From the NCBI GenBank assembly GCA_030688615.1, contig JAUYIZ010000008.1, positions 1 to 49,841 of the forward strand: a stretch of 49,841 nucleotides of DNA, written 5' to 3'. The position numbers and the translations under genes are program-made. The notes under the pieces were generated by a model. It did no database searches and had not been told where the DNA came from. It saw only the letters and a list, made by a program, of their open reading frames with translations. How positions within the stretch are numbered: position 1 is the stretch's first letter; the number at the start of each line of letters is the position of its first letter. The stretch is from Desulfobacterales bacterium (GTDB lineage: Bacteria > Desulfobacterota > Desulfobacteria > Desulfobacterales > JAUYIZ01). Of this stretch, positions 1 to 49,841 are shown one piece after another.

Positions 1-45
1 AACAACCTTTACAACACCCATTTTATTTTTTTAAAAAAGACCCAT

Positions 46-1407
46 TTGAATCACCTGCTCGCTTCTCTTGCCTGGGGGCTGATAACGATTTCCCTGATGC
101 TGTTCATTTCCCTGAATGTCATCCGCTTGTTCAACCATCTCGCCGTTTCCGTCATGGTTACCGCCTCGGTCTTTTACCTGGTTTTCAGGTACGTAAAAGA
201 CCAGTTTTTCAATCTCGTCAAATCCATCGGCACCGCCTGCATGCTCAGCGGCCTTTTGCTTATCATCCATAACGATGTTTTTGTTTTATTTCAGCAGAAC
301 GTGCCGCTGATACTCTGGGCATCGCTTACGGCCGCCGCAACGATCCTGGCAGGCAGGTTTTTGATGGTCCATTTTTTCTTGAACAGGGTTTTCAAACGCC
401 GTTTCAGGCGCCAGCTGCTGATCGTTGGCTCAAACGATGAAGCCAAATCGATTCTTTCCCACATCGTGGCCTACAACGCGCCCTACTGGATTGCCGGCGT
501 GGTGGGCGAGTGCGGCATTCAGGCTTCCGCCAGTAAAGAATGCCTGGGCTCCATAGCGGATTTAGCGCGCATCGCGCAGCAGAACCGCACCGACGAACTT
601 ATCGTGACCAATGAGGATATGGACAAAAAAACGCTGATATCGCTGCTCGATTACTGCACATCCCAGGGAATGACCGTCTGGTTTCCGCCCAAAATGATGC
701 CGATCATCGATATCAAGCTGTACCCGGCCACGTTCTGCGGGCTTTCAATGATCCGGTTGTGCTCTCAGAAAAACAACTGGCTGTATGAAAAATGCAAGCA
801 TGCCATGGACGCCTTGCTGGCGCTCCCCCTGGCCGTAATGCTCTTGCCGATTTTTCTTCTGATCGGGTCAGCTGTTAAATTAAGTTCCAAAGGCCCCATC
901 TTCTACCGGGCCAGGGCAATCGGTAAAAACGGCAAAGAATTTATGCTCTACAAGTTCCGCACGATGGTGCTGAACAGCAGCCCGGACATCCATAAGCAAT
1001 ATGTCACCCGGTTGATCAACGGCGAAATTAAAAAATCAGAGACAAACGGCGCCCCTCTGAAAATCACCAACGATCCGAGAATAACACGCGTCGGCAAGAT
1101 TCTTAGAAAGCTCAGTTTAGATGAACTGCCGCAGTTTTTCAATGTTCTGAAAGGGGAAATGAGTCTGGTGGGACCCCGCCCTTGTCTTCCCTACGAATTC
1201 GATGTTTATAAAGACTGGCATAAAAAACGCACCGGCGTCCGCCCCGGCATTTCAGGGCTCTGGCAGGTGGTTGGAAGAAGCGAGGTAACTTTCGACGATA
1301 TGATACTGCTGGATCTGTATTATATCTACAATCGAAATCTCCTGATGGATGTGATGATTCTTTGCAAAACCGTCTTGGTTGTTATCAGAAGCCGGGGGGC
1401 CTATTAA
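46..1407 (+). CDS. Exopolysaccharide biosynthesis polyprenyl glycosylphosphotransferase (bacterial sugar transferase)
   Basis: N-terminal TM helices; C-terminal motifs [46 protein letters not shown]. Confidence 0.93.
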
Positions 1408-1480
1408 GAAGATAACCTGAAAGCATTGCGCAGCGCCGGGGAGCGACCCGAGCGTGCGCGGGGATGATCCCAATATGATG

Positions 1481-1509
1481 GCTGTATCTCAGGATACGGC
1501 TTTTTTTTT
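1481..1509 (+). terminator. Intrinsic terminator after sugar transferase
   Basis: gctgtatc-tcag-gatacggc hairpin followed by T9. Confidence 0.8.
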
Positions 1510-1789
1510 AATATGATCTTCTGCGCGGTTTACGAGATTTCTTTTTGCCGCCCGGGTCCGCCGGATTGACCTTGATATTTTTTCCGTTCATGAAATTTCC
1601 ATTCAAGGCCTTTATGGCCTGATCAGCTTCTGAATTACTCGGCATTTCCACAAAACCGAATCCCTTCGACTGGTCGGAAAAGTGGTCCTTAATTATTTTA
1701 ACGCTGTCAACTTTGCCGAATTCCGTGAACATGACTTTTAAGTCATCCTCTTTTACCCCGGGGGACAGATTGCCAACATATATATTCAT
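1508..1789 (-). CDS. RNA-binding protein, single RRM domain
   Basis: MNIYVGNLSPGVKEDDLKVMFTEFG...SKGFGFVEM; basic tail. Start moved to the internal Met (1789). Confidence 0.92.
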   Translation of the reverse strand: MNIYVGNLSPGVKEDDLKVMFTEFGKVDSVKIIKDHFSDQSKGFGFVEMPSNSEADQAIKALNGNFMNGKNIKVNPADPGGKKKSRKPRRRSY

Positions 1790-1820
1790 ATATATTATAT
1801 CCTTTTCATAATGAGCTATA

Positions 1821-1862
1821 AAAAAAAGAGGGCATTCCACTATCTTTGAAAGGAACGCCCTC
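1821..1862 (-). terminator. Intrinsic terminator after cold-shock gene (minus strand)
   Basis: gagggcgttcc...ggaatgccctc stem followed by T-run on minus strand. Confidence 0.75.
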
Positions 1863-1881
1863 AATTTTCAGAAGCTGATTG

Positions 1882-2082
1882 TTACACTACAGTAACGTTT
1901 AGCGCTGCAAGGCCTTTTTGTCCCTGCTCCACATCAAACGTAACCCGGTCACCGTCATTGAGGGATTTAAAACCGGCTGCGTTGATTGCTGAATGATGCA
2001 CAAAAACATCCGGTCCGTCTTCTTGCTCAATAAATCCGAACCCTTTACTGTCGTTAAACCACTTAACAGTTCCATTGATCAT
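1882..2082 (-). CDS. Cold-shock protein, CspA family
   Basis: [31 protein letters not shown]. Confidence 0.96.
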
Positions 2083-2352
2083 AATAACATCCTCCTTTCT
2101 TAGATTTTTTCAACGTCTTGCACTGGAGGATGTCAAATGAATATGTCCTTCGCCTTCAGGATAAAACTGCCTTGCCCTATGCGGTCAAGACCTAATGAAT
2201 GCGTAAAAATAACCCTTCCTGAATGAAAAAGCAAGCTAATTATTTAAAAAAACAAAAAAAATTTACACCCGAGTTCCAACGTGATATTTTGATCAACATC
2301 CAAAAAGATTTTCCGGCATGGGGATTTCAGATCATTATGGACGGGAGGGCAT

Positions 2353-3564
2353 GTGATGAGCAATGAAGCAGCATTGACAAATGACCGTAAAATGACCGGC
2401 GTTTTTGAGCGCTTTCTATCCGTCTGGGTCATCCTGTGCATCATCGCCGGGATCCTGCTGGGCAAAATAACACCCGGGGTGTCGCAGTATCTCGACGGCC
2501 TGGCCATCTACGTGAATGGCGCGCCGGTAGTATCCATCCCGATTGCCATATGCCTTTTTTTCATGATGTACCCCATCATGGTGAAAATCGACTTCGGGGA
2601 AGTCATTAAAGCGGGGAAAAGCGGCAAACCGGTATTTTTGACCCTGTTTATCAACTGGGCGGTCAAGCCGTTTACCATGTACGGCATCGCGGTGCTTTTC
2701 CTCGGGACCATTTTTTACGAATTGATCGGTCCGGCAGCCGTTGACCATGTGAAAATGCCTTTCGGGCTGGACCTGCCGGCCGGCGCCGCTCACGGGGCCG
2801 GCACCGTGGTGCTGGTGGACGGCATCAAGATGCTGCAGGTGCCCGTGTGGCGCAGCTACCTGGCCGGGTGCATTTTGCTCGGCATTGCACCGTGCACGGC
2901 CATGGTCCTGGTCTGGGGCTATCTTTCACGGGGCAATGACGGGCTCACCCTGGTGATGGTGGCCATCAATTCTCTGACGATGCTGCTGCTCTATGGATTG
3001 TTAGGGGGTTTTCTGCTGGGCGTCGGCCGCCTGCCCGTGCCCTGGCAGGCGCTGTTGCTTTCCATCGGGATCTATGTCGCGCTGCCGCTGGCTGCCGGGT
3101 ATCTTTCCCGCAAACTGATTATCTCCGCCAGAGGGGAGCGGTGGTTTAGAGAAAACTTCCTGCATGTGCTCACGCCCGTGACCATCATCGCCCTGCTGGT
3201 CACCCTGGTGCTGCTTTTTTCCTTTAAAGGCGAGGTCATCGTCAGCAATCCCCTGACCATCCTGTGGATCGCCATCCCGCTGTTCCTTCAGACCCTGCTC
3301 ATCTTCGGGCTCGGCTATCTTCTGGCGCGCCTGCTCAAGCTGCGCTACGCGGATGCGGCGCCGGCGGCCCTGATCGGCGCCTCCAATCATTTTGAAGTGG
3401 CCATCGCCACATCCACCATGCTCTTCGGGCTGTCATCGGGCGCCGCCCTGGCAACCGTGGTGGGCGTTTTGATCGAGGTGCCGGTGATGCTGCTGCTGGT
3501 TAAAATCTGCCTGAAGACTTCCCGCTGGTTTACGGCCGAAACGGACGGCGCAGTCCCGGAATAG
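2353..3564 (+). CDS. ACR3-family arsenite efflux permease
   Basis: [19 protein letters not shown] (conserved Cys) and [18 protein letters not shown]; ten-TM profile. Confidence 0.88.
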
Positions 3565-3697
3565 GGCCGGCATGCCGTGCCCGGCCCCCGCATTCCCGCA
3601 CCTCGCATTTGAATGCATTTGAATGCTTGACTTCCATTTTATTTGCTTATATATATTTTTGGTTTTTATCTTTCAGGATAGCATAAAGGTCCGGCTC

Positions 3698-5104
3698 ATG
3701 CTTAAAGATGCCAACAGGATTCTTCTGTTCAATGCGCTGTTAGGAAATTTTCTTGCGGGAATCGCGGGAAGAATTTTTATGGTATCCCTGCCCACCATCG
3801 CCGAGGCGCTGCGCACCGACATTGCGGGTATTTCCTGGGCCCTGCTTTCATACCAGATCGTGAGTATCGGGCTGGTGCTTATTTTTGGAAGACTGGGGGA
3901 TATTTATGGAAGGGAAAAGATATACGGCACCGGGTATATCATCCTGACAACGGCCGCATTTTTTTGCGGGCTCTCCCAAAACATATACCAGCTCGTTGCC
4001 TTCCGCATCATGCAGGGAGCCGGTTCGGCCATGGTTCAATCTTCTTCCAGGGCGATTGCCTCCGACGCACTGCCGGAAAACCAGCTGGGCAAAGCGCAAG
4101 GATTGATGACGAGCGCTTTTCACACCGGTTTTTTTCTGGGCCCGACCATCGGCGGATTGATCATTGAATACACGCACTGGCGGGGCGTTTTTTTCTTTCT
4201 GGTGCCCATCGGGATTGCCGGCGCCTTTCTGACATTCAAAAATATGAAAAAGGCAGAAAAAGGCAAATCGCAGACCAAAGCAGTGGATTATCTGGGCGGC
4301 GCGCTGATCGTGCTGGTGGTAACCACTTTGACGTTTCTGCTCGACCGCCGCACGAATCAGGCACTGGGCGCAGGCTCCCAATACGTTCTCGGTTTCCTGT
4401 TCCTGTCGTCTCTTGCCGGATTCATCATACGGGAAAAAAATGTGATCAACCCCATCGTGGAATTATCCCTGTTCAAGATAAAATTGTTCACCTTGAGCAG
4501 TATCAGCCTTTTAATCCTGTCGGTGTCCCACGGGATGACCGGTTTTCTTATCCCGTTTTATCTGCAGGACATCCTGCACATTTCCCCTTCGTTTATGGGC
4601 CTGCTGTTCATGTCGGCGCCCATTTTCACCATTTCCCTGTCGCCCCTGAGCGGTTATCTGACGGACCGGACCGGATCAAGACTTCCGGCCACCCTCGGGG
4701 TCGTCGGAACCATTTTTTCCATTATGGTGGGAATGCTTCTAAGACCGGATTCTTACTGGATGATGCCCGCCCTGATGCTGGCACTGGGGGGGGTTGGGTC
4801 CGGTTTTTTCAACTCCGCCAACCATGCGGCCATGATCGGGTCCGTCCCCAAGGAATATAAGGGGTTTGCCAACGGCGCCCTTCAACTCATGTTTAACATG
4901 GGCCACCTGTTCGGAATTTCTCTGGGAAGTTTTTTGATGTCCCTGGCGTTTCAATTCCAGGCCGGAAACAGGGCCGCGTCCGGGATTACCACCCAGGACC
5001 CTTTAGCCTTTGTCGCTGCGCTGAACAGCACTTACACCGCCGCTATTTTCATCGCCGGCATCGCCCTGGTGTCTACGGTTTTACGCGGTCCGAAAAAAAC
5101 CTGA
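3698..5104 (+). CDS. MFS transporter, DHA2/EmrB-QacA-like
   Basis: Multi-TM; RLGDIYGREKIYGTGYI motif A; start at MLKDANRILL. Confidence 0.85.
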   Translation: MLKDANRILLFNALLGNFLAGIAGRIFMVSLPTIAEALRTDIAGISWALLSYQIVSIGLVLIFGRLGDIYGREKIYGTGYIILTTAAFFCGLSQNIYQLVAFRIMQGAGSAMVQSSSRAIASDALPENQLGKAQGLMTSAFHTGFFLGPTIGGLIIEYTHWRGVFFFLVPIGIAGAFLTFKNMKKAEKGKSQTKAVDYLGGALIVLVVTTLTFLLDRRTNQALGAGSQYVLGFLFLSSLAGFIIREKNVINPIVELSLFKIKLFTLSSISLLILSVSHGMTGFLIPFYLQDILHISPSFMGLLFMSAPIFTISLSPLSGYLTDRTGSRLPATLGVVGTIFSIMVGMLLRPDSYWMMPALMLALGGVGSGFFNSANHAAMIGSVPKEYKGFANGALQLMFNMGHLFGISLGSFLMSLAFQFQAGNRAASGITTQDPLAFVAALNSTYTAAIFIAGIALVSTVLRGPKKT

Positions 5105-5131
5105 AGCGCCGCGGGGAATTTGCGCGCCGTT

Positions 5132-6205
5132 TTATTTTTTCTTCTTTTTTTGAACCACCGGAAAACCCATGGCATGAATAATGTCCGTAAGGATTGCATC
5201 CGCCTGGGCAGTGTGTTCCCATGAGGTGGCGGCAAGTTTCCGGCCCCTGAGAACCTTGTTGATGTCATTTCCTTCAAAAGCCGGGTGCCCGGAAAAATTC
5301 ACCTGATCCAGAAGGTTCTGGGCTTCCCGGCTACCGGTCCATGCCATGAACAAAACAGCCGCGTTGGGATTTTTGGCCTTCTCGGGAACAAAGATCATAT
5401 CCCCGACCGCCATTGGAACGGGCTCGGGAAATACGATACCGACGGATTTGGACCCGGCGAAAACCTTGAGCTCTTCAATGTGCGACCGGAATACCCCGCA
5501 AATCATCGCGTAGGCGCCCGCGTTGAGTTTGTTTGCGGACGTGGAGCGGCTCCCTTCGATTACCGGTTTGTTGGCTGCCCAGCGTCTGGCGTAGTCGAGG
5601 GTTTTTTCCCGTCCCCATGCGTCATCCTGGTATAATTGCTCCATGTGCCGCGGCCGGTGATTGACCGAGGTCATGCCTTTCCATTTTGGGTCTGTGCAGG
5701 TTTCCCAGGTAAAGGTTTGGGCGACTTCATCAGGAACCAGGTTCCGGTTATAGCCGATCCCGAAAATCTGCGTTCTCAGGGAGAGCCCGAGATTGTCCGG
5801 GTGAACTAAAAATTTGGGAATGCCCAATTTTTCCCAATCCAGATTGCGGGTTAATTTCGCAGAGGCAAGGACATCGGCCTCCGTGTCGCTTACCGTGGCG
5901 ACATCCCAGTTGGCGACGCCTGCGGCCAATTCGGCCAGAATTCTTTCCCGGTCCGAAGTCCCGCCGATGCGCTTAAACTTCACGTCCAGAAACGGATAGC
6001 GTTTTTGAAACGCCGCCATGTAGAGATCCCCGGTAGGCTTGCCGTATTCCTTGTTGCGCAGCGTTACGCCGATTTTCGCCGACCCTTCCTTTTTGGCGGC
6101 CTGGATGTAAGGATCGAGAGGATCTGAATGGGCGGCAAACGGTTGCACAGACAGAATCGCACCGCAAACTGTGAGAAAAAGCCAATTCTTTATCAGGTTG
6201 TTCAT
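5132..6205 (-). CDS. ABC transporter extracellular solute-binding protein (Fe(III)/putrescine-type fold)
   Basis: Signal peptide; AAKKEGSAKIGVT, ANWDVATVSDTEADVL, GIGYNRNLV. Confidence 0.8.
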   Translation of the reverse strand: MNNLIKNWLFLTVCGAILSVQPFAAHSDPLDPYIQAAKKEGSAKIGVTLRNKEYGKPTGDLYMAAFQKRYPFLDVKFKRIGGTSDRERILAELAAGVANWDVATVSDTEADVLASAKLTRNLDWEKLGIPKFLVHPDNLGLSLRTQIFGIGYNRNLVPDEVAQTFTWETCTDPKWKGMTSVNHRPRHMEQLYQDDAWGREKTLDYARRWAANKPVIEGSRSTSANKLNAGAYAMICGVFRSHIEELKVFAGSKSVGIVFPEPVPMAVGDMIFVPEKAKNPNAAVLFMAWTGSREAQNLLDQVNFSGHPAFEGNDINKVLRGRKLAATSWEHTAQADAILTDIIHAMGFPVVQKKKKK

Positions 6206-6475
6206 GGGGTTCTCCTTTTGATGGTCAGGTTATTAGGCCTGCTGTTAAGACCAGATCCGCGGCCGGCAGATGGGCGCTGATTACAGTTAAAAAATTATAT
6301 TAATTGCCTTACAGCATGTCAAGTTAAAATAAGGCATCGTGGCATAACAACCTGGAAACCGAGCGGAAAACTCCGGGGCCGGCCCCGGGAAATGGTTTCC
6401 CTGCGGCGGTTTTTTTCTTGCTTGTGAAAACGCAATTTGGTATCACCCACATAAAAACCAAAGGAGATCCGAATC

Positions 6476-7918
6476 ATGTTTGACGACTTGAGAGAGTTTA
6501 TCAATAAAGCGGATGAATTAGGCTTGGTTGACCGGATCGACGGCGCGGAATGGGACCTGGAGATCGGCCGGATTTCCGAGTTGCAGCTGACCGTTCCGGA
6601 CGCGCCCATGCTCCTGTTTGACAGGATTAAAGGCTATCCGGCAGGTTTCCGGGTCCTGACCAATTTTCTGAATACGGAACGGCTCATCAATCTTACCCTG
6701 GGATTTCCCCTGGAAGCCAAAAGACTGGAGATCGTCAAAATCCTGCGGGATAAACTCCAAGGGGAAATACCGTTGATCCCGCCGATGGAAGTTGACACCG
6801 GTCCTGTCATGGAAAACATCCTCACCGGCGATGCGGTGGACCTTTTCAAGTTCCCGGTGCCCCGGTGGGCTGAACTGGACGGGGGCAGATTCATCGGCAC
6901 CGGCGACTCGGTGATCCAGAAAGATCCTGATAGCGGCTGGGTGAACATCGGCACCTACCGGGTGCAGGTCCACGACAAAACCACAGCCACCATATACATG
7001 TCTCCGGGAAAGCATGGAGACGTCATCCGGAGAAAGTTCTGGGACCGCGGGGAAAGCTGTCCCGTGGCGGTCGTTTGCGGCTGCGACCCCCTGATGTGGA
7101 GCGCCGGGTATTCCAACTCCCCCCTGGGGATCAGCGAACTGGATTTTGCAGGCGGGCTGAGGGGCAAACCGGTTGAAGTGCTCCGGAGCAGATTAACCGA
7201 TCTTCCCATCCCGGCCCGGGCTGAAATTATCCTGGAAGGCGAACTGCTGCCGCCCGGGGCCGACGACCGGTCTGAAGGGCCGTTTGGAGAGTACACGGGA
7301 CATTACGCCAGCGGCGCCAGGAATGAACCGGCCTTCAAGGTCAAGCGCATCCTGCACCGCAATGACCCGATCATTCTGGGGCATCCGCCGCAGGTGGGCA
7401 GATATAAACTGGAGGACAAGCTGTTTTCCAATTCGGCGGTTTTATGGAACCAGCTGGACCGGCGGGTTCCGGGCATCCAAGGCGTATGGTATTTCCATGA
7501 ATCCAACGGACCGAGCATGATCGCCATCTCGGTCAAGCAGATGTACGCCGGGCACGCCAAAACCGCAGGAACCTTTGCCGCCGGCTACCTGACCGAGGCG
7601 GAACCCTGCCGCTGGATCATCGTGGTGGATGACGACATCGACCCGTCCAACATCGCCGAAGTCCTCTGGGCCATGGGCCAGAGATGCGATCCGGCCACAG
7701 GCATTGACGTCATATCCGGTTTGTGTGCCTGCCCCCTCAGCCCGACCGCAACGCCGGAAATGAGACGCAGCAGAAATTACACGCACTCCCGGGCCATTTT
7801 GCTGGCCTGCAAACCGTATGAATGGATTGACGCATTTCCCCCGTCCATCAAGAGCAGTCCCGCGGTGATGAAAAAAGTTAAAGAAAAGTGGGGAAAAGTC
7901 CTCTACGGCCAGACATAG
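6476..7918 (+). CDS. UbiD-family decarboxylase (copy 1)
   Basis: NIGTYRVQVHD, EGPFGEYTGHYASG, VDDDIDPSNIAEVLWAM. Confidence 0.93.
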   Translation: MFDDLREFINKADELGLVDRIDGAEWDLEIGRISELQLTVPDAPMLLFDRIKGYPAGFRVLTNFLNTERLINLTLGFPLEAKRLEIVKILRDKLQGEIPLIPPMEVDTGPVMENILTGDAVDLFKFPVPRWAELDGGRFIGTGDSVIQKDPDSGWVNIGTYRVQVHDKTTATIYMSPGKHGDVIRRKFWDRGESCPVAVVCGCDPLMWSAGYSNSPLGISELDFAGGLRGKPVEVLRSRLTDLPIPARAEIILEGELLPPGADDRSEGPFGEYTGHYASGARNEPAFKVKRILHRNDPIILGHPPQVGRYKLEDKLFSNSAVLWNQLDRRVPGIQGVWYFHESNGPSMIAISVKQMYAGHAKTAGTFAAGYLTEAEPCRWIIVVDDDIDPSNIAEVLWAMGQRCDPATGIDVISGLCACPLSPTATPEMRRSRNYTHSRAILLACKPYEWIDAFPPSIKSSPAVMKKVKEKWGKVLYGQT

Positions 7919-7997
7919 GAGACAGGCAGCCCCTATGTCGCCTGAAACCCATGTTCCGCTGGCTGTTATCGAAGTCAACGCTTAGCCCCGGAGATGA

Positions 7998-9659
7998 TTG
8001 ATTTTGGAAAACTTAGACTGGCATGATCTGGTTTCTCAGCCCATCTACAAAATGAAGGTGACCCGGGACGTTCCGGTAACCATGCGCGACGGCGTGAAGC
8101 TGTGTGTGGATATTTACGCCCCCGATGCCCCGGGCCGGTTTCCGGCCCTGCTCTCATACGCCTGTTACGGCAAGGATGTTCAAAAACTGCCGGTAGCTGC
8201 CGGGCCGGTCGATTTCAGGACCGGGAACGGGGGGATCGAAGCCGGAGACAGTGAATATTTCGCATCCAGGGGATACGTTCAGGTGATTGCAGATGCCAGA
8301 GGCACCGGTCATTCTGAAGGCGCCTACAGGTTTTTTTCAAGGAAAGAACAGGAAGACGGCTATGACCTGGTGGAATGGATGGCGACGCAGCCCTGGTGTG
8401 ACGGGAAGGCGGGCATGCTGGGCTTGTCATATTTTGCCATGATCCAATACCTGGTCGCAGCGTTAAACCCGCCCCATCTTAAGGCCATTTTTGCCTACGA
8501 TGCCATGACGGACATCTATCGCCACTGGTTCTACCACGGGGGCATTTTAAACTATGGCTTCCTTTTCCAGTGGTGGCCGCATGTGCCGGCGCACACCATC
8601 GCCCCGCTCGGTGTGCCTGAAGCCGAACTTGAGAAAATGATCGAGCAGGCCAGGGCGGACAAGGATGTGCAGGCCTGCCCGGTGGCCTACATCACCCTCA
8701 GGGTGCCGGAACGCAATGTCCCCTTGTTTGACGCGCTGCTGCACCCCAACGACGGCCCGTACTACTGGGAAAGGTCGGCCTACACCAAATTTGACGACAT
8801 CAAGGTGCCGGCGTATATCCTGTCCCGCTGGAACGGCTGGGGAATTCATCTGCCAGGCGCCTTCAGCGCCTACCTCGGGATAAGGTCGCCGAAAAAATTG
8901 ATGGTGGTGGCCGAAGGCTTCGATCGTCCCTGGCAAGCAGACCATGATATCATCCTGCGCTGGTACGACCACTGGCTGAAGGGGATCGACACGGGGATCA
9001 TGGATGAACCGCCCATCCGCATATTTACCCCCGGAAAAAACAAGTGGCGGTTGGAACATGAATGGCCCCTTGCCAGGACAAAATGGGCCAAATTTTACCT
9101 CAGGGAAAACGGCATGCTCACCGAAGCGGCCCCGGTTTTGAACGAAAAACCTGACGACTTTACCAACGTGCCCGGATTGGCGCCGGGGCAAAAAGTCCCG
9201 TCGGTGAACTTCGAGACAGCCCATCTGGCCGAAGACACGGAAATAACAGGCCCGATTGCCTTGCACTTGTTTGCCGCCCTGAGCGCACCGGACGGCGACT
9301 GGCTCGCCGAGATTCATGATATCGCCCCGGACGGGTCCACGACCCTGGTGACCAAAGGATGGCTCAAGGCCTCCCATAGAGAACTTGACCCCGGCCGCTC
9401 AAAGCCCTATCAGCCGTTTCATCCACACCTGAGGCGGGTGCCCGTCGTCCCCGGCCGGATCACCGAATATGACCTGGAGATCCGGGAAACATCCTACCTG
9501 TTCCGGGCCGGCCACCGCTTACGGTTGACGGTCCAGGGGCAGGATAACGGCCCGGTCAACGGCTTTCACCTGCCCGGCAGCACCGAGAGCCGGCATATCA
9601 TTTATCATTCTGCCGACTACCCGTCTTACCTGCTCCTGCCGATAATTCCCGGAGCTTGA
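7998..9659 (+). CDS. CocE/NonD-family alpha/beta hydrolase (X-Pro dipeptidyl-peptidase-like); TTG start likely
   Basis: VTMRDGVKLCVDIYAPD, RGTGHSEGAY, GMLGLSYFAM (nucleophile Ser), C-terminal jelly-roll domain. Confidence 0.9.
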   Translation: MILENLDWHDLVSQPIYKMKVTRDVPVTMRDGVKLCVDIYAPDAPGRFPALLSYACYGKDVQKLPVAAGPVDFRTGNGGIEAGDSEYFASRGYVQVIADARGTGHSEGAYRFFSRKEQEDGYDLVEWMATQPWCDGKAGMLGLSYFAMIQYLVAALNPPHLKAIFAYDAMTDIYRHWFYHGGILNYGFLFQWWPHVPAHTIAPLGVPEAELEKMIEQARADKDVQACPVAYITLRVPERNVPLFDALLHPNDGPYYWERSAYTKFDDIKVPAYILSRWNGWGIHLPGAFSAYLGIRSPKKLMVVAEGFDRPWQADHDIILRWYDHWLKGIDTGIMDEPPIRIFTPGKNKWRLEHEWPLARTKWAKFYLRENGMLTEAAPVLNEKPDDFTNVPGLAPGQKVPSVNFETAHLAEDTEITGPIALHLFAALSAPDGDWLAEIHDIAPDGSTTLVTKGWLKASHRELDPGRSKPYQPFHPHLRRVPVVPGRITEYDLEIRETSYLFRAGHRLRLTVQGQDNGPVNGFHLPGSTESRHIIYHSADYPSYLLLPIIPGA

Positions 9660-9695
9660 ACAATTTAACACAACCTTAAAGGAGGCACACGAATT

Positions 9696-11279
9696 ATGGC
9701 CCAGAAATCATTGAGAGATTTGATCAGCGTGCTGGAAGAAAACGGAAAACTCCTGAGAGTTCCCGGCCAGATCGTCAAGGAAACCGAATTGATGCCGTTT
9801 GTAAAACTTCAGTTCAGGGGATTGCCCGAGGAGCAAAGAAAAGGCATTGTCTTCGAAAACGTGGTCAGTGTGACCGGAAAAAAATATGACGCTTCCGTAG
9901 CAGTGGCCTGCCTGGCCGGTTCCCGGCAGATCTATGCCCTGGGGCTGGGGTGCGAAGTCGGCCAGATCAACGAAAAATGGGCCCAGGCCCAGTTAAACCC
10001 GCTCAAACCGGTCCTGGTGGCATCGGGGCCCTGCCAGGAGGTGGTGCAGACGGGCAAGGCCCTCGAGCAAGACGGGGTGGACGCGCTCCCCGTCCCGGTG
10101 AACACGCCCGGTTTTACCGGTCTCATCCGGACCACCGCATCCCACGTGATCACCAAGGACCCGGAGACCGGTGTGGCCAACTGCGGCTGTTACAGCGGCA
10201 AGTTCTGGGATCGCAATCTCATGACCCTGAGCATGGCCGCAACCCATCACGGGGCGACCCACTGGCTCAAGTGCAAGGAAATGGGGGTTCCGCTCCAGGC
10301 GGCCATCGTGGTGGGCGCCCCTCCGGGCCTGGCTTACACCTCGGTGACCAGCCTGTCCTACGGCACCGACGAACTGGCGGTGGCCGGAGGCCTTGCCGGC
10401 GCGCCCCTGGAGGTGGTCAAGTGCAAAACCGTCGATCTTGAAGTCCCTGCCCTGGCCGAATATGTAATCGAGGGGGTGGTGGACATGGATAAACGGGTCG
10501 GTTCCACCTCCTATGGAGAATATACGGGCTATATGTGTGCCGGCACCGAGGCGCGGGATTACCTCATGAGGGTCACGGCCATCACCCACAGGAAAAACCC
10601 CGTCTATTCGGTTTTTGCCAGCCAGTTTCCTCCCAGCGAGAGCAGCAAAGTGGTGCAAATCGGCATGGAAGGGACCTATTACAAGCACCTTCTCTACGAC
10701 TGCAACATCCCCGGCATACTCCAGGTGGCGTGGCCCGAATCCGGCGGCGGTAGGACCATGTGCATCATCCGCATGAAAAAGAGAAACCCCACCGAAGTCT
10801 GGCAGGCCCTGGGTGCGGCCAACGCCTTTGAACCTTCCTACGGCAAGATCATCATCGCCGTGGATGAGGACATCGACCCCAACGATCCCGACGCGGTGAA
10901 CTGGGCCCTGAATTTCAGGATGCAGCCCCACCGGGATATTCACGTGATGCGGGGCAGGACCGGAGGCCTCGACTACTCTGCCTATCGTCCCGGGTCCCCG
11001 CGGGAGGAAGTGGTCTACCCGGACGGGCTCGGATCCTCATCCCTGCTCATCGACGCCACCCTCAACTGGCCCTACCCGCCCACCTCACTGCCCAAAAAGC
11101 AATACATGGACCGGGCCGTTGAGATATGGAACGGAATGGGACTGCCGGAGCTCAAGCTCAAATCCCCCTGGTACGGCTACAATCTGGGCTACTGGCGCAA
11201 AGAAGATGAGGAGAATGCGGACCTGATCGTCAAAGGGGATTACAAGGCCGTGGGCAGGAGGCTGTTCAAAAAGGAATAG
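9696..11279 (+). CDS. UbiD-family protein (copy 2, divergent longer type)
   Basis: VDEDIDPNDPDAVNWALNFRMQP, GSTSYGEYTGYMCAG; same fold signature but altered catalytic motifs. Confidence 0.88.
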   Translation: MAQKSLRDLISVLEENGKLLRVPGQIVKETELMPFVKLQFRGLPEEQRKGIVFENVVSVTGKKYDASVAVACLAGSRQIYALGLGCEVGQINEKWAQAQLNPLKPVLVASGPCQEVVQTGKALEQDGVDALPVPVNTPGFTGLIRTTASHVITKDPETGVANCGCYSGKFWDRNLMTLSMAATHHGATHWLKCKEMGVPLQAAIVVGAPPGLAYTSVTSLSYGTDELAVAGGLAGAPLEVVKCKTVDLEVPALAEYVIEGVVDMDKRVGSTSYGEYTGYMCAGTEARDYLMRVTAITHRKNPVYSVFASQFPPSESSKVVQIGMEGTYYKHLLYDCNIPGILQVAWPESGGGRTMCIIRMKKRNPTEVWQALGAANAFEPSYGKIIIAVDEDIDPNDPDAVNWALNFRMQPHRDIHVMRGRTGGLDYSAYRPGSPREEVVYPDGLGSSSLLIDATLNWPYPPTSLPKKQYMDRAVEIWNGMGLPELKLKSPWYGYNLGYWRKEDEENADLIVKGDYKAVGRRLFKKE

Positions 11280-11352
11280 AAGAGTTAAAGATTTACCGCA
11301 GAGGCGCAAAGGACGTAATGTTGTTACGAATAGGGGCACTTTGCAGGTTATT

Positions 11353-11498
11353 TAGTGTCCATCCACAAATGAGATAGTTTTTGCAAGATCAAGGCGGGCG
11401 AGAATTTCAACCGGAAGAATACATTGAGTATTTTAAGGATTGAAATTCGGAGCCCAACGCAGATATTGCGAAAAATGGCCATTTGTGGATGGACACTA
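11353..11498. repeat. MITE-like long imperfect palindrome (146 bp) with 19-bp perfect terminal inverted repeats
   Basis: tagtgtccatccacaaatg (11353-11371) / catttgtggatggacacta (11480-11498); nested gaatttcaa/ttgaaattc. Confidence 0.85.
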
Positions 11499-11951
11499 TT
11501 TAAAGACTTTAAACAATACACCCGGATAGAGTGTGACATCCAGAATAAGAGAAAAAATTCCCCAGGAGAGTAGCGTCAAAAACGCCGCCACCCATACCGC
11601 TGTAAGCCACCGGGCGCCGTGCTGTTTCATATAGGCGATCCCGAACAGGAGGATGGCGGCTTTAAATCCGAGCAGGTAGATGCCGGCAAGAAAACCGGCC
11701 ATCCATGAGATTTCAGTAAAATACGCCGAAAAATCACTGCCGAATCCGGCCGCCCCGCCCGCCGGCATTTTGCCGGAGGGCTTCACGGGCCGGATCTCAA
11801 CCGCCAATTGAATCGCCGCCAGAATCAAAATCATGCCGGAAACCGTCACCGGGACCAGTCTGGCCTGCTGAAACGGGAACAACAGGGCGCTTACAAAAAC
11901 AGCGGCCGCGAGCACCAGGACGAATACGGCAATGTAGAAACCGGTCTTCAT
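11496..11951 (-). CDS. Tripartite tricarboxylate transporter small TM subunit (TctB family)
   Basis: Four predicted TM helices; overlaps tctA start. Confidence 0.82.
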   Translation of the reverse strand: MKTGFYIAVFVLVLAAAVFVSALLFPFQQARLVPVTVSGMILILAAIQLAVEIRPVKPSGKMPAGGAAGFGSDFSAYFTEISWMAGFLAGIYLLGFKAAILLFGIAYMKQHGARWLTAVWVAAFLTLLSWGIFSLILDVTLYPGVLFKVFK

Positions 11952-13459
11952 GCGGCCAGCCTCCGTTTGGCGCGGCGGGCGGAAAGCGTTCTGATCAGAT
12001 CAACGGCATACAAACTTAAGGTAATGGCGATGATCACCAGGCAGGCCGGGCGCATGAAGAATAACGGCCCGCGGGTCTGAAGCGACAGCCAGAAGTATTC
12101 CTCAAAATAGACTCCCAAGATGAAACCCAGGAGCATCGAAGGCCGGTTGTAGTCATATTTTTTCATGACGATGCCGATCAGGGTGAAGACAAAGGCGACC
12201 ACGACGTCGCCCATTTTTTTGTCGTACACAAATGCACCCACATAAACAAGGGTCAGAATGCCGGGGATGAGGTAACGGGGGGCAAGGGTGACGATGGCCG
12301 TTAAATTGAGGTATCCGGCGATCAGGTAGCAGAGTATCCCGCCGATGACGTTGGCCAGCGCCAGACCCCAGAGCAGCGTGAAGGTCAGTTCCAGTTCGGT
12401 ATCCAGCATATTCGGCCCCGGGATGACCCCCTGGAGCAGCAAAGCGCCCATCAAAAGCGCCATCGAAGCGCTTCCAGGCAGCCCCAGAAGCATGGTGGTG
12501 AGCAGCGCGCCGCCCTCCTTGGCGTTGCTGGCGGCTTCCGGAGCGATGATGCCCTCAATAATGCCGGTGCCGAATTTTTCCGGGTGCCTGGAGGTCTGCT
12601 TGGCTTGTGCGTAAGCGACAAAGACGGCGGTGTCGCCGCCGATGCCCGGGATAAGCCCGATGACGTAGCCCAGGACGCAGCAGCGGAACCAGAGCCAGGG
12701 ATACTGAAAAACCTCTTTCATCCCCATTAAAATCTGCCGGCGAAGGTCTTTGCCGGTCTTGGCCAGGCTGGGATCCACGATGGACTTGCCGGAAACCGCC
12801 AGGTCCAGCAGCTCCGCTCCGGCAAACAGCCCCAGGACCACCGGAACCAGGCTTAGCCCCTGAAGCAGGAACATGTTGCCAAAGCCGAAACGGTCGACAC
12901 CCGTGCTGTGCTGGTAGCCTATCATGGCGATGAGTATTCCCAGCAGACCGGCGATCAGGCCCTTGACCGCGGCTCCCCGGCCCAGCACGGCCAGAAATGA
13001 AATGCCCATCACGATGAGAAAAAAAAGCTCCGCGCTGCTGAAGGTCAAAACGACCGGACGGACTATGGGAATCATGACCACGGCCAGGAACACGCCCAGC
13101 AGCGAACCCATGGTGGCGCTGCATAGCATTGCTCCGAAAGCCCGGCCGGCCTCTCCTCTTTGGGTCATGGGAAAGCCGTCCAGCAGGGTGGCCGTGCTCG
13201 GGCCGGAGCCCGGAATGTTCATTAATATCGCCGTGATGGAACCGCCGGTGGTGTTTATCGCCGCGATGGCCAGAAGCATGGAAATACCGGCGACCCGCTG
13301 CATGCCGAAAACCATGGGCAGAAGAATCGCCATGGCCACCAACCCCCCGACGGCGGGCAACAGACCGATAAATATGCCGATGCAGGTTCCCACGATCAAA
13401 AAGCCGAGGGCCTGCGGATCCGCGTAGCTCCATAACCCCTGAATGAATGCCTCGATCAT
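11948..13459 (-). CDS. Tripartite tricarboxylate transporter large permease (TctA family)
   Basis: GLLPAVGGLVAMAILLP, AILMNIPGSGPSTATLLDGFPMTQRGEAGRA, GLIPGIGGDTAVFVAYAQAKQ. Confidence 0.95.
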   Translation of the reverse strand: MIEAFIQGLWSYADPQALGFLIVGTCIGIFIGLLPAVGGLVAMAILLPMVFGMQRVAGISMLLAIAAINTTGGSITAILMNIPGSGPSTATLLDGFPMTQRGEAGRAFGAMLCSATMGSLLGVFLAVVMIPIVRPVVLTFSSAELFFLIVMGISFLAVLGRGAAVKGLIAGLLGILIAMIGYQHSTGVDRFGFGNMFLLQGLSLVPVVLGLFAGAELLDLAVSGKSIVDPSLAKTGKDLRRQILMGMKEVFQYPWLWFRCCVLGYVIGLIPGIGGDTAVFVAYAQAKQTSRHPEKFGTGIIEGIIAPEAASNAKEGGALLTTMLLGLPGSASMALLMGALLLQGVIPGPNMLDTELELTFTLLWGLALANVIGGILCYLIAGYLNLTAIVTLAPRYLIPGILTLVYVGAFVYDKKMGDVVVAFVFTLIGIVMKKYDYNRPSMLLGFILGVYFEEYFWLSLQTRGPLFFMRPACLVIIAITLSLYAVDLIRTLSARRAKRRLAA

Positions 13460-13502
13460 TCCTGCGCTCCTTCAGCAAGCCGTGTTGCCGTCTGCCCCGA
13501 AC

Positions 13503-14537
13503 CTATTTGGACGTCCGATATTTGGCTAAAATATCGCCGAGCTGTTTTCCCAGCACCTTGTTGGCCTTCATGCGGGTCATGGAGGCCTGTAATTTTTTGC
13601 CCGGGATGAAGGGGGAGTAGAGCCCGGTCAATTTTTCCATGTTTGCCTGAACGCCTTTGTCCTGGGACATTTTATCGAACAGTGCTCTCATATATTCGAC
13701 CCGTTCCGGGGGCACACCCGGCGGCATGGCCGCGGTTGTGCCGCCGACATCCGAGGCGCTGCGGGCATCCTCCAGTTCCGGGGGCACCTTGACACCGATT
13801 TCCTCGAGGGTCGGAACGTCCGGCAGCGCCCCGCTTCTTACCGCGGCGATGGAAAACAGCCCTCTGAGATCTCCGGACTTCACCTGGGCCGAAAGGGCGC
13901 TGGCCCGGATGACGATCAGTTCAACTTCACCGGTGAGCATGGCCTGGACAACGCCCTTGGCCCCCCGGTAGCCCGTGATGACCTTGGCGTCCAGTCCCAG
14001 GATTTCCAGCGCCACGGCGCCGTTGGTGGACAGGGAGCCCTTGGCTGAAGTGGCGCCGAGTTTGAGCCCCTTGGCCTTGCGCAGGTCGTCCAGCGATTGG
14101 TATTTAGACTTTGCGGTAACAAAAAGCATGTTGGCATCCGGCCCGATATCGGCGATGTAGAGATATTTTTCGGCCTCGTACTGCACGCCCGGCGCTTTCA
14201 AAAGGTCATTGTTGACGATGGCGTCCGTTGACTTGCACAGCATGGTCAGGCCGTCTTTGGACCCCTGGTTGTATACCCAGTTGACACCTTCTTCGCTGCC
14301 CATATTTTCAACTCTCACCTTTGCGCCGGTCTCTTTGGCCAGGACCGGGGCAAGAATCCGGGCCAGTAGATCCGTGGGCCCGCCGGCCCTGCTGGCCACA
14401 ATCCAGGTGATGGTCTTATCCTTGTAAAATTGCGCGGCACTTTCTCCTGCGGCATGGGACGTGCTCGCCGTTGTCAGCAGCAGGCCCAGGGTTACACCTC
14501 CGATGACGGCAATCATTCCTGTTTTCCAGCTTCGCAT
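13503..14537 (-). CDS. Tripartite tricarboxylate transporter substrate-binding protein (TctC/Bug family)
   Basis: Signal peptide; ITWIVASRAGGPTDLLARILAPVL; start moved to MRSWKTGM. Confidence 0.88.
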   Translation of the reverse strand: MRSWKTGMIAVIGGVTLGLLLTTASTSHAAGESAAQFYKDKTITWIVASRAGGPTDLLARILAPVLAKETGAKVRVENMGSEEGVNWVYNQGSKDGLTMLCKSTDAIVNNDLLKAPGVQYEAEKYLYIADIGPDANMLFVTAKSKYQSLDDLRKAKGLKLGATSAKGSLSTNGAVALEILGLDAKVITGYRGAKGVVQAMLTGEVELIVIRASALSAQVKSGDLRGLFSIAAVRSGALPDVPTLEEIGVKVPPELEDARSASDVGGTTAAMPPGVPPERVEYMRALFDKMSQDKGVQANMEKLTGLYSPFIPGKKLQASMTRMKANKVLGKQLGDILAKYRTSK

Positions 14538-14811
14538 GATAGTCCTCCTTTGATGTTCACAGTTTAAGACCTTGACGATTTTGCAAAAAATCCCAAGACC
14601 CGTCATTCCTGACATTTTTCGGCATCGGAGTAAAAAATTGTGCCACCCGATACAAAATATGACGGGGACGTTTATTTTGCCGAAAAGATTGCTGGGGAAC
14701 CGGCCATATTACAGGTAACAGGCCGTATCATTTTTCGAAAATTACCGGAATTCCTCAACACTGTCAAGGGGAAAAGACGCACCTGCCTTTTTCCCCCGAC
14801 ACATCGCGCGC

Positions 14812-14870
14812 GCACCGTCAAGGGTGATTACAAGGCCGTGGGGAAAAAGCTATTTAAATTAAAGATTTAA
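14812..14870 (+). pseudogene. C-terminal remnant of a UbiD-family gene (copy-2 type)
   Basis: TVKGDYKAVGKKLFK matches IVKGDYKAVGRRLFK at the C-terminus of the 9696-11279 CDS. Confidence 0.75.
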
Positions 14871-16289
14871 AATGGTTCCCCATTTTCCGATGACCTGCTT
14901 TTCCAGTTCCGGGTCCAGCTTGATATCCTCCGGGAACTCGTCAAACCACTCGTAGGGTTTGCACGCATCAATGATCGCCCGGGAATTGAGCAGTTTATCC
15001 GTAGGTTTTCGAATCATGGTGTCCAGGGGCGTGCTCCAGGCCCTGCGAATAATTTCAATGTCATTTTCCGGGTCCGATCTGGTGCACAGGGCCCATAAAA
15101 CCTGTTTGATGTCGCTCGGATCAATGTCATCGTCCACCAGGATCACATATCTGCCGTGATAGGCGGCCGGACGGTTTTGACAGGCCAGGTGGGCGGCCTG
15201 CTTCACATGGCCGTGAAATCTCTGCTTGATGGAAACGATGACCAGTTGCTGCTGGCCCACGTCACTCATCCAGACCCCCCGGACATCCGGGACCCCGCTC
15301 TTGTCCAGGGCATTCCAGAGCATGGCGCTGTTCTTGATGACATTGAAGGTGGTGGAATCATTGGGCGGACGATTGGGGGGGGCGCCAAGAAGGATCGGCT
15401 CGTTGCGGAAATAAATCCGCTCCACATCCACCACCGGCGCGCCTCTTTCCTTGCTGGCATAGTAGCCGGTCCATTCCCCGAAAGGGCCTTCCATCTTTGT
15501 ATGCCCGGGTCGCACCCATCCCACCGCGACGATCTCGCTGTCTGCCGGAATGGGCAGGCCGGTGATTTCTTCCGTGACGACCTTGACCGGTTCTCCCTGA
15601 ACCGCGCCGATAAACCGGTACTCGGAGCCGGAAGGAACCTCGCTGGCCGCCGTGCGGAACACCAGGGGGTGATGCCCGAAAGACATGGCCACCGGGCAGG
15701 GTTTTCCCTGAGCGAAATATTTTTCATAATGCATCCTGCCGTGTTTGCCGGGAGAGATGTAAAGGGCGGTGGTTTTTTCATCATGCACCATGATGCGATA
15801 GGTTCCCATGTTCAATTCACCGCTGTCCGGGTCCCGGGTGATGATGGCGTCGCCGGTGCCGATATACCGCCCGCCGTCCTTGTCATGCCACCTGGGTACG
15901 GGCAGCGCGAACAGGTTGACGTCCTTTCCGGAGCGCACATTCTCCAGCACGGGCCCGGATTCGACGGTCTGCTGGGGAAAATCTTTAAAGCCGGCCTCCC
16001 AGGTGGGCAGCATGCCCCGCATGGCAGACACCAGCTGCACGGCGCTGGATTTTTGCGGCAGGCCGAAGGTCAGCGCGATTCTTTCCAGGCTGCTGGTGGA
16101 ACACGTCAAAATCCGGGACCCTTTCGGGTAGTCCTGAACCGCATCGAAAAGGAGCGCCGAGTTTTCATCTTTTCTCACATTCAGCGCTGAAATGGCGCCG
16201 ATTTCCAGGTTCCAGTCCGCGCCCGCCACATGCTTCAGCTCACCCATCTCATCCACCGTGTCCAGCCACTTTCTTAAATCCAACGACAT
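14859..16289 (-). CDS. UbiD-family decarboxylase (copy 3)
   Basis: NMGTYRIMVHDEKT, MEGPFGEWTGYYAS, VDDDIDPSDIKQVLWAL. Confidence 0.93.
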   Translation of the reverse strand: MSLDLRKWLDTVDEMGELKHVAGADWNLEIGAISALNVRKDENSALLFDAVQDYPKGSRILTCSTSSLERIALTFGLPQKSSAVQLVSAMRGMLPTWEAGFKDFPQQTVESGPVLENVRSGKDVNLFALPVPRWHDKDGGRYIGTGDAIITRDPDSGELNMGTYRIMVHDEKTTALYISPGKHGRMHYEKYFAQGKPCPVAMSFGHHPLVFRTAASEVPSGSEYRFIGAVQGEPVKVVTEEITGLPIPADSEIVAVGWVRPGHTKMEGPFGEWTGYYASKERGAPVVDVERIYFRNEPILLGAPPNRPPNDSTTFNVIKNSAMLWNALDKSGVPDVRGVWMSDVGQQQLVIVSIKQRFHGHVKQAAHLACQNRPAAYHGRYVILVDDDIDPSDIKQVLWALCTRSDPENDIEIIRRAWSTPLDTMIRKPTDKLLNSRAIIDACKPYEWFDEFPEDIKLDPELEKQVIGKWGTILNL

Positions 16290-16329
16290 GGTTGTCTCCT
16301 TAGATCAAATATGTTTGAACCAGCCAATT

Positions 16330-16830
16330 TTATTTCATTATTTTAAAAATGAAAGAAGCAATGATTCCCACCAGGCCGGGGAAAATCAGAGAAGCGCCGT
16401 AACGGGCGAGGGCGAATTTGCTTCCCAGCAGGGGAATTTCATACACAATGGTGCGGCTGATGGGTATGATCCCCCAGGCCGTGAGAAAGGCGGCAAGGGG
16501 ACCAACGCTCGCTCCGCTTTTATAAAAGGATGCCACGAGGGGGATATTGATGAACGGTCCTCCCGGGGCAAGGGCTCCGGCTGCAGTGGCGATAAAAATT
16601 CCTTTCAGGCCTGATCCTTCCCCAAGCATTTTCACGATATATTCCCTGGGAATCATTGCCTGAACCACTCCTGCTAAAGCAAAGCCCACGATAAAGTTGG
16701 GGGCCATCCCCCAGAACATCCGCCCCCCCTGCACCAGACCGGACCAGGGCAGCTGCCAGCCCTGCTTCAAATAAGCGATAAAGATCAAAATCCCCACTAA
16801 AGCGCACAACACCCAGAAGGAAGTATCCAT
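16330..16830 (-). CDS. Predicted half-size permease (COG0701/DUF318-like)
   Basis: GALAPGGPFINIPLVASFYKSGASVGPLAAFLTAWG; four to five TM helices. Confidence 0.65.
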   Translation of the reverse strand: MDTSFWVLCALVGILIFIAYLKQGWQLPWSGLVQGGRMFWGMAPNFIVGFALAGVVQAMIPREYIVKMLGEGSGLKGIFIATAAGALAPGGPFINIPLVASFYKSGASVGPLAAFLTAWGIIPISRTIVYEIPLLGSKFALARYGASLIFPGLVGIIASFIFKIMK

Positions 16831-17197
16831 TCTTTTGTAACCTTTCTTGCATTTATCCTTTTCGGGGATATTCTCCGACGACCGGTTCTTCACCTTTTCT
16901 CCTTGCCTGCTTTGAACTCGAACAAAATTGAGTGTTTTTCAAAGGTCTCCCTGCTTTGGCAGGGTCTTCAAGTATAGGAAGGCTTTTTTTGCATGTCAAT
17001 GGATATTTGGCAAGCCAGTGTTGTTCCGGAAAGCGATTCCTGGTGAATCTGATCTGGGGCGGCATGACAGGGAGCAGATCCGGTGAGGAGAAATGAAAGG
17101 GATGAAAGACCGAAAACCACCCCTTGACACCCGGGGTATTGTCTGACAAAATTCAATTGCCGATCATCCTAATAAAATTCGGAAACGGATCCAAGAG

Positions 17198-18100
17198 ATG
17201 TTAATGTCATTGCCGAAATTTGAATACCTGGCCTGCACCGGCCTGGCCGAAGCCTGCTCCCTGCTTTCCCGCCATGCCGACGTCTCCAAAATCCTGGCCG
17301 GCGGCACGGACCTGCTGGTAAAGATGAAACACCGGCGAAGCGTGCCCCGGTACATCATTGACATCAAATCCATTCCGGACCTGGCCGGCATCCAAGCCGA
17401 TGAAAACGGGCTTCATATCGGTGCCTTAACTTTCGTCCAGGCCGTCAGCGATTCCGCGCTGGTAAGAAAATATTTTCCCATGCTCGGCCAGGCCGCCGGC
17501 AAACTGGGGACGCCCCATATACGGAACCTGGGAACCCTGGGGGGCAACCTGGCCAATGCCTCCCCGGCGGCGGAATTTGCCCCGGCGCTGTTAACGCTGG
17601 ACGCGCGCGTAACGCTCGTCAGGGCCGGCGGCGAGCGGACCCTGCCGCTGGAGGATTTTTTCACCGGGCCGGGCCGCAGCGCCATGGAGGCCGATGAGAT
17701 CCTGACCCGCATTCATATTCCCCACCGGCCCGGGCATGCCGGGGCCTATCTGAAATACAGCATCCGGCCCATGGATGTGGCCATGGTCAACCTGGCCGTG
17801 ATGGCCGTGCCGCAAGACGGGATATGCCGGGAAATCAAGATCGCTCTCGGGGCGGTGGGCCCGGTTCCCTTTCGGGCCCGCAGGGCCGAAGCGGTGATCC
17901 GGGGCCGGCCGCTGGGCAAGGATCTAAACGAGCTATTCCCCGTCGCGGCCCGGGCCGCCGCGGAAGAATCCAGGGCCATCAGCGACTATCGCGCCACGGC
18001 GGCGCACCGGACCCGGATGGTTGTTGACCGGGTTCAACAGGGTCTGGAACAGGCCTTCAGCGCCATCCGGTCCTGCAGGCAAAAAAACCATGAAACATAA
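17198..18100 (+). CDS. Xanthine dehydrogenase/CoxM-type FAD-binding subunit (module A)
   Basis: KILAGGTDLLVKMKHR; TLGGNLANASPAAE FAD-binding motifs. Confidence 0.92.
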   Translation: MLMSLPKFEYLACTGLAEACSLLSRHADVSKILAGGTDLLVKMKHRRSVPRYIIDIKSIPDLAGIQADENGLHIGALTFVQAVSDSALVRKYFPMLGQAAGKLGTPHIRNLGTLGGNLANASPAAEFAPALLTLDARVTLVRAGGERTLPLEDFFTGPGRSAMEADEILTRIHIPHRPGHAGAYLKYSIRPMDVAMVNLAVMAVPQDGICREIKIALGAVGPVPFRARRAEAVIRGRPLGKDLNELFPVAARAAAEESRAISDYRATAAHRTRMVVDRVQQGLEQAFSAIRSCRQKNHET

Positions 18101-20495
18101 GATTCAACTGACCGTCAACGAAGCCCGGCGCGAGATCGAGGTGGCGCCCTGGCAGACCCTTATGGATGTTCTGCGGGAAACCTTCCGGTTAACCAGGACC
18201 AAGGAAGGCTGCGGCGTCGGCGAGTGCGGCGCCTGCGCTGTTTTGATGGACGGCAAGATTGTCAGCGCCTGCCTGGTCCTGGCGGTCAATGCCGGCGGAA
18301 AGCAGATCACCACCATGGAAGGAGTGGACTCAAAACCCGGATTCACCGCCGTCATGGAGTCTTTCATCCACCCGGACCCCGGGGCCATGCGGGCCAGCCC
18401 GGACCCTCCCGGCGCCCATGCCAGCACGGAAACACTCACCTTCTGCCACATCTGCCCCGGGCACTGCAGCGTCAGAGCCGTGGTGGAAGACGGCCGGCTG
18501 GTGGACCTGGCGCCGGACGTGGAAAGCGGTCTGTTCAGCGAACAATGCGCGGTCAAAAAGGGACGTTTTACCATCCCCGAGGTCATGCGCCATCAGGACC
18601 GGCTCCTCTACCCCCAAAAAAGAAGCGGCGCCAGGGGCCAGGGCCAATGGCAACGCATTTCCTGGGACGAAGCCCTGGACACGGTGGCCTCAAAATTCAA
18701 GCAATTAAAAGCAAAATACGGACCGCAGTCCTTATCCTTCGGCCTGGGGGAGCCCAAGGGGCTGGAATTTGCCTTTGCCCAGCGGCTGGCCTCGGCTCTG
18801 GGCACGCCCAATGTGGTCACGCCCGGCTGGTGCTGCGGGATTCCCAAGGGCATGGCTTCGGCTTTTACCTACGGCAGCGGCTGTGTTTGCGACGATGGGA
18901 ACATTCCCGCCATGATCGTGCTCTGGGGGAGCAACATGGTGCATACCACCGGCGGGATGAGAAGAGAGACCCTGACGGCCGCCATCGAAAAGGGGGGCCG
19001 GCTGATCGTCATTGATCCGCAAAAGACCGATGTGGCCAAGCTGGCGGACCTGTGGATCAGGGTCCGGCCGGGAGGCGACGGCGCTCTGGCCATGGGCTTT
19101 TTAAAAGTCATGCTGGAAAAGAAGCTGTACGACGAGCATATCGTGGCAAACTGGACCATCGGTTTCGAGCAGTTACAGCAGCAGGTCGCCGCCTTTTCCC
19201 TGAAAGATGTGGAAAAGGCCACCTGGGTCCCGGCCGCACAAATGGAACAGTTCGTCGAGCTGTACGCACGGGTTAAACCGGCCGCCATGCAGACCGGAAA
19301 TGCGGTGGACCAGCTCATCAGCAGCTTCCAGACCGGACGGGCCATCGCCATCCTGCGGGCTCTGAGCGGCAACCTGAATATCCCCGGCGGCGACGTGTTT
19401 CTGACCTCTCCTCCCTTTACCCGGCCGGGAAGCTTCTTTTTATTGAAAAAATATCCGCGGGCGCCGGAACGGACCCTGGGAAAGCAATTCAAATTTGCCC
19501 AGGGTTCGGCCTTTATACCGCCCCACGCCTGGACCCGGGGGGTGCTGGAGGGAAAACCCCATCCCATCAAGGCGGCCATGTTTATTTTGACCAATCCCCT
19601 GGTCAGCTATCCGGATTCCCAGCAGGTTTACCGGGCCTTGATGCGCCTGGAATTCATGGTGACGTCCGAGTTGTTTATCACCCCCACGGCCGCCCTGGCG
19701 GACATCCTCCTCCCGGCCGCCTGGGGCATGGAGCACGACGAACTGGGATACTGGCCCGGATGGTACGAGGAAATCCGCTCCCATCCCAAGGTGGTGGATC
19801 CTCCGGGCCAATGCTGGCCCGATACCAAAATAATCAATGAACTGGCAAAACGGCTTGACATGCAGGAGGATTTTTGGAAGGATGATCACGAGGCCCTGGA
19901 CGCGATGCTGGCGCCCAGCGGGATGAAGTTTGAAGAATTTAAAAATGCCAGAGCGCTCAAACCCGAAAGGCAGTACCAAGCCCATGCTTACCGGACCCCG
20001 TCGGGCAAGATAGAGATTTATTCCGACAGGCTGGCGCAAATGGGATACGCCCCCCTTCCCCTGTGGGAAGAGGTGAGCAAAATACATGAAATTTCCCGGC
20101 AGTACCCGCTGTTGTTGAGCAACGCCAAGGAGGAAGCCTACATGCTTTCGGGCTTCAGGAGCATTGCTTCCCTGCGCATGATGCGGCCGGAACCCCTCGT
20201 GGAAATCAACCCGGAGACGGCGCGGTCCCTGGGCCTGCAAGAAGGCGACTGGGTTTACATTGAAACCGCCCGGGGCAAAATCCGGCAACGGCTTTTGCTG
20301 AACGATGATCTGGACCGCCGGGTGGTGATGGGGTCCTTCGGCTGGTGGTTTCCGGAGCAGCGTGAGATGGAATACGGCTGGCGTCACAGTAATATCAACA
20401 TCTTGATTCAAGCCGGCCCCGAATACGATCCTTCCACCGGAGGCATCACCCTGCGCGGCATTCCGTGCAAGCTTTACCCGGTGGAGCCTGATTAA
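18090..20495 (+). CDS. Fusion: XO/CoxS-type [2Fe-2S] domain + DMSO-reductase-family molybdopterin oxidoreductase (module A)
   Basis: KEGCGVGECGACAVLMDGKIVSACL then CHICPGHC...QCAVKKGR [4Fe-4S] and Mo-bisPGD domains; start moved to MKHKIQLTV. Confidence 0.92.
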   Translation: MKHKIQLTVNEARREIEVAPWQTLMDVLRETFRLTRTKEGCGVGECGACAVLMDGKIVSACLVLAVNAGGKQITTMEGVDSKPGFTAVMESFIHPDPGAMRASPDPPGAHASTETLTFCHICPGHCSVRAVVEDGRLVDLAPDVESGLFSEQCAVKKGRFTIPEVMRHQDRLLYPQKRSGARGQGQWQRISWDEALDTVASKFKQLKAKYGPQSLSFGLGEPKGLEFAFAQRLASALGTPNVVTPGWCCGIPKGMASAFTYGSGCVCDDGNIPAMIVLWGSNMVHTTGGMRRETLTAAIEKGGRLIVIDPQKTDVAKLADLWIRVRPGGDGALAMGFLKVMLEKKLYDEHIVANWTIGFEQLQQQVAAFSLKDVEKATWVPAAQMEQFVELYARVKPAAMQTGNAVDQLISSFQTGRAIAILRALSGNLNIPGGDVFLTSPPFTRPGSFFLLKKYPRAPERTLGKQFKFAQGSAFIPPHAWTRGVLEGKPHPIKAAMFILTNPLVSYPDSQQVYRALMRLEFMVTSELFITPTAALADILLPAAWGMEHDELGYWPGWYEEIRSHPKVVDPPGQCWPDTKIINELAKRLDMQEDFWKDDHEALDAMLAPSGMKFEEFKNARALKPERQYQAHAYRTPSGKIEIYSDRLAQMGYAPLPLWEEVSKIHEISRQYPLLLSNAKEEAYMLSGFRSIASLRMMRPEPLVEINPETARSLGLQEGDWVYIETARGKIRQRLLLNDDLDRRVVMGSFGWWFPEQREMEYGWRHSNINILIQAGPEYDPSTGGITLRGIPCKLYPVEPD

Positions 20496-20508
20496 AGGAG
20501 ATTATATT

Positions 20509-21945
20509 ATGCCTTACAAGGACCTGCGGGAATTTATTCAAAAATGCGAACAATTAGGGGATGCGGTGGCCGTCCACCGGGAGGTGGACTGGAATCTGGA
20601 GGCCGGCGCCATCACCCGGCGATGCTGCGAGCTTCAGGCCCCCGCCCCTTTTTTTCAGAAAATCAAGGATTATCCCGCCGGCTACCGGATTTTCGGCGCC
20701 CCGCTGTCCACTTTCAGGCGGCTGGCCATTGCCATGGATTTGAATCCGGAGGCATCCGTGCGGCAAATCATAGACACCTACATTGAAAGAAGCCGGAAGA
20801 AAATCAAACCCAATATCGTCAAGGACGGGCCCTGTAAGGAAAACATCATGACCGGCGAGGAGGTGGATCTTTTTAAATTTCCCGCACCGTTCGTTCATCA
20901 CGGCGACGGGGGAAGGTACATCAGCACATTTCACATCATTGCCACCAAAGACCCGGACACCGGATGGGCGAACTGGGGCATGTACCGGCAGATGATCCAC
21001 ACCAAAAATTCCCTTGGGGGCCTGATGGCGCCGGCGCAACACATCGGCATGATGCTGCGCAATAAGTATGAAGCCCGCAACGAGCCCATGCCTTTTGCCG
21101 TTGCCATCGGCACGGAACCGATCACCTGCCTGGTGGGCGGGGCGGGAATACCCGCCGGGGTGGATGAAGTGGATGTCATCGGAGGCATCCGGGGACAGGC
21201 GCTGGACATCGTTAAATGCGAAACCGTGGATCTTGAGATCCCGGCCACATCCGAAATTGTCATTGAAGGGGTGGTTTTGCCGAAGGAACGGAAAATGGAA
21301 GGCCCCTTTGGAGAGTACGGGGGATACTGTTCCATTCCCAACCTGCCCCGGCCGGTTTACCAGGTCAGCGCCATCACCCATCGCAATGACCCCATCCTGA
21401 CCATGTCCAATATGGGAATGCCGGTGGACGATGCGGACATCATTCAGGGAATGACCATGGCGGCTGAAATCTTTGTCACCCTCAAAGACATGGGATTTCC
21501 GGTTACCGGCGTCCACACCCCGCCGGAGTGCTGCTGCTCCACGGTGGTCGTTGCCACCAAGGTGCCCTATGCCAATATCGCCTCCCGTATTGCCAGCGGC
21601 GTCTGGGCCAGCGCGGTGGGCCACTTTGTCGTGAAAATTATCATTGTAGACGACGATGTCGATCCGACCAACATGAACGAAGTCCTTCACGCCTGGGCCA
21701 CAAAATGTCATCCGATCCGGGGGACGACGGTCATCCCCCAGGCGGTCATGACACCGGCCTACCCCTATTACAGCCCGGAAGAGGTCCATTATAACACGGG
21801 CTGCAACGTTTATTACGATTGCACCTATCCGAAGCGATGGCCGAAGGAGAAAAAAGCCATCCGCTCCTCTTTCCGGGACATTTACCCCAAGGAAATCCAG
21901 GAGCAGGTGCTGGCCAACTGGTCCGATTACGGCTTTAAGCAATAG
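20509..21945 (+). CDS. UbiD-family decarboxylase (copy 4, module A)
   Basis: NWGMYRQMIH, MEGPFGEYGGYC, VDDDVDPTNMNEVLHAW. Confidence 0.93.
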   Translation: MPYKDLREFIQKCEQLGDAVAVHREVDWNLEAGAITRRCCELQAPAPFFQKIKDYPAGYRIFGAPLSTFRRLAIAMDLNPEASVRQIIDTYIERSRKKIKPNIVKDGPCKENIMTGEEVDLFKFPAPFVHHGDGGRYISTFHIIATKDPDTGWANWGMYRQMIHTKNSLGGLMAPAQHIGMMLRNKYEARNEPMPFAVAIGTEPITCLVGGAGIPAGVDEVDVIGGIRGQALDIVKCETVDLEIPATSEIVIEGVVLPKERKMEGPFGEYGGYCSIPNLPRPVYQVSAITHRNDPILTMSNMGMPVDDADIIQGMTMAAEIFVTLKDMGFPVTGVHTPPECCCSTVVVATKVPYANIASRIASGVWASAVGHFVVKIIIVDDDVDPTNMNEVLHAWATKCHPIRGTTVIPQAVMTPAYPYYSPEEVHYNTGCNVYYDCTYPKRWPKEKKAIRSSFRDIYPKEIQEQVLANWSDYGFKQ

Positions 21946-21957
21946 CAGGGAAAAGCG

Positions 21958-23538
21958 ATGCAAAAAGGAGAACGACTCGACCTTTCCATACCGGAGGAAT
22001 TTAATCTCGGCGCTTATTTTCTGGACGTCAATCTGATTGCCGGAAGGGGTGAAAACCCCGCCATCTATTACCAGGATGAAACCATTTCCTATCATGGCCT
22101 CTGGGCATTGACCAACAGGATGGGCAACGTGCTCAGGCGCCTGGGGGTGGAACCTGAAAATCGGGTCCTTCTGGTTCTGCAGGATTCCCCTGAATGGGTT
22201 GCCGGCTGGCTGGCAACCATGAAGGTCGGCGGCGTGGGCACCCATGCCTATACCTACTTGAAGCCCGATGACTACGCCTACCTGTTTGAACTTATCCGGC
22301 CCAAGGTCGTGCTGGTGGACCCCACCTGCCTGGATCTGCTCAGAAAAGCATCTGAAAAGTCCAAATACCCCGAAGCCTTCCTGGTGGCCGGGGGGCACAG
22401 CGGTGAACTTAGAGCACGCGAGTACGATTTATCCGAACTGCTCGGCGCTGCAAGCCAAGAGCTGGAAATTGAAAAAACCCACAGGGATGACACGGCCTTC
22501 TGGAACTTTTCCGGCGGCACCACCGGCAAACCCAAAGGGGTCCCCCATATGCATCGCGACGGGGTGGTGGCCTTCGAGTCCACCAACCATGTTCTGGGCT
22601 ACCGGCCCGATGACGTTGTGATTCGGGTACCCAAGCTGTTTTTTCATTATGCCAGGGATCTGGGGCTTCTTTTTCCCCTCCGGGCAGGGGCAGCGGTGGT
22701 CCTCTTTCCGGAAAGAACCACGGCCCGGGTCATTTTCAAGCTGGTGGAAAAATTCCGCCCGACCTTCCTCATTAATGTGCCCACCATGATGCGGGCCATG
22801 ATTCAGACCGCCGCAGCCGAACGCAGTGATCTGAGCTGTCTGCGGCGGGTGATGTCTTCGGGCGAGATGCTTTCGGCCCAGCTCTATAAAGAATGGGTGG
22901 ACACTTTTCAAATGGAGGTGGTCAACCGGTTCGGATCTGCCGAGTCGCTGACCGGTTATCTTTGCAACCGCCCCGGCGCAGTCGTTGCGGGAAGCTCCGG
23001 GACCGTCACCCCCATGAGCGCGGTGAAGATCGTGGACCGGCAGGGCCGTGAGGTTGCCCGGGGCGAGACCGGAGTTTTAATGGCCCGCACCGGGGCCGCG
23101 GCAATACATTACGTGCGGGATCACGAAAAATCTCTGTCCACCTTCACCGGCAACGGGTGGATCGATACGGGGGATCTTTTCAGACAGGATGAAAACAATT
23201 ACTTCTGGTATCTGGGGCGGGCTGATGACATGGTGAAGATCAGCGGGGTCTGGGTTTCGCCGCTGGAAATCGAACGCTGTCTCCAGACGCATCCGGACGT
23301 CAAAGAGTGCGCGGTAATGGGGTTGGAGGATCAGGACGGCCTGACAAAACTCAAAGCCTTCATTGTCATGGAAAAGAACGCCCCCGCTGCAGACAACCCC
23401 GCCGGGGACCTGATCGATTTCTGCAAAAAAAACCTGGCCACTTATAAATACCCGCGGTTTACCGAGTTCATGGACGAGCTGCCAAAAACCGGGCAAGGCA
23501 AGATAGACCGCCGGGAACTGCGGACGCGGAGCCTGTGA
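21958..23538 (+). CDS. Benzoate-CoA-ligase-like acyl-CoA synthetase (module A)
   Basis: FSGGTTGKPKGVPHMH; KISGVWVSPLEIE; PKTGQGKIDRREL. Confidence 0.92.
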   Translation: MQKGERLDLSIPEEFNLGAYFLDVNLIAGRGENPAIYYQDETISYHGLWALTNRMGNVLRRLGVEPENRVLLVLQDSPEWVAGWLATMKVGGVGTHAYTYLKPDDYAYLFELIRPKVVLVDPTCLDLLRKASEKSKYPEAFLVAGGHSGELRAREYDLSELLGAASQELEIEKTHRDDTAFWNFSGGTTGKPKGVPHMHRDGVVAFESTNHVLGYRPDDVVIRVPKLFFHYARDLGLLFPLRAGAAVVLFPERTTARVIFKLVEKFRPTFLINVPTMMRAMIQTAAAERSDLSCLRRVMSSGEMLSAQLYKEWVDTFQMEVVNRFGSAESLTGYLCNRPGAVVAGSSGTVTPMSAVKIVDRQGREVARGETGVLMARTGAAAIHYVRDHEKSLSTFTGNGWIDTGDLFRQDENNYFWYLGRADDMVKISGVWVSPLEIERCLQTHPDVKECAVMGLEDQDGLTKLKAFIVMEKNAPAADNPAGDLIDFCKKNLATYKYPRFTEFMDELPKTGQGKIDRRELRTRSL

Positions 23539-23592
23539 TGCCCGGGTGATAATTCTTTCAACTGGCTTTTTAAATAAACAGGAGGTGTGATT

Positions 23593-24600
23593 ATGAAAAG
23601 ACAGACCTTATGCTTGCTTGCTGCTTTCTTGGTTTTTTTCTCCTTGATCCAAGTAAATTCATCCCTTGCGGCGCCTTACTTTCAGGGGAAAAGAATCACT
23701 CTGATCGTCGGGTTTGCACCCGGGGGCGGCTACGATCGCATGGCCAGGCTTCTGGCCAGGTACCTGCCCGAGCACATCCCCGGCAAGCCCCGGTTTATCG
23801 TAAAGAACATCCCGGGGGGCAGCAGCATGATCGCGGCCAACCGGCTGTATAACATTGAAAAACCGGACGGATTTACCATCGGAACCATCAACCGGGGACT
23901 TCCCCTGGCCCAGCTGTTGAAAGTCGACGGGGTTGAATTCGACCTCAGAAAATTTTCCTGGCTCGGGTCCACATCGGTGGACACCAATGTCCTGTGCGTC
24001 CGGGCCGATCTGCCCTACCAAACCTTTGAAGAGTTCAAAAAGGCGGGCAAAACCCTTTTTATGGCCGCCGGTGGCCCCATGACGAGCAGCAGCCAGTTCG
24101 GCGTGCTCCTGAAAGAATTTTTAAACCTGGATATTAAAATCGTCACCTACACCAACATGGCCAATGCCCTGCTGGCAGTGGAACGCAAAGAGGCCGACGG
24201 GGTGCCCAGCACTTACAGCTCCCTGCTGCCGATGATCAACCGCGGCGTGCTACGTCCTTTGATCCGGTCGCAGAACTCTGCGGCGGGCATTGAAAACCTT
24301 CCTGTTGATGAAAATCTGGCCGCCACCGAACGGGGCAAGACGTTTCTCGGCATGCGGGCGGCCACGGATAATTTCGGCCGGCCCTATGTGGCGCCCCCGG
24401 GGGTGCCCGGCGATGTGTTGCAAATTTTAAGGGACGGCTTGCAAAATGTTTCCAAAGACCCGAAATTTCTGAAAGCCGCGGAAAAAGCGATGATGGAGAT
24501 TCAATTCGTCTCTCATGAAAAAGTCATGAAAGGGATCAATTATCTGCTGAATCAACCCGATGACATTGTTACCGAGTTCAGTAAATATATAAAGTTTTAG
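23593..24600 (+). CDS. Tripartite tricarboxylate transporter substrate-binding protein (TctC-like)
   Basis: Signal peptide; ITLIVGFAPGGGYDRMARLLARYLPEHIPGKP; GGAGGTG-like SD upstream of ATG. Confidence 0.88.
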   Translation: MKRQTLCLLAAFLVFFSLIQVNSSLAAPYFQGKRITLIVGFAPGGGYDRMARLLARYLPEHIPGKPRFIVKNIPGGSSMIAANRLYNIEKPDGFTIGTINRGLPLAQLLKVDGVEFDLRKFSWLGSTSVDTNVLCVRADLPYQTFEEFKKAGKTLFMAAGGPMTSSSQFGVLLKEFLNLDIKIVTYTNMANALLAVERKEADGVPSTYSSLLPMINRGVLRPLIRSQNSAAGIENLPVDENLAATERGKTFLGMRAATDNFGRPYVAPPGVPGDVLQILRDGLQNVSKDPKFLKAAEKAMMEIQFVSHEKVMKGINYLLNQPDDIVTEFSKYIKF

Positions 24601-24618
24601 GATTTAAGAGAGGAAACT

Positions 24619-26127
24619 ATGTTTGATGCCTTTATCGGCGGGTTATTTTTAGTCCTTCAGGGCAAATCTTTTCTTTTCCTGCTCATCGGCGTCGCCATCG
24701 GTTTCTGGGTCGGGATTCTCCCGGGGCTGGGAGGCGGCGCGACCCTGGCGCTGATGATGCCGTTTATCTATAACATGACCCCCCAAGAGGCTTTTCCCTT
24801 TCTTCTGGGCATGCACTCGGTGGTTGCGACCACCGGAGATATCACCTCGGTTCTCTTTGGGATTCCCGGGGAGCCGACGACCCTGGCCACGATCGTGGAC
24901 GGCTACCCCATGACCAAAAAGGGGGAAGCCGGGCGGGCGCTGGGTGCGGTCCTTATGAGCAGCCTGGTGGGCGCTGTTTTCGGCGCACTGTTCCTGGCGG
25001 TCAGCATCCCGGTTGTGCGCCCGCTGGTGCTTGCGCTGGGTTCTCCGGAAATGTTCATGGTGACGGTCCTGGGCCTGACCTGTATCGCCACCCTGAGCAG
25101 CCAGGGCAAGGGCGGGCTTTTCAAGGGGTTGCTGATCGGCGGGTTCGGCTTTTTGTGCTCCATGATCGGCCAGGACAGTCAGGCAGGTATTTTGCGCTTT
25201 ACTTTCGGATCGCTCTACCTGTGGGATGGCTTATCGGTCATCCCGGTCATGATCGGGCTTTTTGCCATCCCGGAAATCGTTGACCTGGCCGTCCGCGGGA
25301 CCGGCATCGCCGGTGATGTGGCGTTCGGCAAACTCGGCAAAGGGGTCAAGGAGGGGGTCATCGACACCTTTCGTCATTTCTGGCTCACCATCCGCTGCAG
25401 CGCCATCGGTGCGGTTATCGGCATCATCCCCGGGGTCGGGGGCGGCGTTTCCCAGTGGATGTCCTATGCCCATGCCACCCAGAGCGCCAAGACGCTGGAG
25501 GAAAGAGACGGCTTTGGTAAAGGGGACGTCCGGGGCGTGCTGGGTCCGGGGGCATCGAATAACTCCAAAGAAGGCGCGAACCTGATCCCCACGATTGCCT
25601 TCGGCGTTCCCGCAAGTGTCGGGATGGCCATCCTGTTAGGCGCATTCCTCGTTCTCGGGATCGTTCCGGGTCCGGACATGCTGACCAAGCATCTGACGCT
25701 GACCTACTCCATGGTCTGGACCATTGTGATCGCCAACCTCATTACCGTGCCCATATGCCTGCTTTTTATCGATCAGCTGGCTAAATTGACCACCATCCGG
25801 GGAAATTTGATCATTCCCTTCATTCTGCTGCTCTGTTTTATCGGGGCCTATTCTTCCAACAACAGTATCGGCGATCTCATCGTCGTGCTGATTTTTGGCG
25901 GCATCGGTTGTTTCCTGATGCGATTTCGCTGGCCGCGTCCGCCATTTATCCTTGGATTTATTCTCGGCAGTCTGGCCGAAGGATATCTTTTTACCTCCAC
26001 GCTGCGTTATGGGGCCAATTGGCTATACCGCCCCAAGGTCATTATCATCTTTCTGATTATCGTTGCCTTTGCCATGCACCCTTATATTCAGAAAAAAAGG
26101 CTGATGAAGCAAGGAGGCGGAAAGTGA
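24619..26127 (+). CDS. Tripartite tricarboxylate transporter permease (TctA family)
   Basis: GILPGLGGGATLALMMPFIY, FGIPGEPTTLATIVDGYPMTKKGEAGRALGAV, GIIPGVGGGVSQWMSYAHA. Confidence 0.95.
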   Translation: MFDAFIGGLFLVLQGKSFLFLLIGVAIGFWVGILPGLGGGATLALMMPFIYNMTPQEAFPFLLGMHSVVATTGDITSVLFGIPGEPTTLATIVDGYPMTKKGEAGRALGAVLMSSLVGAVFGALFLAVSIPVVRPLVLALGSPEMFMVTVLGLTCIATLSSQGKGGLFKGLLIGGFGFLCSMIGQDSQAGILRFTFGSLYLWDGLSVIPVMIGLFAIPEIVDLAVRGTGIAGDVAFGKLGKGVKEGVIDTFRHFWLTIRCSAIGAVIGIIPGVGGGVSQWMSYAHATQSAKTLEERDGFGKGDVRGVLGPGASNNSKEGANLIPTIAFGVPASVGMAILLGAFLVLGIVPGPDMLTKHLTLTYSMVWTIVIANLITVPICLLFIDQLAKLTTIRGNLIIPFILLLCFIGAYSSNNSIGDLIVVLIFGGIGCFLMRFRWPRPPFILGFILGSLAEGYLFTSTLRYGANWLYRPKVIIIFLIIVAFAMHPYIQKKRLMKQGGGK

Positions 26128-26624
26128 GATGGAACGTAAACAGCTATATCAGCCTCTGCCTGATGGGCATTGCCCTCGCCGTCATAATCACCGCGTTGGG
26201 GTGGCCCTTTAGAACCGCCCTGTTTCCGATAAGCATCGGCATTGCCGTTATCGTTTTCGCCGCCGTTGAATTGATCCGCAGCTTGTTTTTTGAAAAAGAG
26301 GCGCCGGAGGCTGCCGCAACCGAACCAGCGGACCCGGAAAAGGACGACGAAGTCGACCCGGTCCTTGCCAGGCAGAGAACCTGGAACATTTTCGCCTGGA
26401 TTCTGGGCTTTTGCCTGATGATTCTGCTGCTGGGCTTTCCCGTTGCCGTGCCCCTGCTGGTCTTTACCTATTTAAGGTTTCACGGCAAGGAAAGCTGGGG
26501 CCTGACGCTGCTGCTCACCGCGTTGACCTTCCTGTTTTTTCAGGGTCTTTTTGTCTGGCTGCTGAACACCTTTTTTGCCGAAGGCTGGCTCATCATCGCC
26601 ATCGAAAGGCTGTTGGAATCATGA
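26124..26624 (+). CDS. Tripartite tricarboxylate transporter TctB family protein
   Basis: In-frame GTG at 26124 overlaps the tctA stop (GTGA); TM profile. The ORF-track start at 25908 lies inside tctA. Confidence 0.82.
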   Translation: MRWNVNSYISLCLMGIALAVIITALGWPFRTALFPISIGIAVIVFAAVELIRSLFFEKEAPEAAATEPADPEKDDEVDPVLARQRTWNIFAWILGFCLMILLLGFPVAVPLLVFTYLRFHGKESWGLTLLLTALTFLFFQGLFVWLLNTFFAEGWLIIAIERLLES

Positions 26625-26687
26625 TAAAAGATTCCTATATTATCATCATCTAAAATAAAATCCTGCTGATTTGGATAATTTTTTCTC

Positions 26688-26716
26688 TTGACACAGGATC
26701 ATTGACGTTTTAATAT
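26688..26716 (+). promoter_or_regulatory. Sigma70-type promoter upstream of ArsR-rhodanese gene
   Basis: TTGACA - 17 nt - TAATAT. Confidence 0.7.
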
Positions 26717-26718
26717 TG

Positions 26719-26740
26719 TATTCAATTAATTTAATGAATA
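26719..26740. promoter_or_regulatory. Candidate ArsR-type operator
   Basis: Inverted repeat TATTCA-attaatttaa-TGAATA directly after the -10 box. Confidence 0.55.
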
Positions 26741-26755
26741 GTATAAAAATTGAAT

Positions 26756-27436
26756 ATGAAAAATCCAAACAGACGTTTTAAAGACGAAATCTATGAGCAA
26801 TTCTCTCGAATCGGGAAGGCGGTCTCAAGCCCAAAGCGTTTGGAGCTCTTGGATATCCTTTGCCAAGGGGAAAGAACGGTCGAAGCGCTTGCTAAAGAAA
26901 CCGGTCTGACCGTGGCTAATGCCTCCCAGCACCTGCAGGTATTACGTGCTGACCGCCTGGTTGAGACAGAGAAGATGGGGTTGCATGTAACCTATCGACT
27001 CGCTGATCAGATGGTCTGTGAATTCTTCCTGTCCATGCGTGTACTTGCCGAAAATAGGTTGGCCGAAGTTGAGCAGATCAAGCGACAATTCTTGGCGGGA
27101 AGAGAGGGGATGGAACCGGTAGATCGAGACGCGTTGCTGAAGCGTGTCCGTGAAGGATCTGTGACCGTCCTGGATGTGCGCCCGCCTGAAGAGTACAAAG
27201 CAGGACATATCCCAGGGGCCGTATCCATTCCCTTAAAGGAACTGGAACTTCGCCTGTCGGTTCTGCCGTCGGACCAGGATGTCGTAGCATACTGTAGAGG
27301 CCCTTACTGCGTGCTATCTATCCAGGCCGTTGAGATTCTGCGCGCAAATGGATTCCATGCGGTGCGCCTTGAAGAAGGAATCCAGGACTGGCGGGCTAAG
27401 GGATTTTCAGTTGCCGTGGGCAATGAAGTGAAATAG
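26756..27436 (+). CDS. ArsR-family HTH regulator fused to C-terminal rhodanese domain
   Basis: SSPKRLELLDILCQGERTVEALAKETGLTVANASQHLQVLR; VLDVRPPEEYKAGHIPGAVSIPL; VAYCRGPYC. Confidence 0.93.
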   Translation: MKNPNRRFKDEIYEQFSRIGKAVSSPKRLELLDILCQGERTVEALAKETGLTVANASQHLQVLRADRLVETEKMGLHVTYRLADQMVCEFFLSMRVLAENRLAEVEQIKRQFLAGREGMEPVDRDALLKRVREGSVTVLDVRPPEEYKAGHIPGAVSIPLKELELRLSVLPSDQDVVAYCRGPYCVLSIQAVEILRANGFHAVRLEEGIQDWRAKGFSVAVGNEVK

Positions 27437-27497
27437 TTCAATTAACTTTATGGTGCGGTTTCCAAGGTATAATTAATAATGATAGGAGAAACGATGT

Positions 27498-28547
27498 ATG
27501 AACTACTTTAAAAAAAAGACTCTCACTGGACTTGCGCGTACCTGCGGTTGAGCGGCAAAAATCGGTCCGGCAGCTTTGTCGGACGCGCTTTCTGGTTTGA
27601 CTCCGCCTTCGGATCCAAACCTTCTGGTAGGCATCGAGACTTCCGATGACGCAGCTGTTTATCGGCTCACAGACGAAATCGCGATGATCCATACCATCGA
27701 TTTTATTACTCCGCCGGTGGACGATCCCTATTGGTTCGGCCAGATATCGGCTGCCAACTCGATCTCGGATGTCTATTCCATGGGCGGCCGTCCGCTAACG
27801 GCGCTGAATGTGGTGATGTTTCCCTCAAAGCACCTGGATATGGGGGTGCTCAAAGAAATTCTTAAAGGCGGCAACGACAAGGTGGTGGAAGCCGGGGCCA
27901 GTCTTGTGGGCGGTCATACCGTGGATGATGAAGAACCCAAGTACGGTCTTTGCGTCAACGGAATCGTCCATCCTAAAAGGGTGATCACCAATGCAGGATC
28001 AAGACCTGGAGACGTCTTAATACTGACGAAACCGCTCGGCACAGGAGTCTTATTCAATGCGGTGCGCTCCGGCCGGATGCCTTATAAGGACTTAGAACGG
28101 GATGTGCTCCCCTCTGTGGCAGCGCTCAACAGGGTGGCCATGGAAACGGCCCTCAGGTTCGAGCTGCATGCATGTACGGACGTTACCGGGTTCGGGATCG
28201 CCGGCCACCTGCTTGAGATGGCCCTTGGCAGCAACTCAAGTATCATTCTGAAATATTCTGATTTACCGCTCTATCCAGGCGTTCTGGATATGTACAGGAA
28301 GGGCGAAACCACCGGGAGCAATCAAACAAATCGCCTGATGACCCAGCCGAAAATGGAGATCCAAACCTCCCTATCCAAGATTGAGGTGGAGGTACTCTAT
28401 GACCCTCAAACCTCGGGTGGGCTTTTGCTCTCGGTACCCGCCAGCCAAGCAGAAGAACTCCTGGCCGCGCTTTCTGCCTCTGGGATCCAATCGGCGGTTC
28501 GGGTGGCTGAAATCGTTGAAGGCCCGCCTAAAATAGTCGTGGCATAG
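27498..28547 (+). CDS. selD: Selenide, water dikinase; selenoprotein with in-frame UGA (Sec) at 27549-27551
   Basis: Upstream extension through TGA gives [55 protein letters not shown], matching the SelD N-terminal Cys/Sec motif. Confidence 0.92.
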
Positions 28548-28550
28548 TCC

Positions 28551-29333
28551 ATGGGAATTTACCTGCTGATCGGCGGACTGGGTGTTGGCACAGGTTTTTT
28601 GTCCGGATTGCTCGGCATTGGTGGCGGCATTGTTATGGCGCCGTTGCTTCTTTACGTGCCGCCTTTATTCGGGCTTGAACCACTGTCCATGAGAATAGTT
28701 GCCGGTTTAACAATCGTGCAGGGTCTTCTGGCATGTATTTCCGGAGCTCTATCCCATCTCCAATTCCATATGGTGTCCGGACGGTTATCTCTGTATATGG
28801 GCATCAGCATTTTCATCGCGGCGATGGCCGGCAGCGCCGGTTCCAGTTATGTATCAAACGAAATCCTGCTCTTTCTCTTGGCTTGCCTTGCTCTAAGCGC
28901 AGCTTTATTGATGTTGCTGCCTGTAAGGAAAGACAGCGAAAAACCTAATGTCGAGCGGCTTAAATTCCAGCGGTGGCGCGCGGTGATAGCGGCCTCCAGC
29001 GTGGGACTGCTGGGAGGATTAGTTGGCCAGGGCGGCTCTTTCATCCTTATACCACTTATGACCTCATTTGTTAAGATCCCCACAAGAATTGCCATCGGCA
29101 GCAACCTTGCAATTGTTCTACTGTCAACAACTGCCGGGTTTATCGGCAAGGCGGCAACGGGCCAGATCGCGTGGATGTTGGCAATTCCTATCGCGCTGAC
29201 TGTGGTACCCGCAACTTACGTGGGAAGCTTGGCAAGTCGGAGGGTGAAGGTTCCAGGACTGAGAAAGGCGCTTGCGGCGCTTATCGCAATTGCGGCGATT
29301 CGGATATGGGTCTCGTTTCTGTTAGCATGGTAA
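28551..29333 (+). CDS. TauE/SafE-family permease (sulfite exporter-like)
   Basis: GTGFLSGLLGIGGGIVMAPLLL repeat and GLLGGLVGQGGSFILIPLM. Confidence 0.9.
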   Translation: MGIYLLIGGLGVGTGFLSGLLGIGGGIVMAPLLLYVPPLFGLEPLSMRIVAGLTIVQGLLACISGALSHLQFHMVSGRLSLYMGISIFIAAMAGSAGSSYVSNEILLFLLACLALSAALLMLLPVRKDSEKPNVERLKFQRWRAVIAASSVGLLGGLVGQGGSFILIPLMTSFVKIPTRIAIGSNLAIVLLSTTAGFIGKAATGQIAWMLAIPIALTVVPATYVGSLASRRVKVPGLRKALAALIAIAAIRIWVSFLLAW

Positions 29334-29415
29334 TGAGCCTGGTGCAAGGGAGCGAAACTAACCCCATTAAACTCACGACACATCTTGCTACCGACGATGA
29401 GTAGGAGGCTATTCG

Positions 29416-31731
29416 ATGAAGAGGTCATTTCTTGGCGGCTTGACAAATTTTTCTTTAGACCGTCCGAAGACGGTAATCGGGCTGGCCATCATATGTACGG
29501 TGTTTTTCGGCATTCAGTTTCCCCGTATCACTATCGATACGGATCCGGAAAATATGCTCAAAGAAAATCAACCCGATCGGGTGCTCTATAATCGCATCAA
29601 GAAGGATTTCGGCATCCACGACTTGATCGTGGCTGGGATTGTAGATAAAAAGGGCATTTTTAGTTCAGAATCATTAGAACGAGTGGCAAAGGTAACATCG
29701 GAGATCCTCAAGATCAAAGGGGTGATTATCGAGGATGTGGTGAGCCTTACCACTACCGACAACGTCAAGTCGTCGGGCGGGTTGCTCGATATCCACCCCG
29801 TGATGCGGGAAATACCCGGCAATTCAAAAGCTCTTGATCAGCTCCGGCGTGATATTGCCGAAAACCCGTTCCTTTACGAGAAAATCGCCTCGGCTGACGG
29901 TAGTGCTGTCGCCCTGTATATCCCAATTCAGAAGAAGAACATGAGCTATGGGATCGCCAAGCAAATTCAGACCATCCTCGATCGCGAACTCCTTCCCGGG
30001 CAGACCTACCACCTAGCCGGGCTGCCGGTGGCGGAAGACACCTTCGGCCATGAGATGTTCATTCAGATGGCGGTGGTTGCTCCCCTTGCTTTTATGGTGA
30101 TCATGATCCTGGTGTTTTTGTTATTTCGCAAAATTGCATTCCTTTTACCAATAGGCATGGACGCCATGTTCGCGGTAATCTGGGCCATGGGGCTGCTCAT
30201 TGGCACGGGCAATACGGTTCACATCATGAGCTCCATGATCCCGGTTTTCCTGATGCCCATTGCAATCCTCGATGATATACACATCTTGAGCGAGTTTTTT
30301 GATAAATACCGGATACTCGGTGACAAGCGTCGTGCCCTCCTGGAGGGGATGCAGCAGCTTTACCGGCCGATGCTTTTCACTTCATTGACATCCGCGGCCG
30401 GCTTCGCATCCCTCGCTTTGGCCGACATCCCTCCGGTGCGTGTGTTCGGACTTTTTGTTGCCTTCGGCATCATGGCGGCCTGGCTTTTTTCGATGACCAT
30501 GGTCCCGGCGGTCATCAGCCTGATGAGCGAGGAGAAGTTAAAAACGATTGTTTCCAAGGAAAGGGACAGTTCTTCCATCTTCGACCGGATTTTAAAGCCT
30601 ATTGGTCGGCTTGCCTTCTCCCGTGCCCGGACGGTTCTGATCCTTGCTATCGTGGTGGTAGCTGCCGGTATTGCCGGCATCATGCAAATCCGGATAAACG
30701 ACAATCCTGTCAAATGGTTCAAAAAGGGGCATCCGATGCGGGTGGCCGATACCGTCATGAATCGCCTTTTCGGCGGCACCTACATGGCCTACTTGGCGGC
30801 TGAGGGGAAAAATCCGGAGACAATGCAACGGCCGGAAGTTGTTACTTATCTTGATCGAATACAAACGCATCTGGAAAGAAATTCGCTGGTAGGCAAGACC
30901 TCCTCGGTCTCAGATATCGTCAAGCGGATCAACCTGGTATTGCATGACAACAGCAAGGCTTACAATAAAGTTCCGGACACCAGTGAGGCCGTAGGACAGT
31001 TTCTCTTCTTATTCCAATCATCCGGAGATCCGAATGATTTGGATAACTTTGTCGATCGAGAGGCGCGTCAAGCCAATATCTGGATTCAGATGAAAGGCGG
31101 TGACAACCAGCAGATGACCGCGGTCGAGTCCGACCTTGAAAGTTTTGTTAAGACGAACCCGCTTCCCGAGGGTGTTACGCTTCACTGGTCCGGTCTTACC
31201 TACATCAACAAAGTGTGGCAGGATCTCATGGTCTTCGGAATGCTTAAAGCGATTCTGGGCAGCTTCATCGTGGTATTTGTTTTAATGGTAATTGAGTTTC
31301 GATCGCCTATTTTGGGTATCCTGTCGATGGTCCCTTTGTCGGTATCCATTCTCCTTTCTTACGGGCTCATGGGGTGGGTGGGAAAAGACTACGACATGCC
31401 GATTGCCGTCTGTTCCTCTCTTTCCCTGGGATTGGGCATCGACTTCGCCATTCATTTCATTGAAAGATTCCAGACCTATTATGCAAAAACCGGAAATCTC
31501 GATGAGACGAATCGGTATATGTTCGGTGAACCCGGCCGTGCGATTGCCCGCAATGCCATTGTAATCTCCTTGGGATTTCTACCCCTGGTCGCATCATCCC
31601 TGACACCGTATGTAACAGTGGGCGCCTTCTTTGCCCTGCTTATGGCATTCAGCACCATATCAACCCTTTTTCTACTCCCGGCGGCACTGCGTGTTGTCGG
31701 GCCAGGTTTTCTGAAAGGAGGTAAATCATGA
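29416..31731 (+). CDS. MMPL/RND-family transporter (HAE3-like)
   Basis: Two sets of TM bundles with large soluble domains; IGMDAMFAVIWAMGLL, LGLGIDFAIHFIERF. Confidence 0.92.
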   Translation: MKRSFLGGLTNFSLDRPKTVIGLAIICTVFFGIQFPRITIDTDPENMLKENQPDRVLYNRIKKDFGIHDLIVAGIVDKKGIFSSESLERVAKVTSEILKIKGVIIEDVVSLTTTDNVKSSGGLLDIHPVMREIPGNSKALDQLRRDIAENPFLYEKIASADGSAVALYIPIQKKNMSYGIAKQIQTILDRELLPGQTYHLAGLPVAEDTFGHEMFIQMAVVAPLAFMVIMILVFLLFRKIAFLLPIGMDAMFAVIWAMGLLIGTGNTVHIMSSMIPVFLMPIAILDDIHILSEFFDKYRILGDKRRALLEGMQQLYRPMLFTSLTSAAGFASLALADIPPVRVFGLFVAFGIMAAWLFSMTMVPAVISLMSEEKLKTIVSKERDSSSIFDRILKPIGRLAFSRARTVLILAIVVVAAGIAGIMQIRINDNPVKWFKKGHPMRVADTVMNRLFGGTYMAYLAAEGKNPETMQRPEVVTYLDRIQTHLERNSLVGKTSSVSDIVKRINLVLHDNSKAYNKVPDTSEAVGQFLFLFQSSGDPNDLDNFVDREARQANIWIQMKGGDNQQMTAVESDLESFVKTNPLPEGVTLHWSGLTYINKVWQDLMVFGMLKAILGSFIVVFVLMVIEFRSPILGILSMVPLSVSILLSYGLMGWVGKDYDMPIAVCSSLSLGLGIDFAIHFIERFQTYYAKTGNLDETNRYMFGEPGRAIARNAIVISLGFLPLVASSLTPYVTVGAFFALLMAFSTISTLFLLPAALRVVGPGFLKGGKS

Positions 31732-31955
31732 TACTGGAACAAACGCTTCGAGGCATAGCAGGGACATTTGTATTAATCTCATTGCTACTGGCCTATTTAC
31801 ATTCGCCTTGGTGGCTTCTTTTTACAACTGTCATGGGGCTAAACCTTTTGCAATCTGCCTTCTCAAATTGGTGACCTATGAAATTTATACTTCGCCAGTT
31901 TGGCATGAAGAGTTGTGAAGAGGAGATTGAGACTCTGAAAAGTGGGGGTGTTTAA
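31728..31955 (+). CDS. DUF2892-like small membrane protein; candidate selenoprotein with in-frame UGA at 31872-31874
   Basis: MILEQTLRGIAGTFVLISLLLAYLHSPWWLLFTTVMGLNLLQSAFSNWUPMKFILRQFGMKSCEEEIETLKSGGV*; ATGA overlap with MMPL stop and TAATG overlap with the next gene. Confidence 0.75.
31890..31910 (+). promoter_or_regulatory. Candidate bacterial SECIS-like hairpin
   Basis: cttc-gcc-agttt-ggc-at-gaag, begins 15 nt after the TGA. Confidence 0.4.
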
Positions 31956-32800
31956 TGAAAATGAAAAGGACAATCTTGGGCGCAGCGGCAATGACGCTTC
32001 TGATTGGTTGTCTTGTTTTCGCCAAAGAAGCAACAGGGAAGGCCGAGCAGCTCAGCCCAGTCCGGATCATCGAGAACTCTCAGCTTGCATTCTACTATCA
32101 GGGTGACGATTTAAAGGCCCAGGTGGTTATGGAACTCATTGCCCCGGGCGGCGGCAAGCGAACGCGTGTCATGACCATGCTCCGGCGCAACGAAACAGAA
32201 GGGGGAAACCAAAAATATTTCATCTATTTCCACAAGCCCGGGGATGTGCGCAGAATGACATTCATGGTCTGGAAATATCCTGCAAAAGAGGATGAACGCT
32301 GGATATTCGTCCCTGCCGTAGATTTGATCAAGCGGATTGCGGCCGACGACAAGCGTTCCAGTTTCGTGGGATCGGATTTTACCTATGAAGATGTGTCGGG
32401 CCGCGATGTGGCCTCGGACGTCCATCGCCTCCTGCGCACGGAAAAACTCGAAAATCTGGACTGTTACGTGATTGGCAGCATCCCTGAAGAGCCTGCCGGG
32501 TACACAAAGCGCCTTTCCTGGATCGACAAAAAGACCTTTCTCCCATTGAAGGAGGAATATTACGACGCTCAGAACGAACTTTTCCGGCTATTTACAGCCG
32601 ATAAGATTAAGGATATCAAAGCCGGGAAAGGGGCCGCCGGCAAGGCCTTTCCGACGGTAATGCGCCGAACCATGAAGAACCTGAAAACCGGACACCGTAC
32701 GGAAGTCGTTTACACGTCGGTCTCATACAATCTGGGGTTGAAGGATAAAGATTTCAGCGAACGGCACATGCGGCGGCCGCCACGTTCATGGATTCGATAG
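31955..32800 (+). CDS. Outer-membrane lipoprotein-sorting (LolA-like) protein
   Basis: Signal peptide; YFIYFHKPGDVRRMTFMVWKYP, DERWIFVPAVDLIKRIAADDKRSSFVGSDFTYEDV. Confidence 0.88.
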   Translation: MKMKRTILGAAAMTLLIGCLVFAKEATGKAEQLSPVRIIENSQLAFYYQGDDLKAQVVMELIAPGGGKRTRVMTMLRRNETEGGNQKYFIYFHKPGDVRRMTFMVWKYPAKEDERWIFVPAVDLIKRIAADDKRSSFVGSDFTYEDVSGRDVASDVHRLLRTEKLENLDCYVIGSIPEEPAGYTKRLSWIDKKTFLPLKEEYYDAQNELFRLFTADKIKDIKAGKGAAGKAFPTVMRRTMKNLKTGHRTEVVYTSVSYNLGLKDKDFSERHMRRPPRSWIR

Positions 32801-32819
32801 GCGGAGGCAATTACTCTGG

Positions 32820-34106
32820 ATGAAGGTCATCAAAAAGATCTCGTCTTTACTGATAGTAGGGATTTTCATACAACCTCCCTATTCGGTTATGGCCCAGGAT
32901 GGAAACGCAGGGAAAAACATCGAGATACACGGATTTCTCCTGGGCGCTAATTCAGTGCGGACGACCGGTGAAAAACCAACCGGCCAAGAAGGGCATGATT
33001 TCCTTCTGGCAGAAGAAAGGGTGCGGTTAGACATGTTCGGATGGATGGAATCCATCGAGGCTTCGGCACGAGTAAAAGGCGATTTTCTTCACGACAATGT
33101 GAGCCGGGAGTTTGATGCGGATCTGCGAGAAGCTTATCTGGACTATCGGACCGGCGATTTCGATTTCCGCCTGGGCAGGCAGATCGTCACCTGGGGCATA
33201 GGGGATCTGATCTTTATTAACGATGTTTTCCCGAAAGACTACGTCTCATTTTTTTCAGGGCGCCCCCTTGAGTACCTCAAGATCGGAAGTGACGCGTTGC
33301 GCACCCGATATTCATCGGAGTTGGCAAATGTTGAATTTTTGGTCATTCCATTCTTTGAACCGAACAATTTGCCCACATCCGAACGTTTTTTATTCCTTGA
33401 TCCATTTTCGGATGTTTCGACCCGTAATGAGCAAGAACCTGAAACCGCCTTTGAAAATACTCAACTGGCTTTGCGGCTCTACCGGAGGATAAAGGACTTC
33501 GATGTTTCGGCCTATGCCTACAGGGGTTTCTGGTTGTCACCCAATATGAAGCCCGATGACGTCGCTTCGCCCAGCCAGGTGATCGTTTTCTATCCCGAAC
33601 TTTCCGTCTATGGATTGAGCGCCCAGGGAGGCGCTCTAAATGGAATTGTCAGTTTTGAAACAGGCTATTATCAATCAAGGCAAGATCAGGGAGGCAAAGA
33701 TCCCTTTATTTCAAACTCCCAAATCCGTATCCTCATCGGATACCAGCGTCAGGTATGGGAGGATTTCACTGTGAGTGTCCAATACTACGGAGAATATATG
33801 ACCCAATACGATGAGTATATTGAAAGCCTCCCAGAGGGGGCGCCTTTGCTGGACGAGTATAGGGATCTCGTCACTGTCCGACTCACCCAGCTATTGATGC
33901 GCCAGACGCTGGAACTTTCTTTTTTTGCGTTTTACAGCCGGAGCGATGAGGACTATATGATCATCCCCAAAGTAAAATACAACTTCACCGATGAGCTGTC
34001 CGCATTGTTGGGGGCAAACATTTTCGGCGGACCGAAAGATGCTCCTAATTTTGGACGGTTCGATAAAGACGACAATATTTTTGCGCTGATAAAATATGCA
34101 TTTTAG
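32820..34106 (+). CDS. Outer-membrane beta-barrel protein (DUF1302/alginate-porin-like)
   Basis: Signal peptide; REAYLDYRTGDFDFRLGRQIVTWGIGD; alternating beta pattern; terminal F. Confidence 0.75.
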   Translation: MKVIKKISSLLIVGIFIQPPYSVMAQDGNAGKNIEIHGFLLGANSVRTTGEKPTGQEGHDFLLAEERVRLDMFGWMESIEASARVKGDFLHDNVSREFDADLREAYLDYRTGDFDFRLGRQIVTWGIGDLIFINDVFPKDYVSFFSGRPLEYLKIGSDALRTRYSSELANVEFLVIPFFEPNNLPTSERFLFLDPFSDVSTRNEQEPETAFENTQLALRLYRRIKDFDVSAYAYRGFWLSPNMKPDDVASPSQVIVFYPELSVYGLSAQGGALNGIVSFETGYYQSRQDQGGKDPFISNSQIRILIGYQRQVWEDFTVSVQYYGEYMTQYDEYIESLPEGAPLLDEYRDLVTVRLTQLLMRQTLELSFFAFYSRSDEDYMIIPKVKYNFTDELSALLGANIFGGPKDAPNFGRFDKDDNIFALIKYAF

Positions 34107-34159
34107 GCAGGTTTATCCGATGGCCTTTAACAGGGCGCCTCAAAAATTTTAGGGCTTTT

Positions 34160-35344
34160 TTACGATACCATCAACTTTTTCGGCAGAAAACAGGAAAGGA
34201 AGGTGCCGATTGCGGCCAGTGCCACCAGGGACATGAAGGCCATTTGAAAATCCGGGAAAAGGTCCCGCAGGTATCCCACCCAGAGGGGCGTCAGGGCGCC
34301 CACACCCATGGAAAAGCCCCATAAAATTCCCACCGCCGTACCCACCTTCAGGCCGACGGCCAGTTCCGCGGCAAAGATCAGGCACACGGGAACCAGCAAG
34401 CCCAGGCAGAAACCGGCCAGCATGGAAAAAACCAGCGCCGTGAGGCCGGCGCTGAAAACAAAACAAAAAAGCGCCGCGGTCAGCGCGCCAAGTCCCAGAA
34501 TGATGAGCTTTTTCCGGCCGATCTTATCGGCCACGATTCCCCCGATGGGCTGGGAGACGATGCCCGGCACCAGGGTAATAGGCAGCCACCACGCTGCCGG
34601 AATGATGGAAGCGGTATCCTGCGAGTAAAAGGGAATGAAGGTGGTAAACCCCATGAATACGCCCAATACGATCCCGCTGATCAGGGTCAGCAGAATCAGC
34701 GAACCGCTCCCGAAGGCAATGAAAAACCCCTTTTCGCCCCTGTGCCGGGGTTCCTCCAGCAGACGCCAGGCGAGCAGCGCACCGACCGCACCCGGAATGG
34801 ACACCAGGATTGCGGCGATGCGCCAGGACCCGCTCAGGGCAATCAGGGCCGTCACGATAACCGGAGCGGCTACAAAGCCCAGAGGATTCCCGGCGCCGTG
34901 GATGCCCGAGGCGGTGGCGCGGAATTTCTGAAAGTAAAAGCTGATCATTGAGGTGCTCTGGGGATGATAGGTGCTGCCGCCGAGTCCCATCAGAAAAAGA
35001 ACGCCCAGCAGCACCGCGTAATTGGGAACCAGGGCAAGCGCGACGCTCATCAGCGCATAAATGGCCAGGCCCGTGACGATGGCAGGTTTCCTCCACCTGT
35101 GGATATCGGCCATGTAACCCGCAACGGGCTGCATAAAGGCCGAAATGATCTGGGACATGAAGACCAGCAGCCCGGACTGCAAATATGTCAGGCGGAACTC
35201 TGCGGCCAGGAACGGAAGCAGGGGGGGAATGACCATGGAATAATAATCGTTTACAAAATGGCAGAAGGTCAAAACGTAGAGCATGCCCCATCTGTCTTTG
35301 GTTTCCATAAAAAAATCATTATCAGATTCGCCCGGATTGTGCAA
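34160..35344 (-). CDS. MFS transporter (fosmidomycin-resistance-like)
   Basis: HFVNDYYSMVIPPLLPFLAAEFRLTYLQSGLL; GLGGSTYHPQSTSMIS; start may be 35308. Confidence 0.88.
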   Translation of the reverse strand: MHNPGESDNDFFMETKDRWGMLYVLTFCHFVNDYYSMVIPPLLPFLAAEFRLTYLQSGLLVFMSQIISAFMQPVAGYMADIHRWRKPAIVTGLAIYALMSVALALVPNYAVLLGVLFLMGLGGSTYHPQSTSMISFYFQKFRATASGIHGAGNPLGFVAAPVIVTALIALSGSWRIAAILVSIPGAVGALLAWRLLEEPRHRGEKGFFIAFGSGSLILLTLISGIVLGVFMGFTTFIPFYSQDTASIIPAAWWLPITLVPGIVSQPIGGIVADKIGRKKLIILGLGALTAALFCFVFSAGLTALVFSMLAGFCLGLLVPVCLIFAAELAVGLKVGTAVGILWGFSMGVGALTPLWVGYLRDLFPDFQMAFMSLVALAAIGTFLSCFLPKKLMVS

Positions 35345-35481
35345 TGTTTTAATGGCTTCGCCCCGGATTTTATCTTCTTTGCTCTTGACACAAAAGTCCC
35401 GGAAAGCTTAATGTATTTTTTCAACAGGGGCCTGACAGGGCCGCATGTTTGATGAAATCAGATTACCCAGGAGGTATTACA

Positions 35482-37059
35482 ATGAGCGTGGGAACTTATG
35501 CAACCCTTCCCCTGCCCCCGGAGTTTAACATGGCATCCTATATCCTGGATGACAACCTCGCCGCAGGAAGGGGCAGCCGGACCGCAATCTACTATCGCAA
35601 TGAAACGTACACCTTCCATGACATCTGTGCGCTGACCAACCGGGCCGGCAATGTGTTGAAGCAAATCGGCGTGGAGCGGGAAAACCGTGTCCTGGTTATC
35701 CTGAACGACTCTCCCGAATGGGTAGCCACCTGGCTTGGCGCCATAAAAATCGGCGCCGTGGCGACCCATGCCTACAGTTACCTGGTGGCGGAAGATTACG
35801 GCTACTTTTTAAACTACGTGAAGCCCAAGGCCGTGGTGGTGGATGAAAGCACCCTGGAAACCGTCAGACAAGGGGCGAAGCTGTCACGGTGCCCGGTAAA
35901 ATTTCTGGTCAAAGGTTTGTCCGGGGCCAAGCTTCAGAAAAACGAATATTCCCTGGACGAAATGATCCGGGCGGCCAGCCCGTCCCTGGAGGCGGAACCC
36001 ACCTCCAAAGACGATATCGCCTGCTGGAACTGGTCGGGGGGAACCACCGGGAAACCCAAAGCAGTGCCCCACATGCACCATGACTTTGCCGTCGCCTTTG
36101 AATCCTTTCAGGAAATTGTTCATTACAACGAGCAGGATGTCATGCTCAATGTCCCCAAGCTTTTTTTTCATTACGCCCATGATCTCGGATTGAACTTTCC
36201 TTTAAGAGCCGGAGGATCGGTGATTTTGTTTCCCGAAAGGACCTCGCCGCAGATTATTTTCCAGCTGATCAAAGAGCATCAGCCGACCCTGCTCCTCAAC
36301 GTTCCCACCATGATGCGGGCCATGCTGCAGGTGCCCGGGGAAGAACAGGCCGATCTGAGTTCCATCCGCATCAATTTTTCTTCGGGAGAAGCGCTTTCCG
36401 AGCAACTTTACAACGAATGGAAAACAACCTTCCAGGGGGACGTGGTGGAGCCCATAGGGTCTGCGGAGGCCTATCTGGGCTACATTGTCAACCGCCCCGG
36501 TCAAAAAGTACCCGGCAGCGTCGGGAAAGTGGCGCCTTTTGTGGAAGCCAAAATTGTGGACGACCAGGGCCGGGAGGTTCCCAGAGGCAAGCAGGGCGTC
36601 CTCCTGATTCGCGCGGATTCCGTGGGAACCGGCTATCACCTGGAACACGAAAAGTCCAAGCAGACCTTTCTGGGAAATGACTGGCTCAACACCGGAGACA
36701 TTTTCCGCCATGATGAGGATAATAATTTCTTTTATATCGGCCGGGGCGGAGATCTGATCAAAGTCAGCGGTGTATGGATTTCTCCTTTCCAGATCGAGGC
36801 TCACCTCCAGACCCATGAAAAAATCAAAGAATGCGCGGTCCTCGGCATTCAGGACCAAGACGGCCTGACCAAAACGAAAGCTTATATCGCGCTGCAGGAC
36901 GGGGGGGCGGGTTCGGAGGCCTTGAAAAAAGAGCTGGTCGGTTTTTGCAAAAATACGTTAGGCGGCCATAAGTATCCGAGGACCATAGAGTTTTTAGCGG
37001 AACTGCCCAAAACCGGACAGGGCAAAATTGATAGGCTCAGGCTGCGTGAAAAGGAGTAA
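35482..37059 (+). CDS. Benzoate-CoA-ligase-like acyl-CoA synthetase (module B)
   Basis: WSGGTTGKPKAVPHMHH; KVSGVWISPFQIE; PKTGQGKIDRLRL; AGGAGG SD before ATG 35482. Confidence 0.92.
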   Translation: MSVGTYATLPLPPEFNMASYILDDNLAAGRGSRTAIYYRNETYTFHDICALTNRAGNVLKQIGVERENRVLVILNDSPEWVATWLGAIKIGAVATHAYSYLVAEDYGYFLNYVKPKAVVVDESTLETVRQGAKLSRCPVKFLVKGLSGAKLQKNEYSLDEMIRAASPSLEAEPTSKDDIACWNWSGGTTGKPKAVPHMHHDFAVAFESFQEIVHYNEQDVMLNVPKLFFHYAHDLGLNFPLRAGGSVILFPERTSPQIIFQLIKEHQPTLLLNVPTMMRAMLQVPGEEQADLSSIRINFSSGEALSEQLYNEWKTTFQGDVVEPIGSAEAYLGYIVNRPGQKVPGSVGKVAPFVEAKIVDDQGREVPRGKQGVLLIRADSVGTGYHLEHEKSKQTFLGNDWLNTGDIFRHDEDNNFFYIGRGGDLIKVSGVWISPFQIEAHLQTHEKIKECAVLGIQDQDGLTKTKAYIALQDGGAGSEALKKELVGFCKNTLGGHKYPRTIEFLAELPKTGQGKIDRLRLREKE

Positions 37060-37061
37060 TC

Positions 37062-37946
37062 ATGTTACTAAGTCTTCCAAAATTTGAATATGTTTCCTGC
37101 AATACGATCGAGGAGGCCTGCGCCCTTCTTTCATCGCATCAGGGGAAAGCACAGGTCATGGCAGGCGGTACAGATCTGCTGGTGAAAATGAAACACAGAA
37201 AAGTTCTGCCCGACTGCCTGATCAACATCAAAAGAATCCCGCAGATCGACTACATTCGCTATGATGCGCTCAAAGAGGTGCGCATCGGAACCCTGGCCAC
37301 CATACAGACATTGCGGAACTCGCCGGTCATCATGAAAAATTTTTCGATTCTGAACCAGGCCGCCAAGGTCCTGGGGACGACGCATGTCCGCAACCTGGCG
37401 ACACTGGGGGGAAATTTGTGCAACGCCTCTCCGGCTTCAGAGTGTGCCGGTCCTTTATTGGCCCTGTCGGCCACCGTGAAGATCATGGGGCCCCAGGGAG
37501 AACGAAGGGTCCCGGTGGAAGAATTCTTCGTCCAACCCGGGAAAAGCGTTCTGAAACACGATGAAATCCTCACGGAGATACAGATTCCCAAACCGCCGCC
37601 CCATTCCGGGGGCGTGCACCTTAAATACAGCACCCGGCGGGTGGATGTGTGCATCGTCAGCGCCTCCGTGCTGCTGACCCTGGACGGCCCGAAATGTCAG
37701 GATGTGAGAATCTCCTTAGGGGCCGTGGGACCGATCCCTTTCCGGGCTAAAAAAGCAGAAAATATCCTTAAAGGACAACCCCTCGTCGGTGACGCGGAAA
37801 GCGTGATTGCCAAGGCGGCCCAGGCGGCCTCTGACGAGTCGTTCCCGATAGACGATTTCCGGGGCGCCGCCGATTTCAGAAAGGAGCTGGTAAAACGTCT
37901 GGTCGCTGAAGGGATCCAGGGGGCGATAGCAAATGCAAGGTTGTAA
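37062..37946 (+). CDS. Xanthine dehydrogenase/CoxM-type FAD-binding subunit (module B)
   Basis: QVMAGGTDLLVKMKHR; TLGGNLCNASPASE. Confidence 0.92.
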   Translation: MLLSLPKFEYVSCNTIEEACALLSSHQGKAQVMAGGTDLLVKMKHRKVLPDCLINIKRIPQIDYIRYDALKEVRIGTLATIQTLRNSPVIMKNFSILNQAAKVLGTTHVRNLATLGGNLCNASPASECAGPLLALSATVKIMGPQGERRVPVEEFFVQPGKSVLKHDEILTEIQIPKPPPHSGGVHLKYSTRRVDVCIVSASVLLTLDGPKCQDVRISLGAVGPIPFRAKKAENILKGQPLVGDAESVIAKAAQAASDESFPIDDFRGAADFRKELVKRLVAEGIQGAIANARL

Positions 37947-37964
37947 GAAACGGGAGGAGATGGA

Positions 37965-40370
37965 ATGGAACATAAGATTCAGTTGACGGTAAACGGAGAT
38001 CTCCGTGAAATCAGCGTCACGCCAAGCCAGACGCTTTTAGATGTTCTGCGGGATGAATTCAAGTATTCAAGGACCAAGGAGGGATGCGGCGCCGGCGAGT
38101 GCGGGTCATGTGCCGTCTCCATGGACCGCAAGATGGTCCCATCCTGCCTGGTGCTGGCCGTGGATGCCGACAATAAAATTATCATCACTTCAGAGGCCCT
38201 GACCGACGAGACCGGATTCCATCCGGTCATGGAGGCTTTTATTCACTCGGAAGGCGGCGCCATGCAGGCCAGCGTGGCCCCTCCCGGGACCAAGACCATG
38301 CAGGAGGTCTTCACCTTCTGCCATCTGTGCTGCGGCCATTGCAGCGTCAAGGCCATCGTGGAAGACGGAAGGGTTGTGGATATGGAGCCGGATATGGACA
38401 GCGGCTTTTCCAGCGAACAGTGCCCCCTGAAAAAAGGACGTCATGCCATACCGGAAGTGCTGTACCATCCGGACCGGCTGATCTATCCGCGGAAAAGAAT
38501 CGGCGAGCGAGGCGGGGGGAAATGGGAGAGAATTTCCTGGGAGGAAGCGCTGGACACGATTGCCGGCAAATTCATGGCGCTGAAGGAAAAGTACGGCCCC
38601 ACCGCCCTGGCCTTGGGCCTGGGAGAACCCAAGGGGATGGAATTTGCCTTTGCCCAGAGATTTGCCACCGTTTTCGGCACTCCCAATGTGGTGACGCCCG
38701 GATGGAGCTGCGGGATTCCGGTCGGGCAGGGATCCGCCATGACATATGGCTGGAACTGCGTTCCGGACGACGAAAACCTGCCCGGTCTTGTGGTCCTCTG
38801 GGGCTGCAACCTTGTGCACACCACGGGCGGCATGAGAAGGGAAACACTGGAAGCCGTCCTGAACAACGGCGGCAAACTGATCGTGATCGATCCCCAGAAG
38901 ATCGATATGGCCAGGGTGGCCCACCTGTGGATTAAAATAAGGCCCGGAAGCGACGGCGCTCTGGCCATGGGCGCCTTGAAAGTGATCATCGAGGAAAAAC
39001 TCTATGACGCGGACATCGTTGCCAACCGAACCGTGGGTTTTGAAAAACTGGAACAGCATGTAAAAACCTTTTCCCTTGAGGAGGTCGAACAGGTCACCTG
39101 GGTGCCCAGACGGCAGATCGAGGAATTTGCCAGGCTCTACGCGCAGACCAAACCGGCAGCGATCCAGTGGGGTAACGCGCTGGATCAGCTTGCCAACAGT
39201 TTTCAGAGCGGCCGGGCCATATCCATCATGAGGGGCATCACCGGCAACCTCAACATTCCCGGCGGAGATGTGTTCCTCACCCCGGCGCCGTTTACCAGGC
39301 CCGGGCGCTTCTTTCTGCTGGGCAAATACCCGCGCAAGCCGGAACGCATCCTCGGGGATCGCTTTAAAATGGCCCAGCGTTCCGCTTTTATTCCGCCCCA
39401 TGCCATGATGAAGGCGATTCTGGAAGAAAAACCCTATCCCATCAAGGCGGCCATGTTTATCCTGACCAACCCCCTGGTGAGCTACCCGAATTCCAAAGAA
39501 ACCTATAAAGCGCTGATGAAACTGGATTTCATCGTGGTTTCAGAGCTGTTCATGACGCCCACGGCCGCCCTGGCCGATATCGTGCTTCCGGCAGCCTGGG
39601 GCATGGAGCATGAAGAGGTGGGATACTGGCCGGGATGGTATGAGGAAATGCGCGCGCATCCCAAAATCGTCGACCCGCCCGGAGAATGCTGGCCGGACAC
39701 CAAAATCATCAACGAGCTTGCCAAACGGCTCGGCATGCAGGAAGACTTCTGGGAAGACGATCATGAAGCGCTCGATTACATGCTCAAGCCCAGCGGCATG
39801 ACCTACGAGCAGTTTAAAGCCAAAAGAGCCATTTTCCCCAAACGGGAATACCGCAAACATGATTACCGCACACCGTCCGGTAAAATAGAGATCTACTCCG
39901 AGCAGCTTGATCAGATGGGCTACAGCCCCATGCCCCTTTTCGAAGCGGTCAACCACTTTCCCGAAGCGACGGATCGATTCCCGCTTCTTTTGACCAATGC
40001 CAAAGAGGAAGCCTACATGCTCTCCTCTTACAAGAGTGTCGCGTCCATCCGAACCATGCGGCCGGACCCGGTGGTGGAACTGCATCCGGACATGGCGGAC
40101 CAGCTGGGGCTCAAGGAAGGCGATTGGGTGACCATTGAAACCAAGGAAGGGAAAATCAGGCAAAAACTCTCCCTGAACAAGGAAATCGATCCGCGCGTCG
40201 TCATCGCGGCTTTCGGCTGGTGGTTTCCGGAGGACTCCTCCCGGGCGTTTGGATGGAATAAATCCAATATTAATATGCTGACTCCCAGCGGGCCCGATTA
40301 TGACGTCACTACCGGAGGGTTGGCATTGCGGGGCATCCCCTGCAAGGTTTATCTTGAACAGGCATCGTGA
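37965..40370 (+). CDS. Fusion: XO/CoxS-type [2Fe-2S] domain + DMSO-reductase-family molybdopterin oxidoreductase (module B)
   Basis: KEGCGAGECGSCAVSMDRKMVPSCL; CHLCCGHC...QCPLKKGR; Mo-bisPGD domain and C-terminal dinucleotide-binding domain. Confidence 0.93.
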   Translation: MEHKIQLTVNGDLREISVTPSQTLLDVLRDEFKYSRTKEGCGAGECGSCAVSMDRKMVPSCLVLAVDADNKIIITSEALTDETGFHPVMEAFIHSEGGAMQASVAPPGTKTMQEVFTFCHLCCGHCSVKAIVEDGRVVDMEPDMDSGFSSEQCPLKKGRHAIPEVLYHPDRLIYPRKRIGERGGGKWERISWEEALDTIAGKFMALKEKYGPTALALGLGEPKGMEFAFAQRFATVFGTPNVVTPGWSCGIPVGQGSAMTYGWNCVPDDENLPGLVVLWGCNLVHTTGGMRRETLEAVLNNGGKLIVIDPQKIDMARVAHLWIKIRPGSDGALAMGALKVIIEEKLYDADIVANRTVGFEKLEQHVKTFSLEEVEQVTWVPRRQIEEFARLYAQTKPAAIQWGNALDQLANSFQSGRAISIMRGITGNLNIPGGDVFLTPAPFTRPGRFFLLGKYPRKPERILGDRFKMAQRSAFIPPHAMMKAILEEKPYPIKAAMFILTNPLVSYPNSKETYKALMKLDFIVVSELFMTPTAALADIVLPAAWGMEHEEVGYWPGWYEEMRAHPKIVDPPGECWPDTKIINELAKRLGMQEDFWEDDHEALDYMLKPSGMTYEQFKAKRAIFPKREYRKHDYRTPSGKIEIYSEQLDQMGYSPMPLFEAVNHFPEATDRFPLLLTNAKEEAYMLSSYKSVASIRTMRPDPVVELHPDMADQLGLKEGDWVTIETKEGKIRQKLSLNKEIDPRVVIAAFGWWFPEDSSRAFGWNKSNINMLTPSGPDYDVTTGGLALRGIPCKVYLEQAS

Positions 40371-40382
40371 AAGGAGACGAAG

Positions 40383-41825
40383 ATGGCATACGCGGATTTA
40401 AGAGAATATATGCATCAGCTCGAAGCGCAGGGGCAACTGACGCGGATTCAGGCGCAAGTGGACTGGAATCTGGAACTGGGCGCCATCATGCGGCGCGCCA
40501 ACGATTTAAGGCAGCCTGCGCTTCTCTTTGAAAACATCAAGGGCTATTCACCGGATTACCCGGTCCTGGCCAACCTGACCGGCGCCACAAAACCAAACCC
40601 CTACGGCCGGCTCTGCATCGCCCTGGATCTTCCCGTGGACACGCCGCCCCTGAAGATTATCGACGAGCTGGTCCAAAGGTTTTCAGCGCCCATCAAACCT
40701 GTCCGGGTGAAAACGGGCCCATGCAAAGAAAATATCTTCCATGGTGACGATGTGGATCTCTTGAAATTTCCCGTCCCCCATCTGCGGGAGCTCGACGGCG
40801 GCCGGTATATGGGCACCTGGCACACGGACATCAACCGGGACCCTGATTCGGGGTGGGTAAACTGGGGAATGTACCGGCATATGCTCATCGACAGGCAAAC
40901 CCTTGCATGGATGGCCAATCCGGGTCAGCATGGACCCGGCATCTACTATCAGAAATATGAAGCCAGAGGGGAGAAAATGCCCATCGCTGTGGTGATCGGC
41001 ACCGACCCCGCCTGCGCCCTGGCATCCATATCCCTGGTCACGCCCTACATCAATGAGGTGGAGATCGCCGGCGGACTCAGGAAAAAGCCGGTGGAACTGA
41101 TCCAGTGTGAGACCAGTGATCTTGAAGTTCCCGCCACGGCCGAGATTGTCCTGGAGGGTGAAGTGCTTCCGGATGACAGGCAGCCGGAAGGGCCTTTTGG
41201 CGAATACACCGGGTATTGTTCCAGCGACAGATCGCCGCGCAACGTGATTCATATCAAATGTATCACCCATCGGAACCAACCCGTACTGACCGTTTCCAGT
41301 CCCGGCAAACCCCTGGATGACTCGACCTATGTTTATGCCCTTTTCGGCAGCGCGGCCTTGAGCATGGAGCTAAAAAAGCTGGGACTTCCCTTTAAATCCA
41401 TCTGTTTGAGCTCATCCATGATGGCCGTTATCGTCTCAACATCCGAAACCTACCCGGGATATGTCCATACGCTCTCTTCGGCCATCTGGGGGACCAAAAC
41501 GGGCGTCTATCGCCCGGTGATCGTCGTGGTCGGTGAAGACGTGGACGTGACCAATATGGATGAGGTCATGTGGGCCCTGACCACCCGGGTGCATCCGGTG
41601 CGGGATATCCATGTCAAAAAACGGGCCCCCAGTCATGCCATCTTCCCTTTTATTTCACCGGAAGAAAGGAAAAACCTCACCGGGGCGGCGGTCTGCTATG
41701 ATGCGACGTTTCCCTTTGAATGGAAAGAAAATAAACCCAAGGTGGTTGATTTTCAGCATGCCTGGCCCGAGGAAATCCAGCGACTGGTCATGAAAAGGTG
41801 GAGCGAATACGGATTCAAGGGTTAG
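40383..41825 (+). CDS. UbiD-family decarboxylase (copy 5, module B)
   Basis: NWGMYRHMLIDRQT, PEGPFGEYTGYCSS, VGEDVDVTNMDEVMWAL. Confidence 0.93.
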   Translation: MAYADLREYMHQLEAQGQLTRIQAQVDWNLELGAIMRRANDLRQPALLFENIKGYSPDYPVLANLTGATKPNPYGRLCIALDLPVDTPPLKIIDELVQRFSAPIKPVRVKTGPCKENIFHGDDVDLLKFPVPHLRELDGGRYMGTWHTDINRDPDSGWVNWGMYRHMLIDRQTLAWMANPGQHGPGIYYQKYEARGEKMPIAVVIGTDPACALASISLVTPYINEVEIAGGLRKKPVELIQCETSDLEVPATAEIVLEGEVLPDDRQPEGPFGEYTGYCSSDRSPRNVIHIKCITHRNQPVLTVSSPGKPLDDSTYVYALFGSAALSMELKKLGLPFKSICLSSSMMAVIVSTSETYPGYVHTLSSAIWGTKTGVYRPVIVVVGEDVDVTNMDEVMWALTTRVHPVRDIHVKKRAPSHAIFPFISPEERKNLTGAAVCYDATFPFEWKENKPKVVDFQHAWPEEIQRLVMKRWSEYGFKG

Positions 41826-41886
41826 AGCGGTCAAGGGTTGATACGATAGCCCTGGCCCCCCTCGGTGAGTTGAACCGCCGGAATCC

Positions 41887-41963
41887 TCATTCAATCAAAA
41901 TTAACGGCTGCCCCTCGTTGGCAATCAAAAAGTCCACCTTCTGCTGTTCTTTGTTCTTGATAG
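41887..41963 (-). pseudogene. C-terminal remnant of a DUF4143-type AAA ATPase
   Basis: Minus-strand reading IKNKEQQKVDFLIANEGQPLILIE*, resembling the DUF4143 KxxxEVDFLV..xGxPxxLVE tail. Confidence 0.5.
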
Positions 41964-41964
41964 G

Positions 41965-42615
41965 TTAAGTTACATCTCTTGATATCCATACAACTTTTCC
42001 GATAATACGAAAACTGTCCATCTCATTCCGGCTCAGATAAACAGGTTCATAGTCTTTATTGTCGCTTCTGAGAACAATTTTGCCCGGATGCTTCTCAATT
42101 CGTTTTACCATAATTGTATCGTCAATCCCCACGGCATATATTGATCCTGCCAGTATATCTTTTTGGGATGTATCAATCATGACTGTATCCCCATGTTTTA
42201 GTTCGGGTTCCATGCTGGTTCCATGAATATCGATAAGAATCATATGCGAAGCCGACCCTTTATGATTGAGCCAGTCAGTTTTGAACATCCAGTAATCACG
42301 TACAGTTTCATTAACTTCAAATGATCCGTCACCGGCACAGAGCCTGGCTTTTACATATGGGGCAGTCTTATATTTCGGAAAGACGACGCTGCCATCCCTT
42401 TCCGCGATAAGCATCTTCCCCTTGCCGGATTCAATCCAGTCCGGATTTATGCCGTATTTCCGGTAAAGTTCCAGTATCCACTTTTCAGGAACAGTTCCTT
42501 TCTTTTTTGCCTGGGTAATTCCGGCCCGGTTGACCCCAAGAAGAATTGCAAGCTTGTTTTGGGATGATATTTGAAGCGCTTCAAAAGCACGCCGGATAAA
42601 GATGTCAAATTTCAT
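41965..42615 (-). CDS. Phage CI/LexA-like repressor with N-terminal HTH and S24 peptidase domain
   Basis: LAILLGVNRAGITQAKKKGTVPEKWILELYRKYGINPDWIESGKG; GTSMEPELKHGDTVMID. Confidence 0.88.
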   Translation of the reverse strand: MKFDIFIRRAFEALQISSQNKLAILLGVNRAGITQAKKKGTVPEKWILELYRKYGINPDWIESGKGKMLIAERDGSVVFPKYKTAPYVKARLCAGDGSFEVNETVRDYWMFKTDWLNHKGSASHMILIDIHGTSMEPELKHGDTVMIDTSQKDILAGSIYAVGIDDTIMVKRIEKHPGKIVLRSDNKDYEPVYLSRNEMDSFRIIGKVVWISRDVT

Positions 42616-42653
42616 AACTCATCTCCCCTATCTGAGCTGATCACTATTGAATG

Positions 42654-43055
42654 TTAATTATTAATTACAGGCCGACAGTCAGACCGGCAAACCATATCAG
42701 TCCCCCACATGATATCCAAAACAAGCTTGACTTCATCTTTTGTAAGTACTGTGGGCAGGTTTTTAGATCTTTTGCCCCTTTCCATTTTCCCGAAGTCCCC
42801 CAACTGCCTGTTTAAAATCTGTTTATAAAGAAAAACAATTGCATTAAGCGCCTGGTTCTGGGTGCTTGCGGAAACATTTCGCTTTACCGCAAGGTATGAT
42901 ATGTATTGTGAAATCTCGCTCTCTCCCATATCTTTGGGATGTTTTTTCCCATGAAAAAGGATAAATCTTTTTATCCATTCGGTATATGCCTGTTCCGTAC
43001 GAATTGAATAGTGCCTTTTCCTGATGACGTTACGGACCTGATCCAATAGTCTCAC
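42654..43055 (-). pseudogene. intI (truncated): Truncated integron integrase (IntI N-terminal SAM-like domain only)
   Basis: LLDQVRNVIRKRHYSIRTEQAYTEWIKRFILFHGKKHPKDMGESEISQYISYLAVKRNVSASTQNQALNAIVFLYKQIL...LPTVLTKDEV; catalytic domain absent. Confidence 0.88.
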
Positions 43056-43285
43056 GATTCACTCCTTATATGGGCCATTATAATGTTGACAATTTGCCGG
43101 TAATATGCAAAATAAAAAATTACCATTTATTAGACAATCTTTTATGATTCATAAGATAAACATAATTGATTCTAAAATGCAACATCTTTTTTTCCTTTTG
43201 CCGTCTTTTCCAAAGCCATATAAGCTTTAATCGTATTATTTTCTTTGTAATTTTAAAAGGTTATAAATTTTTCAAAAAAAGTGAT

Positions 43286-43443
43286 ATGCGGCTAAAAAGC
43301 CTCGTATTGGAAATATGCGGCTTTTTAGCCGTATTTCACATTTCAATATGAAACAACTGTTTACCCTAAGGCATTGTATTATTGATAATTATTGATTTTA
43401 CGGCGACAAAAAGCCGTAATTAATTGCGGCTTTTTAGCCGTAT
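43286..43443. repeat. Iterated palindromic motif GCGGCTTTTTAGCCGTAT
   Basis: Exact 19-bp direct repeats tgcggctttttagccgtat at 43316-43334 and 43425-43443 plus inverted partial copies near 43286 and 43407. Confidence 0.8.
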
Positions 43444-43471
43444 ACTCTAATGTTCGGCAGAGGAATAATTC

Positions 43472-44140
43472 ATGACCACACTACCAATTATCTTCAGAGA
43501 CGGGCATCTATTCGTTGAGAGTGACGGGTGGCTGTGGCTGTTTGACACAGGTGCACCGGCAAGCTTTGGCGAGTCAAATAAAATTACACTTGATGCTCAG
43601 TGCTTCCGGTTGAGTAATGGCTACATGGGACTGTCAGCCTCAACGCTTTCGCAGTTCACCGGAGTTGAATGTCGCGGACTTATTGGTGCTGATATTCTTG
43701 GCAAGTTTGATCACCTTCTTGACGTTCCCAGCGGTACGGTCACCATTTCAACAGGCGATTTGGAACATACCGGCAAGACATTACCCTTATCTGAGTTCAT
43801 GGGCATTCCGATTCTCACAGCGCGAATTGCCAGTAGCGATTATCGGATGTTCTTCGATACAGGCGCACAGATTTCCTATTTCCAAGAGGACACCATCACT
43901 GACTTTCCATCTGCCGGCACCATTACCGATTTCTACCCTGGTATTGGCCAGTTCCAGACCGACACGCACCAGCTTCAAGTTGGACTGGGCGACTGTGCCT
44001 TCACACTCCGCTGCGGCACACTTCCGGGCTTGCTTGGTGCAACGCTCATGATGGCGGGTACGTCAGGAATTATTGGCAACCAGATAATGGAGAATCGGGT
44101 CATCGGCTATTTCCCACGGAGAAATGTACTGTGCCTGTGA
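43472..44140 (+). CDS. Retropepsin-like aspartyl protease-fold protein (two DTGA motifs)
   Basis: WLFDTGAPAS and MFFDTGAQIS. Confidence 0.7.
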   Translation: MTTLPIIFRDGHLFVESDGWLWLFDTGAPASFGESNKITLDAQCFRLSNGYMGLSASTLSQFTGVECRGLIGADILGKFDHLLDVPSGTVTISTGDLEHTGKTLPLSEFMGIPILTARIASSDYRMFFDTGAQISYFQEDTITDFPSAGTITDFYPGIGQFQTDTHQLQVGLGDCAFTLRCGTLPGLLGATLMMAGTSGIIGNQIMENRVIGYFPRRNVLCL

Positions 44141-44907
44141 ACCGCAATCCGCATTCTTCATGGGCAGAAGTTTACGATCTTGCCTACGATCGATCCTGGG
44201 GTGAGTTTTATAACAGATTGACCGTTGCAACAATCAAAGTGATAACGGACAGAATCCGCCCCGGCGGGAGCATTGTTGACTTTGGCGCGGGAACAGGTCG
44301 CCTTTCAATTCCACTTGCAGACAAGAGTTTTGAGGTTACCGCCGTTGACCCTTGCTGTGAGATGCTCTGTCAATTGAAGCAGAAAAAACGGGAAGGGATG
44401 AAGTTACGCACAGTCTGCTCAAAGATGCAAGACTTCAAGGAGAGCAATTTTGATTTTGCCCTTTGTGTTTTTACCGTCTTGCTCTATTTGCTGGATGAAG
44501 AATCTCTGAAGAAAGCCCTTTCGGCAGCGCATGGCGCCTTGAAACCTGACGGCATGCTACTTATTGATATTCCATCCAGAAGGATATTTCAGGATTACTC
44601 AAGAAAGGATGATTTGATTGAGCGTTTTGTTTCTGTGATTGAAGAGAATGGGGACATCTACCGCTACCAAGAAAAATTGAAAGTGAGTGGGCCTATCGGC
44701 GAGGAATCAACATATTCGGATGAATTCAAGATTAGGTACTGGCCATCGGAGTATGTGAGCAACACTTTGGTGACAACCGGATTTATCCTTGAAGCTGATT
44801 TGACGGATCACTTCTCTGGTACCGGGTCGCATTACTGGATAATGAAGAAAGCCGAACAAAGCGCTGCACCGGACGGCAATTCCGCTGCGCTCCATTGCCG
44901 CCGGTGA
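44131..44907 (+). CDS. SAM-dependent methyltransferase (class I)
   Basis: GGSIVDFGAGTGRLSIPLADKSFEVTAVDPCCEML; FDFALCVFTVLLYLLDEESL. Confidence 0.9.
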   Translation: MPVNRNPHSSWAEVYDLAYDRSWGEFYNRLTVATIKVITDRIRPGGSIVDFGAGTGRLSIPLADKSFEVTAVDPCCEMLCQLKQKKREGMKLRTVCSKMQDFKESNFDFALCVFTVLLYLLDEESLKKALSAAHGALKPDGMLLIDIPSRRIFQDYSRKDDLIERFVSVIEENGDIYRYQEKLKVSGPIGEESTYSDEFKIRYWPSEYVSNTLVTTGFILEADLTDHFSGTGSHYWIMKKAEQSAAPDGNSAALHCRR

Positions 44908-44922
44908 GCTTTAGCGTTCGGC
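44851..44922 (+). repeat. attC: Integron attC site 1 (72 bp)
   Basis: GCCGAAC ... CCGGACGGCAATtccgctgcgctccATTGCCGCCGG ... GTTCGGC; extrahelical G in L'' arm. Confidence 0.9.
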
Positions 44923-44982
44923 TCCTATTGCCAAAATAGTCCTTACGTCGTATCTTAACGGATGAATTAAGGAAGATAACCA

Positions 44983-45270
44983 CTGAGAATTACAGACATC
45001 ATATGGAAAGAACGATTTGTCGAGAAGCTATCAAGCAAACACGGCGTTTCCATCTCGGAAGTTGAGGAAGTGTTCTTTTCGAATCCGGTTGTTCGGAGGC
45101 TGGCGAAAGGTCGTGTAAGGGGCGAGGATCTCTACTCGGCTCTGTCGCAAATCCATAGTGGCCGCTATTTGATTGTTTTCTTCATCAAGAAGAAGCACGG
45201 CATAATGTTGCCAATTTCGGCGCGAGACATGGACCAGTCTGAGAGGAAATATTATGAAAAAAACAAATAA
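44983..45270 (+). CDS. BrnT-like toxin (type II TA); possible CTG start
   Basis: LRITDIIWKERFVEKLSSKHGVSISEVEEVFFSNPVVRRLAKGRVRGEDLYSALSQIHSGRYLIVFFIKKKHGIMLPISARDMDQSERKYYEKNK; in-frame stop at 44977, SD ggaag before CTG. Confidence 0.75.
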   Translation: MRITDIIWKERFVEKLSSKHGVSISEVEEVFFSNPVVRRLAKGRVRGEDLYSALSQIHSGRYLIVFFIKKKHGIMLPISARDMDQSERKYYEKNK

Positions 45271-45523
45271 CATCATTGATTCACTGCCTGAAGAGTTTTC
45301 CTCCGATGAGGAGGCTGCTGAATTCTGGGATACTCATAGTATCACTGACTATGAAGAATTTCTGGAGCCAGCAGACTTAGAATTTAACCTTAAAAGGCGA
45401 CATTTCGAGATTGAGGTAGACGAAGAGAGCTTCAGAGCTTTACGTGCCAGTGCTAAGAAACAGCAAAAACCCGTAAAACATCTCGCCAGTGAAGTTCTTA
45501 AGGAGAAGTTAAGGGTTCTTTGA
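45254..45523 (+). CDS. CopG/BrnA-like antitoxin
   Basis: LPEEFSSDEEAAEFWDTHSITDYEEFLEPADLEFNLKRR; overlaps toxin 3' end. Confidence 0.82.
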   Translation: MKKTNNIIDSLPEEFSSDEEAAEFWDTHSITDYEEFLEPADLEFNLKRRHFEIEVDEESFRALRASAKKQQKPVKHLASEVLKEKLRVL

Positions 45524-45537
45524 GCAGTAACACAAAA

Positions 45538-45657
45538 GCCGAACCTGTCAGTTCACCCGACCACCGGGTAGCGCGGCTTTTGCTTTTTGTCACTGCCTGG
45601 ATAACGTGCCTTTAACATGGCCTATTCACCCGGTGGCCGGTGACTTTTTCGTTATAA
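45538..45657 (+). repeat. attC: Integron attC site 2 (120 bp)
   Basis: R'' GCCGAAC; arms GTTCACCCGACCACCGGGT / ACCCGGTGGCCGGTGAC with unpaired bases; R' GTTATAA. Confidence 0.78.
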
Positions 45658-45727
45658 CCAAGAGAAACTGACTGCATTTCACATTTAACGCTTGACGTTA
45701 TTATCGCAATGCGTTATTATCATTTTC

Positions 45728-46009
45728 ATGATAAAATCTTTCCGAGATAAAGAGACAGAAAAAATATTTAACAGACTACTTTCAAGCAAATTACCGCAAA
45801 ATATTCAACCTATTGCACGCAAGAGGCTGTTAGTTCTTGATGCTTCACCGGAATTAAATGATTTACGAATTCCACCGGGTAATCGATTGGAGGCGTTGAA
45901 AGGCAAACGGAAAGGCCAATATAGCATACGCATAAATGACCAATGGCGGATTTGTTTTAAATGGAGCGATGGTGATGCGTATAATGTTGAAATCACAGAT
46001 TATCATTAG
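45728..46009 (+). CDS. higB: HigB/RelE-family toxin
   Basis: MIKSFRDKETEKIFNRLLSSKLP...LEALKGKRKGQYSIRINDQWRICFKW. Confidence 0.92.
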   Translation: MIKSFRDKETEKIFNRLLSSKLPQNIQPIARKRLLVLDASPELNDLRIPPGNRLEALKGKRKGQYSIRINDQWRICFKWSDGDAYNVEITDYH

Positions 46010-46017
46010 GAGACCAT

Positions 46018-46326
46018 ATGAATAACAAAAAGCTTCCTCCTATTCATCCTGGAGAAATTCTTATGGGGGAATTTTTAGAGCCCATGGGAATCAGCCAATA
46101 TCGACTGGCAAAGGATATAAGTGTACCTCCCAGGCGTATAAACGAAATAGTTCATGGGAAAAGATCCATTACTGCAGATACTGCACTTCGTTTGGGACGG
46201 TTTTTCGGTATGTCACCTCAGTTTTGGTTAAATCTCCAGACTCGATATGATCTTGAAGTTACTGAAGACTTGCTTGAGTACCGGCTTGATGCTGAAGTAC
46301 ACGCTCTTCAAGTGCAAACAGGATAA
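46018..46326 (+). CDS. higA: HigA-family antitoxin (HTH XRE)
   Basis: IHPGEILMGEFLEPMGISQYRLAKDISVPPRRINEIVHGKRSITADTALRLGRFFG. Confidence 0.95.
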   Translation: MNNKKLPPIHPGEILMGEFLEPMGISQYRLAKDISVPPRRINEIVHGKRSITADTALRLGRFFGMSPQFWLNLQTRYDLEVTEDLLEYRLDAEVHALQVQTG

Positions 46327-46338
46327 TAGGTACTGAAG

Positions 46339-46400
46339 TTATAACCTTGCTCTTGCAGCGGATCGCAAAAAACCGCGCCCGCTGAAGGGCCACGTTGGAC
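46339..46400 (+). repeat. attC: Integron attC site 3 (62 bp)
   Basis: R'' TTATAAC; CTTGCTCTTGCAGCGG / CCGCTGAAGGGCCAC arms with single extrahelical G; R' GTTGGAC. Confidence 0.75.
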
Positions 46401-46470
46401 AGCATACACTTTATATGGTATCTTTCAATCATTATAAATATTAGCGATCAAAAGATTGAGGAGTAAGAAA

Positions 46471-46500
46471 TTGCCGGAAATCGCACGCTTTTTTGGTTTA
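46471..46500 (+). pseudogene. 5' end of a DUF4160-like gene, interrupted by IS4-family element
   Basis: ttg ccg gaa atc gca cgc ttt ttt ggt tta = MPEIARFFGL, hallmark DUF4160 N-terminus, preceded by gaggag SD; ends at the IS terminal repeat. Confidence 0.5.
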
Positions 46501-48207
46501 ACTCGATGTTCAAGTTTTTAGCCGCTAAAGCCCGCATTCTAATGCTGCGCTGCGATGTTTCAAAGATGGCGAAGGCTCGAACTTTCCAAACTTCCGATTC
46601 ACCATGTGTTTTGATGACAGATTTAGCGCTATCACATTATCTTCCAACGACTTGGCGAACTCTTTGAATCGCTCAACCGGCGCGTCTGACAAAATGACCT
46701 GCTCAAATGCGGCCAGCATGCCCTCTACCTTAACCTTTGCCGTCAGGCTACCTACAGTATATGCAGGCAGTTTGTTTTCTATCCGGGCCAGTTGGACAGG
46801 ATGAAAAAAGAGGCTATGATCTACCAGTAGGCTCAGAATCAGGCTTCGGCTTGATCCTTCTTCGCCGATCTGTTTGGTCAATTTGCCCCATCCTTCGTTG
46901 GCCTTCCAGTCCTGAAAAAAAACCTCGACCAGCCATCTTAAGGTATAGGCTTCCACAATATCTAATGTCCGCCAACTTAAATCAGAAGCAATGATATACC
47001 GATATTCATCTTCGCCCTCATATTTGAGTGCGATCACAAAGCGGTTTTTTCCATGAGCATGAACATGCAAACGAGCACTGCCGACGATTACCTTTATTTG
47101 CTCGCCTCCGCGCACTTCAATAGTTTGCTGTGTTCCAAGAAAGCTGGCAAAATAGTTTTCAACCGGCATGTTCTTATTCTTGAATCGGATAAGTTGGTTG
47201 GCGCGAATCTGACTGATGACCTGGATGCCGCCGAAAAGCCGGGAGGCTTGATCAAGAAACTCTTCAGTGCCGTACAGTGCATCGGTAAATACACATCGAA
47301 CGCGTATTTGCCGATGCGCTCTTTTGAATTGCTCAAGAAGTTTAAGAGCGATCTGGGGCATGGTTGGATAATTGTTGTCGCGACCGGGTCTGACCGGTCG
47401 CAGTTTCTTTGGCACCCCCTGCTTTCTAAGCTTTTTGTCATTTTTATGCCAAGCGCTCAAAGCCGGATCCGGCATATGAAAAGAAAAACCCACGGGTATC
47501 GTTATCTTCGGTGTAATCAAAACCAAAAACACGATACTCTGGCCCATGATGTAGCCGCCACTTGGCTTATCCTTGATTTTATGAACTTGAAAAATCTTCT
47601 TGGTCGATTTGGAGCGTCTTTTATCCGTGTCATCAATGCCGATATTGCCTTCGGTAATTCCATATCGCCGCAAAATTACACTCACACTCATTTGCAGCAA
47701 CAGATCCCAGGGTATCTTTGATTTGCGAAACATCCATGCCAGTACGCCAATACTATATTGTCCAATGCTTGCCCTTTGAAATCGTGCCCAGCATACCGAG
47801 TTGGTCACAATAATTGCCATCACACAAAATGACAGCCAGTATTGTTGAATCCGTGAAAGATTCTTTTCTGGGCAATGGGTTTGGATAGCTGTGTTCAATT
47901 CTCGCATATAATCTTTGATGAAGGGTAGCGGTTCTGCAATCAGCATATGGCTCCTCACTATATGTTGTGTTTGGAACCACATGCATACACTAGATATAGA
48001 CAAAAATCTAGTTTTAAATATCTTTAATTATTTCGATAGGTTATAAAATTACTTGCAATTATATCTCAAAAGCAATATAAAGAGTGCGGTAGCTGGCCGA
48101 ACAATATTACGATGAAGGTTTTGGCAGAAGCTGAATCCCGAGTATATTGCCAGACTCAGCTACCACTTTTTCATCCTTCCTCTGAGCCAAAAACTTGAAC
48201 ATCGAGT
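46501..48207 (-). mobile_element. IS4-family insertion sequence with 19-bp perfect terminal inverted repeats
   Basis: actcgatgttcaagttttt (46501-46519) / aaaaacttgaacatcgagt (48189-48207) flanking the transposase. Confidence 0.88.
46525..48003 (-). CDS. IS4-family DDE transposase
   Basis: IGIDDTDKRRSKSTKKIFQVHKIKD; VFTDALYGTEEFLDQ; YTLRWLVEVFFQDWKANEGWG. Confidence 0.92.
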   Translation of the reverse strand: MSISSVCMWFQTQHIVRSHMLIAEPLPFIKDYMRELNTAIQTHCPEKNLSRIQQYWLSFCVMAIIVTNSVCWARFQRASIGQYSIGVLAWMFRKSKIPWDLLLQMSVSVILRRYGITEGNIGIDDTDKRRSKSTKKIFQVHKIKDKPSGGYIMGQSIVFLVLITPKITIPVGFSFHMPDPALSAWHKNDKKLRKQGVPKKLRPVRPGRDNNYPTMPQIALKLLEQFKRAHRQIRVRCVFTDALYGTEEFLDQASRLFGGIQVISQIRANQLIRFKNKNMPVENYFASFLGTQQTIEVRGGEQIKVIVGSARLHVHAHGKNRFVIALKYEGEDEYRYIIASDLSWRTLDIVEAYTLRWLVEVFFQDWKANEGWGKLTKQIGEEGSSRSLILSLLVDHSLFFHPVQLARIENKLPAYTVGSLTAKVKVEGMLAAFEQVILSDAPVERFKEFAKSLEDNVIALNLSSKHMVNRKFGKFEPSPSLKHRSAALECGL

Positions 48208-49460
48208 ATAAGGGCGGCACAAAAGTCACCATGGAACATCCCGCATTGTCGGCGGGCAATCCGTGCCCGGGCTGTGAAAAGGGCAAAGTCTATGAGCTTG
48301 CCCTGCCTTCGGTGTTTGTGCATATCCAAGGCAACGCCCCGCTAAAAGCCACGGTTTATGAACGCATGCGGCTGCGTTGCAACCTTTGCGGCGAAATTTA
48401 CACGCCGCAGCTTCCTGCCGAAGTCGGTGACAAAAAACACGACGAATCGGCTGCGGCCATCGTGGCGGTTTTAAAATACGGCTGCGGCATGCCCTTTAAC
48501 CGGCTTGAAAAACTGCAGGCCAATCTGGGCAACCCTGTGCCGGCCTCCACCCAGTGGGACATTGTAAGCAGTGCGGCGGTGAGCCTTTCTCCGGTGCACG
48601 ATGCGCTGATAAGCTTTGCCGCCCAAGGCGAGCTGATTCACAACGACGACACCACCATGAAGGTGCTTTCCTTCATCAAGCAGCAGGATCCGGAAAACAC
48701 CCGCAAAGGCATCTACACCACCGGCCTGGTCAGCAAATGGCAGGATCGTCAGATCGCGCTTTTCATGACCGGCCGCAACCATGCCGGAGAGAACCTCAGC
48801 GTGCTTTTAAAGCGCCGGGCAAGCGGTCTTTCTCCGCCCATTCAGATGTGCGACGGGGCCAGCCGCAACGCATCCAAAGATTTTGAAGCGATCATGTCAA
48901 ACTGCATGTCTCATGCCCGCAGGCAATTTGTCGAGATCGTGGAAAGCTTCCCGGATGACTGCGCCTATGTGATCGAGCACCTGGGAAAGGTGTACCACCA
49001 TGATGCCATGGCCAAAGAACAGAAGCTGTCGCCGGAGCAGCGGCTGTTATCCCATCAGCAAAACAGCAGGCCGGTTATGGCTGAGCTTGAATCCTGGTGC
49101 AGGCGGCAAATGGATGACAAGATCGTTGAACCCAACTCCGGGCTCGGAAAAGCCATCAACTATATGCTCAAGCGCTGGCAGAATCTGACCCGGTTCCTGA
49201 TGACAGCGGGCGTTCCGCTGGACAACAACCTATGTGAAAGAGCGTTAAAATATGCAATCTGTCATCGAAAGAACGCATTGTTTTATAAGACTCAAAGGGG
49301 GGCCAATGTGGGGGATCTGTTCATGAGCCTGATCCACACCTGTCAACTGGCCGGGGTCAACCCCCTTGAGTATCTCAAATGGCTGCTGAAAAATGCGCGG
49401 CAGCTGGAAAAATCCCCTGAAACCTTTATGCCCTGGAATTACGGCCAGTCAATGTCTTGA
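48208..49460 (+). pseudogene. IS66-family transposase, 5'-truncated
   Basis: CPGCEKGKVYE...MRLRCNLCGEIYTP; LIHNDDTTMKVL; SHARRQFVEI; VPLDNNLCERALKYAICHRKNALFYKTQRGA. N-terminal region missing at the IS4 end. Confidence 0.88.
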
Positions 49461-49466
49461 TCTTCA

Positions 49467-49499
49467 CCCCGGCGGATGGCGCTTAAACCTCCGCCGGGG
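49467..49499. repeat. Perfect 10-bp inverted repeat after IS66 transposase
   Basis: CCCCGGCGGA (49467-49476) / TCCGCCGGGG (49490-49499). Confidence 0.7.
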
Positions 49500-49604
49500 C
49501 CATCTTCACCAAACCCGGACTACAAATACTGAACAGAGACCCCGCACCGGCCTGGACGTATGCCCGTAAACTGGAATACCGGTCATTTTTAAATATTTTT
49601 TGGG

Positions 49605-49841
49605 CTACGCACCACTGCCGAAAGGACACATCCGTCCTGCATAGCGACGTTTCTTGTACTCTCCGTCGACAAGGTCTTCCTTATCGCTGATGCGAACCTT
49701 GACACCTCCGACAACGATGACCTTCTCGGTGACACCGCGCCCCTTGCCTCGTGTTCGGCCACCGACGTAGGTCTCGTCCAGCTCGACGGGGTAGCATTGT
49801 AGATTGCCGTCCACGTCTTCGCCCTCGCCTATCTTGCTTCG
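49605..49841 (-). pseudogene. IS1595-family transposase fragment, extends beyond the window
   Basis: VELDETYVGGRTRGKGRGVTEKVIVVGGVKVRISDKEDLVDGEYKKRRYAGRM then divergence and stop. Confidence 0.8.

Follow-up and report, generated by a model that had tools for sequence, protein, structure and literature searches.

Can the electron-transfer module of one molybdoenzyme superfamily serve the catalytic subunit of another? This question is raised by a locus on a contig of a Desulfobacterales bacterium (GenBank accession number JAUYIZ010000008.1), analyzed here as a window of 49,841 nucleotides. The initial annotation, made from the sequence alone, described a protein (HYB2) in which a CoxS/HcrC-like [2Fe-2S] domain of the xanthine oxidase (XO) family is followed by a DMSO reductase (DMSOR)-type [4Fe-4S] motif and Mo-bisPGD domains, with a CoxM-type FAD subunit gene (FAD2) just upstream and no XO-type large Mo subunit. 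The XO FAD/Fe-S relay was accordingly proposed to have been joined to a DMSOR catalytic subunit. These claims held, the absence of the large subunit on the window contig and the joining itself under every test. In the open-access literature searched, interchangeable electron modules between the two large Mo superfamilies are not known to us and no account of the hybrid architecture was identified; subscription papers and preprints were outside this scope.

Table 1. Coordinates of the features of the two cassettes within the window
Feature	Position	Strand	Evidence
Benzoate-CoA ligase family protein, copy 2	35449..37059	+	TIGR02262 above cut-off
FAD2, CoxM/XdhB-type FAD subunit lacking the [4Fe-4S] insert of 4-HBCR	37062..37946	+	FAD_binding_5 and CO_deh_flav_C (Pfam), NCBIfam, PDB matches
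HYB2, fused CoxS-type Fer2 and DMSOR-type catalytic subunit, 801 aa	37965..40370	+	ORF, Pfam, NCBIfam, PDB matches, alignment
Fer2 domain ([2Fe-2S], XO Fe-S II type), HYB2 residues 1-100, Cys 41, 46, 49, 61	37965..38264	+	Pfam, NCBIfam, alignments
Remnant of first helix of lost CoxS Fer2_2 domain, HYB2 residues 86-108	38220..38288	+	Pairwise BLAST reaching residue 108
[4Fe-4S] motif C119-x2-C122-x3-C126-x26-C153 of HYB2	38319..38423	+	Pfam, alignment
Cys249 of HYB2, predicted Mo/W ligand (TPGWSCG)	38709..38711	+	PDB alignment, homologue alignment, tree, TGA in unfused relative
UbiD-family (de)carboxylase, copy 2	40383..41825	+	Pfam, NCBIfam
FAD1, FAD subunit of copy 1, 47% to FAD2	17198..18100	+	Pfam, pairwise comparison
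HYB1, second hybrid enzyme, 67% identical to HYB2	18090..20495	+	Pfam, pairwise, alignment
UbiD-family (de)carboxylase, copy 1, 43% to copy 2 UbiD	20509..21945	+	Pfam, NCBIfam, pairwise
Benzoate-CoA ligase family protein, copy 1, 55% to copy 2 ligase	21958..23538	+	NCBIfam, pairwise
TctC, TctA, TctB carboxylate transporter behind copy 1	23587..26624	+	Pfam

Domains and cofactor sites of the hybrid

The ATG start of HYB2 is preceded by a good GGGAGGAG ribosome site. Pfam identified Fer2 (PF00111) at residues 8 to 61, Molybdopterin (PF00384) at residues 171 to 588, and Molydop_binding (PF01568) at residues 674 to 778, while a Molybdop_Fe4S4 match at residues 112 to 146 fell just short of its cut-off (20.0 versus 22.7 bits). 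Fer2_2 (PF01799), the second, all-alpha [2Fe-2S] domain of XO enzymes, was not found in HYB2 by Pfam. Using NCBIfam, residues 4 to 108 matched XdhC, PucE, the glyceraldehyde dehydrogenase gamma subunit, and PaoA, and the sequence beyond residue 108 matched Fdh-alpha, PhsA, and DmsA. In the PDB, residues 5 to 109 matched the small FeS subunit of nicotinate dehydrogenase, and residues ∼112 to 759 matched acetylene hydratase, polysulfide/thiosulfate reductase, and FDH-H. Across all three resources, residues 1 to 110 matched XO-type iron-sulfur subunits only and residues ∼112 to 800 DMSOR-superfamily catalytic subunits only. A NuoG/FdhA-type Fer2 domain, which the initial annotation had named as grounds for refuting its claim, was checked by domain searches, and a NuoG/FdsA-type N terminus was rejected, given that residues 1 to 110 matched XdhC/CoxS-type models alone (Pfam, NCBIfam).

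The spacing of the Fer2 cysteines (C41-x4-C46-x2-C49-x11-C61) is of the CoxS type, and all nine cofactor cysteines (41, 46, 49, and 61; 119, 122, 126, and 153; 249) were invariant in eight of eight aligned fused homologues, including the four of the [4Fe-4S] motif that Pfam had scored below its cut-off. HYB2 is a member of the DMSOR (MopB) superfamily by its domains, [4Fe-4S] cysteines, and protein metal ligand, and the CoxS-type Fer2 domain and CoxM-type FAD subunit are the XO-family features of the cassette. An AlphaFold model of the hybrid (mean pLDDT, 73; pTM, 0.74) supported the DMSOR fold, with weak confidence at the Fer2 cluster loops (residues 36 to 49) and the linker (residues 81 to 110).

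The solved FAD subunits closest to the cassette FAD protein belong to 6-hydroxypseudooxynicotine dehydrogenase and CO dehydrogenase. FAD1 and FAD2 each matched without a break; paralogues resembling 4-hydroxybenzoyl-CoA reductase (4-HBCR) split near position 118. On the window contig, neither a match to TIGR03194 (XO large subunit) nor a separate CoxS gene was found, and among the proteins scanned around the hybrid none was an XO-type large Mo subunit (Ald_Xan_dh_C/MoCoBD). By sequence, the enzyme thus consists of two subunits, a CoxM-type FAD protein and a partner in which a CoxS-type [2Fe-2S] cluster and a [4Fe-4S] cluster, one of each, accompany a Cys-ligated bis-pterin metal site of the DMSOR type.

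The genome, estimated to be 93% complete with 6% contamination, holds a large molybdoenzyme set of more than 30 CoxS domains, more than 20 DMSOR-type genes, and about 38 XO large-subunit homologues, several of them 4-HBCR-like, outside the window contig. Its ordinary XO sets have their own FAD and CoxS genes. An unfused, split version of the hybrid in the same genome was rejected as a candidate, as the CoxS gene beside a DMSOR gene on contig C8 belongs to the adjacent XO large subunit.

The initial annotation had also marked a candidate Mo-Cys region, and this was supported. Cys249 aligned with both Sec140 of FDH-H and the acetylene hydratase metal ligand. L064 (49%), from the same phylum and among the nearest relatives without the fusion, contains one in-frame stop, a TGA at exactly this position. 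This gene (L064:7926-10094; G409:C4) lies behind a CoA ligase gene and likely encodes a selenoprotein. No bacterial SECIS element was matched in it using Rfam, and selenocysteine there is therefore inferred from position only.

Copies, relatives, and origin of the fusion

Copy 2 is arranged as ligase-FAD-hybrid-UbiD (35449-41825). A second complete cassette, overlooked by the initial annotation (FAD1 and HYB1, 17198-20495), was identified in the window at 17198-23538 in the order FAD1, HYB1, UbiD, and CoA ligase, followed by TctCAB; the HYB1 start was taken as 18090. Identity between the copies was highest for the hybrid, followed by the ligase, the FAD subunit, and UbiD (Table 1), a pattern from which one enzyme type for two substrates may be inferred. 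Differences between the copies at the three codon positions were 0.25, 0.17, and 0.49, indicating that the protein is under constraint. The two ligases scored 429.5 and 420.1 bits against TIGR02262 (curated cut-off, 375.25), and the nearest solved ligase was anthranilate-CoA ligase.

The 50-kb window carries five diverged UbiD-family genes (6476-7918, 9696-11279, 14859-16289 on the minus strand, 20509-21945, and 40383-41825) and two TctABC sets, which suggest an island for aromatic carboxylates. Between the cassettes lie genes for an ArsR-rhodanese regulator, a SelD-like (AIRS) protein, and TauE (26750-29333), where a selenium or sulfur link is possible, and a set encoding an MMPL transporter, a LolA-like protein, and a DUF1302-like outer-membrane protein (29416-34106). 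The end of the window (42654-49460) is of lower GC content (0.459), and by eye it appeared to hold an integrase fragment, a HigB/HigA-like pair (45692-46326), and two transposase-like ORFs (46525-48003 and 48195-49460).

A search for the same architecture across genomes had been proposed from the outset. Seven further fused loci were identified by a GTDB genome scan and an eighth by follow-up, giving, with both window copies, 10 loci in eight genomes: the window genome and seven labeled Syntrophobacterales, Chloroflexi (two), Burkholderiales, beta-proteobacterium, Actinobacteria, and Rhodospirillaceae. Taxon labels were taken as deposited because every fused locus is on a MAG contig. This recurrence of the fusion rules out an assembly chimera, and with 10 independent fused loci chance joining is excluded. 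No more fused copies were found outside the seed genomes in 396 same-phylum genomes and in sets of 29 and 299 others, a sample short of all life.

The FAD gene adjoined the hybrid gene in all 10 loci, across several phyla, and a CoA ligase was present in nine; the exception was L026, whose contig begins with an enoyl-CoA hydratase in its place. The ligases of L027, L029, and L031 scored under the TIGR02262 cut-off, though nearby. UbiD was found near the hybrid in 4 of the 10 loci, several of the rest being truncated, and the fused locus of L028, which neighbors UbiD and an HGD-D protein of the benzoyl-CoA-reductase type, was interrupted by a frameshift. AhtL-like (pyrogallol transhydroxylase family) genes lay near the hybrid in beta-proteobacterial/Burkholderiales MAGs, twice in L029 (3-2096 on the minus strand and 16040-18379) and once in L069 (13240-13998).

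A tree built from the DMSOR part of 55 sequences placed the fused proteins in a single clade (100/98), sister to four unfused proteins from the same phylum. The Fer2 domains of the fused proteins likewise formed one group (98/95) against the CoxS proteins of the same genome, and the cassette FAD proteins clustered weakly (79/39). The FAD tree largely mirrored the hybrid tree, both recovering (FAD2,(FAD1,(L024,L069))) and (L031,(L027,L029)).

Similarity to ordinary CoxS passes through Fer2, enters the first helix of Fer2_2, and stops at the first two cluster cysteines of that domain (HPVMEAFIHSEGGAMQ-ASVAPPG in HYB2 versus HPLQQAFL-ENGAFQ-CGFCTPG in CoxS). At the join, GAMQ-ASVAPPG replaces GAFQ-CGFCTPG, so that these two cysteines are lost, and the DMSOR [4Fe-4S] motif is next. 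Within the relay of XO enzymes, Fer2 houses the FAD-side cluster and Fer2_2 the Mo-side cluster. From the fusion point and this order, it is inferred that the fusion kept the FAD-facing XO cluster and dropped the Mo-facing one, whose place the DMSOR [4Fe-4S] cluster took. The module exchange is complete, goes back to one origin, and has been both conserved and duplicated, with its cut at the functional joint of the relay.

Proposed function and rival explanations

No TAT signal was seen ahead of the hybrid Fer2 domain, which together with partners that make CoA thioesters leads us to infer a cytoplasmic location. An aromatic acyl-CoA substrate had been suggested initially; as an inference, an aromatic (acyl-CoA) substrate fits the CoA ligases, the UbiD genes, and the AhtL-like and HGD-D genes of the other loci, while the choice between reductive and hydroxylating chemistry remains inferential. 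The window genome also holds a benzoyl-CoA-pathway oah gene, split across two contig ends. The enzyme probably removes, or adds, an aromatic-ring hydroxyl without oxygen. More specifically, a cytoplasmic, FAD-fed reductive dehydroxylase of a hydroxyaryl-CoA (or aryl acid) is favored, with a probability of roughly 0.5; this function is inferred, there being no substrate or activity evidence. The preference also rests on the catechol dehydroxylases, which like the hybrid are closest to acetylene hydratase, on the occurrence of aromatic dehydroxylases in both parent superfamilies, and on Ucdh, an FAD-linked XO-family aromatic dehydroxylase that takes electrons from NADH (PMC12771579).

Under this reading, a two-subunit cytoplasmic molybdo- or tungstoenzyme would pass electrons from NAD(P)H, ferredoxin, or another donor through FAD, [2Fe-2S], and [4Fe-4S] to Mo/W, the relay staying unbroken because the [4Fe-4S] cluster of the DMSOR subunit itself substitutes for the Mo-facing XO cluster. 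The neighboring ligase would make the aromatic acyl-CoA, from which the metal site would reductively strip a ring hydroxyl or, less likely, an amino group; a DMSOR-type site would then do what 4-HBCR does with an XO-type site. The carboxyl group and ring would be handled by UbiD and the benzoyl-CoA pathway, and each of the two copies, whose ligases and UbiDs have diverged, would act on a hydroxyaromatic acid of its own. A bolder reading, which we also consider likely, is that of an unrecognized class of aromatic acyl-CoA dehydroxylases/hydroxylases in which an XO-family CoxMS module drives a DMSOR-type bis-pterin site, arising from one ancient fusion that excised the Mo-facing [2Fe-2S] domain and spreading horizontally to several phyla of bacteria that degrade aromatics anaerobically. 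The hybrid is a candidate for orphan steps in the anaerobic breakdown of hydroxyaromatics and offers a natural way to test what determines whether a Mo site reduces or oxidizes an aromatic ring.

The main rival, which remains possible, is an oxidative mode, in which the complex would use water to hydroxylate an aromatic or heteroaromatic acid or acyl-CoA, with electrons flowing out via [4Fe-4S], [2Fe-2S], and FAD to an acceptor such as NAD or a flavoprotein. Missing from the cassette FAD subunits is the [4Fe-4S] insert of 4-HBCR, the low-potential electron inlet; this counts against dehydroxylation and would allow electrons to exit via FAD. XO-FAD modules mostly serve oxidations (PMC12771579), the nearest solved FAD subunits are those named above, and the AhtL-like genes of L029 and L069 would be at home in an oxidative route for polyphenols; such genes occur in the oxidative hydroxyhydroquinone route too (a title cited within PMC7028382). 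The abundance of XO large-subunit homologues, several 4-HBCR-like, also means that an additional dehydroxylase is not strictly needed. Against oxidation, the DMSOR part most resembles acetylene hydratase, in the lineage of the reductive catechol dehydroxylases, and the benzoate-CoA-ligase-type partners indicate benzoyl-CoA-type metabolism. In such metabolism the known Mo steps take OH off.

That the enzyme instead reductively strips some other substituent (amino, halogen, or thio) from an aryl-CoA, or carries out a formally nonredox hydration like that of acetylene hydratase or transhydroxylation like that of pyrogallol transhydroxylase, appears unlikely. Acetylene hydratase is the nearest fold and anthranilate-CoA ligase the nearest solved ligase; however, the deaminase candidates of D. 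anilini are 4-HBCR-like XO proteins, a dedicated FAD/[2Fe-2S] relay would be senseless in nonredox chemistry, and an acetylene hydratase Asp is not conserved (see below). It is very unlikely that the FAD subunit is an XO leftover pairing with an XO large subunit elsewhere, with the hybrid Fer2 domain fed by an unrelated donor. The many XO large subunits in the genome would permit this, but the constant adjacency of the FAD and hybrid genes, their largely mirrored trees, the grouping, albeit weak, of the cassette FADs, and the self-sufficiency of the ordinary XO sets all argue against it.

Comparison with known enzymes

NAD-dependent formate dehydrogenases (FdsA, FdhA type) likewise bear a [2Fe-2S] domain at the N terminus of a DMSOR subunit, although theirs is NuoG/hydrogenase-like with extra clusters (PMC10100899) and that of the hybrid is CoxS-like. 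Direct identity with formate dehydrogenase was rejected and such activity is unlikely, since Cys249 is followed by Gly250 where the dehydrogenase has His, and FDH-H Arg333/Gln335 align with Pro440/Pro442. Pyrogallol transhydroxylase/resorcinol hydroxylase-like (AhtL) proteins, the hybrid's neighbors in L029 and L069, belong to the DMSOR superfamily and act on aromatic substrates, but the hybrid has no AhtL-like_1st domain and scored weakly to 4v4c.

Acetylene hydratase of Pelobacter acetylenicus (PDB 2e7z) is the nearest solved relative of the DMSOR part by sequence (410 bits versus 259 for the next) and the best fold match. It has neither Fer2 domain nor FAD partner, and the Asp that immediately follows its second cluster Cys gives way to Cys, Pro, or Ala in the hybrids, so it was rejected as a direct identity. 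It is also the closest characterized relative of the gut catechol dehydroxylases Dadh, Hcdh, and Cldh (PMC7028382), bis-MGD enzymes that act on an aromatic OH, and this common nearness, without direct alignment, is the sole basis for linking them with the hybrid. Catechol dehydroxylases use 4Fe-4S ferredoxin partners, some of the enzymes bear TAT signals and membrane anchors, and they are not described as having the XO-type FAD or [2Fe-2S] module (PMC7028382) that accompanies the hybrid. Conversely, the XO-family enzymes 4-HBCR (HcrABC) and urolithin C dehydroxylase (Ucdh) share with the hybrid an FAD subunit and a CoxS-type [2Fe-2S] domain and dehydroxylate aromatics. The [4Fe-4S] insert of the 4-HBCR FAD subunit is missing from FAD1 and FAD2, no HcrA-type alpha subunit lies in the window, and HcrABC and Ucdh differ from the hybrid in their XO-type catalytic subunit with MCD and their second [2Fe-2S] domain.
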